Of a DNA stretch of 36,797 bases, positions 1-36,797 are shown one piece after another. Numbering within the stretch: the stretch's first letter is position 1; the number at the start of each line of letters is the position of its first letter. Under the pieces are notes generated by a model that was not told the DNA's origin, made no database searches, and worked only from the letters and a program-made list of their open reading frames with translations. A program made the translations under genes and the position numbers. The stretch is taken from positions 1-36,797 of the IMG/VR virus record IMGVR_UViG_3300028800_000210, one strand, 5' to 3'. This stretch comes from a virus.

Positions 1-65
1 AGTGACCACCCCGATTTACTAACCCATACGTAGTAAGCATATGGCCTATCTTTATTTATTCCTTA

Positions 66-293
66 TTATCCCACTAAATAGTTAAATAATTTAATACCCA
101 CACCTACCATAAATCCAAAAAGGGAAATCATTGAAATAACAAAAGCACCAATACCCATCAACCCAAAAAATGCGGTGTAGGGGGACTTATTGGATTCTTT
201 AAACGCATTAGAAGATACTCTATACATTATTACCGTTAATATACCGAAAGTAATTATATAAGCAGTATCACCATCGATGTAATTATTAAGCAT
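66..293 (-). CDS. Small multi-pass membrane protein
   Basis: This 75-residue protein has at least two hydrophobic membrane segments, around residues 10-30 (ending near TVIMYR) and 43-70 (FGLMGIGAFVISM onward). A short polar stretch rich in Ser, Asn and Lys lies between them. It has no catalytic motif and I do not recognise a family. It is the last gene of the leftward early block, preceded by a weak AGAGAT ribosome binding site. Small membrane proteins encoded early by phages often act at the host envelope (exclusion, inhibition), but nothing here shows that directly. The call as a real gene rests on packing, direction and length. Confidence 0.6.
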   Translation of the reverse strand: MLNNYIDGDTAYIITFGILTVIMYRVSSNAFKESNKSPYTAFFGLMGIGAFVISMISLFGFMVGVGIKLFNYLVG

Positions 294-304
294 TAATTAT
301 CTCT

Positions 305-358
305 TTATTTCGGGGGTTCTGGTAATTGCATCCATGACTTTTCTGTTTTAATTTCCAT
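305..358 (-). CDS. Possible 17-residue micro-ORF
   Basis: A 17-codon frame starts two bases after the stop of the upstream gene and is preceded by AGGGATAAT at good spacing. It ends just before the next gene's start. The product would be polar with a Pro-rich tail (ends LPEPPK). It fills what would otherwise be an unusual gap in a block where genes overlap. It may be only a coupling peptide or chance. Confidence 0.25.
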   Translation of the reverse strand: MEIKTEKSWMQLPEPPK

Positions 359-359
359 A

Positions 360-635
360 TTATCCCTGCTTCTTAAAAGTTATTATTGCTTGATGATGTT
401 CAGCCCCTGGTTTGGATATTGATTGCCATGTAATCTGCAATACAATGATATTATTCTTCTTGATGAACTCATTTACCTTGGCTTGTAATGCCTGCAAACT
501 TGCATAACTTATAATATATTCAGTGAATACTTTCTGTGCCTTTTCAATATCCAATTTTGGCACAATAGTAATTTTCTTTGGAGCGGTCCCACAGAGGAAT
601 AATGGGATAGCTAAAGCGAGTAGGAGTTGTTTCAT
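360..635 (-). CDS. Small secreted protein
   Basis: About 91 residues starting MKQLLLALAIPLFLCGTA, a clear signal peptide. The Cys has Leu at -1, so a lipobox is not convincing. The mature part has Lys-rich helices and a C-terminal IVLQITWQS strand that vaguely recalls the LKITW motif of other genes in this block. The ATG at 635 is chosen because AAGGA lies 6 bases upstream; an upstream TTG is possible but less likely. The start overlaps the end of the preceding gene by a few bases, so the two are probably translationally coupled. Function unknown; the product probably acts in the envelope or periplasm. Confidence 0.6.
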   Translation of the reverse strand: MKQLLLALAIPLFLCGTAPKKITIVPKLDIEKAQKVFTEYIISYASLQALQAKVNEFIKKNNIIVLQITWQSISKPGAEHHQAIITFKKQG

Positions 636-874
636 AGCCAATCCTTCATATCTTCAATGCAAAATGCTCTTCCATTCTGCGCAAATACACCGTACTTGAT
701 ATAAACTTGCTCCATAATATCTCCAAGCCTACGCCAGTTTGGCTTAGTATTATCATCGACTACTTCATTGCACTGAACCCAAATTTGAATGCTCCCATCT
801 TCAAGTTCATGATGCCATTCTGAAAGATACGGCATTGGATCAAGATGAGTGGGGGGATTGAATCGCTTTATCAT
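632..874 (-). CDS. Small hypothetical phage protein
   Basis: An 80-residue acidic, Trp-containing soluble protein (MIKRFNPPTHLDPMPYLSEW...). The start at 874 follows AAAGGAG with 8-base spacing. An in-frame ATG at 910 overlaps the preceding stop as TAATG and would add 12 residues, so a coupled longer form is possible. The middle has a WHHELEDGSIQIWVQC stretch with alternating hydrophobics, suggesting a small beta fold. No family recognised. It sits downstream of the two ERF genes on the same strand. Confidence 0.6.
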   Translation of the reverse strand: MIKRFNPPTHLDPMPYLSEWHHELEDGSIQIWVQCNEVVDDNTKPNWRRLGDIMEQVYIKYGVFAQNGRAFCIEDMKDWL

Positions 875-909
875 TAAATCTTCTCCTTTAAATCCATAAT
901 GCTCACGCA

Positions 910-987
910 TTATTTTTTGGTATCAATTTTGCTGACATGTTTTTCCCAATCATCAAGTAATTTAATTTGTTTTTCCCATTCATCCAT
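910..987 (-). CDS. 25-residue microprotein between ERF and downstream gene
   Basis: Its start overlaps the stop of the 260-residue ERF gene as TAATG, and its stop overlaps another ATG as TAATG. Coupling on both sides supports translation. The product (MDEWEKQIKLLDDWEKH...) is a charged amphipathic helix with two DxWEK repeats. Function unknown. Confidence 0.4.
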   Translation of the reverse strand: MDEWEKQIKLLDDWEKHVSKIDTKK

Positions 988-1769
988 TACCAATCTTTCC
1001 TCGGCCTATCTCTAAGTAATATCTTCTGCTCTCTTATTCTGCGAATCTCTTGATGATATTTTGCTTTAGGCATATCGGCAAGTTGCGCTAAATCCAATCC
1101 CTTTAAGAGCGCTTTAGTCATTACTGGATAATCTTCTAATTCAGCATAAAGATCATCAAGTTGATCTTTGGTGATCTTCTCGCTTAATATTCCTTGATCT
1201 ACGGTAGCCTTAGTTTCATCGCCCGCAATAGCTTTTCTTGCCTGCGCGTTAAATATCGATTCGCTCGTATCAGCATCGTCATTATCAGCCTCATCATTAC
1301 AAGCCACAATGCCCAGCATAGCTTGTGCCACTTGTCGCTTAAGATACGCCAAACTTTCCCCATAGCGTTGATTATCACTTTTAGCTCCTGTATATCCCGG
1401 AATGATTAAACGATTCCTATAACTCAATTCTTGCCCGCTTGAATGACCTAAAATGGAATCAAGGTAAGTTGTACCATCAATATCAACCGGAGCTTGTATA
1501 AACGTCAGCCCTGCATTTGACAATGCATTGTTGGTAGCTCTTTGGATTGATTCAAGATCAGCATATACTTGCTTGTTGAAGTTGTTGGTTCTATTGAATC
1601 TGACAGTCTTGTATTCCAGCTTTGCTTTAGCTAAAGCTTCATATAATAAGTCTTTAGAGGGCTTCTTTTGCTCTCTTAACTCTTGCTTAAACTTGAAGAA
1701 TTCTTCATCTATTTTTGTGTATAGATCCTTGAATAATCCATGTAGCTCTGCGTATTCTATTTTGTCCAT
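987..1769 (-). CDS. ERF-type single-strand annealing protein, paralogue A
   Basis: A 260-residue protein of the ERF recombinase superfamily (single-strand annealing proteins used by phages for recombination-dependent replication and repair). An N-terminal extension of about 70 residues precedes the ERF core. Core features are YADLESIQRATNNALSNAGL, HSSGQELSYR, then YGESLAYLKRQVAQAMLGIV followed by an acidic NDEADNDDAD tail, matching the ERF pattern of hydrophobic strand, YLKRY-like helix and acidic stretch. The C-terminal 90 residues look helical. The ATG at 1769 follows AAGGATTAACT. It is immediately downstream of a second, shorter ERF gene, and both may form mixed rings. Confidence 0.85.
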   Translation of the reverse strand: MDKIEYAELHGLFKDLYTKIDEEFFKFKQELREQKKPSKDLLYEALAKAKLEYKTVRFNRTNNFNKQVYADLESIQRATNNALSNAGLTFIQAPVDIDGTTYLDSILGHSSGQELSYRNRLIIPGYTGAKSDNQRYGESLAYLKRQVAQAMLGIVACNDEADNDDADTSESIFNAQARKAIAGDETKATVDQGILSEKITKDQLDDLYAELEDYPVMTKALLKGLDLAQLADMPKAKYHQEIRRIREQKILLRDRPRKDW

Positions 1770-1771
1770 AG

Positions 1772-2401
1772 TTAATCCTTCTTCTCTTCAAGTCTATTAA
1801 GTACTTCTTGCATATTTCTCCAAGGCAACTGATCTAAAGATTCAATCTTGTAATGCGTGCATATCTTGGCTTCTTTAGCACTATCACCATTCAACTTAGC
1901 TTTAAGCATCCCCAATTGCTTGATTGATATGCAGTTTGAACCAGGAGTCGTGACATTTTGTCCCGGTTTGCCGGCAGTATGTGACGATCCGTCACGCACT
2001 GCTAGGGAATTACCATCATCATCTTCACCCTCAGAAATCGTTATACCAACCATGGCTGCATACACATATCTCTTTAAGTATGTCATGGTTTTACCAAAGC
2101 TTTGCACATCTGACGGCTTATCAAGCACCATTTTGACTCTAGAGCGAATGGAATCTCCCGAAGAATGTAAGAGTATTGTAACTAGATATGTACTATCTCC
2201 GTCCGTTTCTGGGTATTGGGTGATTGCTAAGCCATTCTTGGTCAATGCGGGCCTTGATGCATTAATTAAATCTGTAAGAGTTGCAAAGCTAGAACGGAAG
2301 TGGGGATTGTAGCCACCCTCTTGCGCTGAACCCATTTCTGCTTGAGCTGCGCATAATGCTTCGTTTAATGAGCCAGTTGCGGGCAATTTAAATGATTCCA
2401 T
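1772..2401 (-). CDS. ERF-type single-strand annealing protein, paralogue B
   Basis: A 209-residue ERF superfamily protein with the canonical layout. It begins near the N terminus with the ERF core (LNEALCAAQAEMGSAQEGG, NPHFRSSFATLTDLINA), then HSSGDSIRSRVKM, the helix FGKTMTYLKRYVYAAMVGI, and an acidic SEGEDDDGN segment. The C terminus carries a small helical domain (ISIKQLGMLKAKLNG...), as seen after many ERF cores. It lies 2 bases upstream of paralogue A. The two share motif order but differ strongly in sequence and N-terminal length, so this is an old duplication or separate acquisition. Role: ssDNA annealing in phage recombination and replication. Confidence 0.88.
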   Translation of the reverse strand: MESFKLPATGSLNEALCAAQAEMGSAQEGGYNPHFRSSFATLTDLINASRPALTKNGLAITQYPETDGDSTYLVTILLHSSGDSIRSRVKMVLDKPSDVQSFGKTMTYLKRYVYAAMVGITISEGEDDDGNSLAVRDGSSHTAGKPGQNVTTPGSNCISIKQLGMLKAKLNGDSAKEAKICTHYKIESLDQLPWRNMQEVLNRLEEKKD

Positions 2402-2402
2402 A

Positions 2403-2564
2403 TTATTCTTCTATTCCTATATCTTGGAGTATTAATTCAACGTCTTTTCTTTGTGTATTGAAATCATGCTTAGCCATGTCCAATCTTCTTTCTTGTTCTT
2501 TGATATCTTCCGCCCGTACTTTCATCTTGAGTTTTAGGGCTATTATCAACTCCGGTATCTCCAT
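2403..2564 (-). CDS. 53-residue coiled-coil protein
   Basis: A strong AGAGGAGAG ribosome binding site precedes the ATG at 2564. The product (MEIPELIIALKLKMKVRAED...) is one long charged helix likely to form a coiled coil. The first 95 bases overlap the 3' end of the preceding gene in another frame. It ends just before the ERF paralogue B start. I favour it as real because of its ribosome binding site and position. Confidence 0.55.
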   Translation of the reverse strand: MEIPELIIALKLKMKVRAEDIKEQERRLDMAKHDFNTQRKDVELILQDIGIEE

Positions 2565-2766
2565 GAATTCTCTCCTCTAATGAATTCAATGCTTCTTTTA
2601 GTTCTGGTGCAAAGAATTGTGCGGGCCTCAATCTTTTTATGAGCTTACGCACTTGATGATAGTTCTCAAACTGATACCACTGATCTATGCATTCCATATG
2701 ATCAGCTATAGATAACTGCAATTCTTTACACAACCACTCTATTGATCTACCCGATCTCTTTTTCAT
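2470..2766 (-). CDS. Small basic hypothetical protein
   Basis: A 98-residue protein. The N-terminal 60 residues are helical with several Trp and Cys (IEWLCKELQLSIADHMECI, LIKRLRPAQFFAPELKEALN). The C-terminal tail is polar, basic and probably disordered, and it overlaps the next gene by 95 bases. The ATG at 2766 overlaps the upstream stop (ATGA) and follows GAGAGAT. The helical part resembles small DNA-binding or replication accessory proteins only in composition. No family recognised. Confidence 0.55.
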   Translation of the reverse strand: MKKRSGRSIEWLCKELQLSIADHMECIDQWYQFENYHQVRKLIKRLRPAQFFAPELKEALNSLEERIHGDTGVDNSPKTQDESTGGRYQRTRKKIGHG

Positions 2767-2915
2767 TTTTTATCTCTCATATATGCTTTCATAAACTCAT
2801 AAATGCTATTATCAAGGCGAGCAATCAACGCCATAATCTTGATGAGCGATATTACCACCAATATCATATTGAATGCATGGATTGCCGGTGCACACTTTAA
2901 TATTTCATCGATCAT
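2763..2915 (-). CDS. 50-residue single-pass membrane protein
   Basis: ATG at 2915 with GGGGAAGAA upstream. It overlaps both neighbours by ATGA junctions, so translation is likely coupled. A hydrophobic segment at residues 15-37 (FNMILVVISLIKIMALIARL) is followed by a basic cytoplasmic tail ending MRDKK. No family recognised; an early membrane microprotein. Confidence 0.5.
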   Translation of the reverse strand: MIDEILKCAPAIHAFNMILVVISLIKIMALIARLDNSIYEFMKAYMRDKK

Positions 2916-3217
2916 TTCTTCCCCGTATCAAACTTCTCAAACACTAATACAATCTCTTCAACGGGTAATGCTGGTTTTGTGGTATGAACTTCAGGAGAAT
3001 TATGAGGCACAGCCAAGAACTTAATCAGTTTCTTCTTTTTAGGTGTTGGAGAGAAGGGATCCCTTAAACAGGGAGATTTAGGCATTGTACTATGGAGCTG
3101 AGCTACAAGCGGAGGCTTGAGTGCCTTAAGTTGTTCGGCGGTATATTTATATTGGGATGTGGGCTGTGCTGCTTCACAGCTCAATGTACTGAATAGCACC
3201 AGGGGTAATAGTATCAT
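2912..3217 (-). CDS. Small secreted proline/lysine-rich protein
   Basis: A 101-residue protein with an N-terminal signal peptide (MILLPLVLFSTLSCEAAQ; likely cleavage after the EAA). The mature chain is rich in Pro and Lys, contains a PTPKKKKLIKF basic cluster, and seems unstructured in the middle. It could act in the periplasm or at the outer surface. No family recognised. It overlaps the downstream membrane microprotein by ATGA and directly follows the 3218 gene. Confidence 0.55.
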   Translation of the reverse strand: MILLPLVLFSTLSCEAAQPTSQYKYTAEQLKALKPPLVAQLHSTMPKSPCLRDPFSPTPKKKKLIKFLAVPHNSPEVHTTKPALPVEEIVLVFEKFDTGKK

Positions 3218-3442
3218 CTAGAATCTCACTTCTTTATTGGGGATTATTTCTTCGAATTGAAATTTCCTTACATGTTCTACGACAATAATATTGTCCCAAT
3301 TTTCAATGGTCTTTACGGGTGAGTGATTAATAGAATCAATAATTTGCTGGAATGCTTGAGCGCAATCCTTCTGATCTATGACCTTGCCAACCATCTCACT
3401 ATCCCCATTAGACCAGGTTATCTTTAAGCGGTATTGTTTCAT
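3218..3442 (-). CDS. LKITW-family small protein 1
   Basis: A 74-residue protein starting MKQYRLKITWSNGDSEMVGK. The same N-terminal pattern, K.YxLKITWxNxD, occurs in the genes at 3641 and 4042, so these are paralogues that diverged after the first strand-turn-strand unit. The body looks like an alpha/beta mini-domain ending in a strand and a charged tail (HVRKFQFEEIIP). Its start overlaps the stop of the zinc-motif gene upstream by 4 bases. Function unknown. Confidence 0.6.
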   Translation of the reverse strand: MKQYRLKITWSNGDSEMVGKVIDQKDCAQAFQQIIDSINHSPVKTIENWDNIIVVEHVRKFQFEEIIPNKEVRF

Positions 3443-3648
3443 TGCGGTTCTTTCATATCGTCTTCGAATCCAGGAATATCCTTAACAGGCGTATTCTTTT
3501 TGAACGCCTCATCATATTTCTTAAAGAAATCAGAATTATCAGTATCAACTCTTGTGTGTTCTCTTGGGGGTATATCATGCACTGAGCATTTATGTCCCTC
3601 ATCCCAATTGAAGTAGTTCTTACATCCATTGCAATAATGTTTAAACAT
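3439..3648 (-). CDS. Small zinc-ribbon-like protein
   Basis: About 69 residues starting MFKHYCNGCKNYFNWDEGHKCSVHD. A CxxC followed by a second Cys/His pair (HKCSVH) suggests a single zinc site. The rest is acidic and likely flexible. The ATG at 3648 is preferred because AAAGG lies 6 bases upstream; the in-frame ATG at 3654 abuts the ribosome binding site. It sits between two LKITW paralogues and overlaps both. Possibly a regulatory or adaptor protein; not assignable further. Confidence 0.55.
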   Translation of the reverse strand: MFKHYCNGCKNYFNWDEGHKCSVHDIPPREHTRVDTDNSDFFKKYDEAFKKNTPVKDIPGFEDDMKEPQ

Positions 3649-3850
3649 TATCATCCTTTACTTCTTCGTCATATACTTCGATTGTCAGCTTTCTTATTAC
3701 ACTTGTTCTATAAGTAGAATCCCCGATCGTAATAATTTCATTTGCGATCAAAGAAGCTCTTATGTCTTTTAAGAACAGCATTTCTTCGGGCACTGAACAA
3801 TATTCAGTATCTCCATTAAGCCAAGTTATTTTTAGTACATAAAGCTTCAT
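3641..3850 (-). CDS. LKITW-family small protein 2
   Basis: A 69-residue paralogue of the 3218 product: MKLYVLKITWLNGDTEYCSV at the N terminus, then an apparent helix (EEMLFLKDIRASLIA) and a C-terminal strand RKLTIEVYDEE. GAGGATGCCGA upstream of ATG supports the start. It overlaps the next gene by a few bases. It matches paralogue 1 in length and layout, so the two probably share a fold; the biological role is unknown. Confidence 0.6.
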   Translation of the reverse strand: MKLYVLKITWLNGDTEYCSVPEEMLFLKDIRASLIANEIITIGDSTYRTSVIRKLTIEVYDEEVKDDNV

Positions 3851-4038
3851 TCGGCATCCTCGGGTTTCTCGTCAAATTCTTCGCGAATCATAAAGTTATT
3901 GTCATACGATCTTTTAATATCGGGGTCGAGAAATATTTGCCCTTTTTGCATCATGGCATAAGGTGAATCTATTCCCAACTCTTTAGCCTTAGCTTCTTCT
4001 TCTTCAAGAGTCATTCTTCTATAGCGAACGTATTTCAT
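3847..4038 (-). CDS. 63-residue acidic hypothetical protein
   Basis: MKYVRYRRMTLEEEEAKAKE begins a highly charged, helical protein with an acidic C terminus (REEFDEKPEDAE). AAGGATAATGA precedes the ATG. It overlaps the LKITW 2 gene by ATGA. No domain recognised. Small acidic early proteins sometimes mimic DNA, but length and composition alone do not establish that. Confidence 0.5.
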   Translation of the reverse strand: MKYVRYRRMTLEEEEAKAKELGIDSPYAMMQKGQIFLDPDIKRSYDNNFMIREEFDEKPEDAE

Positions 4039-4041
4039 TCA

Positions 4042-4260
4042 TTATCCTTGCTTTATGAGTTTTCTTATTAGTGGGCTTGTGATTTCTTTAACTAACTTTT
4101 TAAATTCTGTGTTTTCTTTTTTCTCCGCAGGAAATTGAGCAAATATTTTAATAACGTCCAACAAAGAGAATGGCTCAGGCAGCTGTTTCATTTTATGCAT
4201 TATCTCTTGCTTTATATCCATATTAGCCCACGTTATCTTTAAACGGTATTGTTTAGCCAT
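4042..4260 (-). CDS. LKITW-family small protein 3
   Basis: About 72 residues starting MAKQYRLKITWANMDIKQEI. The ATG at 4260 has AGGAG upstream at ideal spacing, better than the ATG further upstream that would overlap the preceding gene. After the shared N-terminal motif the sequence becomes helical and Lys-rich (FKKLVKEITSPLIRKLIKQ), unlike paralogues 1 and 2. The bases encoding the motif are also similar to those of paralogue 1, so a recent exchange or duplication of this segment is plausible. Function unknown. Confidence 0.6.
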   Translation of the reverse strand: MAKQYRLKITWANMDIKQEIMHKMKQLPEPFSLLDVIKIFAQFPAEKKENTEFKKLVKEITSPLIRKLIKQG

Positions 4261-4762
4261 TGAAATTCTCCTGATAAGCAATAATTTGATCGATCATTGA
4301 TTCAATTTCATGTGTCACAAATTGTATGTCTTTATAAGTTCTCTCTTCCTGTCTTCCATACTTAAATTTTTCTTCCAAATCAATGATTTTCTGCAGTGTT
4401 TCATTTTGTCTTAATTTTTCTGGCAAGTCCGGATTAGTCATCCATGATTGAAAGGGAATATAATCATCCCAATGGCCACAATCAAATCCAGCAACATAAT
4501 ATTCAATACCTGTTTTTTTATTAATGACACGATTTCCATATGTTATTCCCCCATGTACTTCTAAAGGAAGATTTTCATATTCAAGACCCCCTTTATCTAT
4601 ATCGATGCGAGATAAAATAGGATTATCTAGCGGTATTTCTACATAACCCCCTAAGGAACCGAAAATATTACGTAAAATATATCCATTAAATCCCTTATAT
4701 GTGAATTCTTTTTGATCTGGTTCTTGTGACCAGGGACCCTTAGCCCAATATTGCTTTTGCAT
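4253..4762 (-). CDS. Conserved phage hypothetical with HGGITY and GFDCGH motifs
   Basis: A 169-residue protein and the first gene of the leftward block. Central motifs LEVHGGITYGNRV (about residues 66-78) and GFDCGHWDDYIPF (about 93-105) are typical of a widespread uncharacterised family in phages and bacteria, which I recognise by the V.HGG.TY ... GFDC.H pattern. The His, Cys and Asp in these motifs could form a metal or catalytic site, but that is inference. The C-terminal 60 residues are helical. It is transcribed from the TTGACA/TAATAT promoter at 4806-4834. Confidence 0.7.
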   Translation of the reverse strand: MQKQYWAKGPWSQEPDQKEFTYKGFNGYILRNIFGSLGGYVEIPLDNPILSRIDIDKGGLEYENLPLEVHGGITYGNRVINKKTGIEYYVAGFDCGHWDDYIPFQSWMTNPDLPEKLRQNETLQKIIDLEEKFKYGRQEERTYKDIQFVTHEIESMIDQIIAYQENFNG

Positions 4763-4778
4763 ATCTTTATCCCTTATA

Positions 4779-4807
4779 TTGCTATATCTACATATTTCAT
4801 CTACAAT
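4779..4807 (+). promoter_or_regulatory. Rightward promoter for the 38-residue gene
   Basis: TTGCTA (4779-4784), a 17-base spacer and TACAAT (4802-4807) form a reasonable sigma70 promoter. Its -10 overlaps the leftward -10, so the two promoters are mutually exclusive or co-repressed. Confidence 0.5.
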
Positions 4808-4817
4808 ATTAATCTAC
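4786..4817. repeat. Three ATCTAC boxes at 13-bp spacing (candidate operator)
   Basis: ATCTAC occurs at 4786, 4799 and 4812, exactly 13 bp apart, covering the overlapping divergent promoters. A related TCTAC lies near 4973. This is the expected place for a regulator controlling the early/late choice. Confidence 0.55.
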
Positions 4818-4834
4818 TAATTTAAACATGTCAA
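4806..4834 (-). promoter_or_regulatory. Leftward early promoter
   Basis: On the minus strand there is a perfect TTGACA (4829-4834), a 17-base spacer and TAATAT (4806-4811), a near-consensus sigma70 promoter. It fires toward the 4762 gene and the whole early block. It overlaps ATCTAC repeats and a rightward promoter. Confidence 0.75.
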
Positions 4835-4848
4835 ATAAAGGATAATTA

Positions 4849-4965
4849 ATGCATTGTGAGATGGATTTTGCGATTCGAGTAATATTGGGTTGTGCAGTGT
4901 TTTGTTTGGGGTTGCTGACGATAGCTGTTGGCTTTTTGATTTGGGATATTTTAAGAAAAAAATAG
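4849..4965 (+). CDS. 38-residue single-pass membrane microprotein
   Basis: AAAGGAT precedes the ATG. The product (MHCEMDFAIRVILGC...) has one long hydrophobic helix at about residues 8-34 and a basic RKK end. It is the first rightward gene after the divergent promoters and is followed by a hairpin and terminator, so it may be expressed alone. Function unknown. Confidence 0.5.
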   Translation: MHCEMDFAIRVILGCAVFCLGLLTIAVGFLIWDILRKK

Positions 4966-5000
4966 ACATTTAGTCTACTTAGTTTAAAATACCAGATCGC

Positions 5001-5075
5001 TTAGCGTGGCTTTGCCAAAGCTAATACTATGGTTGAAATCAAAAGACCCCGCTTTTACACGGGGCCTAATTTTTA
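5001..5075 (+). terminator. Leader hairpin followed by a terminator-like hairpin
   Basis: TTAGC...GCTAA encloses TGGC-TTT-GCCA (5001-5024). A second stem, CCCCG (5047-5051) with CGGGG (5060-5064), is followed by AATTTTTA. The second also has a T-run on the other strand, so it may work both ways. It would end transcripts of the 38-residue gene. Confidence 0.55.
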
Positions 5076-5120
5076 GTGTAAGTCTGAAGCTATGAGCGAG
5101 TCCCAATTCCTTGTAGCTTT

Positions 5121-5165
5121 TTGACTAACTGTAACAAGAAACTTTTTACTAGTTTGTTTGTTACA
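5121..5165 (+). promoter_or_regulatory. Rightward promoter overlapped by a long dyad (candidate operator)
   Basis: TTGACT (5121-5126) with TTTACT 18 bases on is a plausible promoter for the 5209 operon. Over its spacer and -10 lies a dyad: TGTAACAAGAAACT (5130-5143) against AGTTTGTTTGTTACA (5151-5165), with one base bulged and a 7-base centre. A dimeric repressor site is the natural reading; an RNA hairpin in the leader is the alternative. Confidence 0.5.
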
Positions 5166-5208
5166 TGCACTTTCTGTACCGTAAATACAAAAAGGATGAA
5201 TTAATAAT

Positions 5209-5829
5209 ATGCAAGCCTGGCGCAAAAGTCAATTAAATAACTACATAAGAATCAATTACAAAGCCTTTTTTATAAAAAAAGCTAAACAATCTGATAAATA
5301 CATAAAGCTATGCGATCTTTTCTTTGCATGGGATAACTTCCAAAATGAGTTTACTGCGTTTCAGGACTATATTGCATATCATTTGGATTGTACTCGCGAA
5401 TGGGCTTGTACATTAATAAACGAAGCCGTTCGAGATGGCATATTCTATTCCAAATATCAAGCTCATGAAGGCAATCTTCCCAATGTTTATGCGATTAATC
5501 CCTTCTTCCATCAAGAAGCAGTAAGAAGAGAACTTTCTTTCCTATTTGAAACATTTAGAAAACATCCAATTAGATATCTTTTCAATTTTCTACTATTAAC
5601 ACTAATTAAGTTTAATAAACCAGACTCTCGTAGTCAGCGCTACGAAGAAGCAAAATTTAGGGCCTTTGACAGTCAATTTGCGATGCGTAAATCCACGGCC
5701 CCGGAGAAAACCGCTCAATCGGGGGGAACTCCCCCTCAATCGCTTGTAAAAAATCCCTTAAACGGGATCGAGGCGAGCTACGGCGAGCTGAGCGAGCATT
5801 GTAAATGCGAGATGTGCCAAATTTTATAG
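5209..5829 (+). CDS. Winged-helix DNA-binding protein, candidate replication initiator
   Basis: 206 residues. The region at about residues 35-90 (FFAWDNFQNEFTAFQDYIAY, then TREWACTLINEAVRDGIFY) looks like a winged helix-turn-helix. A basic helix-rich segment follows (FRKHPIRYLFNFLLLTLIKF), then a polar tail ending in a CKCEMC cysteine cluster. First gene of the rightward operon, ahead of RusA and terminase genes; that position and the absence of any other replication protein suggest an O-like initiator or helicase loader role, but I see no diagnostic motif. Its 3' part has higher GC and contains repeats (5714-5797), reminiscent of lambdoid origins inside the initiator gene. A transcription regulator is the main alternative. 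Confidence 0.55.
   Translation: MQAWRKSQLNNYIRINYKAFFIKKAKQSDKYIKLCDLFFAWDNFQNEFTAFQDYIAYHLDCTREWACTLINEAVRDGIFYSKYQAHEGNLPNVYAINPFFHQEAVRRELSFLFETFRKHPIRYLFNFLLLTLIKFNKPDSRSQRYEEAKFRAFDSQFAMRKSTAPEKTAQSGGTPPQSLVKNPLNGIEASYGELSEHCKCEMCQIL
5714..5797. repeat. Repeats inside the 3' end of the initiator-like gene
   Basis: CTCAATC occurs twice (5714, 5735), flanking a G6-AACT-C5 dyad at 5721-5735. ATCCC...GGGAT forms a second dyad (5753-5768). GCGAGC is repeated at 5773, 5783 and 5792 (spacing 10 and 9). Local GC is higher than the surroundings. It could be an origin or just low-complexity coding sequence. Confidence 0.35.
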
Positions 5830-5837
5830 GAGAATTT

Positions 5838-6056
5838 ATGTACAACTTTAGTGATGAAGATTACCAAGAAAAGAAGCCACGCACCGTTCCCATTTCAATT
5901 GTTGAGCGTAAGCGACAAACCCAAGAAGAACGATACCAACAGTTTCTGGAACGACGACAACAGGCCCGCAGGGCCAAAATAGAATCCCTTGGCTATGATT
6001 ATGATTCCCTTACGGGATCACAACAAAACAGACTGCTTCGGGGAGAATCTTTATGA
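5838..6056 (+). CDS. 72-residue basic helical protein
   Basis: The ATG at 5838 follows AGGAGAATTT. The product is Gln/Arg-rich and helical (ERYQQFLERRQQARRAKIE), with a YDYDSLTGSQQNRLLRG C terminus. The last codons overlap the RusA start by ATGA, so the pair is coupled. Possibly a nucleic-acid-binding accessory factor; no family recognised. Confidence 0.55.
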   Translation: MYNFSDEDYQEKKPRTVPISIVERKRQTQEERYQQFLERRQQARRAKIESLGYDYDSLTGSQQNRLLRGESL

Positions 6057-6466
6057 AATATGTTATCTGGGGTGCGCCAGTACCCCGCAAGAATCCAGGA
6101 CTCAATAAAAGGTTCTGCTCGCTCTATGACCCCCAAAAACAGGAAAAAGAAACCTATCGCTACAATCTTAAGTTCCAACACGGATCTCGTCCCCTCATAG
6201 AGCCACCCATTTCAGTCACGTTCGACATCTTTTTCAAGATGCCTAAATCATGGAGCGAAAGAAAAAAAGATGCTCATCGTGGCAAATTACACAGCGTAAA
6301 GCCCGACTACTCAAACTGCCTCAAGTTTATTGAAGATTGTGCCACCGGCATTATCTATCAAGATGATTGCCAACTAGCTCTTTTTAGAGAAGCGCGTAAA
6401 ATATGGGCTGACGAAGATAAAACAGAATTTACCTTGGAGCATGTGGATGAAGGCAACCTCACATAA
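6053..6466 (+). CDS. rusA: RusA-type Holliday junction resolvase
   Basis: 137 residues, a typical RusA length. RusA homodimers cleave four-way DNA junctions and in phages resolve branched replication products before packaging. The core motif KPDYSNCLKFIEDC (from residue 83) followed by GIIYQDDCQL (99-108) matches KPDxDNxxK...D...G..Y.DD.Q. The catalytic Asp85 and Asp104/105 are present. The second Asp of the DxD motif, equivalent to E. coli Asp72, is Ser87 here; some family members may tolerate this, or activity may be altered. It is coupled to its upstream gene by ATGA and overlaps TerS. Confidence 0.88.
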   Translation: MKYVIWGAPVPRKNPGLNKRFCSLYDPQKQEKETYRYNLKFQHGSRPLIEPPISVTFDIFFKMPKSWSERKKDAHRGKLHSVKPDYSNCLKFIEDCATGIIYQDDCQLALFREARKIWADEDKTEFTLEHVDEGNLT

Positions 6467-6938
6467 TAGCACGGCAAAAAAGAAACCCATCAAAACTGTG
6501 CATGAAGAATACTATTTGAATATGTTTACATTCAAACAAACACCAATATCGACAGATTATCTTTTACATTATGCCCTCGAGTGGGTGAACTGGGCTTTAA
6601 CGGATGACGATGCTTTGACCATGGAGGGATTCCATATCAAGAAGGGAGTTCAGTCTTTTACCGTATCAAGATGGTGTCAGCGAAGCCCAGAACTTAAACA
6701 AGCTCATGACCATGTAATGGAAATCATCGGAGATCGTCGAGAAAAGGGGGCCATTAATCGCAAATATGATTCTGGCATGATACGGACCACGATGCCTATG
6801 TATAAAGCTAAATGGCGAGAACTTGAAGAATGGCGTGCTCAGTTATCAGAAAAGATAGCCTCAGCTGGTGGGCTTAAAGTAGTAGAATTAGAGAAGTTTG
6901 CAGATTCAGATTTAGTGCCAAAGAAAGAGAAGAAATGA
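6447..6938 (+). CDS. Terminase small subunit-like protein
   Basis: About 163 residues with helical, DNA-binding character. TerS recognises phage DNA and loads it on TerL. Family-like features are the N-terminal basic stretch, ISTDYLLHYALEWVNWALTD, a possible helix-turn-helix around KKGVQSFTVSRWCQRSPEL, and a charged C-terminal helix, followed downstream by TerL. GGAG 7 bases before the ATG at 6447 favours that start over the ATG at 6441. It overlaps RusA. The assignment rests mainly on position, size and helical pattern. Confidence 0.6.
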   Translation: MKATSHNSTAKKKPIKTVHEEYYLNMFTFKQTPISTDYLLHYALEWVNWALTDDDALTMEGFHIKKGVQSFTVSRWCQRSPELKQAHDHVMEIIGDRREKGAINRKYDSGMIRTTMPMYKAKWRELEEWRAQLSEKIASAGGLKVVELEKFADSDLVPKKEKK

Positions 6939-7114
6939 ACATCATATCCAGAGAGCACTTACTTGAATACGAGCGAGACAAATACAAAAGATGGTATGAA
7001 TTGGGTGTTGAAGAGTCTCGCAAGAACAACAAACTAAAAAGAGATTTAGCTAACCTAAAGAAATCTTATATTGAGCGCTTTAAGTTTGTTCTGGGATTGA
7101 ATGATAACCGATAA
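6935..7114 (+). CDS. 59-residue charged helical protein
   Basis: It starts by ATGA overlap with the TerS stop and ends by overlap with the next micro-gene. MNIISREHLLEYERDKYKRW onward is a long amphipathic helix, likely a coiled coil, with a short C-terminal tail (KFVLGLNDNR). Unknown family; its position between TerS and TerL suggests a packaging or nucleic-acid role, by context only. Confidence 0.5.
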   Translation: MNIISREHLLEYERDKYKRWYELGVEESRKNNKLKRDLANLKKSYIERFKFVLGLNDNR

Positions 7115-7190
7115 GTTGCTTTGGATCTTTTGGGTAGTTTTAGTATTCGGCATTGCCGTTTTAATATTAAATGAAAAGGCAGAAGAATGA
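7101..7190 (+). CDS. 29-residue membrane microprotein
   Basis: It begins within the end of the preceding gene and stops by ATGA overlap with the next. The product is one hydrophobic helix (LLWIFWVVLVFGIAVLIL) flanked by charges. GGGA upstream is a weak ribosome binding site. The coupled position supports translation. It is too short for a standard holin. Confidence 0.35.
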   Translation: MITDKLLWIFWVVLVFGIAVLILNEKAEE

Positions 7191-7420
7191 GTGATGAATA
7201 CAAGGCTGGCTGGAACCTGGAAAGAGTTCGCTATGCCTATTCAAAATCTTCAGCAGACATTAACATAAGTCCCCACCGAAACTTTACGCGTTTATGCCAT
7301 CTATGCAATAAGAAATTCAAAGTAATAAAGCGCACCGACCAACGAAGATTCTGTTCAGATGAATGCCATAAAGAACACCTCAAGATACGAAAGAAAGAAA
7401 ATGAAGTGGATAAGATTTAA
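7187..7420 (+). CDS. Small zinc-finger protein
   Basis: 77 residues. A treble-clef-like zinc motif spans residues 36-62: LCHLCNKKFK then RRFCSDECHKEHL, i.e. CxxC...CxxxC with adjacent His. The same pattern (CEYCHKEFK...GRFCSSLC) opens the HNH endonuclease at 30942, so this may be a shared nucleic-acid-binding module or a remnant of such a nuclease. The N-terminal part is amphipathic. ATGA coupling to the upstream micro-gene fixes the start. Confidence 0.6.
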   Translation: MSDEYKAGWNLERVRYAYSKSSADINISPHRNFTRLCHLCNKKFKVIKRTDQRRFCSDECHKEHLKIRKKENEVDKI

Positions 7421-7679
7421 AGATCAGTTACCCGAACTTGAAGGCCGGATACTTGTTCGAGAAACCATTACATACGCAAACACCGATAATTATTATTATT
7501 ATCTATTACAAGCCGAACCAATGGAAGTATATTCAAAAATGGTCTGGGTTAAGCAACTCAGTAATTCAGGCAACGAGTCTGCTCGCATAGTTGATTTGCT
7601 GACCAATGAATACATGGCTTCAGAATGCAAAGAAATGTCTTGGATTCGATTGCCCTTGGATAATAAGGGAAAGATTTAA
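7401..7679 (+). CDS. DUF551-like protein
   Basis: 92 residues starting MKWIRFKDQLPELEGRILV and ending near MSWIRLPL, which fits the DUF551 layout (W..x.D.LP..G..VLV at the N terminus, a Trp-x-x-Leu-Pro element at the C terminus). Function of the family is unknown; it is common in phages of Gram-negative hosts. The start overlaps the end of the zinc-finger gene by 20 bases. A second DUF551-like protein is encoded in MCP intron 2 (18378-18743). Confidence 0.6.
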   Translation: MKWIRFKDQLPELEGRILVRETITYANTDNYYYYLLQAEPMEVYSKMVWVKQLSNSGNESARIVDLLTNEYMASECKEMSWIRLPLDNKGKI

Positions 7680-7709
7680 ATTTATTGTACAACGTATTTT
7701 CATATTGAC

Positions 7710-9065
7710 ATGAACATGAATATAGAGACAAGAATAAAGCTTGATCGCTTTCAGCCGCGTCCTTATCAACTACCCATTTGTGATGCGATAGAGAATAAGG
7801 GTTATAAACGTGTGCTTGCCATACTTCCTCGGAGAGCAGGAAAAGACATTGTAGCATTCAACCTTTGTGTTCGTGCTGCTCTGAAAGAAGTACAGACCAT
7901 CTTCTATATTTTTCCCACATTCTCTCAAGGCCGCAGAATTCTCTGGGATGCTATTACGAACGATGGTAATCGTATCCTTGATCATTATTGCCCTAAAGAG
8001 ATAGCAGAACGTAACGAACAACTTATGCGCCTTAAATTTGCCAACGGCAGCATATTACAAGTTCTCGGATCTAATGATTACGATACGGCACTCGTTGGAA
8101 CTAACGCCAAGTTTATGGTCTTTTCAGAGTTCTCTTTACAAGATCCCCGCGCTTATCAATTTGCTCGACCGATTCTTACGGCTAACAATGGGACAGCCCT
8201 ATTCCTCTCCACGCCTCGCGGACGCAACCATCTCTATGATCTTTATCAAATCGCATCTCATTCAAAAGATTGGTTTTGTTTAAAGCTGACCGTTGATGAT
8301 ACGCAGCACATTGATATTGCTGATATTCGCAAAGAGGTTGAACTCGGCGAGCTTTCGGAGGGAATGGTTAATCAAGAATATTATTGTTCTTTTGATGAGG
8401 GCCAAGACGGATATTTTTATGCATCCATATTAGATCGCATGCATCTTGAAGGCAAAATAGGCAATGTTCCATGGGAACCAGGACATAAAGTTCATACGGC
8501 GCATGATCTGGGTATCAACGATCCCACAGTCCAGATATATTTTCAGGTTATTGGAACTTCGGTACACGTTATAGATTATTATTCCGCTTCCAACAAAAAT
8601 ATAGCGCATTTCTGCCAAACGATTCTTAACAAGCCATATACCTACGGCAAGCACTTTCCCCCTCACGACGCAAAAAAAAGAGAACAGGGCCCGGGTATAA
8701 GCATTGAAGATCAATATAAAGAGTTGGGCGTTAAATTCTCTGAAATATACCCCCACCGCATACTTGATGGGATTGAATATGTTAAAGCTAAACTTCCCAC
8801 CATCTACATCGATAACGTAAAGTGCAAAGAATTGATTAAGCATTTGGCTAACTACCGACAAGAATGGGATGCGGTCAAAAAACAATACAAAGGTATACCC
8901 GAGCACAATGATGTATCGCATGCGGCAGACGCATTTAGATATATGTGCGTGGCGTTGAAGAAAGCTTCATTTTCAGGTACAACCCCGGAACAATTAGATA
9001 AAAGATATCGAGAAGTAATGTACGGCGGCAGACAAAATACTGGATTCTTTAGAGAGGATATTTAG
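7710..9065 (+). CDS. terL: Terminase large subunit (packaging ATPase/nuclease)
   Basis: 451 residues, normal TerL length. The N-terminal ATPase has Walker A LPRRAGKD (residues 39-46), a Walker B-like FMVFSE (135-140, hydrophobic run then acidic pair position) and a conserved LFLSTPRGRNH coupling motif. The C-terminal RNase H-like nuclease begins HTAHDLGINDPT with a catalytic Asp and includes DVSHAADAFRYM near residue 400, another metal-binding Asp. It docks on the portal, cuts concatemers and pumps DNA into the prohead. No strong ribosome binding site precedes 7710; an ATG at 7716 is possible. Confidence 0.93.
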   Translation: MNMNIETRIKLDRFQPRPYQLPICDAIENKGYKRVLAILPRRAGKDIVAFNLCVRAALKEVQTIFYIFPTFSQGRRILWDAITNDGNRILDHYCPKEIAERNEQLMRLKFANGSILQVLGSNDYDTALVGTNAKFMVFSEFSLQDPRAYQFARPILTANNGTALFLSTPRGRNHLYDLYQIASHSKDWFCLKLTVDDTQHIDIADIRKEVELGELSEGMVNQEYYCSFDEGQDGYFYASILDRMHLEGKIGNVPWEPGHKVHTAHDLGINDPTVQIYFQVIGTSVHVIDYYSASNKNIAHFCQTILNKPYTYGKHFPPHDAKKREQGPGISIEDQYKELGVKFSEIYPHRILDGIEYVKAKLPTIYIDNVKCKELIKHLANYRQEWDAVKKQYKGIPEHNDVSHAADAFRYMCVALKKASFSGTTPEQLDKRYREVMYGGRQNTGFFREDI

Positions 9066-9227
9066 ATGAATAAAATTCAAAGGCCGACGTGCGGTGCATG
9101 CGGTCGAAGAATACACAAATGCATTTGCAAAGGAGATTCAGATGATTCAATTAATTATCGGTTTAGTATTAGGTATAGCTTTATCATATCTATATCGATC
9201 TTTCAGTCGCTTTATAAAGCTCTATAA
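9066..9227 (+). CDS. Mini zinc-ribbon protein
   Basis: It begins on the base after the TerL stop. MNKIQRPTCGACGRRIHKCI carries CxxC-x6-CxC, a plausible single zinc site. The later half is in a frame that overlaps the next gene's membrane segment by 86 bases, giving a hydrophobic Ile/Ser-rich tail. The cysteine spacing resembles the 16-residue peptide at 13718. Low-to-moderate confidence because of the overlap. Confidence 0.4.
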   Translation: MNKIQRPTCGACGRRIHKCICKGDSDDSINYRFSIRYSFIISISIFQSLYKAL

Positions 9228-9420
9228 AATAGAGCGCCAAGATGCACATATAAAGGATCTTAAAGTTCAAGCAAAGAAAGATATCCTTGATTATATAGAA
9301 TTGCGTGGCGGCCAAAATTTTATTGATAAGTGTTGGAATCAGAAATGGATTGCATCACAGCTTGATAATTCAGGTATACAACTGCCGCCTTTGGATTGGA
9401 GTAATTTTGATGGAAAATAA
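9142..9420 (+). CDS. Small membrane-anchored helical protein
   Basis: AAAGGAG upstream fixes the ATG at 9142. An N-terminal transmembrane helix (IQLIIGLVLGIALSYLY) is followed by a basic amphipathic helix (IKDLKVQAKKDILDY) and a soluble tail. The layout of one N-terminal anchor and a charged helix recalls inner-membrane spanin or Rz-like proteins, but there is no lysis gene nearby, so function stays open. Confidence 0.5.
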   Translation: MIQLIIGLVLGIALSYLYRSFSRFIKLYKIERQDAHIKDLKVQAKKDILDYIELRGGQNFIDKCWNQKWIASQLDNSGIQLPPLDWSNFDGK

Positions 9421-9655
9421 TTGGCTTGAGTGGTCACGTTTTCCTCTTGTAGCCTATTCCTTCGATCAAGATATGTTCGTAGTTAAAGACGAGCTTGATC
9501 GTTATTTTGTGGGTTATGTTAATCCTAATATGTATATTAACTTTCTCTCAAAGCCGGACGCAGATACCAAGAAAAAACTAACTCATTGGACGGACTTTAA
9601 GGATTCATATGGCAAGCGAGTGCAATGGCGACATGATTCCTCAGTATCGCCTTAA
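9410..9655 (+). CDS. 81-residue hypothetical protein
   Basis: MENNWLEWSRFPLVAYSFDQ begins a soluble protein with many aromatic residues and beta-rich pattern (DMFVVKDELDRYFVGYV). The ATG at 9410 overlaps the upstream gene by a few codons. No family recognised. Upstream in-frame codons exist but have no ribosome binding site. Confidence 0.5.
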   Translation: MENNWLEWSRFPLVAYSFDQDMFVVKDELDRYFVGYVNPNMYINFLSKPDADTKKKLTHWTDFKDSYGKRVQWRHDSSVSP

Positions 9656-9815
9656 AAAGATAACCAAAAATAATCGCGCATTTTCTTCTACCGATGCTAC
9701 AAATAGAGTATATTTAGACGACCAATTTTCTCAGTATGAATATTGGGAAGAGATAGATGCAATTTGTTCTAAATGTAGGAGAAAGGAATGTGTGCGGGGC
9801 GATGAATTCTTATAA
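9609..9815 (+). CDS. 68-residue protein with C-terminal cysteine motif
   Basis: AAGGATTCAT precedes the ATG. The N-terminal part is basic (YRLKKITKNNRAF); the C terminus has CSKCRRKEC, a CxxC plus one more Cys that could bind zinc with another ligand. It overlaps both neighbours in other frames. Unknown function; one of several small Cys proteins in this cluster. Confidence 0.45.
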   Translation: MASECNGDMIPQYRLKKITKNNRAFSSTDATNRVYLDDQFSQYEYWEEIDAICSKCRRKECVRGDEFL

Positions 9816-10158
9816 AGCGATAGGGTGGATTGTTATAGTTACGGCTATTGGATTGGGGCTCATGAGCTGGGGAGAAGTGAGAGTGGTGAAGAAAAACAAA
9901 CTTAAAGATAACCAATTACAAGAACACGTTATAGATTGGGCAACCGATCAGATCCACAATATTAGATGTATGGTGGACATGCTTAATGATAGCGATTTGG
10001 AAGATGGCCATAGATCACGCATCTTTGATGATATCGCTGAACAATTGGTGGAAATCTTAGATCTTCTTGAACCAATAGATCACGACAAGACAATGCTTTT
10101 TGATTGGGCTGAACGGTTTATCAAGGATAACCTCATGCAACCATCAAACGAACATTAA
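9790..10158 (+). CDS. Membrane-anchored acidic helical protein
   Basis: About 122 residues from a GTG at 9790, which has AGGAG 8 bases upstream; an ATG at 9802 is the alternative. One transmembrane helix near the N terminus (AIGWIVIVTAIGLGLMSW) is followed by a short basic stretch and a long acidic helical domain (DMLNDSDLEDGHRSRIFDDI). The last gene before a strong terminator. No family recognised; an anchor with a helical tail could serve in lysis or membrane association. Confidence 0.5.
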   Translation: MCGAMNSYKAIGWIVIVTAIGLGLMSWGEVRVVKKNKLKDNQLQEHVIDWATDQIHNIRCMVDMLNDSDLEDGHRSRIFDDIAEQLVEILDLLEPIDHDKTMLFDWAERFIKDNLMQPSNEH

Positions 10159-10173
10159 TAGCGCTCCTGTTTT

Positions 10174-10219
10174 AGTCCCGGTTATGGTTTTCTAATTTCC
10201 CGTAACTGGGACTTTTATT
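10174..10219 (+). terminator. Rho-independent terminator before the portal gene
   Basis: AGTCCCGGTTATGG pairs with CCCGTAACTGGGACT (10174-10213, with one G-U), followed by TTTTATTT. It separates the packaging cluster from the structural genes. Confidence 0.75.
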
Positions 10220-10291
10220 TATACTTGTTTTTGTTCATCGATATCATAGACTAGTTTTTGCCTACAAGCATTACCTTAAGGAGAGTAAGCT

Positions 10292-12382
10292 ATGATCTTT
10301 CCCCAATTATCCCCGCAATATTATACCGAGCGGGATCGGGAAATCTTATCCAAGATGGAAGCATTTTATGCTGAAGCAGTCACCCTCAATCAATCATTCT
10401 GGTCTGAAGCAGATTTAGATACACGCTTCGAATGTAATGACCAAACGCTTTGGCAAGACTACTGGGGTAATTTACCGGTCAACCGAAGAACTCAATTTGT
10501 ATTCAATAGAATTCGTCGTGTTAAAAATATGATCGGCGGACATCAACGCAACAACCGCAAATCAATCGTAGTAACGGGCGTTGAGAACTTTGACAATGAA
10601 ACTGCTGATCAGCTTACTAAAGTAATTAAATGGATTGAGAATACCGAAGGCCTACTCTACACCGTTTCAGATGCTTTTGATGGTGCTTTAGTTACCGGTA
10701 TGAACTTCTTACATATCTATATGGATTATCGCCAAGATCCCATATCAGGCCATATTAAAATTGACAAATGTGATTATAACTCCTTTCTCGTAGACCCATT
10801 CTTCCGCAAGACAGACCTATCTGATTGCAATGCAATATGGAAACGCTCCTATTTAACCAAGCGCGAAGTCATATCGCTCTTGCCTGATCATGCTGAAGAA
10901 ATCCTTGGCCTTCAGTCACCGGAAGCACAAGCTGGCAGAGATTCAAAATTCCAGTTCATGCCCGAGAATTACAATGTGTCATATACCAACCTCCTAACCT
11001 ATGACGAATATTATTATAAGGATTATCGCACCCAAACTTTACTCGTAGATACGCAAACTGGTGAAACCCAAGAATGGCGCGGACAAGATGAAGATAGACT
11101 TAAACAGTTTCTCAAGACGTACCCTTCAGTTACCTTGATGGAATCTACCGTCCCAACGGTTAAAGTAGCTATCGTCGTTCAAGGTAAGGTAATGTACGAC
11201 GGGCCACAGCCAATCGGAATAGACAGGTTTCCGCTAGTTCCGGTGATCGGATATTACAATCCGCAAATTCCTTATTACCCATATAGAATTCAGGGGATAG
11301 TACGCCAATTGCGCGATGCACAGTATCTTTACAATAGACGTAAAATCATAGAACTTGATATCCTTGAGTCGCAAATCAATTCAGGATTCATCTACAAAGA
11401 AAACGCGCTGGTTAATCCCAAGGACGTATTCTTGAATGGCCAAGGTCGCGGTTTAGCGCTTAAAGAAGATGCACAAATGACTGATGTGATACAAATACAA
11501 GCGCCACAGATACCGCCATCCATGATTGAATTATCGCGCATCCTGGGCGAAGAAATTTCACAGATCTCGGGCGTAAATGAAGAACTACTCGGAAGCGCCC
11601 AAGACGACAAAGCAGGCATTCTATCGATGCTCAGACAAGGTGCAGGACTCACTACGCTGCAGATCCTTTTTGATAATTTGGATAACTCAATCAAACAAGT
11701 CGGCGATATATTAATTCAACTCATACAGGCCAATTTTACCCCAGGTAAAGTTAAAAAGATTCTTGAGGGTGCAGAGCCCACGCCACAGTTTTATAACAAA
11801 GCGTTTGGAAAATATCATGCCGTTGTTGAAGAAGGTCTTAATACCACCACACAAAAGCAAATGCAATTTGCCCAACTCTTGCACTTACGAGAAGCTGGCA
11901 TTCCTATCCCTAATGATGTTCTGCTTAATGCATCGACGATGCAAAATAAGAAGGAGCTCATAGAGGCTATTCAAAAAGAACAAGAACAAGCTTCTCAATT
12001 ACAACAACAACAGATGCAACAACAAATGGATCTGCAAGCTGCTCAATCAGAACTTGCTCGAGCTCGTGCTGCGGCTGACCAGGGATTGGGGCTTGAAAGA
12101 ATATCGCGCGTTGAAGAAAATCAGGCATTGGCCGTTGAACGCCGTGCGCAAGTAATTAGAGATGAAGATGCTGGCTTATTGGATAAGGTTCGTGCTCTTA
12201 AGGAACTTGAAGAACTTGATATCACCCATTTGGAAAAGCTTATTACCTTATCGCAAATGCTTAAGATGCAAGACAACCAATCGGTCACTGAAAAAGAAGA
12301 TAAGGCCACCAAAGGTGCAGAAAACGCGATCGCCTCACAAGCCTCGCAGCAACCTGCGCTCCAACCTAAAGGATTAAGATGA
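10292..12382 (+). CDS. P22-like portal protein
   Basis: 696 residues, close to P22 gp1. The portal is the dodecameric ring at one capsid vertex through which DNA enters and leaves and to which the tail attaches. The family signature FNRIRRVKNMIGGHQRNNRK lies at about residues 70-90, followed by the characteristic wing/stem region (DRFPLVPVIGYYNPQIPYYP, LRDAQYLYNRRKIIELD). The C-terminal 150 residues are Gln- and Glu-rich coiled coil, matching the barrel extension of P22-type portals. AAGGAGAGTAAGCT precedes the ATG. The start of the structural operon. Confidence 0.9.
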   Translation: MIFPQLSPQYYTERDREILSKMEAFYAEAVTLNQSFWSEADLDTRFECNDQTLWQDYWGNLPVNRRTQFVFNRIRRVKNMIGGHQRNNRKSIVVTGVENFDNETADQLTKVIKWIENTEGLLYTVSDAFDGALVTGMNFLHIYMDYRQDPISGHIKIDKCDYNSFLVDPFFRKTDLSDCNAIWKRSYLTKREVISLLPDHAEEILGLQSPEAQAGRDSKFQFMPENYNVSYTNLLTYDEYYYKDYRTQTLLVDTQTGETQEWRGQDEDRLKQFLKTYPSVTLMESTVPTVKVAIVVQGKVMYDGPQPIGIDRFPLVPVIGYYNPQIPYYPYRIQGIVRQLRDAQYLYNRRKIIELDILESQINSGFIYKENALVNPKDVFLNGQGRGLALKEDAQMTDVIQIQAPQIPPSMIELSRILGEEISQISGVNEELLGSAQDDKAGILSMLRQGAGLTTLQILFDNLDNSIKQVGDILIQLIQANFTPGKVKKILEGAEPTPQFYNKAFGKYHAVVEEGLNTTTQKQMQFAQLLHLREAGIPIPNDVLLNASTMQNKKELIEAIQKEQEQASQLQQQQMQQQMDLQAAQSELARARAAADQGLGLERISRVEENQALAVERRAQVIRDEDAGLLDKVRALKELEELDITHLEKLITLSQMLKMQDNQSVTEKEDKATKGAENAIASQASQQPALQPKGLR

Positions 12383-12570
12383 TTGCAGAATTACTTAAAG
12401 ATTCAGTATTAGAAAAAATAGCCCTAGATGTAGAAGATATCACCCACGATTTAAAATTTGTTAACATGGGTGGCAATAAGTGGCAAGCTCAAATAAGTTT
12501 TGATCTTGATGAAACATCTATGAGCGATAGCCAAAAGCTTATCGTTTCAGAGTTATTGAAATATTTATAA
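12379..12570 (+). CDS. 63-residue acidic protein after portal
   Basis: Overlaps the portal stop by ATGA, so it is coupled. A helix (MIAELLKDSVLEKIALDVED) is followed by beta-like LKFVNMGGNKWQAQISFDLD and a terminal helix. Its tight link to portal suggests a head assembly role. No family recognised. Confidence 0.5.
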   Translation: MIAELLKDSVLEKIALDVEDITHDLKFVNMGGNKWQAQISFDLDETSMSDSQKLIVSELLKYL

Positions 12571-12580
12571 CCTTAAGCTG

Positions 12581-12635
12581 GCCAGAAAGGTTCTGGCAGT
12601 CGATAGAGGTATAACCTTGTAGTTTAAAGACTACA
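12581..12635 (+). other. Two RNA hairpins between portal and head accessory genes
   Basis: GCCAGAA-AGG-TTCTGGC (12581-12597) and GTAGT...ACTAC (12619-12634) lack a T-tract, so they look like mRNA processing or stabilising structures rather than terminators. Confidence 0.35.
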
Positions 12636-12654
12636 GTTTCGAAGGAGCCAAACA

Positions 12655-13014
12655 ATGGCAAAACGTAAATATGCATCAGAAGGTGGAAATTCCCGCCATC
12701 ATGCGGACAAGTTCAACGATGAACGCAAGCACCAACAAGATTCGCGCGATGGCCATATGAAGAGTATGTCATCTGCTGAAGGATATATGGGCATGCCAAC
12801 TGGCATGCGTCGTGGACTTGAAGTTGATGATGAAATGATCCATGAAGATCACAGAGCTATTGCTAATCTTCCTCAAGAAGTAATGATCAAGCCTTATCCA
12901 AAAACTGGACCTTACCTTCCAGAAGGTTTAGATGATTCACGTTCTGGCATTGATCGTCAAATGGATTACGATGATTCCCAACGCAAGGCACATTTTTACC
13001 CCAAGAAGGTATAA
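12655..13014 (+). CDS. Head accessory protein, paralogue 1
   Basis: 119 residues, polar and basic at the N terminus (MAKRKYASEGGNSRHHADKF) with a conserved C-terminal unit: EMIHEDHRAIANLPQE, then YPKTGPYLPEGLDDSRSG. The same unit occurs in the next gene (GMIREQHSAMANLPRQ, YPQAGYYSSQYLDDTARG), so these are tandem paralogues. Likely a minor virion protein on the basis of location between portal and scaffold. GAAGGAGCCAAACA precedes the ATG. Confidence 0.6.
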   Translation: MAKRKYASEGGNSRHHADKFNDERKHQQDSRDGHMKSMSSAEGYMGMPTGMRRGLEVDDEMIHEDHRAIANLPQEVMIKPYPKTGPYLPEGLDDSRSGIDRQMDYDDSQRKAHFYPKKV

Positions 13015-13032
13015 TCCTTTTAGGAGAAAACA

Positions 13033-13503
13033 ATGGCTAAAGAAAGAAAAGATTCATATGTTCGCGCCAAAGGCAATCGAGGTGAAGACTTTGATGAACC
13101 TAAACGCGCTATGACCTATGATTATATGCCAGAATCGCAATATGATGCACGATCTCAGGAGCGCGCTAAAAGGCGTGACGAAGTACGTGCGGAATATTCT
13201 GCAATGTATCAGCTGGAACAGCGTAGAGATCAACGTACCTTCGATAGAACACAAGACATGAGTAATGAGTTCTATGCAGGAGTTGATCCTCGTAGAAGAC
13301 AAGAGATTGCTGATGGCGGCATGATTCGCGAGCAACATTCAGCAATGGCTAACCTTCCCCGACAGGCTCAACATCATGAATATCCTCAAGCAGGATATTA
13401 TTCATCGCAATATCTTGATGATACCGCTCGTGGCGCAAATGAATCTCCCGATGATGATGGGTTGGTAATGAAACGGTATGCACTTTATAGAAAGTATAGA
13501 TAA
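13033..13503 (+). CDS. Head accessory protein, paralogue 2
   Basis: 156 residues. The N-terminal part is a charged Arg/Glu helix (SQERAKRRDEVRAEYSAMYQ), absent from paralogue 1. The C-terminal unit (MIREQHSAMANLP...YPQAGYY...LDDTARG) matches it. AGGAGAAAACA precedes the ATG. It probably makes the same contact as paralogue 1 through this shared tail; virion location is inferred from neighbours. Confidence 0.6.
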   Translation: MAKERKDSYVRAKGNRGEDFDEPKRAMTYDYMPESQYDARSQERAKRRDEVRAEYSAMYQLEQRRDQRTFDRTQDMSNEFYAGVDPRRRQEIADGGMIREQHSAMANLPRQAQHHEYPQAGYYSSQYLDDTARGANESPDDDGLVMKRYALYRKYR

Positions 13504-13652
13504 TGCCTATTGCACCTCGTCCTAAAGGAAAAGCAAAGAAGATTGCCTATTCCGTTTTGGGAGTTCCTCTTAACTTGCAAAAGCGTAATTGGAAAAAGAA
13601 TGAAAAGTCCGAATATCGCTTAACTTGGGAAGAGACAACTCGGGTCCGTTAA
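13503..13652 (+). CDS. 49-residue basic protein
   Basis: Starts by TAATG overlap with the preceding stop. Rich in Lys, Arg and Pro at the N terminus (MPIAPRPKGKAKKIAYSV) and ends WEETTRVR. No family recognised. It may interact with nucleic acid in the head; a stable stem, CCGGGTAC/GTGCCCGG, lies just downstream (13669-13696). Confidence 0.5.
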   Translation: MPIAPRPKGKAKKIAYSVLGVPLNLQKRNWKKNEKSEYRLTWEETTRVR

Positions 13653-13717
13653 TTAGATAGAAGTTTTCCGGGTACTGGATGGTCTGGTGCCCGGAGAATA
13701 AAACAAAAAGGATTATT

Positions 13718-13768
13718 ATGAAAATGTGTTCAAAATGCAAAAAAGCACCTTGCAAGTGTAAGAAGTAA
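13718..13768 (+). CDS. 16-residue cysteine microprotein
   Basis: AAAAAGGATTATT precedes the ATG. The product MKMCSKCKKAPCKCKK has CxxC-x5-CxC, enough for one zinc ion, and is otherwise Lys. Size makes it uncertain, but the good ribosome binding site, the tight packing and the similar cysteine unit at 9066 argue for a real peptide. Confidence 0.45.
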   Translation: MKMCSKCKKAPCKCKK

Positions 13769-13776
13769 GGACGATA

Positions 13777-14013
13777 ATGAAGAAGAAAGTTGCTAAGAAG
13801 GTCAAAAAAGAATCTTCTAAATATAAAAACAAATATAGCAAAAAAGCTGAAAAGAAAATCCATAAGGTGGTAAAAGAGTTTGATAAAGGTGAATTACACT
13901 CAGGATCCAAAACGGGGCCTGTAGTAAAGAAACCCAAGCAAGCTATTGCCATCGGAATATCTGAAGCGCGTCGCAAGGGCTTAAAAGCAGGCAAGCGCAA
14001 AAAGAAAAAATAG
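13777..14013 (+). CDS. DUF6496-like lysine-rich protein
   Basis: 78 residues, about 35 percent Lys. The core KIHKVVKEFDKGELHSGSKT and KQAIAIGISEARRKGLKAG match the DUF6496 pattern (KV..V..EFK.G.L.S....V...KQAIAIALSEAR). The Lys-rich arms suggest DNA contact, perhaps packaged with the genome. Preceded by a weak AAGGACGATA ribosome binding site. Last gene before a strong terminator. Confidence 0.65.
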   Translation: MKKKVAKKVKKESSKYKNKYSKKAEKKIHKVVKEFDKGELHSGSKTGPVVKKPKQAIAIGISEARRKGLKAGKRKKKK

Positions 14014-14034
14014 ACGCGGCATTATTTACTTCAT

Positions 14035-14070
14035 AACCCTCTCATGACTTGCTTGTGAGAGGGTTTTTTC
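14035..14070 (+). terminator. Rho-independent terminator
   Basis: AACCCTCTCA (14035-14044) pairs perfectly with TGAGAGGGTT (14056-14065), followed by TTTTTT. Confidence 0.9.
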
Positions 14071-14106
14071 GTATCTTATGCAGGTAAACAATGTAAAAGG
14101 AGTCTA

Positions 14107-14232
14107 ATGTTTATACCTAGAAACCTAGGAAATCAATCTTGGAAAGAATATTTCATAACTACTGGAACAGCACTATTAGTTGTATCAATTATTTTAGGAA
14201 TAGTTATTTTTCTTAATAAATTGGGATATTAA
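14107..14232 (+). CDS. 41-residue membrane protein
   Basis: AAAGGAGTCTA precedes the ATG. One transmembrane helix at residues 18-37 (TTGTALLVVSIILGIVIFL), N-terminal amphipathic part with Trp. Its stop overlaps the next start (TAATG), so translation is coupled. Function unknown. Confidence 0.5.
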   Translation: MFIPRNLGNQSWKEYFITTGTALLVVSIILGIVIFLNKLGY

Positions 14233-14774
14233 TGACCAAAGAGAGCATCCAAGACTATTTCAATCAAAGAGATAGGGAATACGAGCAGGCATTAAAAGAA
14301 GAAAGAGATGCGAAGCATAAGGCAAAAGATGCTGCCCTTTTTTCAGCCAAAAAAAAGAGATGCAAAAAATGTAAGAAAAAAATAATATATGCAATAGTAA
14401 CTTGTAAGTATTCATATGATTGGCCCAAATTGACACGAACTATGAAATATGATTTTTTAGAAGGACTTTGCGTAGATCATGCTCCCAAATTATCATCCGG
14501 AAAACCTGGATATGATAAGATAACTCTTGTTGAGGTTGATGATATAAAAGAATATGTTGGCTCATCAGAAAATGATTATTCATTGACAGTGTACCCTCAA
14601 GATCAATGTTTTAATTGTGGAAAAAAGATAGTTAATATGAATGATTTCATACATCAAGAAATAAAAAATGGTGAACCTATAGAATCATTCTGTACACTAC
14701 CAGCTTTACCAATAGAAGAATTATCTTATTATATGTGCAAGGAGTGGTGCGGTGACCAAAGAAACAGTAGGTAA
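14232..14774 (+). CDS. Cysteine-rich protein with several CxxC motifs
   Basis: 180 residues. The N terminus is a charged helix; then KKKRCKKCKKK, a lone Cys, QCFNCGKK and YYMCKEWCGD give at least three zinc-type cysteine clusters in treble-clef-like arrangement. No catalytic motif recognised. It overlaps the next gene, which starts at an internal GTG, by about 20 bases. It sits between head genes but looks more like a regulator or nucleic-acid-binding protein than a virion component. Confidence 0.55.
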   Translation: MTKESIQDYFNQRDREYEQALKEERDAKHKAKDAALFSAKKKRCKKCKKKIIYAIVTCKYSYDWPKLTRTMKYDFLEGLCVDHAPKLSSGKPGYDKITLVEVDDIKEYVGSSENDYSLTVYPQDQCFNCGKKIVNMNDFIHQEIKNGEPIESFCTLPALPIEELSYYMCKEWCGDQRNSR

Positions 14775-15231
14775 AGTAGCAACCGATCTTATTGTAAAAG
14801 CACCCGATACATTATCCCCTATCGAGCAGATGCAAGAGAATCTTTCTGAATATGAAGCAAATATCTGGGAATGTGTTGAGCGATGCAAGAAAGACTTCAA
14901 GGATGACTTTTATATAGTGGTGATTACCAAGAATGAGAAGCTCTTGCCCAATGTGTTCCGTAATTACTTTTATGGAAGATTGAGCTGCCCTACTCCCGAT
15001 TACGATCAAACGGTATATAAATTTAAGCGCAAAGACAATGCTCCCATCTTTATGTGGGTTATCCCATCTCGCGATGCTTGTATACATCTCATCAAGAATC
15101 ATCAATATGTTGCCCCAGAAGAACAGGGATTGCTCAAATATGTGGTAGCATTCCAAGATGGAACTTTGTTTAAATTAGCTAAAGAATTGAATGGCGAAAA
15201 ACTAGAATCAGTAGAATTGGAGACAAACTAA
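14752..15231 (+). CDS. Conserved phage hypothetical upstream of scaffold
   Basis: 159 residues from a GTG with AAGGAG 8 bases upstream. The central region (FYIVVITKNEKLLPNVFRNY, RLSCPTPDYDQTVYKFKRKD, MWVIPSRDACIHLI) has the pattern of a hypothetical family that I recall in podovirus-like genomes next to scaffold or capsid genes. A short N-terminal helical stretch precedes it. Likely head morphogenesis; function not known. It ends by overlap with the scaffold start. Confidence 0.6.
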   Translation: MTKETVGKVATDLIVKAPDTLSPIEQMQENLSEYEANIWECVERCKKDFKDDFYIVVITKNEKLLPNVFRNYFYGRLSCPTPDYDQTVYKFKRKDNAPIFMWVIPSRDACIHLIKNHQYVAPEEQGLLKYVVAFQDGTLFKLAKELNGEKLESVELETN

Positions 15232-16148
15232 TGGCATTTGAAATGAAATATGATCGCGATGGCAATCCATTGAAACAACCAACATTGGATCCCATGAACC
15301 AGCCTGCTTACGTAGAAACTACAGCCGGCAAGCCCGTTGAAGCACCAGCACAACAGATGGTTGAAAATCAGGGTACTTCTGAGCAAGAAATGGTTCAAAA
15401 TCAGCCCAACGATGTTGACCAAACCCCATTGGAGCAGCTGAACGAACAACCCGAACAACAAGTCGCTTCACAACCTGAAGCAGAGCCAGCGCCCGAAGAG
15501 CCCGAAAAGCCAAAGCGTTCGCATCAAGCATCTAACTTTAAGATAATGAAAGAGAAAGCTTTAGCTGCTGAAAAACGTGCTCAAGAACTCGAAGCAGCTC
15601 TCGCTCAAGCAATGAATGCACAACCAAAACAAGTTCAACAAGAACCAGAAATCGATGAAGATCTATCGGTCGATGCAGATGCTTTAGTTGAAGGAAAACA
15701 TCTCTCTAAAGTAAGTAAACACATTAAGAAGCTTGAAAACCAACTCCAACAATATCAACAGCAATCGGTTCTTCAAGCAACAGAAGTTCGTCTTAAGACG
15801 CAATATCCTGATTTTGATAAAATTGTATCTAAAGAGAATCTTGAATCATTGCGCATGACCTATCCTGAAATTGCTAATACGATCAATTCATCTCCTGATC
15901 TTTATTCAAAGGCAGTTTCTGCTTATACCATCATAAAGAATCTTGGCTTAACTGAAGACACAACCGATTACTCAAAAGAAAAAGAACTCGTACGACAAAA
16001 TGCTGCTAAGCCCAAACCTTCAGCGGTCCTTAATGTACGCAAGAATGATGGGCCTTTAAGCAATGCCAATGCTTTTGCCAACGGAGAATTGACTGAGGAC
16101 ATGCGTAAGATGTATTTGAAGGAAATGAATCAATTTAGGAATAGATAA
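15231..16148 (+). CDS. Scaffolding protein (putative)
   Basis: 305 residues. The N-terminal 100 residues are Pro/Gln/Glu-rich and disordered; from about residue 105 a coiled coil runs (EKALAAEKRAQELEAALAQA), then QLQQYQQQSVLQATEVRLKT. The C terminus has a basic-helical LTEDMRKMYLKEMNQFRNR, the typical capsid-binding tail of scaffolds. Location upstream of the major capsid gene, acidic composition and coiled coil all fit an internal scaffold that directs procapsid assembly and then leaves. Sequence-based family match not claimed. Confidence 0.7.
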   Translation: MAFEMKYDRDGNPLKQPTLDPMNQPAYVETTAGKPVEAPAQQMVENQGTSEQEMVQNQPNDVDQTPLEQLNEQPEQQVASQPEAEPAPEEPEKPKRSHQASNFKIMKEKALAAEKRAQELEAALAQAMNAQPKQVQQEPEIDEDLSVDADALVEGKHLSKVSKHIKKLENQLQQYQQQSVLQATEVRLKTQYPDFDKIVSKENLESLRMTYPEIANTINSSPDLYSKAVSAYTIIKNLGLTEDTTDYSKEKELVRQNAAKPKPSAVLNVRKNDGPLSNANAFANGELTEDMRKMYLKEMNQFRNR

Positions 16149-16486
16149 TGGAACTATGGCAAAAACAAGCTATATTCGCCCAGAACATAGCATTTCTCCT
16201 GCGCTATATTCATGATCAGGGATACTTTGTTACCTTTGGAGAAGCTTTCCGAACCCAAGAGCAAGCCAAGATCTATGCCCATGAAGGCAAAGGAATTGTC
16301 GACAGCTTGCATTGTAAACGCTTAGCTCTGGATATAAACCTACTCAATGAAACGGGCAAATACTTGATAGAATACGAAGACTATAAAAAGTTTGGTGATT
16401 ATTGGGTTACCTTGCATGAAAACAATAGATGGGGCGGATCGTTTAAGCGCGTAGACTCGAACCATTTTGAAATGCAAGATATATAA
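16148..16486 (+). CDS. Endolysin, M15-type peptidase
   Basis: 112 residues, a compact single-domain lysin. M15 peptidases (VanY/phage T5 endolysin type) cleave peptide bonds in the peptidoglycan stem using zinc. Ligand motifs are SLHCKRLALDINL (His and Asp, residues 57-69) and NHFEMQ (second His and following Glu near the C terminus), with the RWGG element before it. Arg in FGEAFRTQEQAK is also conserved in the family. Coupled to scaffold by ATG overlap; holin-like genes follow, forming a lysis cassette. Confidence 0.88.
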   Translation: MELWQKQAIFAQNIAFLLRYIHDQGYFVTFGEAFRTQEQAKIYAHEGKGIVDSLHCKRLALDINLLNETGKYLIEYEDYKKFGDYWVTLHENNRWGGSFKRVDSNHFEMQDI

Positions 16487-16520
16487 ATTAGTTTCATAGT
16501 CCCTATGGAACTTGTGTACG

Positions 16521-16550
16521 GCCAAGGATTCGACTCCCTTGGCTTTTTTA
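16521..16550 (+). terminator. Rho-independent terminator after endolysin
   Basis: GCCAAGG (16521-16527) pairs with CCTTGGC (16537-16543), then TTTTTTATTTT. The loop contains TTCGACTC but no tRNA can be folded. Confidence 0.8.
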
Positions 16551-16573
16551 TTTTCAAAATATGCCCTTTTTAG

Positions 16574-16593
16574 AAATAAGAAATTTCTTATTT
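16574..16593. promoter_or_regulatory. Perfect 20-bp palindrome (candidate operator)
   Basis: AAATAAGAAATTTCTTATTT is a perfect palindrome in the untranslated stretch before the holin-like genes. It is too AT-rich to be a terminator and could bind a dimeric regulator, or mark an mRNA element. Confidence 0.4.
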
Positions 16594-16666
16594 GCATGAT
16601 CACCTTGTTTTCTGAAATTAACGATGGCATGCTTGACCTGTATACCTTTAATGCGAAGGAGGCGTT

Positions 16667-16825
16667 ATGAAGGACAACAATATCGATAAGCTTAAACAAG
16701 CTAATTCAACCAAAGTTAAACTCGCCGTTATAGCTTCTATAGTCACCCTTTATGCGGTGTACATGGGGAGCACTCAGCTTGGCCTTGATTTTGATAAATT
16801 TATTATGCTTTTATTGGAGAAATAA
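16667..16825 (+). CDS. Small holin-like membrane protein
   Basis: 52 residues with GAAGGAGG upstream. A charged N terminus (MKDNNIDKLKQANSTKVK), one transmembrane helix at residues 18-35 (LAVIASIVTLYAVYMGS) and a C-terminal amphipathic segment (FDKFIMLLLEK). Just after the endolysin, so a holin or antiholin role is likely by context. The small size would make it a class III-like pore former; not proven. Confidence 0.55.
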   Translation: MKDNNIDKLKQANSTKVKLAVIASIVTLYAVYMGSTQLGLDFDKFIMLLLEK

Positions 16826-16826
16826 C

Positions 16827-17063
16827 ATGAAAGCACTAATATTATCTTCGATTCTTTTATGTTCAGCTATCTATCCTTTATCCAAAGAACAGCAGAAAGC
16901 ACAGCAAGAACTCAAGATCCAAATTGAGCAGGATGAATTCAAGGTTAAAATGGCTGCCATAGGTGCCCTTGTTACCATTCTGATAATCTATTTTTCGGGA
17001 GGAAAAGGTGACACTGAAGCGCTCGCCTTTGACCAGTTTCTGCTAGACTTCAGCAAAAAATAA
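16827..17063 (+). CDS. Membrane protein of the lysis cassette
   Basis: 78 residues from the ATG at 16827, just after the holin-like stop. Signal-like N terminus (MKALILSSILLCSAIYPL), a charged helix (KEQQKAQQELKIQIEQDEFK), then a transmembrane segment (AAIGALVTILIIYFSGG). Two hydrophobic segments flank the charged helix, so it could be a holin, or a spanin-like protein anchored at both ends. Followed by tandem terminators. Confidence 0.5.
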   Translation: MKALILSSILLCSAIYPLSKEQQKAQQELKIQIEQDEFKVKMAAIGALVTILIIYFSGGKGDTEALAFDQFLLDFSKK

Positions 17064-17087
17064 CGTACAATAACAAAGCTTCATTAC

Positions 17088-17157
17088 GGGCGACATTTCT
17101 CTGGTGAGGCTGTCGCCCTTCCTTTTTTAACGCAATCTTCGGGTTGCGTTTTTTTTT
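17088..17157 (+). terminator. Tandem rho-independent terminators before the MCP gene
   Basis: First: GGGCGACA (17088-17095)/TGTCGCCC (17111-17118), then a T-run. Second: AACGCAA (17129-17135)/TTGCGTT (17144-17150), with T through 17157. The MCP therefore needs its own promoter, which I cannot place with confidence in 17160-17281; a small ATATGAG/CTCATAT hairpin lies there. Confidence 0.85.
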
Positions 17158-17281
17158 GCCTAATCGTAATCTAGTCCCAGCGTAAATATATGAGTCGCTC
17201 TCATATCCTATCATCGGCGTCTCGTGGGTTTCGTCCGAGCCTATTGTAATCCCCTCATTTTTGTTTAGTTAAGGAGCCACA

Positions 17282-19453
17282 ATGGCTATAACTACTACAA
17301 GTACACTGCCATCGCCAGTGCAGCAATCGTTTAGTTACAAGCTCTTATCAGTGCCTGTACCTAACATGATTCACAAAATCCCTGCGATGAAGAAGAATAT
17401 GCCTCGTAACGGTGGTAACACGTTGCGTATGCGTAGATATAATCCGTTAAACACCGCAATGGTTCCACTAGGCAACTCTGGCATCACGCCACCGGCTCAA
17501 CAATTGACCGCTGTTGATATTGACGCACAGATCAGCTTTTACGGTAAAAGTGCCGTAACAGTTTACTGCTAAAGACTTATGTGCAGTTAAACGAGCAGGT
17601 TAATAAAATAGATCTTTGAAATACACGGTTTTGTAGGCAAATAGCCTGCTTTAAATCCGCTCTAATTGACTTGGAAACCCTAACGTAAAGTCGAGGGTGA
17701 CAAGGGCGAAGATATTTTATTTTGTTAAGTATTCCAATAATGCGGTATTTATAATAATTGAAGTATTAACTTTTACTCCTTCAACTAACCAATGAGCTTC
17801 TATATCCCACATATTTTGTGCTGTTTCTTGATCAAGATAAAACGTTATTCGATTGGTTTTTAATTCTTCCGATTTAAACAAAAAGTCATAAGTTGGTTCA
17901 GAAAAATAAAGATCAATTATAGATTGTCTAATGACTAACGATTTAACTTTGTGTCCTTCATTTTGCATTTTGTTACTATGAATACGTTTTTCTAGCAATT
18001 TTTTTATAGATGGAGTTATCCATGCACAAATTTTATGTTTTGTTTTAGAAAGAGCTTTTGGTGAAAGAGAAGGGTTCATTTTTGTCCTTTATGGGTAATA
18101 AGTTGATTACAATTTAAATAATATCACAATGGAGTCACGGAGTCAATTATTTTATCACGCTGAGAGACTAAAGCGAGTGGAAATCGAAAGATTAAGCGAT
18201 AGTCCGATCTTACGCGGAAACCGTAAGAGATAAACAGAAATGATTTATCCCCCTTTTGGGAGTAACAATATGTACCTTGCAAAACCAAGACCCTAAACAA
18301 AAATATGGGGTCTATAAATCTTCTCTGATAGACTTGGAAGCGGTAGCGTAAAGACGATCGTGACAAGGGGCAAGATTATGGAATGGCATATAAAAAAAAT
18401 AAAATCATATACGGCTTTTGATAAAGAACCAGAAGAAGGTCAAAAGGTATGGATTGAAACAAAAAATGGTATATTCCCAGGAACATATGGTCTATGGGAT
18501 TGGACTGTACCAACTTCTTTATGCTTTCAATTTGAAGGAAGAGATATTGATATTATTGCTTGGATGCCATATTCCGATATTCAGCCTGAACGTAGCAAGC
18601 GAGAAGACTCTTCTTTAACTACTGTATTTAGAACATTTGATAATTGTGGATGTTTTGATACGGATAGATTTAATTGGCATCCCTTATGTTGCAATACGCA
18701 ACATAAGAAAGCCGATCAAACATGGAGAGATGCGGTGCTCTGAACATTGTGGAAACACAGTGAGCCATAAGTAGAGAAAGTGGCCGCCTCATATGAGGTC
18801 ATAAAAGTAACAGATTGGTATTGAACGAATGTGCAGCACGTTTAGGTGTTTCACTTCGTCAAACAGAAGACCAACTAACGCGTGATATGTTAGCAGCAAC
18901 TGCTGGTTTCATTAACTGCGTTGGCGGTGTTAATGGCGACAACCCAACAGAAATCACCCGTTCAGATGTTGATGCTGTTGTGCGTACATTGTTGAATAAC
19001 AATGCATACACAATTATGGACAATATCGAAGGTGAAGATAAGTTCGGTACAGCTCCAGTTCGTGATGCATACTTTGCATTATGCTCAAGCCAATTAACAG
19101 GAAACCTTGATGCTGTTGCTGGATTCATTCAAAAGAACCAATATCCAGCTCCTATGAATGCATTGCGTTCAGAATGGGGTGCAATCGGTAACCTTCGTTT
19201 CCTTATCAGCTCTATTGGATCATTTGCGGCCAATGCTTCAAGCAATGGTGCAAACGTTTACAATATATTCTGCGTTGGTATGGAAGCTTATGCATGTATT
19301 GAGCAAGATGGCTATAGCGCAAGCTTTATCTATCGACCGCCAATATATGATAGCCCATTAGCGCTCAACGCTTCTGTTGGATATAAATTTGCTGAAGTTC
19401 CGCGAATCACTAATGATTTGTGGGTAATCAACTTACGCGCAACATTAGCTTAA
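17282..19453 (+). CDS. Major capsid protein, N4-gp56 type, in four exons
   Basis: The HK97-fold shell protein. The continuous protein is obtained only by joining exons 17282-17545 (88 codons, ends ...AQISFYG), 17575-17600 (TYVQLNEQ plus part of Val), 18273-18294 (rest of Val, then TLQNQDP) and 18818-19453 (VLNECAARLGVSLRQ to the stop). The total of 948 nt gives 315 residues plus stop with no break, and the joined segment ISFYGTYVQLNEQVTLQNQ fits the family. Unspliced, the first frame ends after 96 residues (stop 17570-17572) and the last exon stands alone. The intervening sequences are listed separately. TTAAGGAGCCACA precedes the ATG. Family recognised from TRDMLAATAGFINC, EDKFGTAPVRDAYFA and FCVGMEAYACIEQDG. 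Confidence 0.88.
17546..17574 (+). ncRNA. 29-nt intervening sequence with P1/P10 and no intron core
   Basis: The exon end TTACGGT pairs with GCCGTAA inside the insert (17552-17558; U-G at the junction), a classical group I P1. AAGT just 5' of that guide pairs with the next exon's ACTT, a P10. The last base is G, as required at a group I 3' splice site. It has a small CAG-TTTA-CTG stem. Nothing like P3-P9 fits in 29 nt. It contains an in-frame stop (17570-17572), so it must be removed, bypassed, or the gene is broken. Possibly a remnant intron spliced in trans. Confidence 0.65.
17601..18272 (+). ncRNA. Group I intron 1 (672 nt), complete core
   Basis: Self-splicing RNA. P1: exon AGCAGGT with GCCTGCT (17644-17650), U-G at the junction. 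P3: CCGCTC (17657-17662)/GAGTGG (18175-18180). P4: CTTG (17670-17673)/CAAG (17701-17704). P5: ACCCT (17677-17681)/AGGGT (17694-17698). P6: GGCG (17705-17708)/CGCT (18158-18161), extended by GATA/TATC. P7: G[A]GACTA (18164-18170)/TAGTCC (18200-18205) with the bulged A and G-C guanosine site. P8: AATC-GAAA-GATT (18182-18193). P9: TCTTACG/CGTAAGA (18208-18228). The last base is G. Removal restores ...EQ-V-TLQNQDP. The P6 loop holds an antisense gene. P10 looks weak. Confidence 0.85.
17717..18079 (-). CDS. Ribbon-helix-helix-like DNA-binding protein, antisense in intron 1
   Basis: 120 residues with two RHH-like halves: KHKICAWITPSIKKLLEKR then SLVIRQSIIDLYF, and NRITFYLDQETAQNMWDIE then TSIIINTALLEYL. 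Each has a strand followed by two helices, as in Arc/CopG/MetJ repressors. It is on the opposite strand to the capsid gene, inside the P6 loop of a group I intron, with AAAGGAC upstream of its ATG. This is not a homing endonuclease, so intron mobility would need another enzyme. A regulator of phage or host promoters is the simplest reading. Confidence 0.6.
   Translation of the reverse strand: MNPSLSPKALSKTKHKICAWITPSIKKLLEKRIHSNKMQNEGHKVKSLVIRQSIIDLYFSEPTYDFLFKSEELKTNRITFYLDQETAQNMWDIEAHWLVEGVKVNTSIIINTALLEYLTK
18295..18817 (+). ncRNA. Group I intron 2 (523 nt), sister of intron 1 with atypical 3' core
   Basis: P1: exon GACCCT (18289-18294) with GGGGTC (18307-18312), U-G at the junction. P10: AATAT (18302-18306) with exon GTATT. 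P3: TTCTCT (18321-18326)/AGAGAA (18773-18778). P4: CTTG (18333-18336)/CAAG (18364-18367). P5: GCGGT/ATCGT (18340-18361), covarying with intron 1. Best P7: G[A]GCCA (18762-18767)/TGGCC (18781-18785), which leaves only two bases for P8. P9-like GCCTC-ATAT-GAGGT follows. The last base is G. Sequence from 18315 to 18368 closely tracks intron 1, so the two share ancestry. An ORF fills the P6 region. Confidence 0.75.
18378..18743 (+). CDS. DUF551-like protein encoded in MCP intron 2
   Basis: About 121 residues starting MEWHIKKIKSYTAFDKEPEE. The first 75 residues fit the DUF551 layout: N-terminal W, then EEGQKVWIETKNG, and IIAWMPYSDIQPER at the end. The C-terminal 45 residues have several Cys and His (NCGCFDTDRFNWHPLCCNT), possibly a zinc site. 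No GIY-YIG, LAGLIDADG or HNH signature. The ribosome binding site AAGGGG lies in the intron's P4/P6 strand, so a folded intron would mask it. A longer GTG start at 18360 is possible. Confidence 0.55.
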   Translation: MEWHIKKIKSYTAFDKEPEEGQKVWIETKNGIFPGTYGLWDWTVPTSLCFQFEGRDIDIIAWMPYSDIQPERSKREDSSLTTVFRTFDNCGCFDTDRFNWHPLCCNTQHKKADQTWRDAVL

Positions 19454-19463
19454 AGGAGAGACT

Positions 19464-20666
19464 ATGGACGGAACTATTCTTTCGCAAGGAACATTTCTTG
19501 CAAACTTTGCCGGACTAGCAAATCCAAATCCTGGATCTGCTTCAATTGGTCAGGCAAATCAATTTATTCTCAACATCCCATCTGGTACCGATTGGATTAA
19601 AGTTCGTAACTTTACCCAATATGGAACCGTAGGTGCCGCTGGTGGTGCTTATTTCAATGGAACTGCAAATGCTGATGTCGGCTTTGAGTTCTATTGGCAA
19701 CGTGGCATGCCCCAAGGATCCGCTCTTGTTAGCTACAAAGCATCTGCATCTGGGGTGGTATCGGTTGACTCAATGGCAACTGGTGGCTTTACGCTTTATG
19801 ATCCATCGGGTCAAGATCCATTAGCTTTACCTCTTTTAGGTAATCCTGTTGCAGTTTCTGCCGTAACTAATGCTACACGTCCTGTTGTTACCCATACTGC
19901 GGATACTTCCGTTGTTGTTGGTTCGGTAGTTCGTTTAAGCAATACTGCACAAACAGATGTTAATGGAGTCGATATGGTTGTGGGAACTGTAAGTTCTTCA
20001 ACTTCATTCACTCTATTAACGGCTTCTAATCCATTGGCTACTGCTCCGGGCGCTATTGGTGGTGCAGGATTCTATCGCGTTGTAAATTACAATTCGCTCT
20101 ATTATCCTAGACATCGCTTTGTCGTAAATATTACCCAAGCAACTAATGCTCAGGTATCTACTTCAGTTGCGCATGGATTGACTCCTGGTCAGGCAGTTAG
20201 ATTCAGCATACCAGCAGTATCTGGCATGATTCAATTGAATCCTACTGTTCAGAACAATTACTTGGTAGGAAATATAGTAACTGTAGTTGATGATTACAAC
20301 TTCACTATTGATGTTGATACAACTGCATATACTGCATTCACTTGGCCAACTATTGCTCAACAACCAAGTTCATTCCCACAAGTTGTTCCTGTTGGTGAAG
20401 ATACCGCGTTATCGCTGATATCTGCGGCTTCTCAAGTTCCAACTATTGCAGGTCTTAAGATTAATGCTACACAATCCGGGCTTCTTGCTGATGCTACAAC
20501 CAATACTGGATTCTTAGGCATGATTCTAGGAACAGGTGGTAACGGTCTTGAATTGACAACGCCAATACTTGGACCTTCGGGTTCTGTTGCGTGGTCATCA
20601 GGAAACGTTGGTACCCCTGATAGACTATATTGGGTTGCAGGTAAATCGTCATTTGGCGGACTGTAA
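19464..20666 (+). CDS. Virion structural protein with FCCH-like domain
   Basis: 400 residues, Gly/Ala/Thr-rich and beta-like throughout. A repeated module at residues 215-300 (VSTSVAHGLTPGQAVRFSIP, then DDYNFTIDVDTTAYTAFTWP) is the pattern often annotated as ubiquitin-E1 FCCH-like in phages, a small beta barrel. Two more similar modules occur: residues 131-195 here, and in the 21188 product. It follows the capsid gene directly (AAAGGAGAGACT ribosome binding site), so it is probably a head decoration or head-completion protein. Exact role not determined. Confidence 0.65.
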   Translation: MDGTILSQGTFLANFAGLANPNPGSASIGQANQFILNIPSGTDWIKVRNFTQYGTVGAAGGAYFNGTANADVGFEFYWQRGMPQGSALVSYKASASGVVSVDSMATGGFTLYDPSGQDPLALPLLGNPVAVSAVTNATRPVVTHTADTSVVVGSVVRLSNTAQTDVNGVDMVVGTVSSSTSFTLLTASNPLATAPGAIGGAGFYRVVNYNSLYYPRHRFVVNITQATNAQVSTSVAHGLTPGQAVRFSIPAVSGMIQLNPTVQNNYLVGNIVTVVDDYNFTIDVDTTAYTAFTWPTIAQQPSSFPQVVPVGEDTALSLISAASQVPTIAGLKINATQSGLLADATTNTGFLGMILGTGGNGLELTTPILGPSGSVAWSSGNVGTPDRLYWVAGKSSFGGL

Positions 20667-20685
20667 ACGATAGTATTATTACTTG

Positions 20686-20711
20686 AGAGGGCTCGCAAGG
20701 GCCCTCTTTTT
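20686..20711 (+). terminator. Rho-independent terminator
   Basis: AGAGGGC (20686-20692) pairs with GCCCTCT (20701-20707), followed by TTTTT. It ends the capsid/decoration transcript. Confidence 0.85.
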
Positions 20712-20715
20712 CAGT

Positions 20716-20748
20716 TGTCTACAAACTGTCGACAACTTGTCGACACTT
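20716..20748. repeat. Three tandem 11-bp repeats with a TGTCGACA palindrome
   Basis: TGTCTACAAAC, TGTCGACAACT and TGTCGACACTT follow one another with no spacer. Each contains a TGTCxACA palindrome, so a dimeric protein could bind on one helix face per turn. They sit between a terminator and a gene start. Confidence 0.55.
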
Positions 20749-20759
20749 AAAGGAAATCT

Positions 20760-21170
20760 ATGTCAGAAGAAATCAAAAAAGACGCAAAGAGTAATCTCCC
20801 AAGAAAAGGGAAAGACCTGAAATATCAAAGAGATAGAGATAGAGAAATGGTACGCGGTATCTTTAGATTTTATGAAGTTCCAGGTGGAACGATGGCCTTC
20901 TCTTTTAGAAAATATCGTGAAGATGAAATTGAAACATACACCTTGAATGATGGCGAAATATATACTATTCCTAGAGGAGTAGCGCATCATCTTTCAAATA
21001 ACTGTTGGTATCCTGAGTATGCTTACAAGCAGGATGATAATATGAGAAACGTGGCCATGCTTACCAAGAAAAAGCGCCGTTGTTCATTCGATCCTCTTGA
21101 TTTTATGGATGTCGATGAATTGAATGAATTAAGACCATCAAATGTAGAAACGGTCACATTCCTTAAATAA
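20760..21170 (+). CDS. Conserved phage structural hypothetical
   Basis: 136 residues. Basic N terminus (PRKGKDLKYQRDRDREMVRG), then a beta-rich core with YTIPRGVAHHLSNNCWYPEY, a pattern I associate with hypothetical proteins downstream of podovirus capsid genes. The Lys/Arg KKKRRCSFDPLD near the end precedes an acidic stretch. AAAGGAAATCT is the ribosome binding site. Possibly a neck or head-closure protein, from neighbours only. Confidence 0.55.
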   Translation: MSEEIKKDAKSNLPRKGKDLKYQRDRDREMVRGIFRFYEVPGGTMAFSFRKYREDEIETYTLNDGEIYTIPRGVAHHLSNNCWYPEYAYKQDDNMRNVAMLTKKKRRCSFDPLDFMDVDELNELRPSNVETVTFLK

Positions 21171-21187
21171 AGATAATAGGAGCTGTT

Positions 21188-21565
21188 ATGGCTGATTATA
21201 ATTGTTTTGCCTATCGTAAGCCGGTATATGGCCCTGCCATGCGGTTAATAGCCTCGATTACTAATAGCACTGCCGCTACCGTCACCACAACCTTTGCTCA
21301 TGGTTATGTTGATGGAACTATTGTACGTTTCGATATTCCTCCCGCTTGCGGGATGCAACAAATAGATCAGCAAACAGCTCCTATCTTAGTTACCGGCGAT
21401 ACAACATTTAAGGTGCGCATAGATACCACGCTTTATGCACCATTTTCAGTGCCATCTGGTTTAGGACCATTCATTAATATCTGTGCCCTTTCAGTGCCGA
21501 TCGGGGAAAATAACGATACATTGAAGGCTGCGGTCGTTAACCAATTGCCAACATCAATCTTATAG
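21188..21565 (+). CDS. Small FCCH-like virion protein
   Basis: 125 residues. It is essentially one copy of the module seen in the 19464 product: VTTTFAHGYVDGTIVRFDIP, then TTFKVRIDTTLYAPF and a PxGxN end. AGGAGCTGTT precedes the ATG. It probably adds a beta domain to the head or neck. Function unknown beyond that. Confidence 0.55.
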   Translation: MADYNCFAYRKPVYGPAMRLIASITNSTAATVTTTFAHGYVDGTIVRFDIPPACGMQQIDQQTAPILVTGDTTFKVRIDTTLYAPFSVPSGLGPFINICALSVPIGENNDTLKAAVVNQLPTSIL

Positions 21566-21616
21566 AAAATCATTGGCAATATGCTACGCTGAAATAAAAA
21601 ATCTAAGGAGAGCTTC

Positions 21617-22762
21617 ATGGCAACTTACCCTACCCCCGCACCTGGAACCACCCTACAATCAATACAAACTAAAGTTCGTAGACTTACTTTATCGCCATCT
21701 GAAGCTCAATTGACTACCGATGATTTGAATAACTATATCAATACGTTTGTGGTATATGATTTCCCTGAACATTTAAGAACATTTAATCTACGGACAACCT
21801 ATACGTTTTATACCAACCCATACCAAGATGAATATCCGACCAATACTGCATCTTTTGGTAACGTGATGGTCAATCCATCAATCCAATATAATCCGTTATA
21901 TGATTTTCAAAATAAATATTTAAGTGTGCACCCGCCAATATATATATCGGGTTATCAAGCCGTATATAGCCAATCTCCCGAGCAACTTTTTAATATTTAT
22001 CCAAAGATTAATTTCCAATTAGCAACGGGATTAATGGGTGATGGCGTTACCACAACATTTACCGGTGTTATTAACTCACAGCAATCAATGCTGCCAAATA
22101 ATTTTAATCAGAGGATTGCTTTGCTGCAGCGACAAGTATTGTTTGATACCGCTGATGTTAATCTTGGTGCTTTGACGCTCGTAGACGTACCGGTACTCAA
22201 TACTTCAAATGGTAATACCACGGTTGTGGGGAACCTTTATGATCCTAATTCAGCTGCGTATCAAGCAGCAATAGCAAATCCTCCAACGACGGTATTGGCT
22301 AACAATAATATAAATTACGCCACGGGTGCGTTCACCATTACATTCTCCGCTGCGCCCGGGGCTAATATTCCTATTAATTCTCAAACACAGCCAAATGTAT
22401 TAGCATTGCCTCAAATGGTTCTTTATTATGCTAATAAATTCATCTTACGTCCTGTTCCAGATCAAGCATATAGAGTTAATCTAGAAGTCTATCAAGCGCC
22501 GATACAATTGTTCCAAACAAGCTCTGTGCCTGCTCTTAATGAATATTGGCAGTTCATAGCTTATGGAGCAGCTAAGAAGATATTTGAAGATAGGATGGAT
22601 ACTGATTCGGTGGCACAAATATTGCCTGAGTATCGCAATCAAATGAACCTTTGCTTACGAAGAACTATTGTCCAATACACCAATGAACGTACCGCAACAA
22701 TTTATACCGAACAATCGGGAATGAATGGTGGCTGGGGATGGACAGGAAATAATGCTTCATAA
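21617..22762 (+). CDS. Tail adaptor / head-tail connector (T7 gp11 / P22 gp4-like)
   Basis: 381 residues. The N-terminal IQTKVRRLTLSPSEAQLTTD and NYINTFVVYDFPEHLR match the adaptor pattern (t..dI..yIN..y..FP). The C-terminal third (LNEYWQFIAYGAAKKIFEDR, then RNQMNLCLRRTIVQYTNER) supplies the closing helices. A central insertion of about 150 residues is beta-rich and contains YATGAFTITFSAAPGANIP, a module common in tail proteins. It forms the ring below the portal. Followed by the nozzle-type protein, which matches adaptor-nozzle order. Confidence 0.75.
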   Translation: MATYPTPAPGTTLQSIQTKVRRLTLSPSEAQLTTDDLNNYINTFVVYDFPEHLRTFNLRTTYTFYTNPYQDEYPTNTASFGNVMVNPSIQYNPLYDFQNKYLSVHPPIYISGYQAVYSQSPEQLFNIYPKINFQLATGLMGDGVTTTFTGVINSQQSMLPNNFNQRIALLQRQVLFDTADVNLGALTLVDVPVLNTSNGNTTVVGNLYDPNSAAYQAAIANPPTTVLANNNINYATGAFTITFSAAPGANIPINSQTQPNVLALPQMVLYYANKFILRPVPDQAYRVNLEVYQAPIQLFQTSSVPALNEYWQFIAYGAAKKIFEDRMDTDSVAQILPEYRNQMNLCLRRTIVQYTNERTATIYTEQSGMNGGWGWTGNNAS

Positions 22763-22790
22763 TTAAAAATAATTTCAAGGAGAGTAAACA

Positions 22791-23417
22791 ATGGCATTTT
22801 TACCGTCGATACCACAAGCGACTGATCAGCTTTCAGTATCCCAAGGTAACATACTCAATAATTTTACTATTTTGGGTGCTATAGCAGGCAATTCCAATGC
22901 ATCATCATCCTCTATAAATTCAAGTGCAGGATTCAATTGGGTATATTTGGCTACGCAAGGTTCAATACCTCCGGGAGGTTCATCATTTGCTTCAGGAAAT
23001 GTGGCACTTTATTCTGCCAATAATGCAGCAACAGGTAATAATGAACTTTACATAAACAAAACCACAGGCGCGGGTGTAGTTCAGATTCCTATTACTGCTT
23101 ATTCAAACGGAGTAGTCGGTGCTAATACTGCTGTATCATGGAGTTATGATTCGTCTGGAATGCTTAAGATTGGTGGCCTTGCAACAACTGTTGGAGGGGT
23201 AGTAACTATTACCTTTAATAATACTTCGGCTGGGGGATTGGCGAACTTCCCTGGATTTGGAAGTTTCATAAGTTGGATATTGCCTGTTGTTATTAATAAT
23301 AATGCTTCTACTGCTGAAAGTGTTCGCGTGAAGAGCTTTTCATTAACTACAGCAACATTTGGCCTCGTCAATGGTGCTTCCGATACGTCATTCTTTTGGA
23401 CTGCTTTTGGAATTTAG
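22791..23417 (+). CDS. Small tail/virion protein
   Basis: 208 residues, Ser/Gly/Asn-rich. The N-terminal MAFLPSIPQATDQLSVSQGN and ILNNF are a common opening in tail-associated proteins. The C-terminal half has beta-strand pattern with NNTSAGG-type turns. AAGGAGAGTAAACA precedes the ATG. It lies between the adaptor and nozzle genes, so a tail component is likely, but no specific function can be given. Confidence 0.55.
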   Translation: MAFLPSIPQATDQLSVSQGNILNNFTILGAIAGNSNASSSSINSSAGFNWVYLATQGSIPPGGSSFASGNVALYSANNAATGNNELYINKTTGAGVVQIPITAYSNGVVGANTAVSWSYDSSGMLKIGGLATTVGGVVTITFNNTSAGGLANFPGFGSFISWILPVVINNNASTAESVRVKSFSLTTATFGLVNGASDTSFFWTAFGI

Positions 23418-23425
23418 GAGAAGTA

Positions 23426-25795
23426 ATGCCTTTTGATAGATTCCTGATTTCACCCATAAATACTGGTCTGCAGACTGATGTCAAACCATGGCAAATATTA
23501 GATGATGCTTTTACTTATTTGCAAAATGCTTACGTGTTTCGTGGTCGGGTTAGGAAGAGATTTGGATCTCTATTGATGGGAACTTCTCCATTGCAATCAC
23601 AATTGAGAATTAATTTGGGCAATACTGATGGATCAGGGAACAAAACAATTACTGTTCCTGGATCACAATTTAATGTTGGTCAGCAGTTTTCTGTTGGATC
23701 TCAAATATTTACGGTGATTGTCTTAGGAACTCCCGGGACTATGCTATCAACGGGAACTGCAACAGGAACCTTTAATACTTCAACAGGTCAAGTGGTAATA
23801 ACTGGTGCGGCAATAACAACACCGCTTTATTATTATCCATCATTACCAGTCATGGGAATAACCCAATATCTTATTGGGGCCGTTAACAATCATCCGACAT
23901 ATGCATTTGATACTGAGTTTGCTTATATATTTACAGCAGGAACTGGCTGGTCAAGATCAGGGACTGCTTTATGGCATGGCAGTAATACTAATTATTTTTG
24001 GCCATGTAATTGGACAAGTATTGCCGGAGATTTAATATTATTTGTTTCAAATTTCAATTTCACTCTCGGGGCTTCTGCTCCTGCGGCTACTGATGACCCT
24101 ATTTGGTACAACAATAATGGAACATGGACCGCTATGCTGGGTTCAGGATCAAATGGTATATTCTTCCTGCCGGGAGGGGCTACCGTTGCTACCGGGCCGT
24201 TTGTGCAAACCGCTCGAATTATAGTTGCTTTTAGGAATAGATTAGTTCTTCTTAATACGGTGGAGAACAACAATTCGAGTACAACGGGAACGGGAACTGC
24301 AACACAATATTTTAATAGAGCTCGATTTAGTTTCAATGGATCTCCTCTAGCAGTAAATGCTTGGTATGAACCTAATCAAACTGATGGATCTGGTAATGTG
24401 GCAGCAGGTGGGGGATTTATAGATGCATCCACTGATGAGCAAATAATATCTGCTCAGTTTATTAAAGACCGTCTTATAGTATATTTTGAGCGTTCAACAT
24501 GGGAACTTGCTTATACCGGCAATGAAATATTACCGTTTATTTGGAATAGATTAAATACAGAGCTCGGTAGTCAATCAACATTTAGCACCATTCCTTTTGA
24601 TAAAGAAGTGTTCACTATTGGAAACACTGGTGTTCATGCGTGTAACGGATCAAATGTTGTTCGGATAGATGATAAAATACCAGACGAAATTTTTGAATTT
24701 GAATCAAAGTCCAATGGAAATTTGAGAACTGCTGGCATAAGAGATTATTACAATGAATTGGCTATATGGACATTTGTTTCTGATCTAGAAGAACCAACCC
24801 AAACCTTCCCTAATCAATTGTTGATATACAATTATAAAAATGATTCATGGGCACTCTTTGATGATTGCTTTACTACTTTTGGGTATTTTGAACAACAGCA
24901 AGATACAACATGGGCCCTCACAGTTCCTCAGGCATGGGAACAATCCAATTATTCATGGAATAGTGGCAATATCCAAGCTAATCAAAGACAAATATTAGCA
25001 GGAACTCCAGAAGGATATGTTTTACGTATATCCGATGATTATGCGCGTAATTCACCGGGTATGAATCTTACTAATATTGGGCCGTTACCTATGGGTGGAA
25101 GTCCAGGTCAATTTTCATCTCCAACAGGAATTCTTACTTTAACGATTATTAATCACAATCTCAGCGCGACGCCATCAGAATTTCCCAATGACCAAGACTT
25201 TATCTATTTTGAAAATATTGTCGCAGATATGGCTACTCAAACCTTTATTAACGGAACTATATTTCCTGTTTATTCAGTAGTTGATGCCAATACAATAACC
25301 ATAAATACTTTCGGTGGTTTAACGTCAGGTACTTATTATGGCGGTGGTACTGTTTCGAGAGTTTCCAATATTCAACTGACTACCAAACAATTCAATCCTT
25401 ATACAGATCAAGATAGAAACTTATTTATCCAGAGAGTTGATTTTGGTGTGAGTGCTACAGAATCTATAATTAATGGTACTTCAATAGAGGGAGGACAGAT
25501 TACCGTAGATTATTATCCTTCGGCTTCCAGTGTTTCCATGATAGGAGGAGGCGCACAAACGGGATCAATAATGGGAAATTCTATACTAGAAACATTTCCA
25601 TATCCTACTGTACCGTTAGAATCATATCAGGATTTATTGTGGCATCCTGTATATTTCCAAGCTCAAGGACAATATATTCAATTTTCTTTATATCTATCTG
25701 CTGATCAAATGATCAATCCAACTATTGCTTTTGCTGATTTTGAATTGCAAGGAATGGTATTATATACCAGACCTACAAATGCGAGGTTGTCATAA
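23426..25795 (+). CDS. Tail nozzle protein (T7 gp12 / P22 gp10-like)
   Basis: 789 residues, expected length. The opening INTGLQTDVKPWQILDDAFT and LQNAYVFRGRVRKRFG is the typical start of this family. The body is a beta-propeller-like series of strands with Asn/Thr-rich turns; a FCCH-like insert lies around residues 570-640 (LTLTIINHNLSATPSEF). The ATG at 23426 follows TTTAGGAGAAGTA; an upstream in-frame start lacks a ribosome binding site. It forms the hexameric tube through which DNA passes. Confidence 0.8.
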   Translation: MPFDRFLISPINTGLQTDVKPWQILDDAFTYLQNAYVFRGRVRKRFGSLLMGTSPLQSQLRINLGNTDGSGNKTITVPGSQFNVGQQFSVGSQIFTVIVLGTPGTMLSTGTATGTFNTSTGQVVITGAAITTPLYYYPSLPVMGITQYLIGAVNNHPTYAFDTEFAYIFTAGTGWSRSGTALWHGSNTNYFWPCNWTSIAGDLILFVSNFNFTLGASAPAATDDPIWYNNNGTWTAMLGSGSNGIFFLPGGATVATGPFVQTARIIVAFRNRLVLLNTVENNNSSTTGTGTATQYFNRARFSFNGSPLAVNAWYEPNQTDGSGNVAAGGGFIDASTDEQIISAQFIKDRLIVYFERSTWELAYTGNEILPFIWNRLNTELGSQSTFSTIPFDKEVFTIGNTGVHACNGSNVVRIDDKIPDEIFEFESKSNGNLRTAGIRDYYNELAIWTFVSDLEEPTQTFPNQLLIYNYKNDSWALFDDCFTTFGYFEQQQDTTWALTVPQAWEQSNYSWNSGNIQANQRQILAGTPEGYVLRISDDYARNSPGMNLTNIGPLPMGGSPGQFSSPTGILTLTIINHNLSATPSEFPNDQDFIYFENIVADMATQTFINGTIFPVYSVVDANTITINTFGGLTSGTYYGGGTVSRVSNIQLTTKQFNPYTDQDRNLFIQRVDFGVSATESIINGTSIEGGQITVDYYPSASSVSMIGGGAQTGSIMGNSILETFPYPTVPLESYQDLLWHPVYFQAQGQYIQFSLYLSADQMINPTIAFADFELQGMVLYTRPTNARLS

Positions 25796-26337
25796 TGGCT
25801 TTATCGACTCAATATGGTGCTTATGTTCCTACTAATTTTATATGGGATGTTCAAAAACTTCAGGAAGTAGATATAAAAAGTCCGGATTTTAAAGAACTTC
25901 TCGTGCGTATGTATCAAAATCTTAGCTTAATGGCTACGGTTCTAAATATTAAAGATACGGGTTTATATCAGATTACCGAAGTTGTTAATGGACAAATGTA
26001 TTTTTCGAATCCATCCAATAATTCTTCAACAGTAGCATCGCCAGCTTTAAGAAATGTTTATCGAAAAGTTATCAATTACACAACAGCTTTGCCAAACACA
26101 GGAACTGCAACAATACCACATGGAATTACTTGCACTTCGACAACAACATTCACCAGGATATATGCTACATCATCAGACACATCGGGTAATAATTATATTC
26201 CCATTCCCTATGCCAGCCCTACTGCGGGGAATAATATTGAGTTGCATGTTGATGGTACTAATGTTTATATAATCACGGGATCAAATAGAACAAATTTTAC
26301 GCAGACATATATCATATTAGAATATCTGCAAACTTAA
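25795..26337 (+). CDS. Tail-associated protein
   Basis: 180 residues; overlaps the nozzle stop (TAATG), so translation is coupled. The N-terminal YGAYVPTNFIWDVQKLQEVD and FKELLVRMYQNLSLMATVLN form a helical anchor. The C-terminal 100 residues are beta-rich (GTATIPHGITCTSTTTFTRI), a small sandwich often seen in virion proteins. Its position after the nozzle suggests tail tip or fibre attachment. Confidence 0.6.
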   Translation: MALSTQYGAYVPTNFIWDVQKLQEVDIKSPDFKELLVRMYQNLSLMATVLNIKDTGLYQITEVVNGQMYFSNPSNNSSTVASPALRNVYRKVINYTTALPNTGTATIPHGITCTSTTTFTRIYATSSDTSGNNYIPIPYASPTAGNNIELHVDGTNVYIITGSNRTNFTQTYIILEYLQT

Positions 26338-26347
26338 GGAGAGTATT

Positions 26348-27013
26348 ATGGCATGTAGAGGTGGCGTTTGTTCAATGCGTGGTGGAACTTCATCACAAAT
26401 GCCAATGATGGGAGGAGCTGTTCCTGCTCCTGGAGCTAGAATGTCTAAGGGAGGAGGAAATTTCCTAACTGGTAAAAAAGGCAAATTCGGATCATTTCCT
26501 ATTGTTACGGGGGCGCAATCATCTGCCATGGATGCTTTATTAAGAAGTGGCCTGAGTGGGTTGGAGGGATTGGGTGGCTCTGTCATGGACAGATATAGCA
26601 ATATTTATGAAGGATTTGAACCTATAGAAGCTCTAGCTCGAGAAAACTTCTCTACCCAAACTATTCCTAGCCTTGCTGAAAGATTTACGTCATTAGGTTC
26701 AGGATCCCAGCGTTCTTCGGCTTTTCAGGGAGCATTAGGGGCAGCGGCAGCAAATTTAGAAAAACAATTAGCTGCATTACGTTCTGAATATGGATTTCAA
26801 AACAAAGCATTGAATTGGCAAACAGGATTAGCAGAAAAAGAATTAGCGCAAAGAAGCGCATTAGCTTCTTTAGGATATGGTCTACAACCACAATTTGAAA
26901 ATACATATACACCCGGTAAACCTGGATTGTTACAATCTTTATTCGGTGGAGCAATGTCTGGATTAGGGTCATTAGCGGGTGGTTGGGGATATGGTAAAGG
27001 TCTCAGAGGATAA
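26348..27013 (+). CDS. Internal virion (ejection) protein-like
   Basis: 221 residues, Gly/Ser/Ala-rich. A Gly/Met-rich N terminus (MACRGGVCSMRGGTSSQMP) precedes an amphipathic region (AMDALLRSGLSGLEGLGG), a central helical bundle (AAANLEKQLAALRSEYGFQ), and a Gly-rich end (GAMSGLGSLAGGWGYGKG). Small Gly/Ala proteins with this layout, just before a long coiled-coil protein, are typical of P22-type ejection sets. AAGGAGAGTATT is the ribosome binding site. The exact counterpart is not determined. Confidence 0.65.
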   Translation: MACRGGVCSMRGGTSSQMPMMGGAVPAPGARMSKGGGNFLTGKKGKFGSFPIVTGAQSSAMDALLRSGLSGLEGLGGSVMDRYSNIYEGFEPIEALARENFSTQTIPSLAERFTSLGSGSQRSSAFQGALGAAAANLEKQLAALRSEYGFQNKALNWQTGLAEKELAQRSALASLGYGLQPQFENTYTPGKPGLLQSLFGGAMSGLGSLAGGWGYGKGLRG

Positions 27014-27028
27014 TTAAAAGGAATAACT

Positions 27029-28285
27029 ATGCCATTACATATATTGCCTACTTCAGAGGGATGGGGAGAAACTATCGGTAAAGGTTTGGGGAATGGTATT
27101 TCTGCCGCTCTTCAGGGCCTAGCTGAAGGTAAACTTGCAAAGATGAAGCAAGCACAACAATACGATCAAAATGTACGAGGATTAAAAGCTCTTGGAGTTC
27201 AAAACGCAGAAGATGTCGCTCACCTTCCATCCAATCTTTTAGATATGTTTGTTAAACAAAAGATCGAAGAACCTTCCCATAAAAATTATGCAAATGCTTT
27301 ATCATCTATTTTGGGAGGCGGTCAATATGAAAAAACTCAAACACCAGCATTTTCAGAATCAAAAGAACCGGAATTTGTACGAAAAGAAGTAACGCCATCC
27401 CAAAAGTCTCAACTCAAGAAATATATCGAATCTCCACAGGGAAAAGCTAAATATAGCCCAAAACAGATAAAACAAATTAATGAATATTTAGCCAAACCAT
27501 CTGCTTCTGTTAATGCCAAGAATCCAAAATTTGTTGCCCCACAACCTGTGCCCGAACAAAAGCAAAAAGGCGTTCAACTTGAAGGATTAAATCCTAAACA
27601 AGCTACGGAAATAGCCAAACTTGCCCTAGAACAACAGAAATTAGCTCGGCAGGAGAGATCTGAAGCATTCAAAGAAACTAAGGCCCTGAGGGAAGAGTTG
27701 AGGACCAAAAAGAATTCAGCTAAAGCCAAACTAGAAGACCTTGATCGTATGGAAGAATTGGAAAAGGAAGGAAAACTAGATACGGCCGGCTATTCTGAAT
27801 TCCTCAAAAGATCAGGTCTAGACATACCAGCATTAATGAGCGAAGGCAGTGAAGAATTCAATAAAATAGCTACAAACTTCATCAGAGACGCTAAAGAATA
27901 TTTTGGAGGCCGTATTAGCAACTTCGAAATTGAACAGTTCTTGAAGACGGTACCCTCTTTAAGTCAGTCTCCAGAAGGAAGAAAGAGAGTCATTGCCAAT
28001 CTCAGAAGAATCGAACAGTTAGGCGTGGCTACATACGATGCATATAAAGAAGTACTCAAAGAGAATGGCGGCGTTCCTCCTCTTGATCTGGGAGAGCAAG
28101 TGGACGATAAGCTCGATAAGAAAAGAGAAGCTATAACCAAGCGATTCAAAGAAGATCTGGTTAAACCAGTACCGCAATCGCAAAATCAATTGGTAACGGC
28201 AGTTCAATCAGGCCTAGGATCAATTATAGGTGCCCCCGGATCACTCTTATCTAAAATAGGTGGCGGATTGGGTGCATTGCTTTAA
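27029..28285 (+). CDS. Coiled-coil ejection protein-like
   Basis: 418 residues. The N-terminal WGETIGKGLGNGISAALQGL is an amphipathic Gly-rich helix; the rest is mainly long charged helices, e.g. EIAKLALEQQKLARQERSEA and KAKLEDLDRMEELEKEGKL. The C terminus ends with a glycine-rich stretch (GSLLSKIGGGLGALL). These are expected of internal proteins that leave the capsid and form a channel in the cell envelope. Preceded by AAAAGGAATAACT. Last gene of this late segment. Confidence 0.65.
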   Translation: MPLHILPTSEGWGETIGKGLGNGISAALQGLAEGKLAKMKQAQQYDQNVRGLKALGVQNAEDVAHLPSNLLDMFVKQKIEEPSHKNYANALSSILGGGQYEKTQTPAFSESKEPEFVRKEVTPSQKSQLKKYIESPQGKAKYSPKQIKQINEYLAKPSASVNAKNPKFVAPQPVPEQKQKGVQLEGLNPKQATEIAKLALEQQKLARQERSEAFKETKALREELRTKKNSAKAKLEDLDRMEELEKEGKLDTAGYSEFLKRSGLDIPALMSEGSEEFNKIATNFIRDAKEYFGGRISNFEIEQFLKTVPSLSQSPEGRKRVIANLRRIEQLGVATYDAYKEVLKENGGVPPLDLGEQVDDKLDKKREAITKRFKEDLVKPVPQSQNQLVTAVQSGLGSIIGAPGSLLSKIGGGLGALL

Positions 28286-28294
28286 GCAAAGATG

Positions 28295-28336
28295 GCAGAG
28301 ATATGTTATTTATTAGCATATCTCTGCAATGCTTTT
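28295..28336 (+). terminator. Late-operon terminator, partly inside a convergent gene
   Basis: GCAGAGATATG (28295-28305) pairs perfectly with CATATCTCTGC (28317-28327), then AATGCTTTTATT. It overlaps the 3' end of the leftward 44-residue gene, so it may serve both directions. Confidence 0.7.
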
Positions 28337-28440
28337 ATTCCCCAATAGGGCAAACAAAGTACCGCATAAACATATCTGAAATATAGATATAGAAAAGTTA
28401 TCGGAAAAAAAATAATTGCTAATATTGTTAGCTTGTTCAT
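28306..28440 (-). CDS. 44-residue membrane protein
   Basis: GGAGGTTTT precedes the ATG at 28440. Hydrophobic residues 3-30 (KLTILAIIFFPITFLYLYF) make one long membrane helix; the tail is short and basic. The stop lies inside the terminator stem. Last gene of the leftward island. Function unknown. Confidence 0.5.
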   Translation of the reverse strand: MNKLTILAIIFFPITFLYLYFRYVYAVLCLPYWGIKALQRYANK

Positions 28441-28456
28441 AAAACCTCCATAATTA

Positions 28457-28513
28457 TTAATCTTTAAGTATTAGATATATAAACCATCCCAAGAAAAACA
28501 GTGATGCTAACAT
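28457..28513 (-). CDS. Possible 18-residue membrane micro-ORF
   Basis: AAAGGTGAATAA precedes the ATG, and the frame (MLASLFFLGWFIYLILKD) is nearly all hydrophobic. It fills the gap between two genes of the island. Chance cannot be ruled out at this length. Confidence 0.3.
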   Translation of the reverse strand: MLASLFFLGWFIYLILKD

Positions 28514-28777
28514 TTATTCACCTTTATATTCTTTTCTAAGAATATCTGCCCAAATCAATTTCTTTTCTAATGATCTTTTTTCTTGATCATCTGGATCTCC
28601 AAGTTCTTCACATTCGCAGTCGTTAATGAAATCATCAGGTCCGCTCGGTTGTCCATATCGGCACCCATTATTTGAATGTTCTTGATATTCATCCAATGTA
28701 TCCTGTCCTGTGAGAGGATTTTTTGCAATCCATTGCAAGATCGCATCTCTTGTTTCTTTGGTCATAGCCCTTTTCAT
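28514..28777 (-). CDS. 87-residue acidic protein of the leftward island
   Basis: MKRAMTKETRDAILQWIAKN begins a helical, acidic protein with a Cys-containing centre (NNGCRYG...NDCECEELGD) and a charged C terminus. The ATG at 28777 has AAAAAGGG upstream; the ATG at 28798 is the alternative. It lies just downstream of the iteron array. No family recognised. Confidence 0.55.
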   Translation of the reverse strand: MKRAMTKETRDAILQWIAKNPLTGQDTLDEYQEHSNNGCRYGQPSGPDDFINDCECEELGDPDDQEKRSLEKKLIWADILRKEYKGE

Positions 28778-28817
28778 ATTATTTTCCCTTTTTATCATCT
28801 ACAAGTTATTAAATAGT

Positions 28818-28974
28818 TTGCGCAAAACATTGCGCGAAAGTTGCGCAAATGTTGCGCAATAGTTTTTTATTTCAATCCGATTTATGCAGCAGATGCTGCG
28901 TAATTAAATTGTGCAACAACGGTTGCAGTTTTTCGTAATCATTTCGTAAATGTTTCGCAATCATTTCGTAATCA
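28818..28974. repeat. Two iteron arrays flanking a small palindrome (candidate origin or operator)
   Basis: Array 1: TTGCGCAA or TTGCGCGA at 28818, 28830, 28841 and 28852, i.e. 11-12 bp apart. Array 2: four abutting 11-mers at 28931, 28942, 28953 and 28964 (TTTCGTAATCA, TTTCGTAAATG, TTTCGCAATCA, TTTCGTAATCA). Between them lies GCAGCAGATGCTGC and AT-rich sequence. The 173 bases 28799-28971 carry no gene. Repeats at one per helical turn suggest cooperative protein loading, as at replication origins or partition sites. Confidence 0.65.
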
Positions 28975-29403
28975 AATTAAATTCATATCTCTGAAATAAG
29001 GTTCACATTCGTCTCTGAATTCTTTTATTTTCATTAGACTTTCCAGCAAAGACAATTTCACTGCTTCATTTTCAAATCCAAATGTATAAATAAAATTAAT
29101 CAATAATGGCAGCAGGCTCCATTTATCCCAATTTCTATTGCAATTTCCAACATCAAAACTATAAGTTTCATAAAGGTGTTGAGGATTTTTTTCTTCAGTA
29201 AATTCAGCAACAATTATTTCACTAATTTTTCCTTGTTTGTTGGTATTAAATAAGAATCGAATATCTTTTTTATTGAGGATTTTTTTCTCGGTATATTTTG
29301 TTTCAACATGTATAACTTGAGAAACATTTCCTCCAACGGCGTTCATAAAGCATGTATAACAATATTGATCAAAGTCTCCATCGCATGTATGTTTTCCTGT
29401 CAT
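28972..29403 (-). CDS. 143-residue hypothetical with N-terminal Cys cluster
   Basis: Starts MTGKHTCDGDFDQYCYTCFM, three Cys plus His within 18 residues, possibly a zinc site. The middle is alpha/beta (DIRFLFNTNKQGKISEIIVA), the C terminus helical. The ATG at 29403 follows AAAGGGAAATAAT. Its 3' end runs into the last iteron. No family recognised; host-takeover and regulatory roles are both open. Confidence 0.5.
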   Translation of the reverse strand: MTGKHTCDGDFDQYCYTCFMNAVGGNVSQVIHVETKYTEKKILNKKDIRFLFNTNKQGKISEIIVAEFTEEKNPQHLYETYSFDVGNCNRNWDKWSLLPLLINFIYTFGFENEAVKLSLLESLMKIKEFRDECEPYFRDMNLI

Positions 29404-29404
29404 A

Positions 29405-29581
29405 TTATTTCCCTTTCTTATCATCTTTTATTGCCTTTCCATATACTTTCACTTGCTGAGCCAACAATGCCGCTGTGACTAATTTGAACTGAATAGGCTT
29501 TGTTATCTTAGCCAACGTTATCTTTACTGGGTTTGAAAATGCTGGGGTTGCTAATAGTGTGAGTAATAATAGTTTTTTCAT
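29405..29581 (-). CDS. Small secreted protein of the leftward island
   Basis: 58 residues with a good signal peptide (MKKLLLLTLLATPAFS, cleavage after the Ser). The mature 42 residues are basic. Coupled to the RHH gene by ATGA overlap. AGGATT before the ATG at 29581. Like the 360 and 2912 products it would act in the envelope. Function unknown. Confidence 0.55.
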   Translation of the reverse strand: MKKLLLLTLLATPAFSNPVKITLAKITKPIQFKLVTAALLAQQVKVYGKAIKDDKKGK

Positions 29582-29748
29582 TTGAATCCTAATTCTATTT
29601 CTTCTCTGATCTTGTCCATAATTGCTTCTTCTATCCACCTCTTTATGCTCATATTCTTTTGGGATGCTCTTTTTTTCACCTCGTAATGAATATTAATATT
29701 CAGATCGACAATTAATCTCTTTATTTCATTTCCATGCTTATCTTTCAC
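29578..29748 (-). CDS. Ribbon-helix-helix repressor (Arc/CopG-like)
   Basis: 56 residues from a GTG at 29748 with AAAGGG upstream. The strand KRLIVDLNINIHYEVKKRAS, the turn NMSIKRW and the helix IEEAIMDKIREEIELG give a classic RHH fold. As the first gene behind its own promoter it probably represses it, contacting the repeated ATGTATA sequence there, and may control the island. It may also bind the neighbouring iterons, though this is only suggested by proximity. Confidence 0.7.
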   Translation of the reverse strand: MKDKHGNEIKRLIVDLNINIHYEVKKRASQKNMSIKRWIEEAIMDKIREEIELGFK

Positions 29749-29775
29749 ATTTTCCCTTTCTTTACCTATAAGAAT

Positions 29776-29805
29776 AGTATATGTATAAATGTATATAAAA
29801 GTCAA
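29776..29805 (-). promoter_or_regulatory. Promoter of the leftward island
   Basis: Minus strand: TTGACT (29800-29805), 18-base spacer, TATACT (29776-29781). ATGTATA is repeated within the spacer, a possible operator for the RHH protein. Confidence 0.6.
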
Positions 29806-29881
29806 CATTTACTTGCTTCCTGAATAAAAGAATGCTTCTCTTGGATAAAATAACCTCAATTACCCTTTTAAGGAGATTAGC

Positions 29882-30874
29882 ATGGCTGGTCAACAATATA
29901 GAAAAGTAGCTTATGGACTTTCAGACGCATTAATTTCGGTATTTCCCGCTCCGATATTGGCTAATAGGGCTCCTAATACTACGGACAAGGCGCAAATCGG
30001 TGCTATTTGGATTTTTGTAGCAAATAATGCCCCTTACATCCTTACTTCTATTGTAAATAACTTAGCAACTTGGGAGTTATTGTTAGTTTCCGGAGGTGCA
30101 GGTGTATTTACTACAATCACTAGCACGGGAGCATTTACTCTTGATACAACTACCGCAGCCGCTAATACATTGGGTAATACTACTGGTAATACTTCTATTG
30201 CAATGTCAGTTGGTACCGGTGGATTTACTCTTGATGGCGTTGCTGCATCGAACTATGCTATTGGTGCTTCAACTACTACCGGAACTATATCTATTGGTGG
30301 AACAGCACAAACAGGCAACATTGTTCTAGGTAATTCTACTGCTGCTCAAAGCGTTATTATAGGTGCTGCTGCAGGAGCAGGTTCTTCTAATGTTTCTATT
30401 GCTGCGGGAGTTCCAGGCAATACCGTTCTCATTAATAATGGAACTAATACCGGAGCTAACGTAACTAATATTAATAATGGCCCTGCTGGAGCTAATTCAA
30501 CAGTTAATATTCTTTCTGGAACTGCAACTGCTGGAACTCAAACATTCAACGTACTTGCAACTGGAGCTACAAGAGCCGGTGTAGTTAATATTGGTACCGG
30601 AGCTGCTGCGCATGTGGTTTCTATTGGTTCCAATACTGGTGCGGCTTCTACTTTAATTAACGGTGGAACAGGTGGTGTTGAAGTAAGTGCTCCATTCTTA
30701 AACTTATTCAATGCAGCGAGTACTTATATTTATAATGGTGCTGGCGCTCCTGCAAACGGATTGGCATTACACGTTGGGGATATGTATATAAATACAACTG
30801 CTGCAACTGCTGCAACTCGTTTATACATCGCAACGGGTGTTGGAGCTTGGACTAACGTAACGTGTGCAGCGTAA
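29882..30874 (+). CDS. Fibre protein 1
   Basis: 330 residues. An N-terminal anchor of about 65 residues (ILANRAPNTTDKAQIGAIWI, then NLATWELLLV) resembles that of the 34691 fibre. The remaining 250 residues are a Gly/Thr/Ala/Asn repeat with short strands (e.g. GNTSIAMSVGTGGFTLDGVA), consistent with a beta-helical shaft. The C terminus (YINTTAATAATRLYIATGVG) resembles a small tip. A virion-attached adhesin is the likely role. TTAAGGAGATTAGC precedes the ATG. Confidence 0.65.
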   Translation: MAGQQYRKVAYGLSDALISVFPAPILANRAPNTTDKAQIGAIWIFVANNAPYILTSIVNNLATWELLLVSGGAGVFTTITSTGAFTLDTTTAAANTLGNTTGNTSIAMSVGTGGFTLDGVAASNYAIGASTTTGTISIGGTAQTGNIVLGNSTAAQSVIIGAAAGAGSSNVSIAAGVPGNTVLINNGTNTGANVTNINNGPAGANSTVNILSGTATAGTQTFNVLATGATRAGVVNIGTGAAAHVVSIGSNTGAASTLINGGTGGVEVSAPFLNLFNAASTYIYNGAGAPANGLALHVGDMYINTTAATAATRLYIATGVGAWTNVTCAA

Positions 30875-30894
30875 GGTAGATTTTAACTATGCTA

Positions 30895-30940
30895 AGTGGT
30901 ATAATCCTTCCATGTTTAACTTATATAGAAGGATTATACC
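30895..30940 (+). promoter_or_regulatory. Extended -10 promoter within an inverted repeat that masks the HNH ribosome binding site
   Basis: GGTATAATCCTTC (30898-30910) and GAAGGATTATACC (30928-30940) are a perfect 13-bp inverted repeat. The right arm contains AAGGA, the ribosome binding site of the gene at 30942. The left arm holds TGGTATAAT, an extended -10 whose start point would be near 30912, after the left arm. Confidence 0.7.
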
Positions 30941-30941
30941 T

Positions 30942-31562
30942 ATGCTTCCAGAGAGAAACTGTGAATATTGCCATAAAGAATTTAAGCCAAGAGATAAGAT
31001 ACAAGTCGGAAGATTTTGCTCTTCTTTATGTAACCGAAAAGTTCTTCGAAAAAAACAATTGGAAGATCACCAAATATATCTCTCAAATGAAACAGAAGAT
31101 CAGAAATTGCAGTGGCTTAAAGAGCATTATGAGAAGTTTGTTATCAAGAGAAATGATGATTGCTGGGATTGGTCAGGCAGTAAAGTGCATGGATATGCCA
31201 ACTTTAATCACAGGGGAAAGATTATGAAAGCTCACCGCGCAAGTTGGATAGTTCATAATGGTCTTATACCTTCAGGTATGTTTGTATTGCATAAATGTGA
31301 TGTGAGACATTGCACTAGACCAGACCATTTATTTTTGGGTGATCATACTGATAATATGCGAGATATGGCATGTAAAAAAAGAACTGGCGTATCTTTGGGA
31401 GAAAAAAATAAGGCATCAGTGTTGAAGATGGCGCAAGTCATAAGAATAAAAGAATTATTAAATATGGGAGTTTCGGCGATGAGAATTAGTAAAGATTTTA
31501 AAGTTAATGTTAATACTATTAGAAGCATCAAATATGGTATTACTTGGAAGTGTGCCGCGTAA
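30942..31562 (+). CDS. Free-standing HNH homing endonuclease
   Basis: 206 residues. Domains in order: an N-terminal zinc module (CEYCHKEFKP, GRFCSSLC); a linker; an HNH_3-type nuclease core with MKAHRASWIVHNGLIPSGMF, VLHKCDVRHCTRPDHLFLGD and THTDNMRDM-like end, including the catalytic His and Asn/His ligands; and a C-terminal helix-turn-helix (MGVSAMRISKDFKVNVNTIR). This matches phage homing endonucleases that nick intron-minus or gene-minus relatives. The ATG at 30942 is chosen for the ribosome binding site in the repeat arm. Located between fibre genes and followed by its own terminator. Confidence 0.85.
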   Translation: MLPERNCEYCHKEFKPRDKIQVGRFCSSLCNRKVLRKKQLEDHQIYLSNETEDQKLQWLKEHYEKFVIKRNDDCWDWSGSKVHGYANFNHRGKIMKAHRASWIVHNGLIPSGMFVLHKCDVRHCTRPDHLFLGDHTDNMRDMACKKRTGVSLGEKNKASVLKMAQVIRIKELLNMGVSAMRISKDFKVNVNTIRSIKYGITWKCAA

Positions 31563-31581
31563 AGTACTAATTCCAATTCAG

Positions 31582-31622
31582 TTCTGCCTACAAAATTGCT
31601 AGTATTTGTAGGCAGAATTTTA
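31582..31622 (+). terminator. Terminator of the HNH gene
   Basis: TTCTGCCTACAAA (31582-31594) pairs perfectly with TTTGTAGGCAGAA (31605-31617), followed by TTTTAA. Confidence 0.8.
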
Positions 31623-31648
31623 ACCATCAAATCTTAAGGATTGGACTT

Positions 31649-31894
31649 ATGAATCAAAATCTACTCAGCATATTCTCAGTTGTTGTAAATGAAAAAACTT
31701 TCCAGTTTCTTCCAGCAAATTCAAATTTTGAAGAAGTAGCTGAAGCTCTTGAGTTACTCAAGAAAGGCTTTGAAGAACTTAAAGCTAAAGCATTAGAAGC
31801 TGGAGCTGAAAAAGCAAAAGAATCCTCTTGCGCTGAAGCTTCAGAGGACAAGTCTGAAGATGCTCCTGTTGTTGAAGCTGAGATTGTAAACTAA
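31649..31894 (+). CDS. 81-residue acidic coiled-coil protein
   Basis: The first 30 residues are beta-like (NLLSIFSVVVNEKTFQFLPA), followed by an Ala/Glu/Lys coiled coil (VAEALELLKKGFEELKAKAL) and a very acidic tail ending VVEAEIVN. AAGGATTGGACTT precedes the ATG. First gene of a run of small virion-like proteins before the long fibres; a chaperone or linker for fibres is possible but not shown. Confidence 0.5.
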   Translation: MNQNLLSIFSVVVNEKTFQFLPANSNFEEVAEALELLKKGFEELKAKALEAGAEKAKESSCAEASEDKSEDAPVVEAEIVN

Positions 31895-31913
31895 TAAAAA
31901 TTAAGGAGAGTAT

Positions 31914-32258
31914 ATGGCATATCAAAATAAAGTCTTGCCAATTCCTCTTAGCTCTATCGCTGCCTCGACATTTACTGGATCTTACCAATTACTTTCGGCA
32001 GCAGCTGGTTTGCCAAACCCATGTATAATGCTTCACATAGCTAATAATGCATCGGTTGGAGTTACCGTTAGCTACGACGGAACCAATGATCATGATTTCA
32101 TTATTGCCGGTGATGAACGACAGCTTGAATTTCAAGCGAATGCTTTGCCACAGAATTTTTCTGCATCATTAGCTGCTGGCACAAAAATATATGTTAAGGG
32201 ATCTGCTGGAACGGGGACTGTTTATCTTTCGGGATTCTACTGTCCTACAAATAGTTAA
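31914..32258 (+). CDS. Small beta-sandwich virion protein 1
   Basis: 114 residues. Beta pattern with PCIMLHIANNASVGVTVSYD, FIIAGDERQLEFQ and GTKIYVKGSAGTGTVYLSGF. The next gene has the same layout (LYIVNTTDVLLTFSFDGVND, IYVKGSPSLGTVYLSTF), so the two are tandem paralogues. TTAAGGAGAGTAT precedes the ATG. Probably a fibre base or tip component. Confidence 0.55.
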   Translation: MAYQNKVLPIPLSSIAASTFTGSYQLLSAAAGLPNPCIMLHIANNASVGVTVSYDGTNDHDFIIAGDERQLEFQANALPQNFSASLAAGTKIYVKGSAGTGTVYLSGFYCPTNS

Positions 32259-32266
32259 GGAGCCTT

Positions 32267-32614
32267 ATGTCAGCACAAAATTTAGCGGTTCGTCTTTACC
32301 CCGAAGTTCTAAGATCATTGGCATTTGGGTCAATTTCAGGCGCTTATGCGGGAATTGGAACGGCGCTATTAAACCCAGCGCGTGTTCTTTATATAGTCAA
32401 TACGACTGATGTATTACTTACTTTTAGCTTTGATGGGGTGAATGATCATTTTGTTATACCATCCAACTCTTATTTGCTTTTTGATGTGACCAGCAATATG
32501 ACATTGACTGGAGGCGCTCTTTCTATTGCCCAAGGACAACGAATATACGTTAAGGGATCTCCTTCACTGGGAACGGTATATCTATCAACCTTCTTTGGTA
32601 CAGGAGTAAACTAA
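32267..32614 (+). CDS. Small beta-sandwich virion protein 2
   Basis: 115 residues, paralogue of the 31914 product (shared IYVKGSxxxGTVYLSxF end and NNTTxVxxTxSxDGxND centre). The N terminus differs. TTAAGGAGCCTT precedes the ATG, and its stop overlaps the start of the long fibre, so its level may be tied to the fibre's. Confidence 0.55.
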   Translation: MSAQNLAVRLYPEVLRSLAFGSISGAYAGIGTALLNPARVLYIVNTTDVLLTFSFDGVNDHFVIPSNSYLLFDVTSNMTLTGGALSIAQGQRIYVKGSPSLGTVYLSTFFGTGVN

Positions 32615-34677
32615 TGAGTCAACTGAGCCGCCTGATACCAACCTCAGGCCCTGGATCCGGAACAGTAACCAGTATAACTTTTAACGGTGGACTAACTTCA
32701 ACGCCAGATCCAGTTACTGCAACTGGTACAGCAACCCTGGACCAAACAAATCTTACCGTGCTTGATGGAACCGTTTATTGGGATACCGGAACACAAAGAT
32801 TAAATACGACAGCCACGGGTACTGTAGGGCAATTTCTTCGATCTGGTGGTGCGGGCGTAGCTCCTGCTTATGCTACTTTACCATCAAACGCAATTTCGAT
32901 TACTGGAGATTCTGGCGGTGCACTAACGGGTACTGCATTCACTTTTACGGGCGGGACTACAGGATTGCTGTTTTCAGGAGCAGGAACTACTGAGACCCTA
33001 GTGGGAACCTTAGCGGTAGCCAATGGAGGGACAAATGCTACTTCATTCGCCACAACCGATGGCACAGTCTATTTTGATGGTACTCGATTAGTAACAACTG
33101 CAACAGGAACTGCTGGACAAATTTTAACCTCTAATGGTGCAGGAGTTGCTCCCACCTATCAAACGGGTACTGCAGGGACAATATCGATTACCGGAGATAG
33201 TGGTGGAGCGCTTACGAGCAGCTCATTCACATTTACCGGCGGCACAACTGGACTCACATTCGCTGGCGCGGGATCAACTGAAACGCTCGGAGGAACTCTT
33301 GTAGTATCCAATGGTGGAACTGGCAGAGCAACCCTCACTAGCCACGGCGTTCTTGTAGGAGCTGGCACATCTGCAATTACTCAATTAGCAGTAGGAACCA
33401 CAGGCCAAGTACTGACTGGAGTAACTGGCGCTGATCCAGTATTTGCGGCACCAGCTGCAAGCTCAATAAGTATTACTGGAAACACTGGCGGAGCTTTAAC
33501 TGGCAATGCATTCACTTTTACTGGTGGTACTACGGGATTATCGTTTGGTGGATCTGGAACAACTGAAACACTCAGCGGAACATTGGTTGTGGCCAATGGA
33601 GGAACGAATGCCACGAGCTTTGCTACTACCGACGGAACAATAATATTTGATGGAACCCGATTAGTTACGCTTGCCTCAACAGGAACTACTGGCCAAGCAC
33701 TTGTATCTGCTGGAGCTGGCGTTGCTCCTGCCTATGGAGTCCTTCCTATTGCTGGAGGTGGAACAAATGCCACTTCAATGGCCAATACGGATGGGGTTGT
33801 ATATTATGATGGCACTCGCTTAGTAACTACCGCAGTAGGCACTGCTACACAAGTATTGACCTCAAATGGTGCTGGTGTTGCACCTACATTCCAGGCAGCT
33901 GGTGGATCAGGAGTCACTTCGATAACGGGTAATACAGGCGGAGCATTGACTGGTGCACTTACCTTTACCGGTGGTACAACAGGCCTTTCCTTTGGTGGTT
34001 CTGGAACCACTCAAACACTTACCTTTGCGGGTATTACTGCCAATGGTGGGACGGTATCTTTAGCTACTGATGCAACCACTTCTACTATAAATATAGGAAC
34101 TGGAGCAGGTGCTAAGACTTCAACTTTTGGTAGTACTAATACCACTTCTACTACGGTGATAAGTTCTGGTTCTGGTAATATAGCTATGAATACTGGATTA
34201 ACCGTTGATAGTACCGGAAGAAATTACAATACAAAACAACCTGCATTTTTGGCAACTCTTAATTCTTCTACTTCAAATAATGTTACCGGTGATGGAACTA
34301 CATATACTATCGTATTTGCTAATACTACTTTTGACCAAGGAAGCAATTTTAATACTGGAACGGGAGTTTTTACTGCACCCATCACGGGAAAATATATGTT
34401 CAATACTAATGTAGTTTTAGCTAACGTTGTCGCACAAACTACAGGTCAATGCCAGATAGTAACTACCGGACAAACATTCGAAGGTCAATATAATAATCCT
34501 TCTTTAGATTATGCTCCGGGAAATTTCTTTAGCATGCAAAACACAGTGTTTGCTACCATGACTGCAGGAGATACCGCAAAAATTAATATTATTCTTTCTG
34601 GAAGTACTAAAACAGTTGGAGTATTAGGAGGTGCCGGCGGCACATATACGAGATTTAGTGGATTCTTAGTTTGTTAA
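32614..34677 (+). CDS. Long fibre with C1q-like tip
   Basis: 687 residues. The shaft consists of imperfect units of about 95-100 residues, each with SITGDSGGALTG, FTFTGGTTGLxFxGxGTTET, VANGGTNATSFATTDGT and GQxLTSNGAGVAP elements; copies begin near nucleotides 32895, 33181 and 33466, with a longer unit before that near 33913. The last 145 residues (PAFLATLNSSTSNNVTGDGT, FNTGTGVFTAPITGKYMFN) match a C1q/TNF-type trimeric head. Likely trimeric receptor-binding protein. It overlaps the 32267 gene. Confidence 0.75.
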   Translation: MSQLSRLIPTSGPGSGTVTSITFNGGLTSTPDPVTATGTATLDQTNLTVLDGTVYWDTGTQRLNTTATGTVGQFLRSGGAGVAPAYATLPSNAISITGDSGGALTGTAFTFTGGTTGLLFSGAGTTETLVGTLAVANGGTNATSFATTDGTVYFDGTRLVTTATGTAGQILTSNGAGVAPTYQTGTAGTISITGDSGGALTSSSFTFTGGTTGLTFAGAGSTETLGGTLVVSNGGTGRATLTSHGVLVGAGTSAITQLAVGTTGQVLTGVTGADPVFAAPAASSISITGNTGGALTGNAFTFTGGTTGLSFGGSGTTETLSGTLVVANGGTNATSFATTDGTIIFDGTRLVTLASTGTTGQALVSAGAGVAPAYGVLPIAGGGTNATSMANTDGVVYYDGTRLVTTAVGTATQVLTSNGAGVAPTFQAAGGSGVTSITGNTGGALTGALTFTGGTTGLSFGGSGTTQTLTFAGITANGGTVSLATDATTSTINIGTGAGAKTSTFGSTNTTSTTVISSGSGNIAMNTGLTVDSTGRNYNTKQPAFLATLNSSTSNNVTGDGTTYTIVFANTTFDQGSNFNTGTGVFTAPITGKYMFNTNVVLANVVAQTTGQCQIVTTGQTFEGQYNNPSLDYAPGNFFSMQNTVFATMTAGDTAKINIILSGSTKTVGVLGGAGGTYTRFSGFLVC

Positions 34678-34690
34678 AAAAGGAGCTTAA

Positions 34691-35866
34691 ATGTCATTCA
34701 ATATAAATCAAAGACTCAATGGACTTGACCCCCTTGCATATGCAGGAGTTAACCCGGTTCAACCACCTGATTTTGTCACGAAACCAAGACCACCTAATTC
34801 TACTGATTCAAAGAACTTTTATCTTGGAACATTATGGCTTGATACGAGCAATTATCCAACTATAGCACCAACTAACCAAAATATATGGATGCTTGTGGCT
34901 CTCATTGGTAATGCTGCAACCTGGGTCAATTTAGCTGCATCCCCTATAACCTTAACCGGTAATAGTGGGGGCGCTGTTTCTCCGTTGGGTGGAAATATCA
35001 ATGTGGTGGGGGACGGTACCACTATTAACATTGTGGGTAACCCAGGAACTCACACGCTAACAGCTTCTACTGCAGGTTCTGTTGCTACGAGCTATATAAC
35101 TAATCCTGTAACAGGAACTGCGATCCCAGCATCCGGCGTACTTACATTTGCCGGAGCAGGCGGAATAGTTGTTTCAGCGGCTGGATCAACAGTAACTATA
35201 ACTGGAGGTAGTGGAACAGTAACGGGATTATTAACCGACGATGGACATACGGTAACACCTACAGCGGGCGTTATTCAATTGCATGGTGGCAATAATATAA
35301 CCACATCGGGTACTGTTGGGCCTAATACTGCAACCGTTTCTGTTTCCGGCACAACAAATCACACGGTACAACTTGGTAATTCAACAGGAAGCTTGAATTC
35401 ATTAGCTAATGGGACAACTGGACAAGTATTGACAGCAGTAACCGGATCCGATCCGATATGGAATAGTTTTAATAAAATTGCATGGACTCCTACGTTATCT
35501 TTCGGGGGTTCATCAACTGGTATAGTGTATACTCTGCAGGAAGGATTCTATCAAATTCTAGGCAATATAGTTTTCTTTCAGGGGGGTATAGGAATATCAA
35601 GTAAAGGAAGTTCAACAGGAATTGCTCGTATAAGTGGATTGCCATTTGCATCATCAGGAATAGATACTATTCAATTTGGCCCCTTTGCTTCAGGTGGTCA
35701 AGTATTTACTGCAGGATATACCTATGCTTGGTGCTTCAATGAGATAAGTACAACTAACCTGTTTATCAATCAGGGTGGTACTAATCTTCCTGGTGTGGCT
35801 ATGACAGATACTAATTTTGTTAATAACTGTGCCTTAGACGTTTCAGGGTTTTATTTCACCGTTTAG
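34691..35866 (+). CDS. Fibre protein 2 with distinct tip
   Basis: 391 residues. An N-terminal anchor (FVTKPRPPNSTDSKNFYLGT, LIGNAATWVNLA) resembles that of the 29882 fibre. A Thr/Gly/Val shaft follows with TGNSGGAVSPLGGNINVVGD and TTGQVLTAVTGSDPIW. The C-terminal 130 residues (IAWTPTLSFGGSSTGIVYTL, YQILGNIVFFQGGIGIS) form a different beta tip from the C1q fibre. AAAAAGGAGCTTAA precedes the ATG. Several fibres sharing an anchor suggest multiple host receptors. Confidence 0.7.
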   Translation: MSFNINQRLNGLDPLAYAGVNPVQPPDFVTKPRPPNSTDSKNFYLGTLWLDTSNYPTIAPTNQNIWMLVALIGNAATWVNLAASPITLTGNSGGAVSPLGGNINVVGDGTTINIVGNPGTHTLTASTAGSVATSYITNPVTGTAIPASGVLTFAGAGGIVVSAAGSTVTITGGSGTVTGLLTDDGHTVTPTAGVIQLHGGNNITTSGTVGPNTATVSVSGTTNHTVQLGNSTGSLNSLANGTTGQVLTAVTGSDPIWNSFNKIAWTPTLSFGGSSTGIVYTLQEGFYQILGNIVFFQGGIGISSKGSSTGIARISGLPFASSGIDTIQFGPFASGGQVFTAGYTYAWCFNEISTTNLFINQGGTNLPGVAMTDTNFVNNCALDVSGFYFTV

Positions 35867-35875
35867 GGATTACCT

Positions 35876-36067
35876 ATGTACAAACCAAATAAATTAGATC
35901 GAAATATAGTTACTTTTGCTGAACTTTGTGATGCTCTTGATAAAGCCAATGAAGAATTGGTTAAACATTGCCAGCTGATTGCAGCATTGCAAGCAGTATC
36001 AATTGAACAATGCAATAGAATTCGATTACTTGAAGAAGAGATATTTAAGAAGAAATGCAGTAATTGA
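35876..36067 (+). CDS. 63-residue coiled-coil protein
   Basis: Starts MYKPNKLDRNIVTFAELCDA; the middle is a heptad-like coiled coil (ANEELVKHCQLIAALQAVS, then QCNRIRLLEEEIFKKK). The last gene of the rightward late region. Fibre chaperone or small virion link are possible by position. No family recognised. Confidence 0.5.
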   Translation: MYKPNKLDRNIVTFAELCDALDKANEELVKHCQLIAALQAVSIEQCNRIRLLEEEIFKKKCSN

Positions 36068-36089
36068 ACAACCTGTTATTTATGAATTG

Positions 36090-36116
36090 GCCCCCTACTT
36101 ATCACAGGGGGCTTTT
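36090..36116 (+). terminator. Terminator at the end of the late region
   Basis: GCCCCCT (36090-36096) pairs with AGGGGGC (36106-36112), followed by TTTT. It lies between convergent genes. Confidence 0.75.
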
Positions 36117-36134
36117 GAATTGATTATTTCTTAT

Positions 36135-36485
36135 TCAATCTTCCTCGAGATCTTCAAAGTAAATACCATACCAGTTTGGTTTTAATGGTTTCGTCTTGAA
36201 GGCCCATCCTTCACTTCCATCATATTCTACTCGTTCTAACCACCAATCTTTTCCTACAATACATAAATCATTATTTATAGCCTGTAATCCAAAGCCACTA
36301 TCATACCAACAGTCTTTAGCCAGATTCTTGAAATCTTCCCAGTTTATGTATTTCTTCTCATCAATACATACAAACTCAATGTCTGACTCATCAATGCACC
36401 TAGATTTCAAAGCTTCTAACGTCTCATCAAGCAAATTATCGTTATGAAGATTATGTTTCTCTTTTGATATCTTACTTTCCATCAT
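36135..36485 (-). CDS. 116-residue hypothetical protein
   Basis: Acidic and Trp-rich: helical N terminus (LHNDNLLDETLEALKSRC), then alpha/beta with KDCWYDSGFGLQAINNDL and VGKDWWLERVEYDGSEGW. No family recognised. Transcribed leftward, convergent with the fibre genes. A second ATG at 36482 is equally good; the ribosome binding site is weak. If the genome is circular it belongs to the end of the early block. Confidence 0.55.
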   Translation of the reverse strand: MMESKISKEKHNLHNDNLLDETLEALKSRCIDESDIEFVCIDEKKYINWEDFKNLAKDCWYDSGFGLQAINNDLCIVGKDWWLERVEYDGSEGWAFKTKPLKPNWYGIYFEDLEED

Positions 36486-36499
36486 AATTTATTCTTTCA

Positions 36500-36763
36500 T
36501 TATTTATCACAGGGGGTCTTTTCCATCAGCTTATATAAAAGTAATGCGCTTAGAATAAACGTAGAACTTAATCCAAATCCCATCCATAATTTTGCTGAAT
36601 CAGCGGTGAAATAAAAACCCTTTTCTCCGCTCAATGTATTAGCAGCATTAAAAGCAGTATATTCTGCACCTGAATGGAATCCCATATGAAACACAAACCA
36701 TTCTCTTTCTCTATCAGCTGATATATAGGAACTTAAAAGAAGTAAAAGAATATATTTTTTCAT
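36500..36763 (-). CDS. Secreted/membrane protein
   Basis: 87 residues with a signal peptide (MKKYILLLLLSSYISA), a soluble aromatic stretch (REWFVFHMGFHSGAEYTAFN) and a C-terminal membrane helix (LWMGFGLSSTFILSALLLY). A type I membrane layout for envelope location. AGGATT precedes the ATG. It continues the pattern of small envelope proteins seen at 66-3217. Confidence 0.55.
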   Translation of the reverse strand: MKKYILLLLLSSYISADREREWFVFHMGFHSGAEYTAFNAANTLSGEKGFYFTADSAKLWMGFGLSSTFILSALLLYKLMEKTPCDK

Positions 36764-36797
36764 ATAATCCTGTTATGTTATTGCCGTTTGTACAATT

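What the first reader, a model, noticed from the sequence alone, without database searches (positions are those of the whole stretch)
28799..28974. Two 11-bp iteron arrays around a palindrome in a leftward accessory island
Four TTGCGCAA-type palindromes and four abutting TTTCGTAATCA-type 11-mers, both about one helical turn apart, flank GCAGCAGATGCTGC. No gene covers 28799-28971. It is a strong candidate for a replication origin, partition site or repressor array, and the genome has no other obvious origin outside the 5209 gene.
Basis: partly seen in the sequence, partly recalled or inferred. Interest (0 to 1): 0.7.

Follow-up and report, generated by a model that had tools for sequence, protein, structure and literature searches.

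The report
Phage operator array matching chlamydial Fic promoters
Two rows of short DNA repeats in a phage whose relatives sit in chlamydia-like bacteria are real, but look like landing sites for gene-regulating proteins rather than a replication origin; one row matches the repeats found in front of a bacterial regulator gene family.

Summary
Window 28818-28859 carries four TTGCGCAA-type 8-mers (three exact, spacing 12/11/11), 28886-28899 a 6+2+6 palindrome, and 28931-28974 four abutting TTTCGTAATCA-type 11-mers; both clusters exceed dinucleotide shuffles. Origin and partition readings are not supported: no DnaA-box cluster, no skew turn, no ParM found, and a period-11 array in only 1 of 21 relatives' records fetched. 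The phage's portal has homologs in 9 of 232 Chlamydiota genomes (up to 64% identity). In that phylum, multi-copy TTGCGCAA arrays sit mostly upstream of winged-helix-like/Fic genes, and 24 of 30 such genes have short repeat arrays upstream against 1 of 42 other genes. The window's TTGCGCAA array ends 40 bp before gene A's ATG (15-48 bp for six Fic genes) and shares a 22-nt string with one of them (7 of 2000 nulls). I propose an HTH-Fic-type operator captured by the phage, controlling gene A or titrating a host regulator. The binder of the TTTCGTAATCA array is unknown. No binding was tested.

The parts
28818..28859 (.). Array 1: TTGCGCAA, TTGCGCGA, TTGCGCAA, TTGCGCAA (starts 28818, 28830, 28841, 28852); proposed operator array, ends 40 bp upstream of gene A's ATG
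28886..28899 (.). Palindrome GCAGCA-GA-TGCTGC; counterpart GCAGCAGCTGCTGC at the same locus in relative G006
28931..28974 (.). Array 2: four abutting TTTCGTAATCA-type 11-mers; last three bases are gene B's stop codon; three copies at the same locus in G006
28514..28777 (-). Gene A, 87 aa orphan, directly downstream (leftward) of array 1; proposed regulated gene
   Evidence: no hit (one search scanned the 94-aa form)
28972..29403 (-). Gene B, 143 aa orphan; array 2 begins at its stop codon
   Evidence: no hit (one search scanned the 150-aa form)
28306..28440 (-). 44-aa small membrane-like ORF at the end of the leftward island, GGAGG-type ribosome site (by eye)
29578..29745 (-). Ribbon-helix-helix (Arc/HicB-like) gene at the head of the leftward island; kept in G006 and G002
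   Evidence: (76-aa form)
29405..29581 (-). Small signal-peptide-like ORF (MKKLLLLTLLATPAFS...; start read by eye inside ORF 29405-29638), counterpart in G006

Best explanation
The region is a regulatory region made of operator arrays, not an origin. Array 1 (TTGCGCAA x4) is most likely an operator array of the type that Chlamydiota keep in front of their HTH-Fic genes (an N-terminal segment that reads as a winged helix, plus a Fic domain). Several dimers of such a regulator would bind on one face of the helix just upstream of gene A's start and block, or switch, transcription of gene A and the small membrane-like ORF behind it; because I found no HTH-Fic gene in the phage loci searched, the regulator would be the host's. 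Array 2 (TTTCGTAATCA x4) and the palindrome would be sites for one or two other regulators of the same stretch. Shown: the arrays, their similarity to chlamydial HTH-Fic upstream arrays, the Chlamydiota link of the phage's portal. Inferred: binding, repression, host regulator, and any titration (decoy) effect.
For: Host link: portal homologs in 9 of 232 Chlamydiota genomes (best 64, 59, 55% identity) against 1 of 185 Gammaproteobacteria (25%). Motif link: in Chlamydiota, TTGCGCAA pairs occur in 31 of 232 genomes against 2 of 232 for the reversed control pattern; of the 30 loci returned, 7 have at least three exact copies, and 5 of those 7 lie upstream of HTH-Fic genes. HTH-Fic genes in general: 65 of 176 Chlamydiota genomes; of the 30 best loci, 24 have an 8-mer repeated three or more times in 200 bp upstream, against 9 of 508 random windows of the same loci and 1 of 42 upstreams of other chlamydial genes; close orthologs share the motif and distant ones have another. 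Geometry: array 1 ends 40 bp before gene A's ATG; the six TTGCGCAA-type HTH-Fic genes have 15-48 bp; 22 nt CTATTGCGCAACATTTGCGCAA are shared in the same orientation with L321, reached in 7 of 2000 nulls that keep the cores fixed. Flanks fit the HTH-Fic sites weakly (P about 0.02). Precedent: the Yersinia HTH-Fic protein CccR represses its own promoter by binding inverted repeats (PMC9755527, passages read).
Against: No binding or expression data. An 8-bp palindrome is easily reinvented: TTGCGCAA triplets also occur in viral contigs with no shown chlamydial link (L083-L086; two of them inside genes). The three Chlamydiota genomes with the closest portals (G083, G270, G137) show no TTGCGCAA pair and are not among the HTH-Fic matches printed, which sampled 176 genomes. 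2 of the 7 multi-copy chlamydial loci have no HTH-Fic gene in the stretch fetched. Site spacing in the HTH-Fic arrays varies (10 to 23 bp) whereas the window's is 11-12. Array 2's motif is not enriched in Chlamydiota (11 of 232 genomes, fewer than the reversed control), so the explanation covers array 1 only. Relative G006 keeps array 2 and the palindrome but has no TTGCGCAA array.
Confidence: 0.45

Rival explanations
1. Operator arrays for the phage's own ribbon-helix-helix protein (29578-29745): Arc-like dimers bind tandem 11-bp sites and repress the end of their own operon.
For: RHH gene heads the same leftward island and matches Arc-like/HicB-like PHROGs (E 1.4e-4 and 2.2e-4); RHH proteins bind direct repeats, ParR of R1 needs two 11-bp repeats (PMC9426499, passages); 11-bp spacing fits one helical turn.
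Against: No copy of either motif lies upstream of the RHH gene, where autoregulation would be expected; G002 keeps an RHH homolog (44% identity) without array, gene B or gene A; the 11-mer is identical in window and G006 although their RHH proteins are only 46% identical over 56 aa.
Confidence: 0.25
2. Iteron-type replication origin of the phage, fired by an initiator such as the 5209-5829 protein.
For: 11-bp TTNCGNAA arrays do occur inside replication-initiator-like genes of other phages (e.g. L137, L138, L156, L162; identity judged by eye), and AAA_25 proteins neighbour some arrays (3 of 81 flanking proteins).
Against: Here the array lies 23 kb from the candidate initiator; no DnaA-box cluster, no skew turn (minimum at 6578), only mildly AT-rich; absent at this locus from most relatives; the 5209 gene shows no tandem array of its own.
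Confidence: 0.08
3. parC-like partition site of a plasmid-like prophage.
For: Two arrays of 11-bp repeats resemble plasmid R1 parC (general knowledge), and an RHH gene is near.
Against: No ParM or other partition NTPase turned up among the window proteins scanned; the arrays have different sequences and flank no parM promoter; array 1 absent in G006.
Confidence: 0.03
4. Tandem-repeat slippage product or 3'-end element without function; arrays that begin at stop codons are by-products.
For: In window, G006 and L004 an array of this motif family starts within about 2 bp of a stop codon; copy number and motif vary among close relatives.
Against: Cores TT-CG-AA are kept while spacers vary (TCA, ATG, TGA, CTA), unlike fresh slippage copies; the period is 11 only (6 hits at 11 and 0 at 8-10 and 12-16 for a loose core).
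Confidence: 0.15

Closest known systems
CccR (Yersinia pseudotuberculosis), a Fic toxin with a C-terminal HTH that represses its own promoter
   Same: Fic protein with HTH; binds inverted repeats near its own promoter (PMC9755527, passages read)
   Different: CccR uses one pair of 10-bp repeats 26 bp apart; the chlamydial genes have arrays of 3-7 short copies, and the HTH-like segment is N-terminal (read by eye); the window array has no Fic gene beside it
ParR/parC centromere of plasmid R1
   Same: 11-bp direct repeats, possible RHH binder
   Different: no ParM found, two unlike repeat families, repeat arrays not shared by most relatives
In-gene iteron-like arrays of phage initiator-like genes (L137, L138, L156, L162)
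   Same: TTNCGNAA cores at an 11-bp period
   Different: those lie inside the initiator-like gene (function judged by eye); the window's arrays are intergenic in a late-region accessory island

Membership tests
Chlamydial HTH-Fic operator array | multi-copy TTGCGCAA-type 8-mers upstream of a start codon | tested here: met
   four sites, nearest ends 40 bp before gene A's ATG; HTH-Fic genes 15-48 bp
Chlamydial HTH-Fic operator array | HTH-Fic gene directly downstream | tested here: not met
   gene A has no Fic domain; no HTH-Fic gene in the phage loci searched (E up to 1; that set included the window flank L001 but not the whole window)
Chlamydial HTH-Fic operator array | bound by an HTH-Fic protein | not testable with these tools
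   needs EMSA or footprint
Iteron replication origin | initiator gene beside or around the iterons | tested here: not met
   neighbours are orphans, a signal-peptide-like ORF and an RHH gene
Iteron replication origin | DnaA boxes, AT-rich unwinding stretch, skew turn | tested here: not met
   two DnaA-like matches in the window, at 28434 and 35818, none in the array; AT 65%; skew minimum at 6578
Iteron replication origin | retained at the same place in close relatives | tested here: not met
   array 2 at this locus in G006 only; none in G002
parC (type II partition) | ParM ATPase and ParR in one operon with the repeats | tested here: not met
   RHH present, no ParM match among the proteins scanned (not every ORF was scanned)
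RHH (Arc-like) operator | same repeats at the RHH gene's own promoter | tested here: not met
   no further copies of either motif upstream of 29745

The most novel reading that the evidence does not exclude
A tailed phage of chlamydia-like bacteria carries a captured operator array of a host HTH-Fic regulator, either to put its own gene A under host control or to soak up the regulator, and the chlamydial HTH-Fic proteins form a family whose multi-copy operators diversify quickly in sequence between orthologs.
Probability: 0.3. Interest if true: 0.75.

Novelty: new variant of a known kind. Interest (0 to 1): 0.5.

Why it matters
Regulators of obligate intracellular Chlamydiota are hard to study genetically. 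A family of HTH-Fic genes each preceded by its own short repeat array gives directly testable protein-operator pairs, and a phage carrying one of these arrays would be a natural probe of what the regulator does and of how phages interact with chlamydial gene control. The portal evidence also ties a family of tailed phages known here only from metagenomes to Chlamydiota.

Tried and rejected
Origin, partition and pure slippage readings: see rivals. Arrays in L034 and L035 first looked like the same 11-bp class but lie inside the variable hairpin of a conserved RNA-like element, so I do not count them as support. Collection scans of TTNCGNAA x3: 39 viral stretches at period 11, but 24 at period 10 and 7 at period 13, so period 11 alone is only modestly enriched there; many hits lie inside genes. 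Pfam on 81 of the 84 proteins flanking non-coding arrays (3 left out: L189:5481-6791, L209:10-252 and L210:2147-7981): SLFN_AlbA_2 in 4 and HATPase_c_4 in 5 of 81; no family dominates. Structures of genes A and B (mean pLDDT 50 and 60) were too poor to search. Genes A and B gave no relatives. TTTCGTAA pairs are not enriched in Chlamydiota. Paper searches: (Fic, helix-turn-helix, Chlamydiae, inverted repeats: 0 papers; Fic domain, autoregulat, promoter, chlamydia: 0), on phages of Chlamydiae (listings only; nothing on tailed phages of Chlamydiae seen in the listed titles); one search gave PMC9426499 (passages); one search gave PMC9755527 (passages); PMC4989314 and PMC8242063 passages only (no hit for 'fic' in either).

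Full report
Observation. Array 1 has three exact TTGCGCAA and one TTGCGCGA in 28818-28859; array 2 has four abutting TTTCGTAATCA-type 11-mers in 28931-28974, ending on the stop codon of gene B; between them lies GCAGCAGATGCTGC. In 100 dinucleotide shuffles of the whole window no stretch reached the period-11 score of array 2 and no 45-bp stretch held more than two TTGCGCAA-like sites.

Setting. The window is an IMG/VR virus record of 36,797 bases with a P22-type portal, large terminase, two Erf genes and a RusA-type resolvase. The arrays lie in a short leftward island within the late region: RHH gene, signal-peptide-like ORF, gene B, arrays, gene A, 44-aa membrane-like ORF. Genes A and B found no relatives.

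Relatives. 80 loci with related portals came from IMG/VR, the best 80 of 138. G006 (83% portal identity, 38 kb) has the same island start (RHH, signal-peptide-like ORF, a different gene B) and, directly after that gene's stop, three TTTCGTAATCA-type copies, then GCAGCAGCTGCTGC, then a 33-aa ORF; it has no TTGCGCAA array. G002 (82%) has the RHH gene and a small membrane-like ORF but no gene B and no array. L004 (83%) has a mixed array (TTGCGCAA, TTACGCAA, TTACGAAA, TTACGAAA) right after the stop codon of a gene just before the portal. One search scanned 40 stretches of 21 relatives' records (some of them fragments) for period-11 self-similarity outside ORFs and found one, in G006. A loose core regex over about 1.79 Mb gave 6 hits at period 11 (window twice, G006 twice through overlapping loci, L004, L034) and none at periods 8-10 or 12-16; L034 was later set aside, because it and L035 fall in another element.

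Host. The portal has homologs in 9 of 232 genomes of the phylum of a titled Chlamydiae MAG (64, 59, 55% identity and lower) and in 1 of 185 Gammaproteobacteria at 25%. This ties the phage family to Chlamydiota; it does not name this phage's host.

Link to HTH-Fic genes. A scan of GTDB genomes for TTNCGNAA x3 led to a Chlamydiae contig where TTGCGCAA, TTGCGCAA, TTGCGTAA, TTGCGTAA, TTGCGCAA lie 36 bp before a gene that Pfam calls Fic; its N-terminus reads as a winged helix by eye only. Relatives of that gene occur in 65 of 176 Chlamydiota genomes. In the 30 best loci the upstream 200 bp hold an 8-mer repeated at least three times in 24 cases; the motif is TTGCGCAA in the closest five and others (TCGCGCAA, TTGCGCCA, TTGCGACA, TGACAAAA, ATCGTAAC) in more distant ones. 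Controls: 9 of 508 random windows and 1 of 42 upstreams of other chlamydial genes. Conversely TTGCGCAA pairs occur in 31 of 232 Chlamydiota genomes against 2 for the reversed pattern; of the 30 loci fetched, most single pairs lie inside genes, but of the seven with three or more exact copies five precede an HTH-Fic gene. The window's array 1 resembles these in core, in distance to the next ATG (40 bp against 15-48 bp) and in a shared 22-nt string with the same orientation (7 of 2000 nulls). The flank test is weaker (P about 0.02), and the null for the 22-nt string does not correct for my having noticed the match first.

Results against. The genomes with the closest portals show no TTGCGCAA pair. 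TTTCGTAA pairs are not enriched in Chlamydiota, so array 2 is unexplained. TTGCGCAA triplets occur in other viral contigs. No HTH-Fic gene was found in the phage loci searched.

Conclusion. The most economical reading is a regulatory region with two operator arrays and a dyad upstream of gene A. For array 1 the best-supported binder class is an HTH-Fic regulator of the host; for array 2 the binder is unknown (RHH protein or another winged-helix regulator). Binding, repression and any decoy effect are inference.

Noticed in passing
window 12596-12646 (+); relatives in alignment A3 (e.g. L004:3935-3987, L007:12705-12759): Conserved three-way-junction-like RNA element just upstream of the ribosome site of the gene following the portal. 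33 sequences (I chose them from 44 non-redundant ones parsed from 70 loci): 85% of cells pair against 70% in shuffles, 89 double-sided changes against 32, and slid controls fall to 32-50%; no Rfam match. A model finds it in G006 and G002, but not in the nine Chlamydiota genomes tested (only 150 candidates scored each).
   Followed up: partly
L321-L350, upstream of HTH-Fic genes: Chlamydiota HTH-Fic genes carry multi-copy short operator-like arrays whose sequence differs between orthologs.
   Followed up: partly
L311-L318: Portal genes related to this phage lie in Chlamydiota genomes: tailed prophages or phage contigs of chlamydia-like bacteria.
   Followed up: partly
L004:1340-1553: The portal gene of this relative appears to be interrupted by a group I intron-like stretch (by eye).
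   Followed up: no
L164, L178, L196, L224 and L187: SLFN_AlbA_2/HATPase_c_4 genes (Pfam run on L196 and L187; the others by eye) have 11-bp TTNCGNAA arrays at or just behind their 3' ends.
   Followed up: partly
window 987-1769 and 1772-2401 (-): Two adjacent Erf-type single-strand annealing genes.
   Followed up: no

Follow-up and report, generated by a model that had tools for sequence, protein, structure and literature searches.

A predicted promoter-in-hairpin switch at an inserted HNH endonuclease gene of a podovirus-like soil phage

The window analysed here, an entire 36,797-base virus record from a soil phage that has a P22-type portal and is known from metagenomic sequence only, contains a candidate expression switch for an HNH endonuclease gene that appears to have been inserted between a fibre-like gene and a terminator. 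In the reading that we favor, to which we assign a probability of about 0.78, RNA that reads through from the fibre-like gene would be closed to translation of the endonuclease, and RNA started at an internal promoter would be open. What we computed are the sequence features, the folds, the covariation, the layout in relatives, the gene-less sites and the enrichment among endonuclease starts; promoter use, the exact start, the translational block, timing and homing activity are what we infer. Judged by its sequence the genome is podovirus-like, with a P22-type portal that is only about 24% identical to those of the nearest named phages.

The endonuclease gene is placed between the fibre-like gene (stop codon at 30872–30874) and a small gene at 31649, and its naming as an HNH endonuclease in a preliminary description is borne out by an HNH_3 domain (Pfam E 4.4e-12) and by matches to PHROG HNH families; it is probably of the homing type. 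The name 'fibre gene' for the upstream reading frame is plausible, but that part of the description gains no family assignment, there being no match in Pfam or PHROG families. Longer HNH reading frames starting at 30912 or 30864 were considered and rejected: the upstream reading frame is not kept in the orthologues, and the start at 30912 lacks a fitting Shine-Dalgarno (SD) sequence. No relative was found in the genome contigs where one was sought, and an Rfam scan of the window returned nothing. The coordinates of the features discussed are collected in Table 1.

Table 1. Features of the endonuclease region, in window coordinates.
Feature	Position	Strand	Basis or remark
Fibre-like structural gene, 330 aa	29882..30874	+	ORF; relatives L043-L053
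17-nt direct repeat, left copy, fibre 3' end	30862..30878	+	15/17 vs 31550-31566
Weak -35-like hexamer TAGATT, 17 nt ahead of -10	30877..30882	+	Sequence
Cassette (promoter, hairpin, HNH), approximate	30885..31570	+	Edges inferred from HNH-less relative L044
Extended -10 element TGGTATAAT	30897..30905	+	Sequence
Hairpin 5' arm	30898..30910	+	Sequence GGTATAATCCTTC
CCTTCC discriminator (about -6 to -1), holds anti-SD	30906..30911	+	Sequence
Predicted transcription start A, 7 nt past -10	30912	+	Inferred from -10 spacing
Hairpin 3' arm	30928..30940	+	Sequence GAAGGATTATACC
Shine-Dalgarno AAGGA, buried in 3' arm	30929..30933	+	
Free-standing HNH_3 endonuclease, 206 aa	30942..31562	+	Pfam, PHROG HNH families; relatives
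17-nt direct repeat, right copy, HNH end and stop	31550..31566	+	15/17 vs 30862-30878
Terminator-like hairpin after HNH	31582..31617	+	Perfect 13-bp arms then TTTT

RNA arriving from the fibre-like gene would carry the anti-SD CCTTC, which corresponds to promoter positions of about −6 to −1, and would fold so that a 13-bp hairpin hides the SD, leaving the endonuclease untranslated. RNA polymerase acting at the extended −10 in the 5′ arm would start at about A30912, past the anti-SD, and the short mRNA so produced could not form the hairpin and would be translated. How much endonuclease is made would then depend on the gene's own promoter and be shielded from the strong transcription of structural genes.

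The inverted repeat (30898–30910 / 30928–30940) is perfect over 13 bp, as had been stated, and AAGGA lies entirely inside its right arm, 8 nt ahead of the ATG at 30942. In Markov sequences, 36.8 kb would yield on average 0.025 perfect 13-bp inverted repeats whose arms are 3–40 nt apart; two are present in the window, the second forming the terminator-like hairpin just downstream of the HNH gene. The leader RNA folds with −21.8 kcal/mol (z = −4.1), and in RNA from 30912 on, from which the left arm is absent, the fold drops to −3.8. Opening the SD is computed to cost 12.5 kcal/mol on read-through RNA (taken from −150) versus 2.9 on RNA started at 30912, in agreement with the earlier proposal that AAGGA is hidden on the long transcript; for 300 other genes of the phage group the mean cost is 2.5, with a 99th percentile of 8.6. 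The stem starts 23 nt downstream of the fibre stop, so a terminating ribosome should not keep it open. A 15-nt near-repeat, GATTTTAACTATGCT / GATTATACCTATGCT (30879–30893 / 30932–30946), flanks the hairpin on both sides, and its left copy holds an out-of-frame ATG.

A promoter element does lie in the left arm, as the preliminary description had it, the perfect arm starting right after the first T (30897) of TGGTATAAT. The core TGNTATAAT occurs once in the record, inside this element, against 3.4 occurrences expected. On sequence grounds the candidate promoter is a sigma-70-type extended −10, with TATAAT and TG instead of the T4-type late promoter motif (TATAAATA). The −35-like hexamer is identical in L002, and sits in or at the old flank. 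The predicted start, A30912, is just beyond the anti-SD, and at the level of the sequence the internal promoter is positioned so that its predicted transcripts would miss the 5′ arm.

Orthologous HNH genes (L001, L002–L004 and L005/L006, 67–69% identical; L008, 37%) likewise sit after fibre-like genes, and the same layout, with the −10 in the 5′ arm followed by the predicted +1, the loop, and the SD in or at the 3′ arm, is found in all orthologue groups. The stems differ in sequence (TATAATCCTCCT, TGGTATCCTTTG, TATAATGGTC and TTGTTATATAG). With the −10 as anchor, a run of 11 positions is paired throughout the five groups (the window included), one position in L001 excepted; both sides have changed at 7 of the 11 stem pairs, in a table that was built on each sequence's own predicted fold and is biased towards pairing, and among groups that are not independent. 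Because paired bases co-vary and G-U pairs are present, RNA pairing is favored over a DNA operator. The individual signals vary in quality: the L001 hairpin is weak (z −0.7; SD opening 2.6 vs 0.8 kcal/mol), and the −10 of L005 is poor (TATCCT).

The gene is present after the fibre-like gene in the window, L001–L006 and L008, and absent from that place in L043–L049, L051 and L053; in several of the HNH-less relatives the small gene comes next after the fibre stop, with a terminator-like hairpin directly behind the stop. Compared with L044, the left flank of the window agrees as far as GATTTT (30884), and on the right the match resumes at about TCCAATTCA (31571), which places the hairpin and the HNH gene together with the extended −10 inside the inserted segment; the HNH-less relatives thus suggest that promoter, hairpin and gene are all parts of the insert, with the weak −35 in the old flank outside it. 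The exact right edge is uncertain, since one copy of a 17-nt imperfect direct repeat lies at the HNH end; this repeat is seen in the window record only, and 3 of 2000 shuffles gave one equally good. The hairpin at 31582–31617 is the probable end of a fibre-HNH transcript, and HNH-less relatives carry a hairpin at the corresponding place; as it lies downstream of the HNH gene, fibre transcripts should cross that gene. In the HNH-less L053 a terminator-like hairpin at 4748–4810 (GGGGTATAA...TTATACCCC), close to the equivalent position, contains TATAAT. A hairpin of this type is a possible source of the promoter-hairpin, part of whose stem may come from an older hairpin.

Other explanations of the same sequences have to be weighed. 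The inverted repeat could be a DNA operator bound by a dimeric protein that represses the overlapping promoter and might be the endonuclease itself, the RNA hairpin being incidental. The repeat does overlap the −10, and I-TevI is reported to be an autorepressor that binds an operator overlapping its late promoter (PMC2988022); yet the stem sequence differs between orthologues whose proteins are 67–69% identical, the G-U pairs (L002, L005, L001 and L008) preserve pairing in RNA but break symmetry in DNA, the SD is in the arm every time, and loop lengths vary, and we regard an operator as quite improbable. It is very improbable that the hairpin chiefly terminates the fibre mRNA or stabilises its 3′ end, with the overlap with the SD and −10 secondary: the stem is followed by TATGCTTCC, with no T-run, it is absent from the terminator scan list, and there is already a terminator-like hairpin downstream of the HNH gene, even though the short distance to the fibre stop speaks for such a role, as do the terminator-like hairpins that HNH-less relatives have behind the fibre gene.

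The hairpin might also lower HNH translation with no promoter being involved, TATAAT simply complementing the AT-rich stretch that separates the SD from the start codon, and the endonuclease being made at a low level from the fibre mRNA. The complement of GGATTATA is necessarily TATAATCC, and the −35 of the window is weak. We nonetheless consider this unlikely, given the TG ahead of the −10 in the window, L002 and L005, the A predicted at +1 in all five groups, the single occurrence of TGNTATAAT in the record, and the fuller promoters TTGTCA-17-TATAGT in L008 and TTGACA-17-TATAAT in the LAGLIDADG genes L133 and L149 described below. A promoter-in-hairpin switch, as the preliminary description had proposed, is supported by the folding energies, the covariation, the layout kept in orthologues and an enrichment at homing-endonuclease starts.

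This enrichment was assessed with a layout rule that asks for an SD in a hairpin, a −10 in the 5′ arm of that hairpin, and a predicted start past the partners of the SD; genes were called simply in the fetched loci, and loci found by hairpin pattern were excluded from the counts. Under the strict rule the layout is present at 6 of 34 homing-endonuclease starts and at 8 of 1,010 others (P 2e-6), and under the broad rule at 12 of 45 versus 25 of 1,055 (P 4e-9; 1,100 SD-bearing starts), with rules that were tuned after the first examples had been seen and P values that are optimistic because the five HNH orthologue groups are one lineage. At least one start counted among the others, L253:1596, has a LAGLIDADG-like motif. 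L081 and L126 pass the broad rule and were set aside as good examples, with SD opening costs on the long RNA of 1.3 and 2.3 kcal/mol.

The strongest independent cases are the LAGLIDADG genes of L133 and L149, in both of which Pfam confirms LAGLIDADG_1, and the HNH genes of L023 and MW202691, the latter a named complete P22-like genome with the HNH gene after the coat gene. The SD opening costs (long versus short RNA) are 9.3 vs 1.3 kcal/mol for L133, 12.2 vs 0.9 for L149, 9.7 vs 3.6 for L023 and 10.9 vs 2.8 for MW202691. Among the relatives of L133, shorter versions are found in L252, L253, L254 and L256, and none in L255. In many layout cases the anti-SD is in the six bases between the −10 and +1; in MW202691, L023 and L008 it is upstream of the −10. 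HNH homologues at other sites (L138–L145, and L297–L302 in named phages) are mostly without the layout, MW202691 being one that has it. Whether an anti-SD placed in the short −10-to-start discriminator is a recurrent and portable means of silencing on read-through mRNA, with several independent origins in unrelated endonuclease families (HNH_3 and LAGLIDADG here, GIY-YIG in T4) and carried along with the inserting gene, is a proposition to which we give even odds.

A scan of viral contigs with the pattern TATAATCCTYC...GRAGGATTA yielded 33 stretches, most of them without a gene start after the hairpin; those that stand out with a plausible start are L002-type HNH genes, the LAGLIDADG gene of L149, and a phage gene of 69 aa in L168. 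This last (L168:6543–6779), which is of unknown function and has no Pfam match, shows the same layout, with a TTTACA-17-TATAATCCTCC hairpin and a GGAGG SD. A promoter-hairpin layout is also seen at a non-endonuclease gene, the terminase-like gene at L122:7640, where a perfect 12-bp stem (GTTCACACGCTA / TAGCGTGTGAAC) encloses TATAAT and the SD.

We also note that the major head protein (MCP) gene of the window is split, in that 17282–17572 and 18815–19453 both match PHROG 1357, at the successive profile positions 22–116 and 133–300. The gap between them (17573–18814) contains a pair of similar stretches that look like intron cores (near 17663 and near 18325) and possibly also a very small middle exon at about 18262–18293 (...TLQNQDP); an Rfam search of the gap found no group I intron. 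Near it, on the minus strand at 18118–18146, TTGACT-17-TATTAT with a TG before the second hexamer is one of four sites at 10 of 12, with the top score in 18000–36797. In L133 and L252–L257 the corresponding gap, upstream of an MCP-like gene, holds LAGLIDADG endonuclease genes, and most of these have a −10 and an SD hairpin of their own.

Hairpins that sequester the ribosome binding site (RBS) have been reported for I-TevI, I-TevII, I-TevIII and segB of T4 and for mobE of Aeh1, with promoters placed so that the genes' own transcripts escape the hairpin (PMC2988022). The late-promoter-like sequence of I-TevI also forms the 5′ arm (PMC2988022), the late promoter of T4 gene e is reported to be in the region encoding the 5′ strand of an inhibitory structure (PMC3014915), and soc is listed as RBS-sequestered; the preliminary description had taken the use of the promoter as a repeat arm to be a condensed version of the T4 logic, and this is not supported, as the promoter is already in the 5′ arm in I-TevI and gene e. 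The likeness to I-TevI that it drew is apt: in our fold of I-TevI, TAATAAATACTTCT pairs with AGAGGTATTTAT, SD opening costs 11.0 vs 4.2 kcal/mol, and the order of elements is the same, with the anti-SD directly past a −10-like element and the SD in the 3′ arm. Control folds of T4 mobE and I-TevIII gave no clear SD hairpin at the settings used. Long transcripts are closed and own transcripts open in I-TevI, as they would be in the switch proposed here; I-TevI, however, is a GIY-YIG enzyme of the td group I intron in a myovirus and has a phage late promoter, whereas the window has a free-standing HNH_3 gene with a sigma-70-type extended −10 in a podovirus-like phage. Aeh1 mobE and T4 segB resemble the window, by their published description (PMC2988022), in being free-standing endonucleases with an RBS sequestered by RNA, and differ from it in phage group, insertion site and promoter type. 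The T4 e (lysozyme) gene resembles the window in having its promoter within the sequence for the 5′ strand of an inhibitory structure, but e and soc, unlike the HNH gene, are ordinary phage genes with T4 late promoters. IS10 and IS50 are mobile elements that silence translation on transcripts entering from outside; they encode transposases and have element ends, whereas the window holds an HNH gene instead, and terminal inverted repeats were not found.

The recurrence of the layout suggests that phage homing endonucleases commonly need to be kept silent on read-through transcripts, and the rule of −10, anti-SD, start, loop and SD is simple enough for genome searches. With a sigma-70-like promoter and a structural gene upstream, timing in the window may reverse that of T4, in that host polymerase, if it reads the promoter, would turn the gene on early or constantly, and the late transcripts would be the silenced ones. 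By its sequence the window switch would work like the T4 cases without being part of the T4 regulon; what is new with respect to T4 is the sigma-70-type promoter, the presence in P22-portal podoviruses, and the recurrence across endonuclease families, a T4-type layout now being seen in podovirus-like phages, where its promoter is of host type, and in two more endonuclease families.
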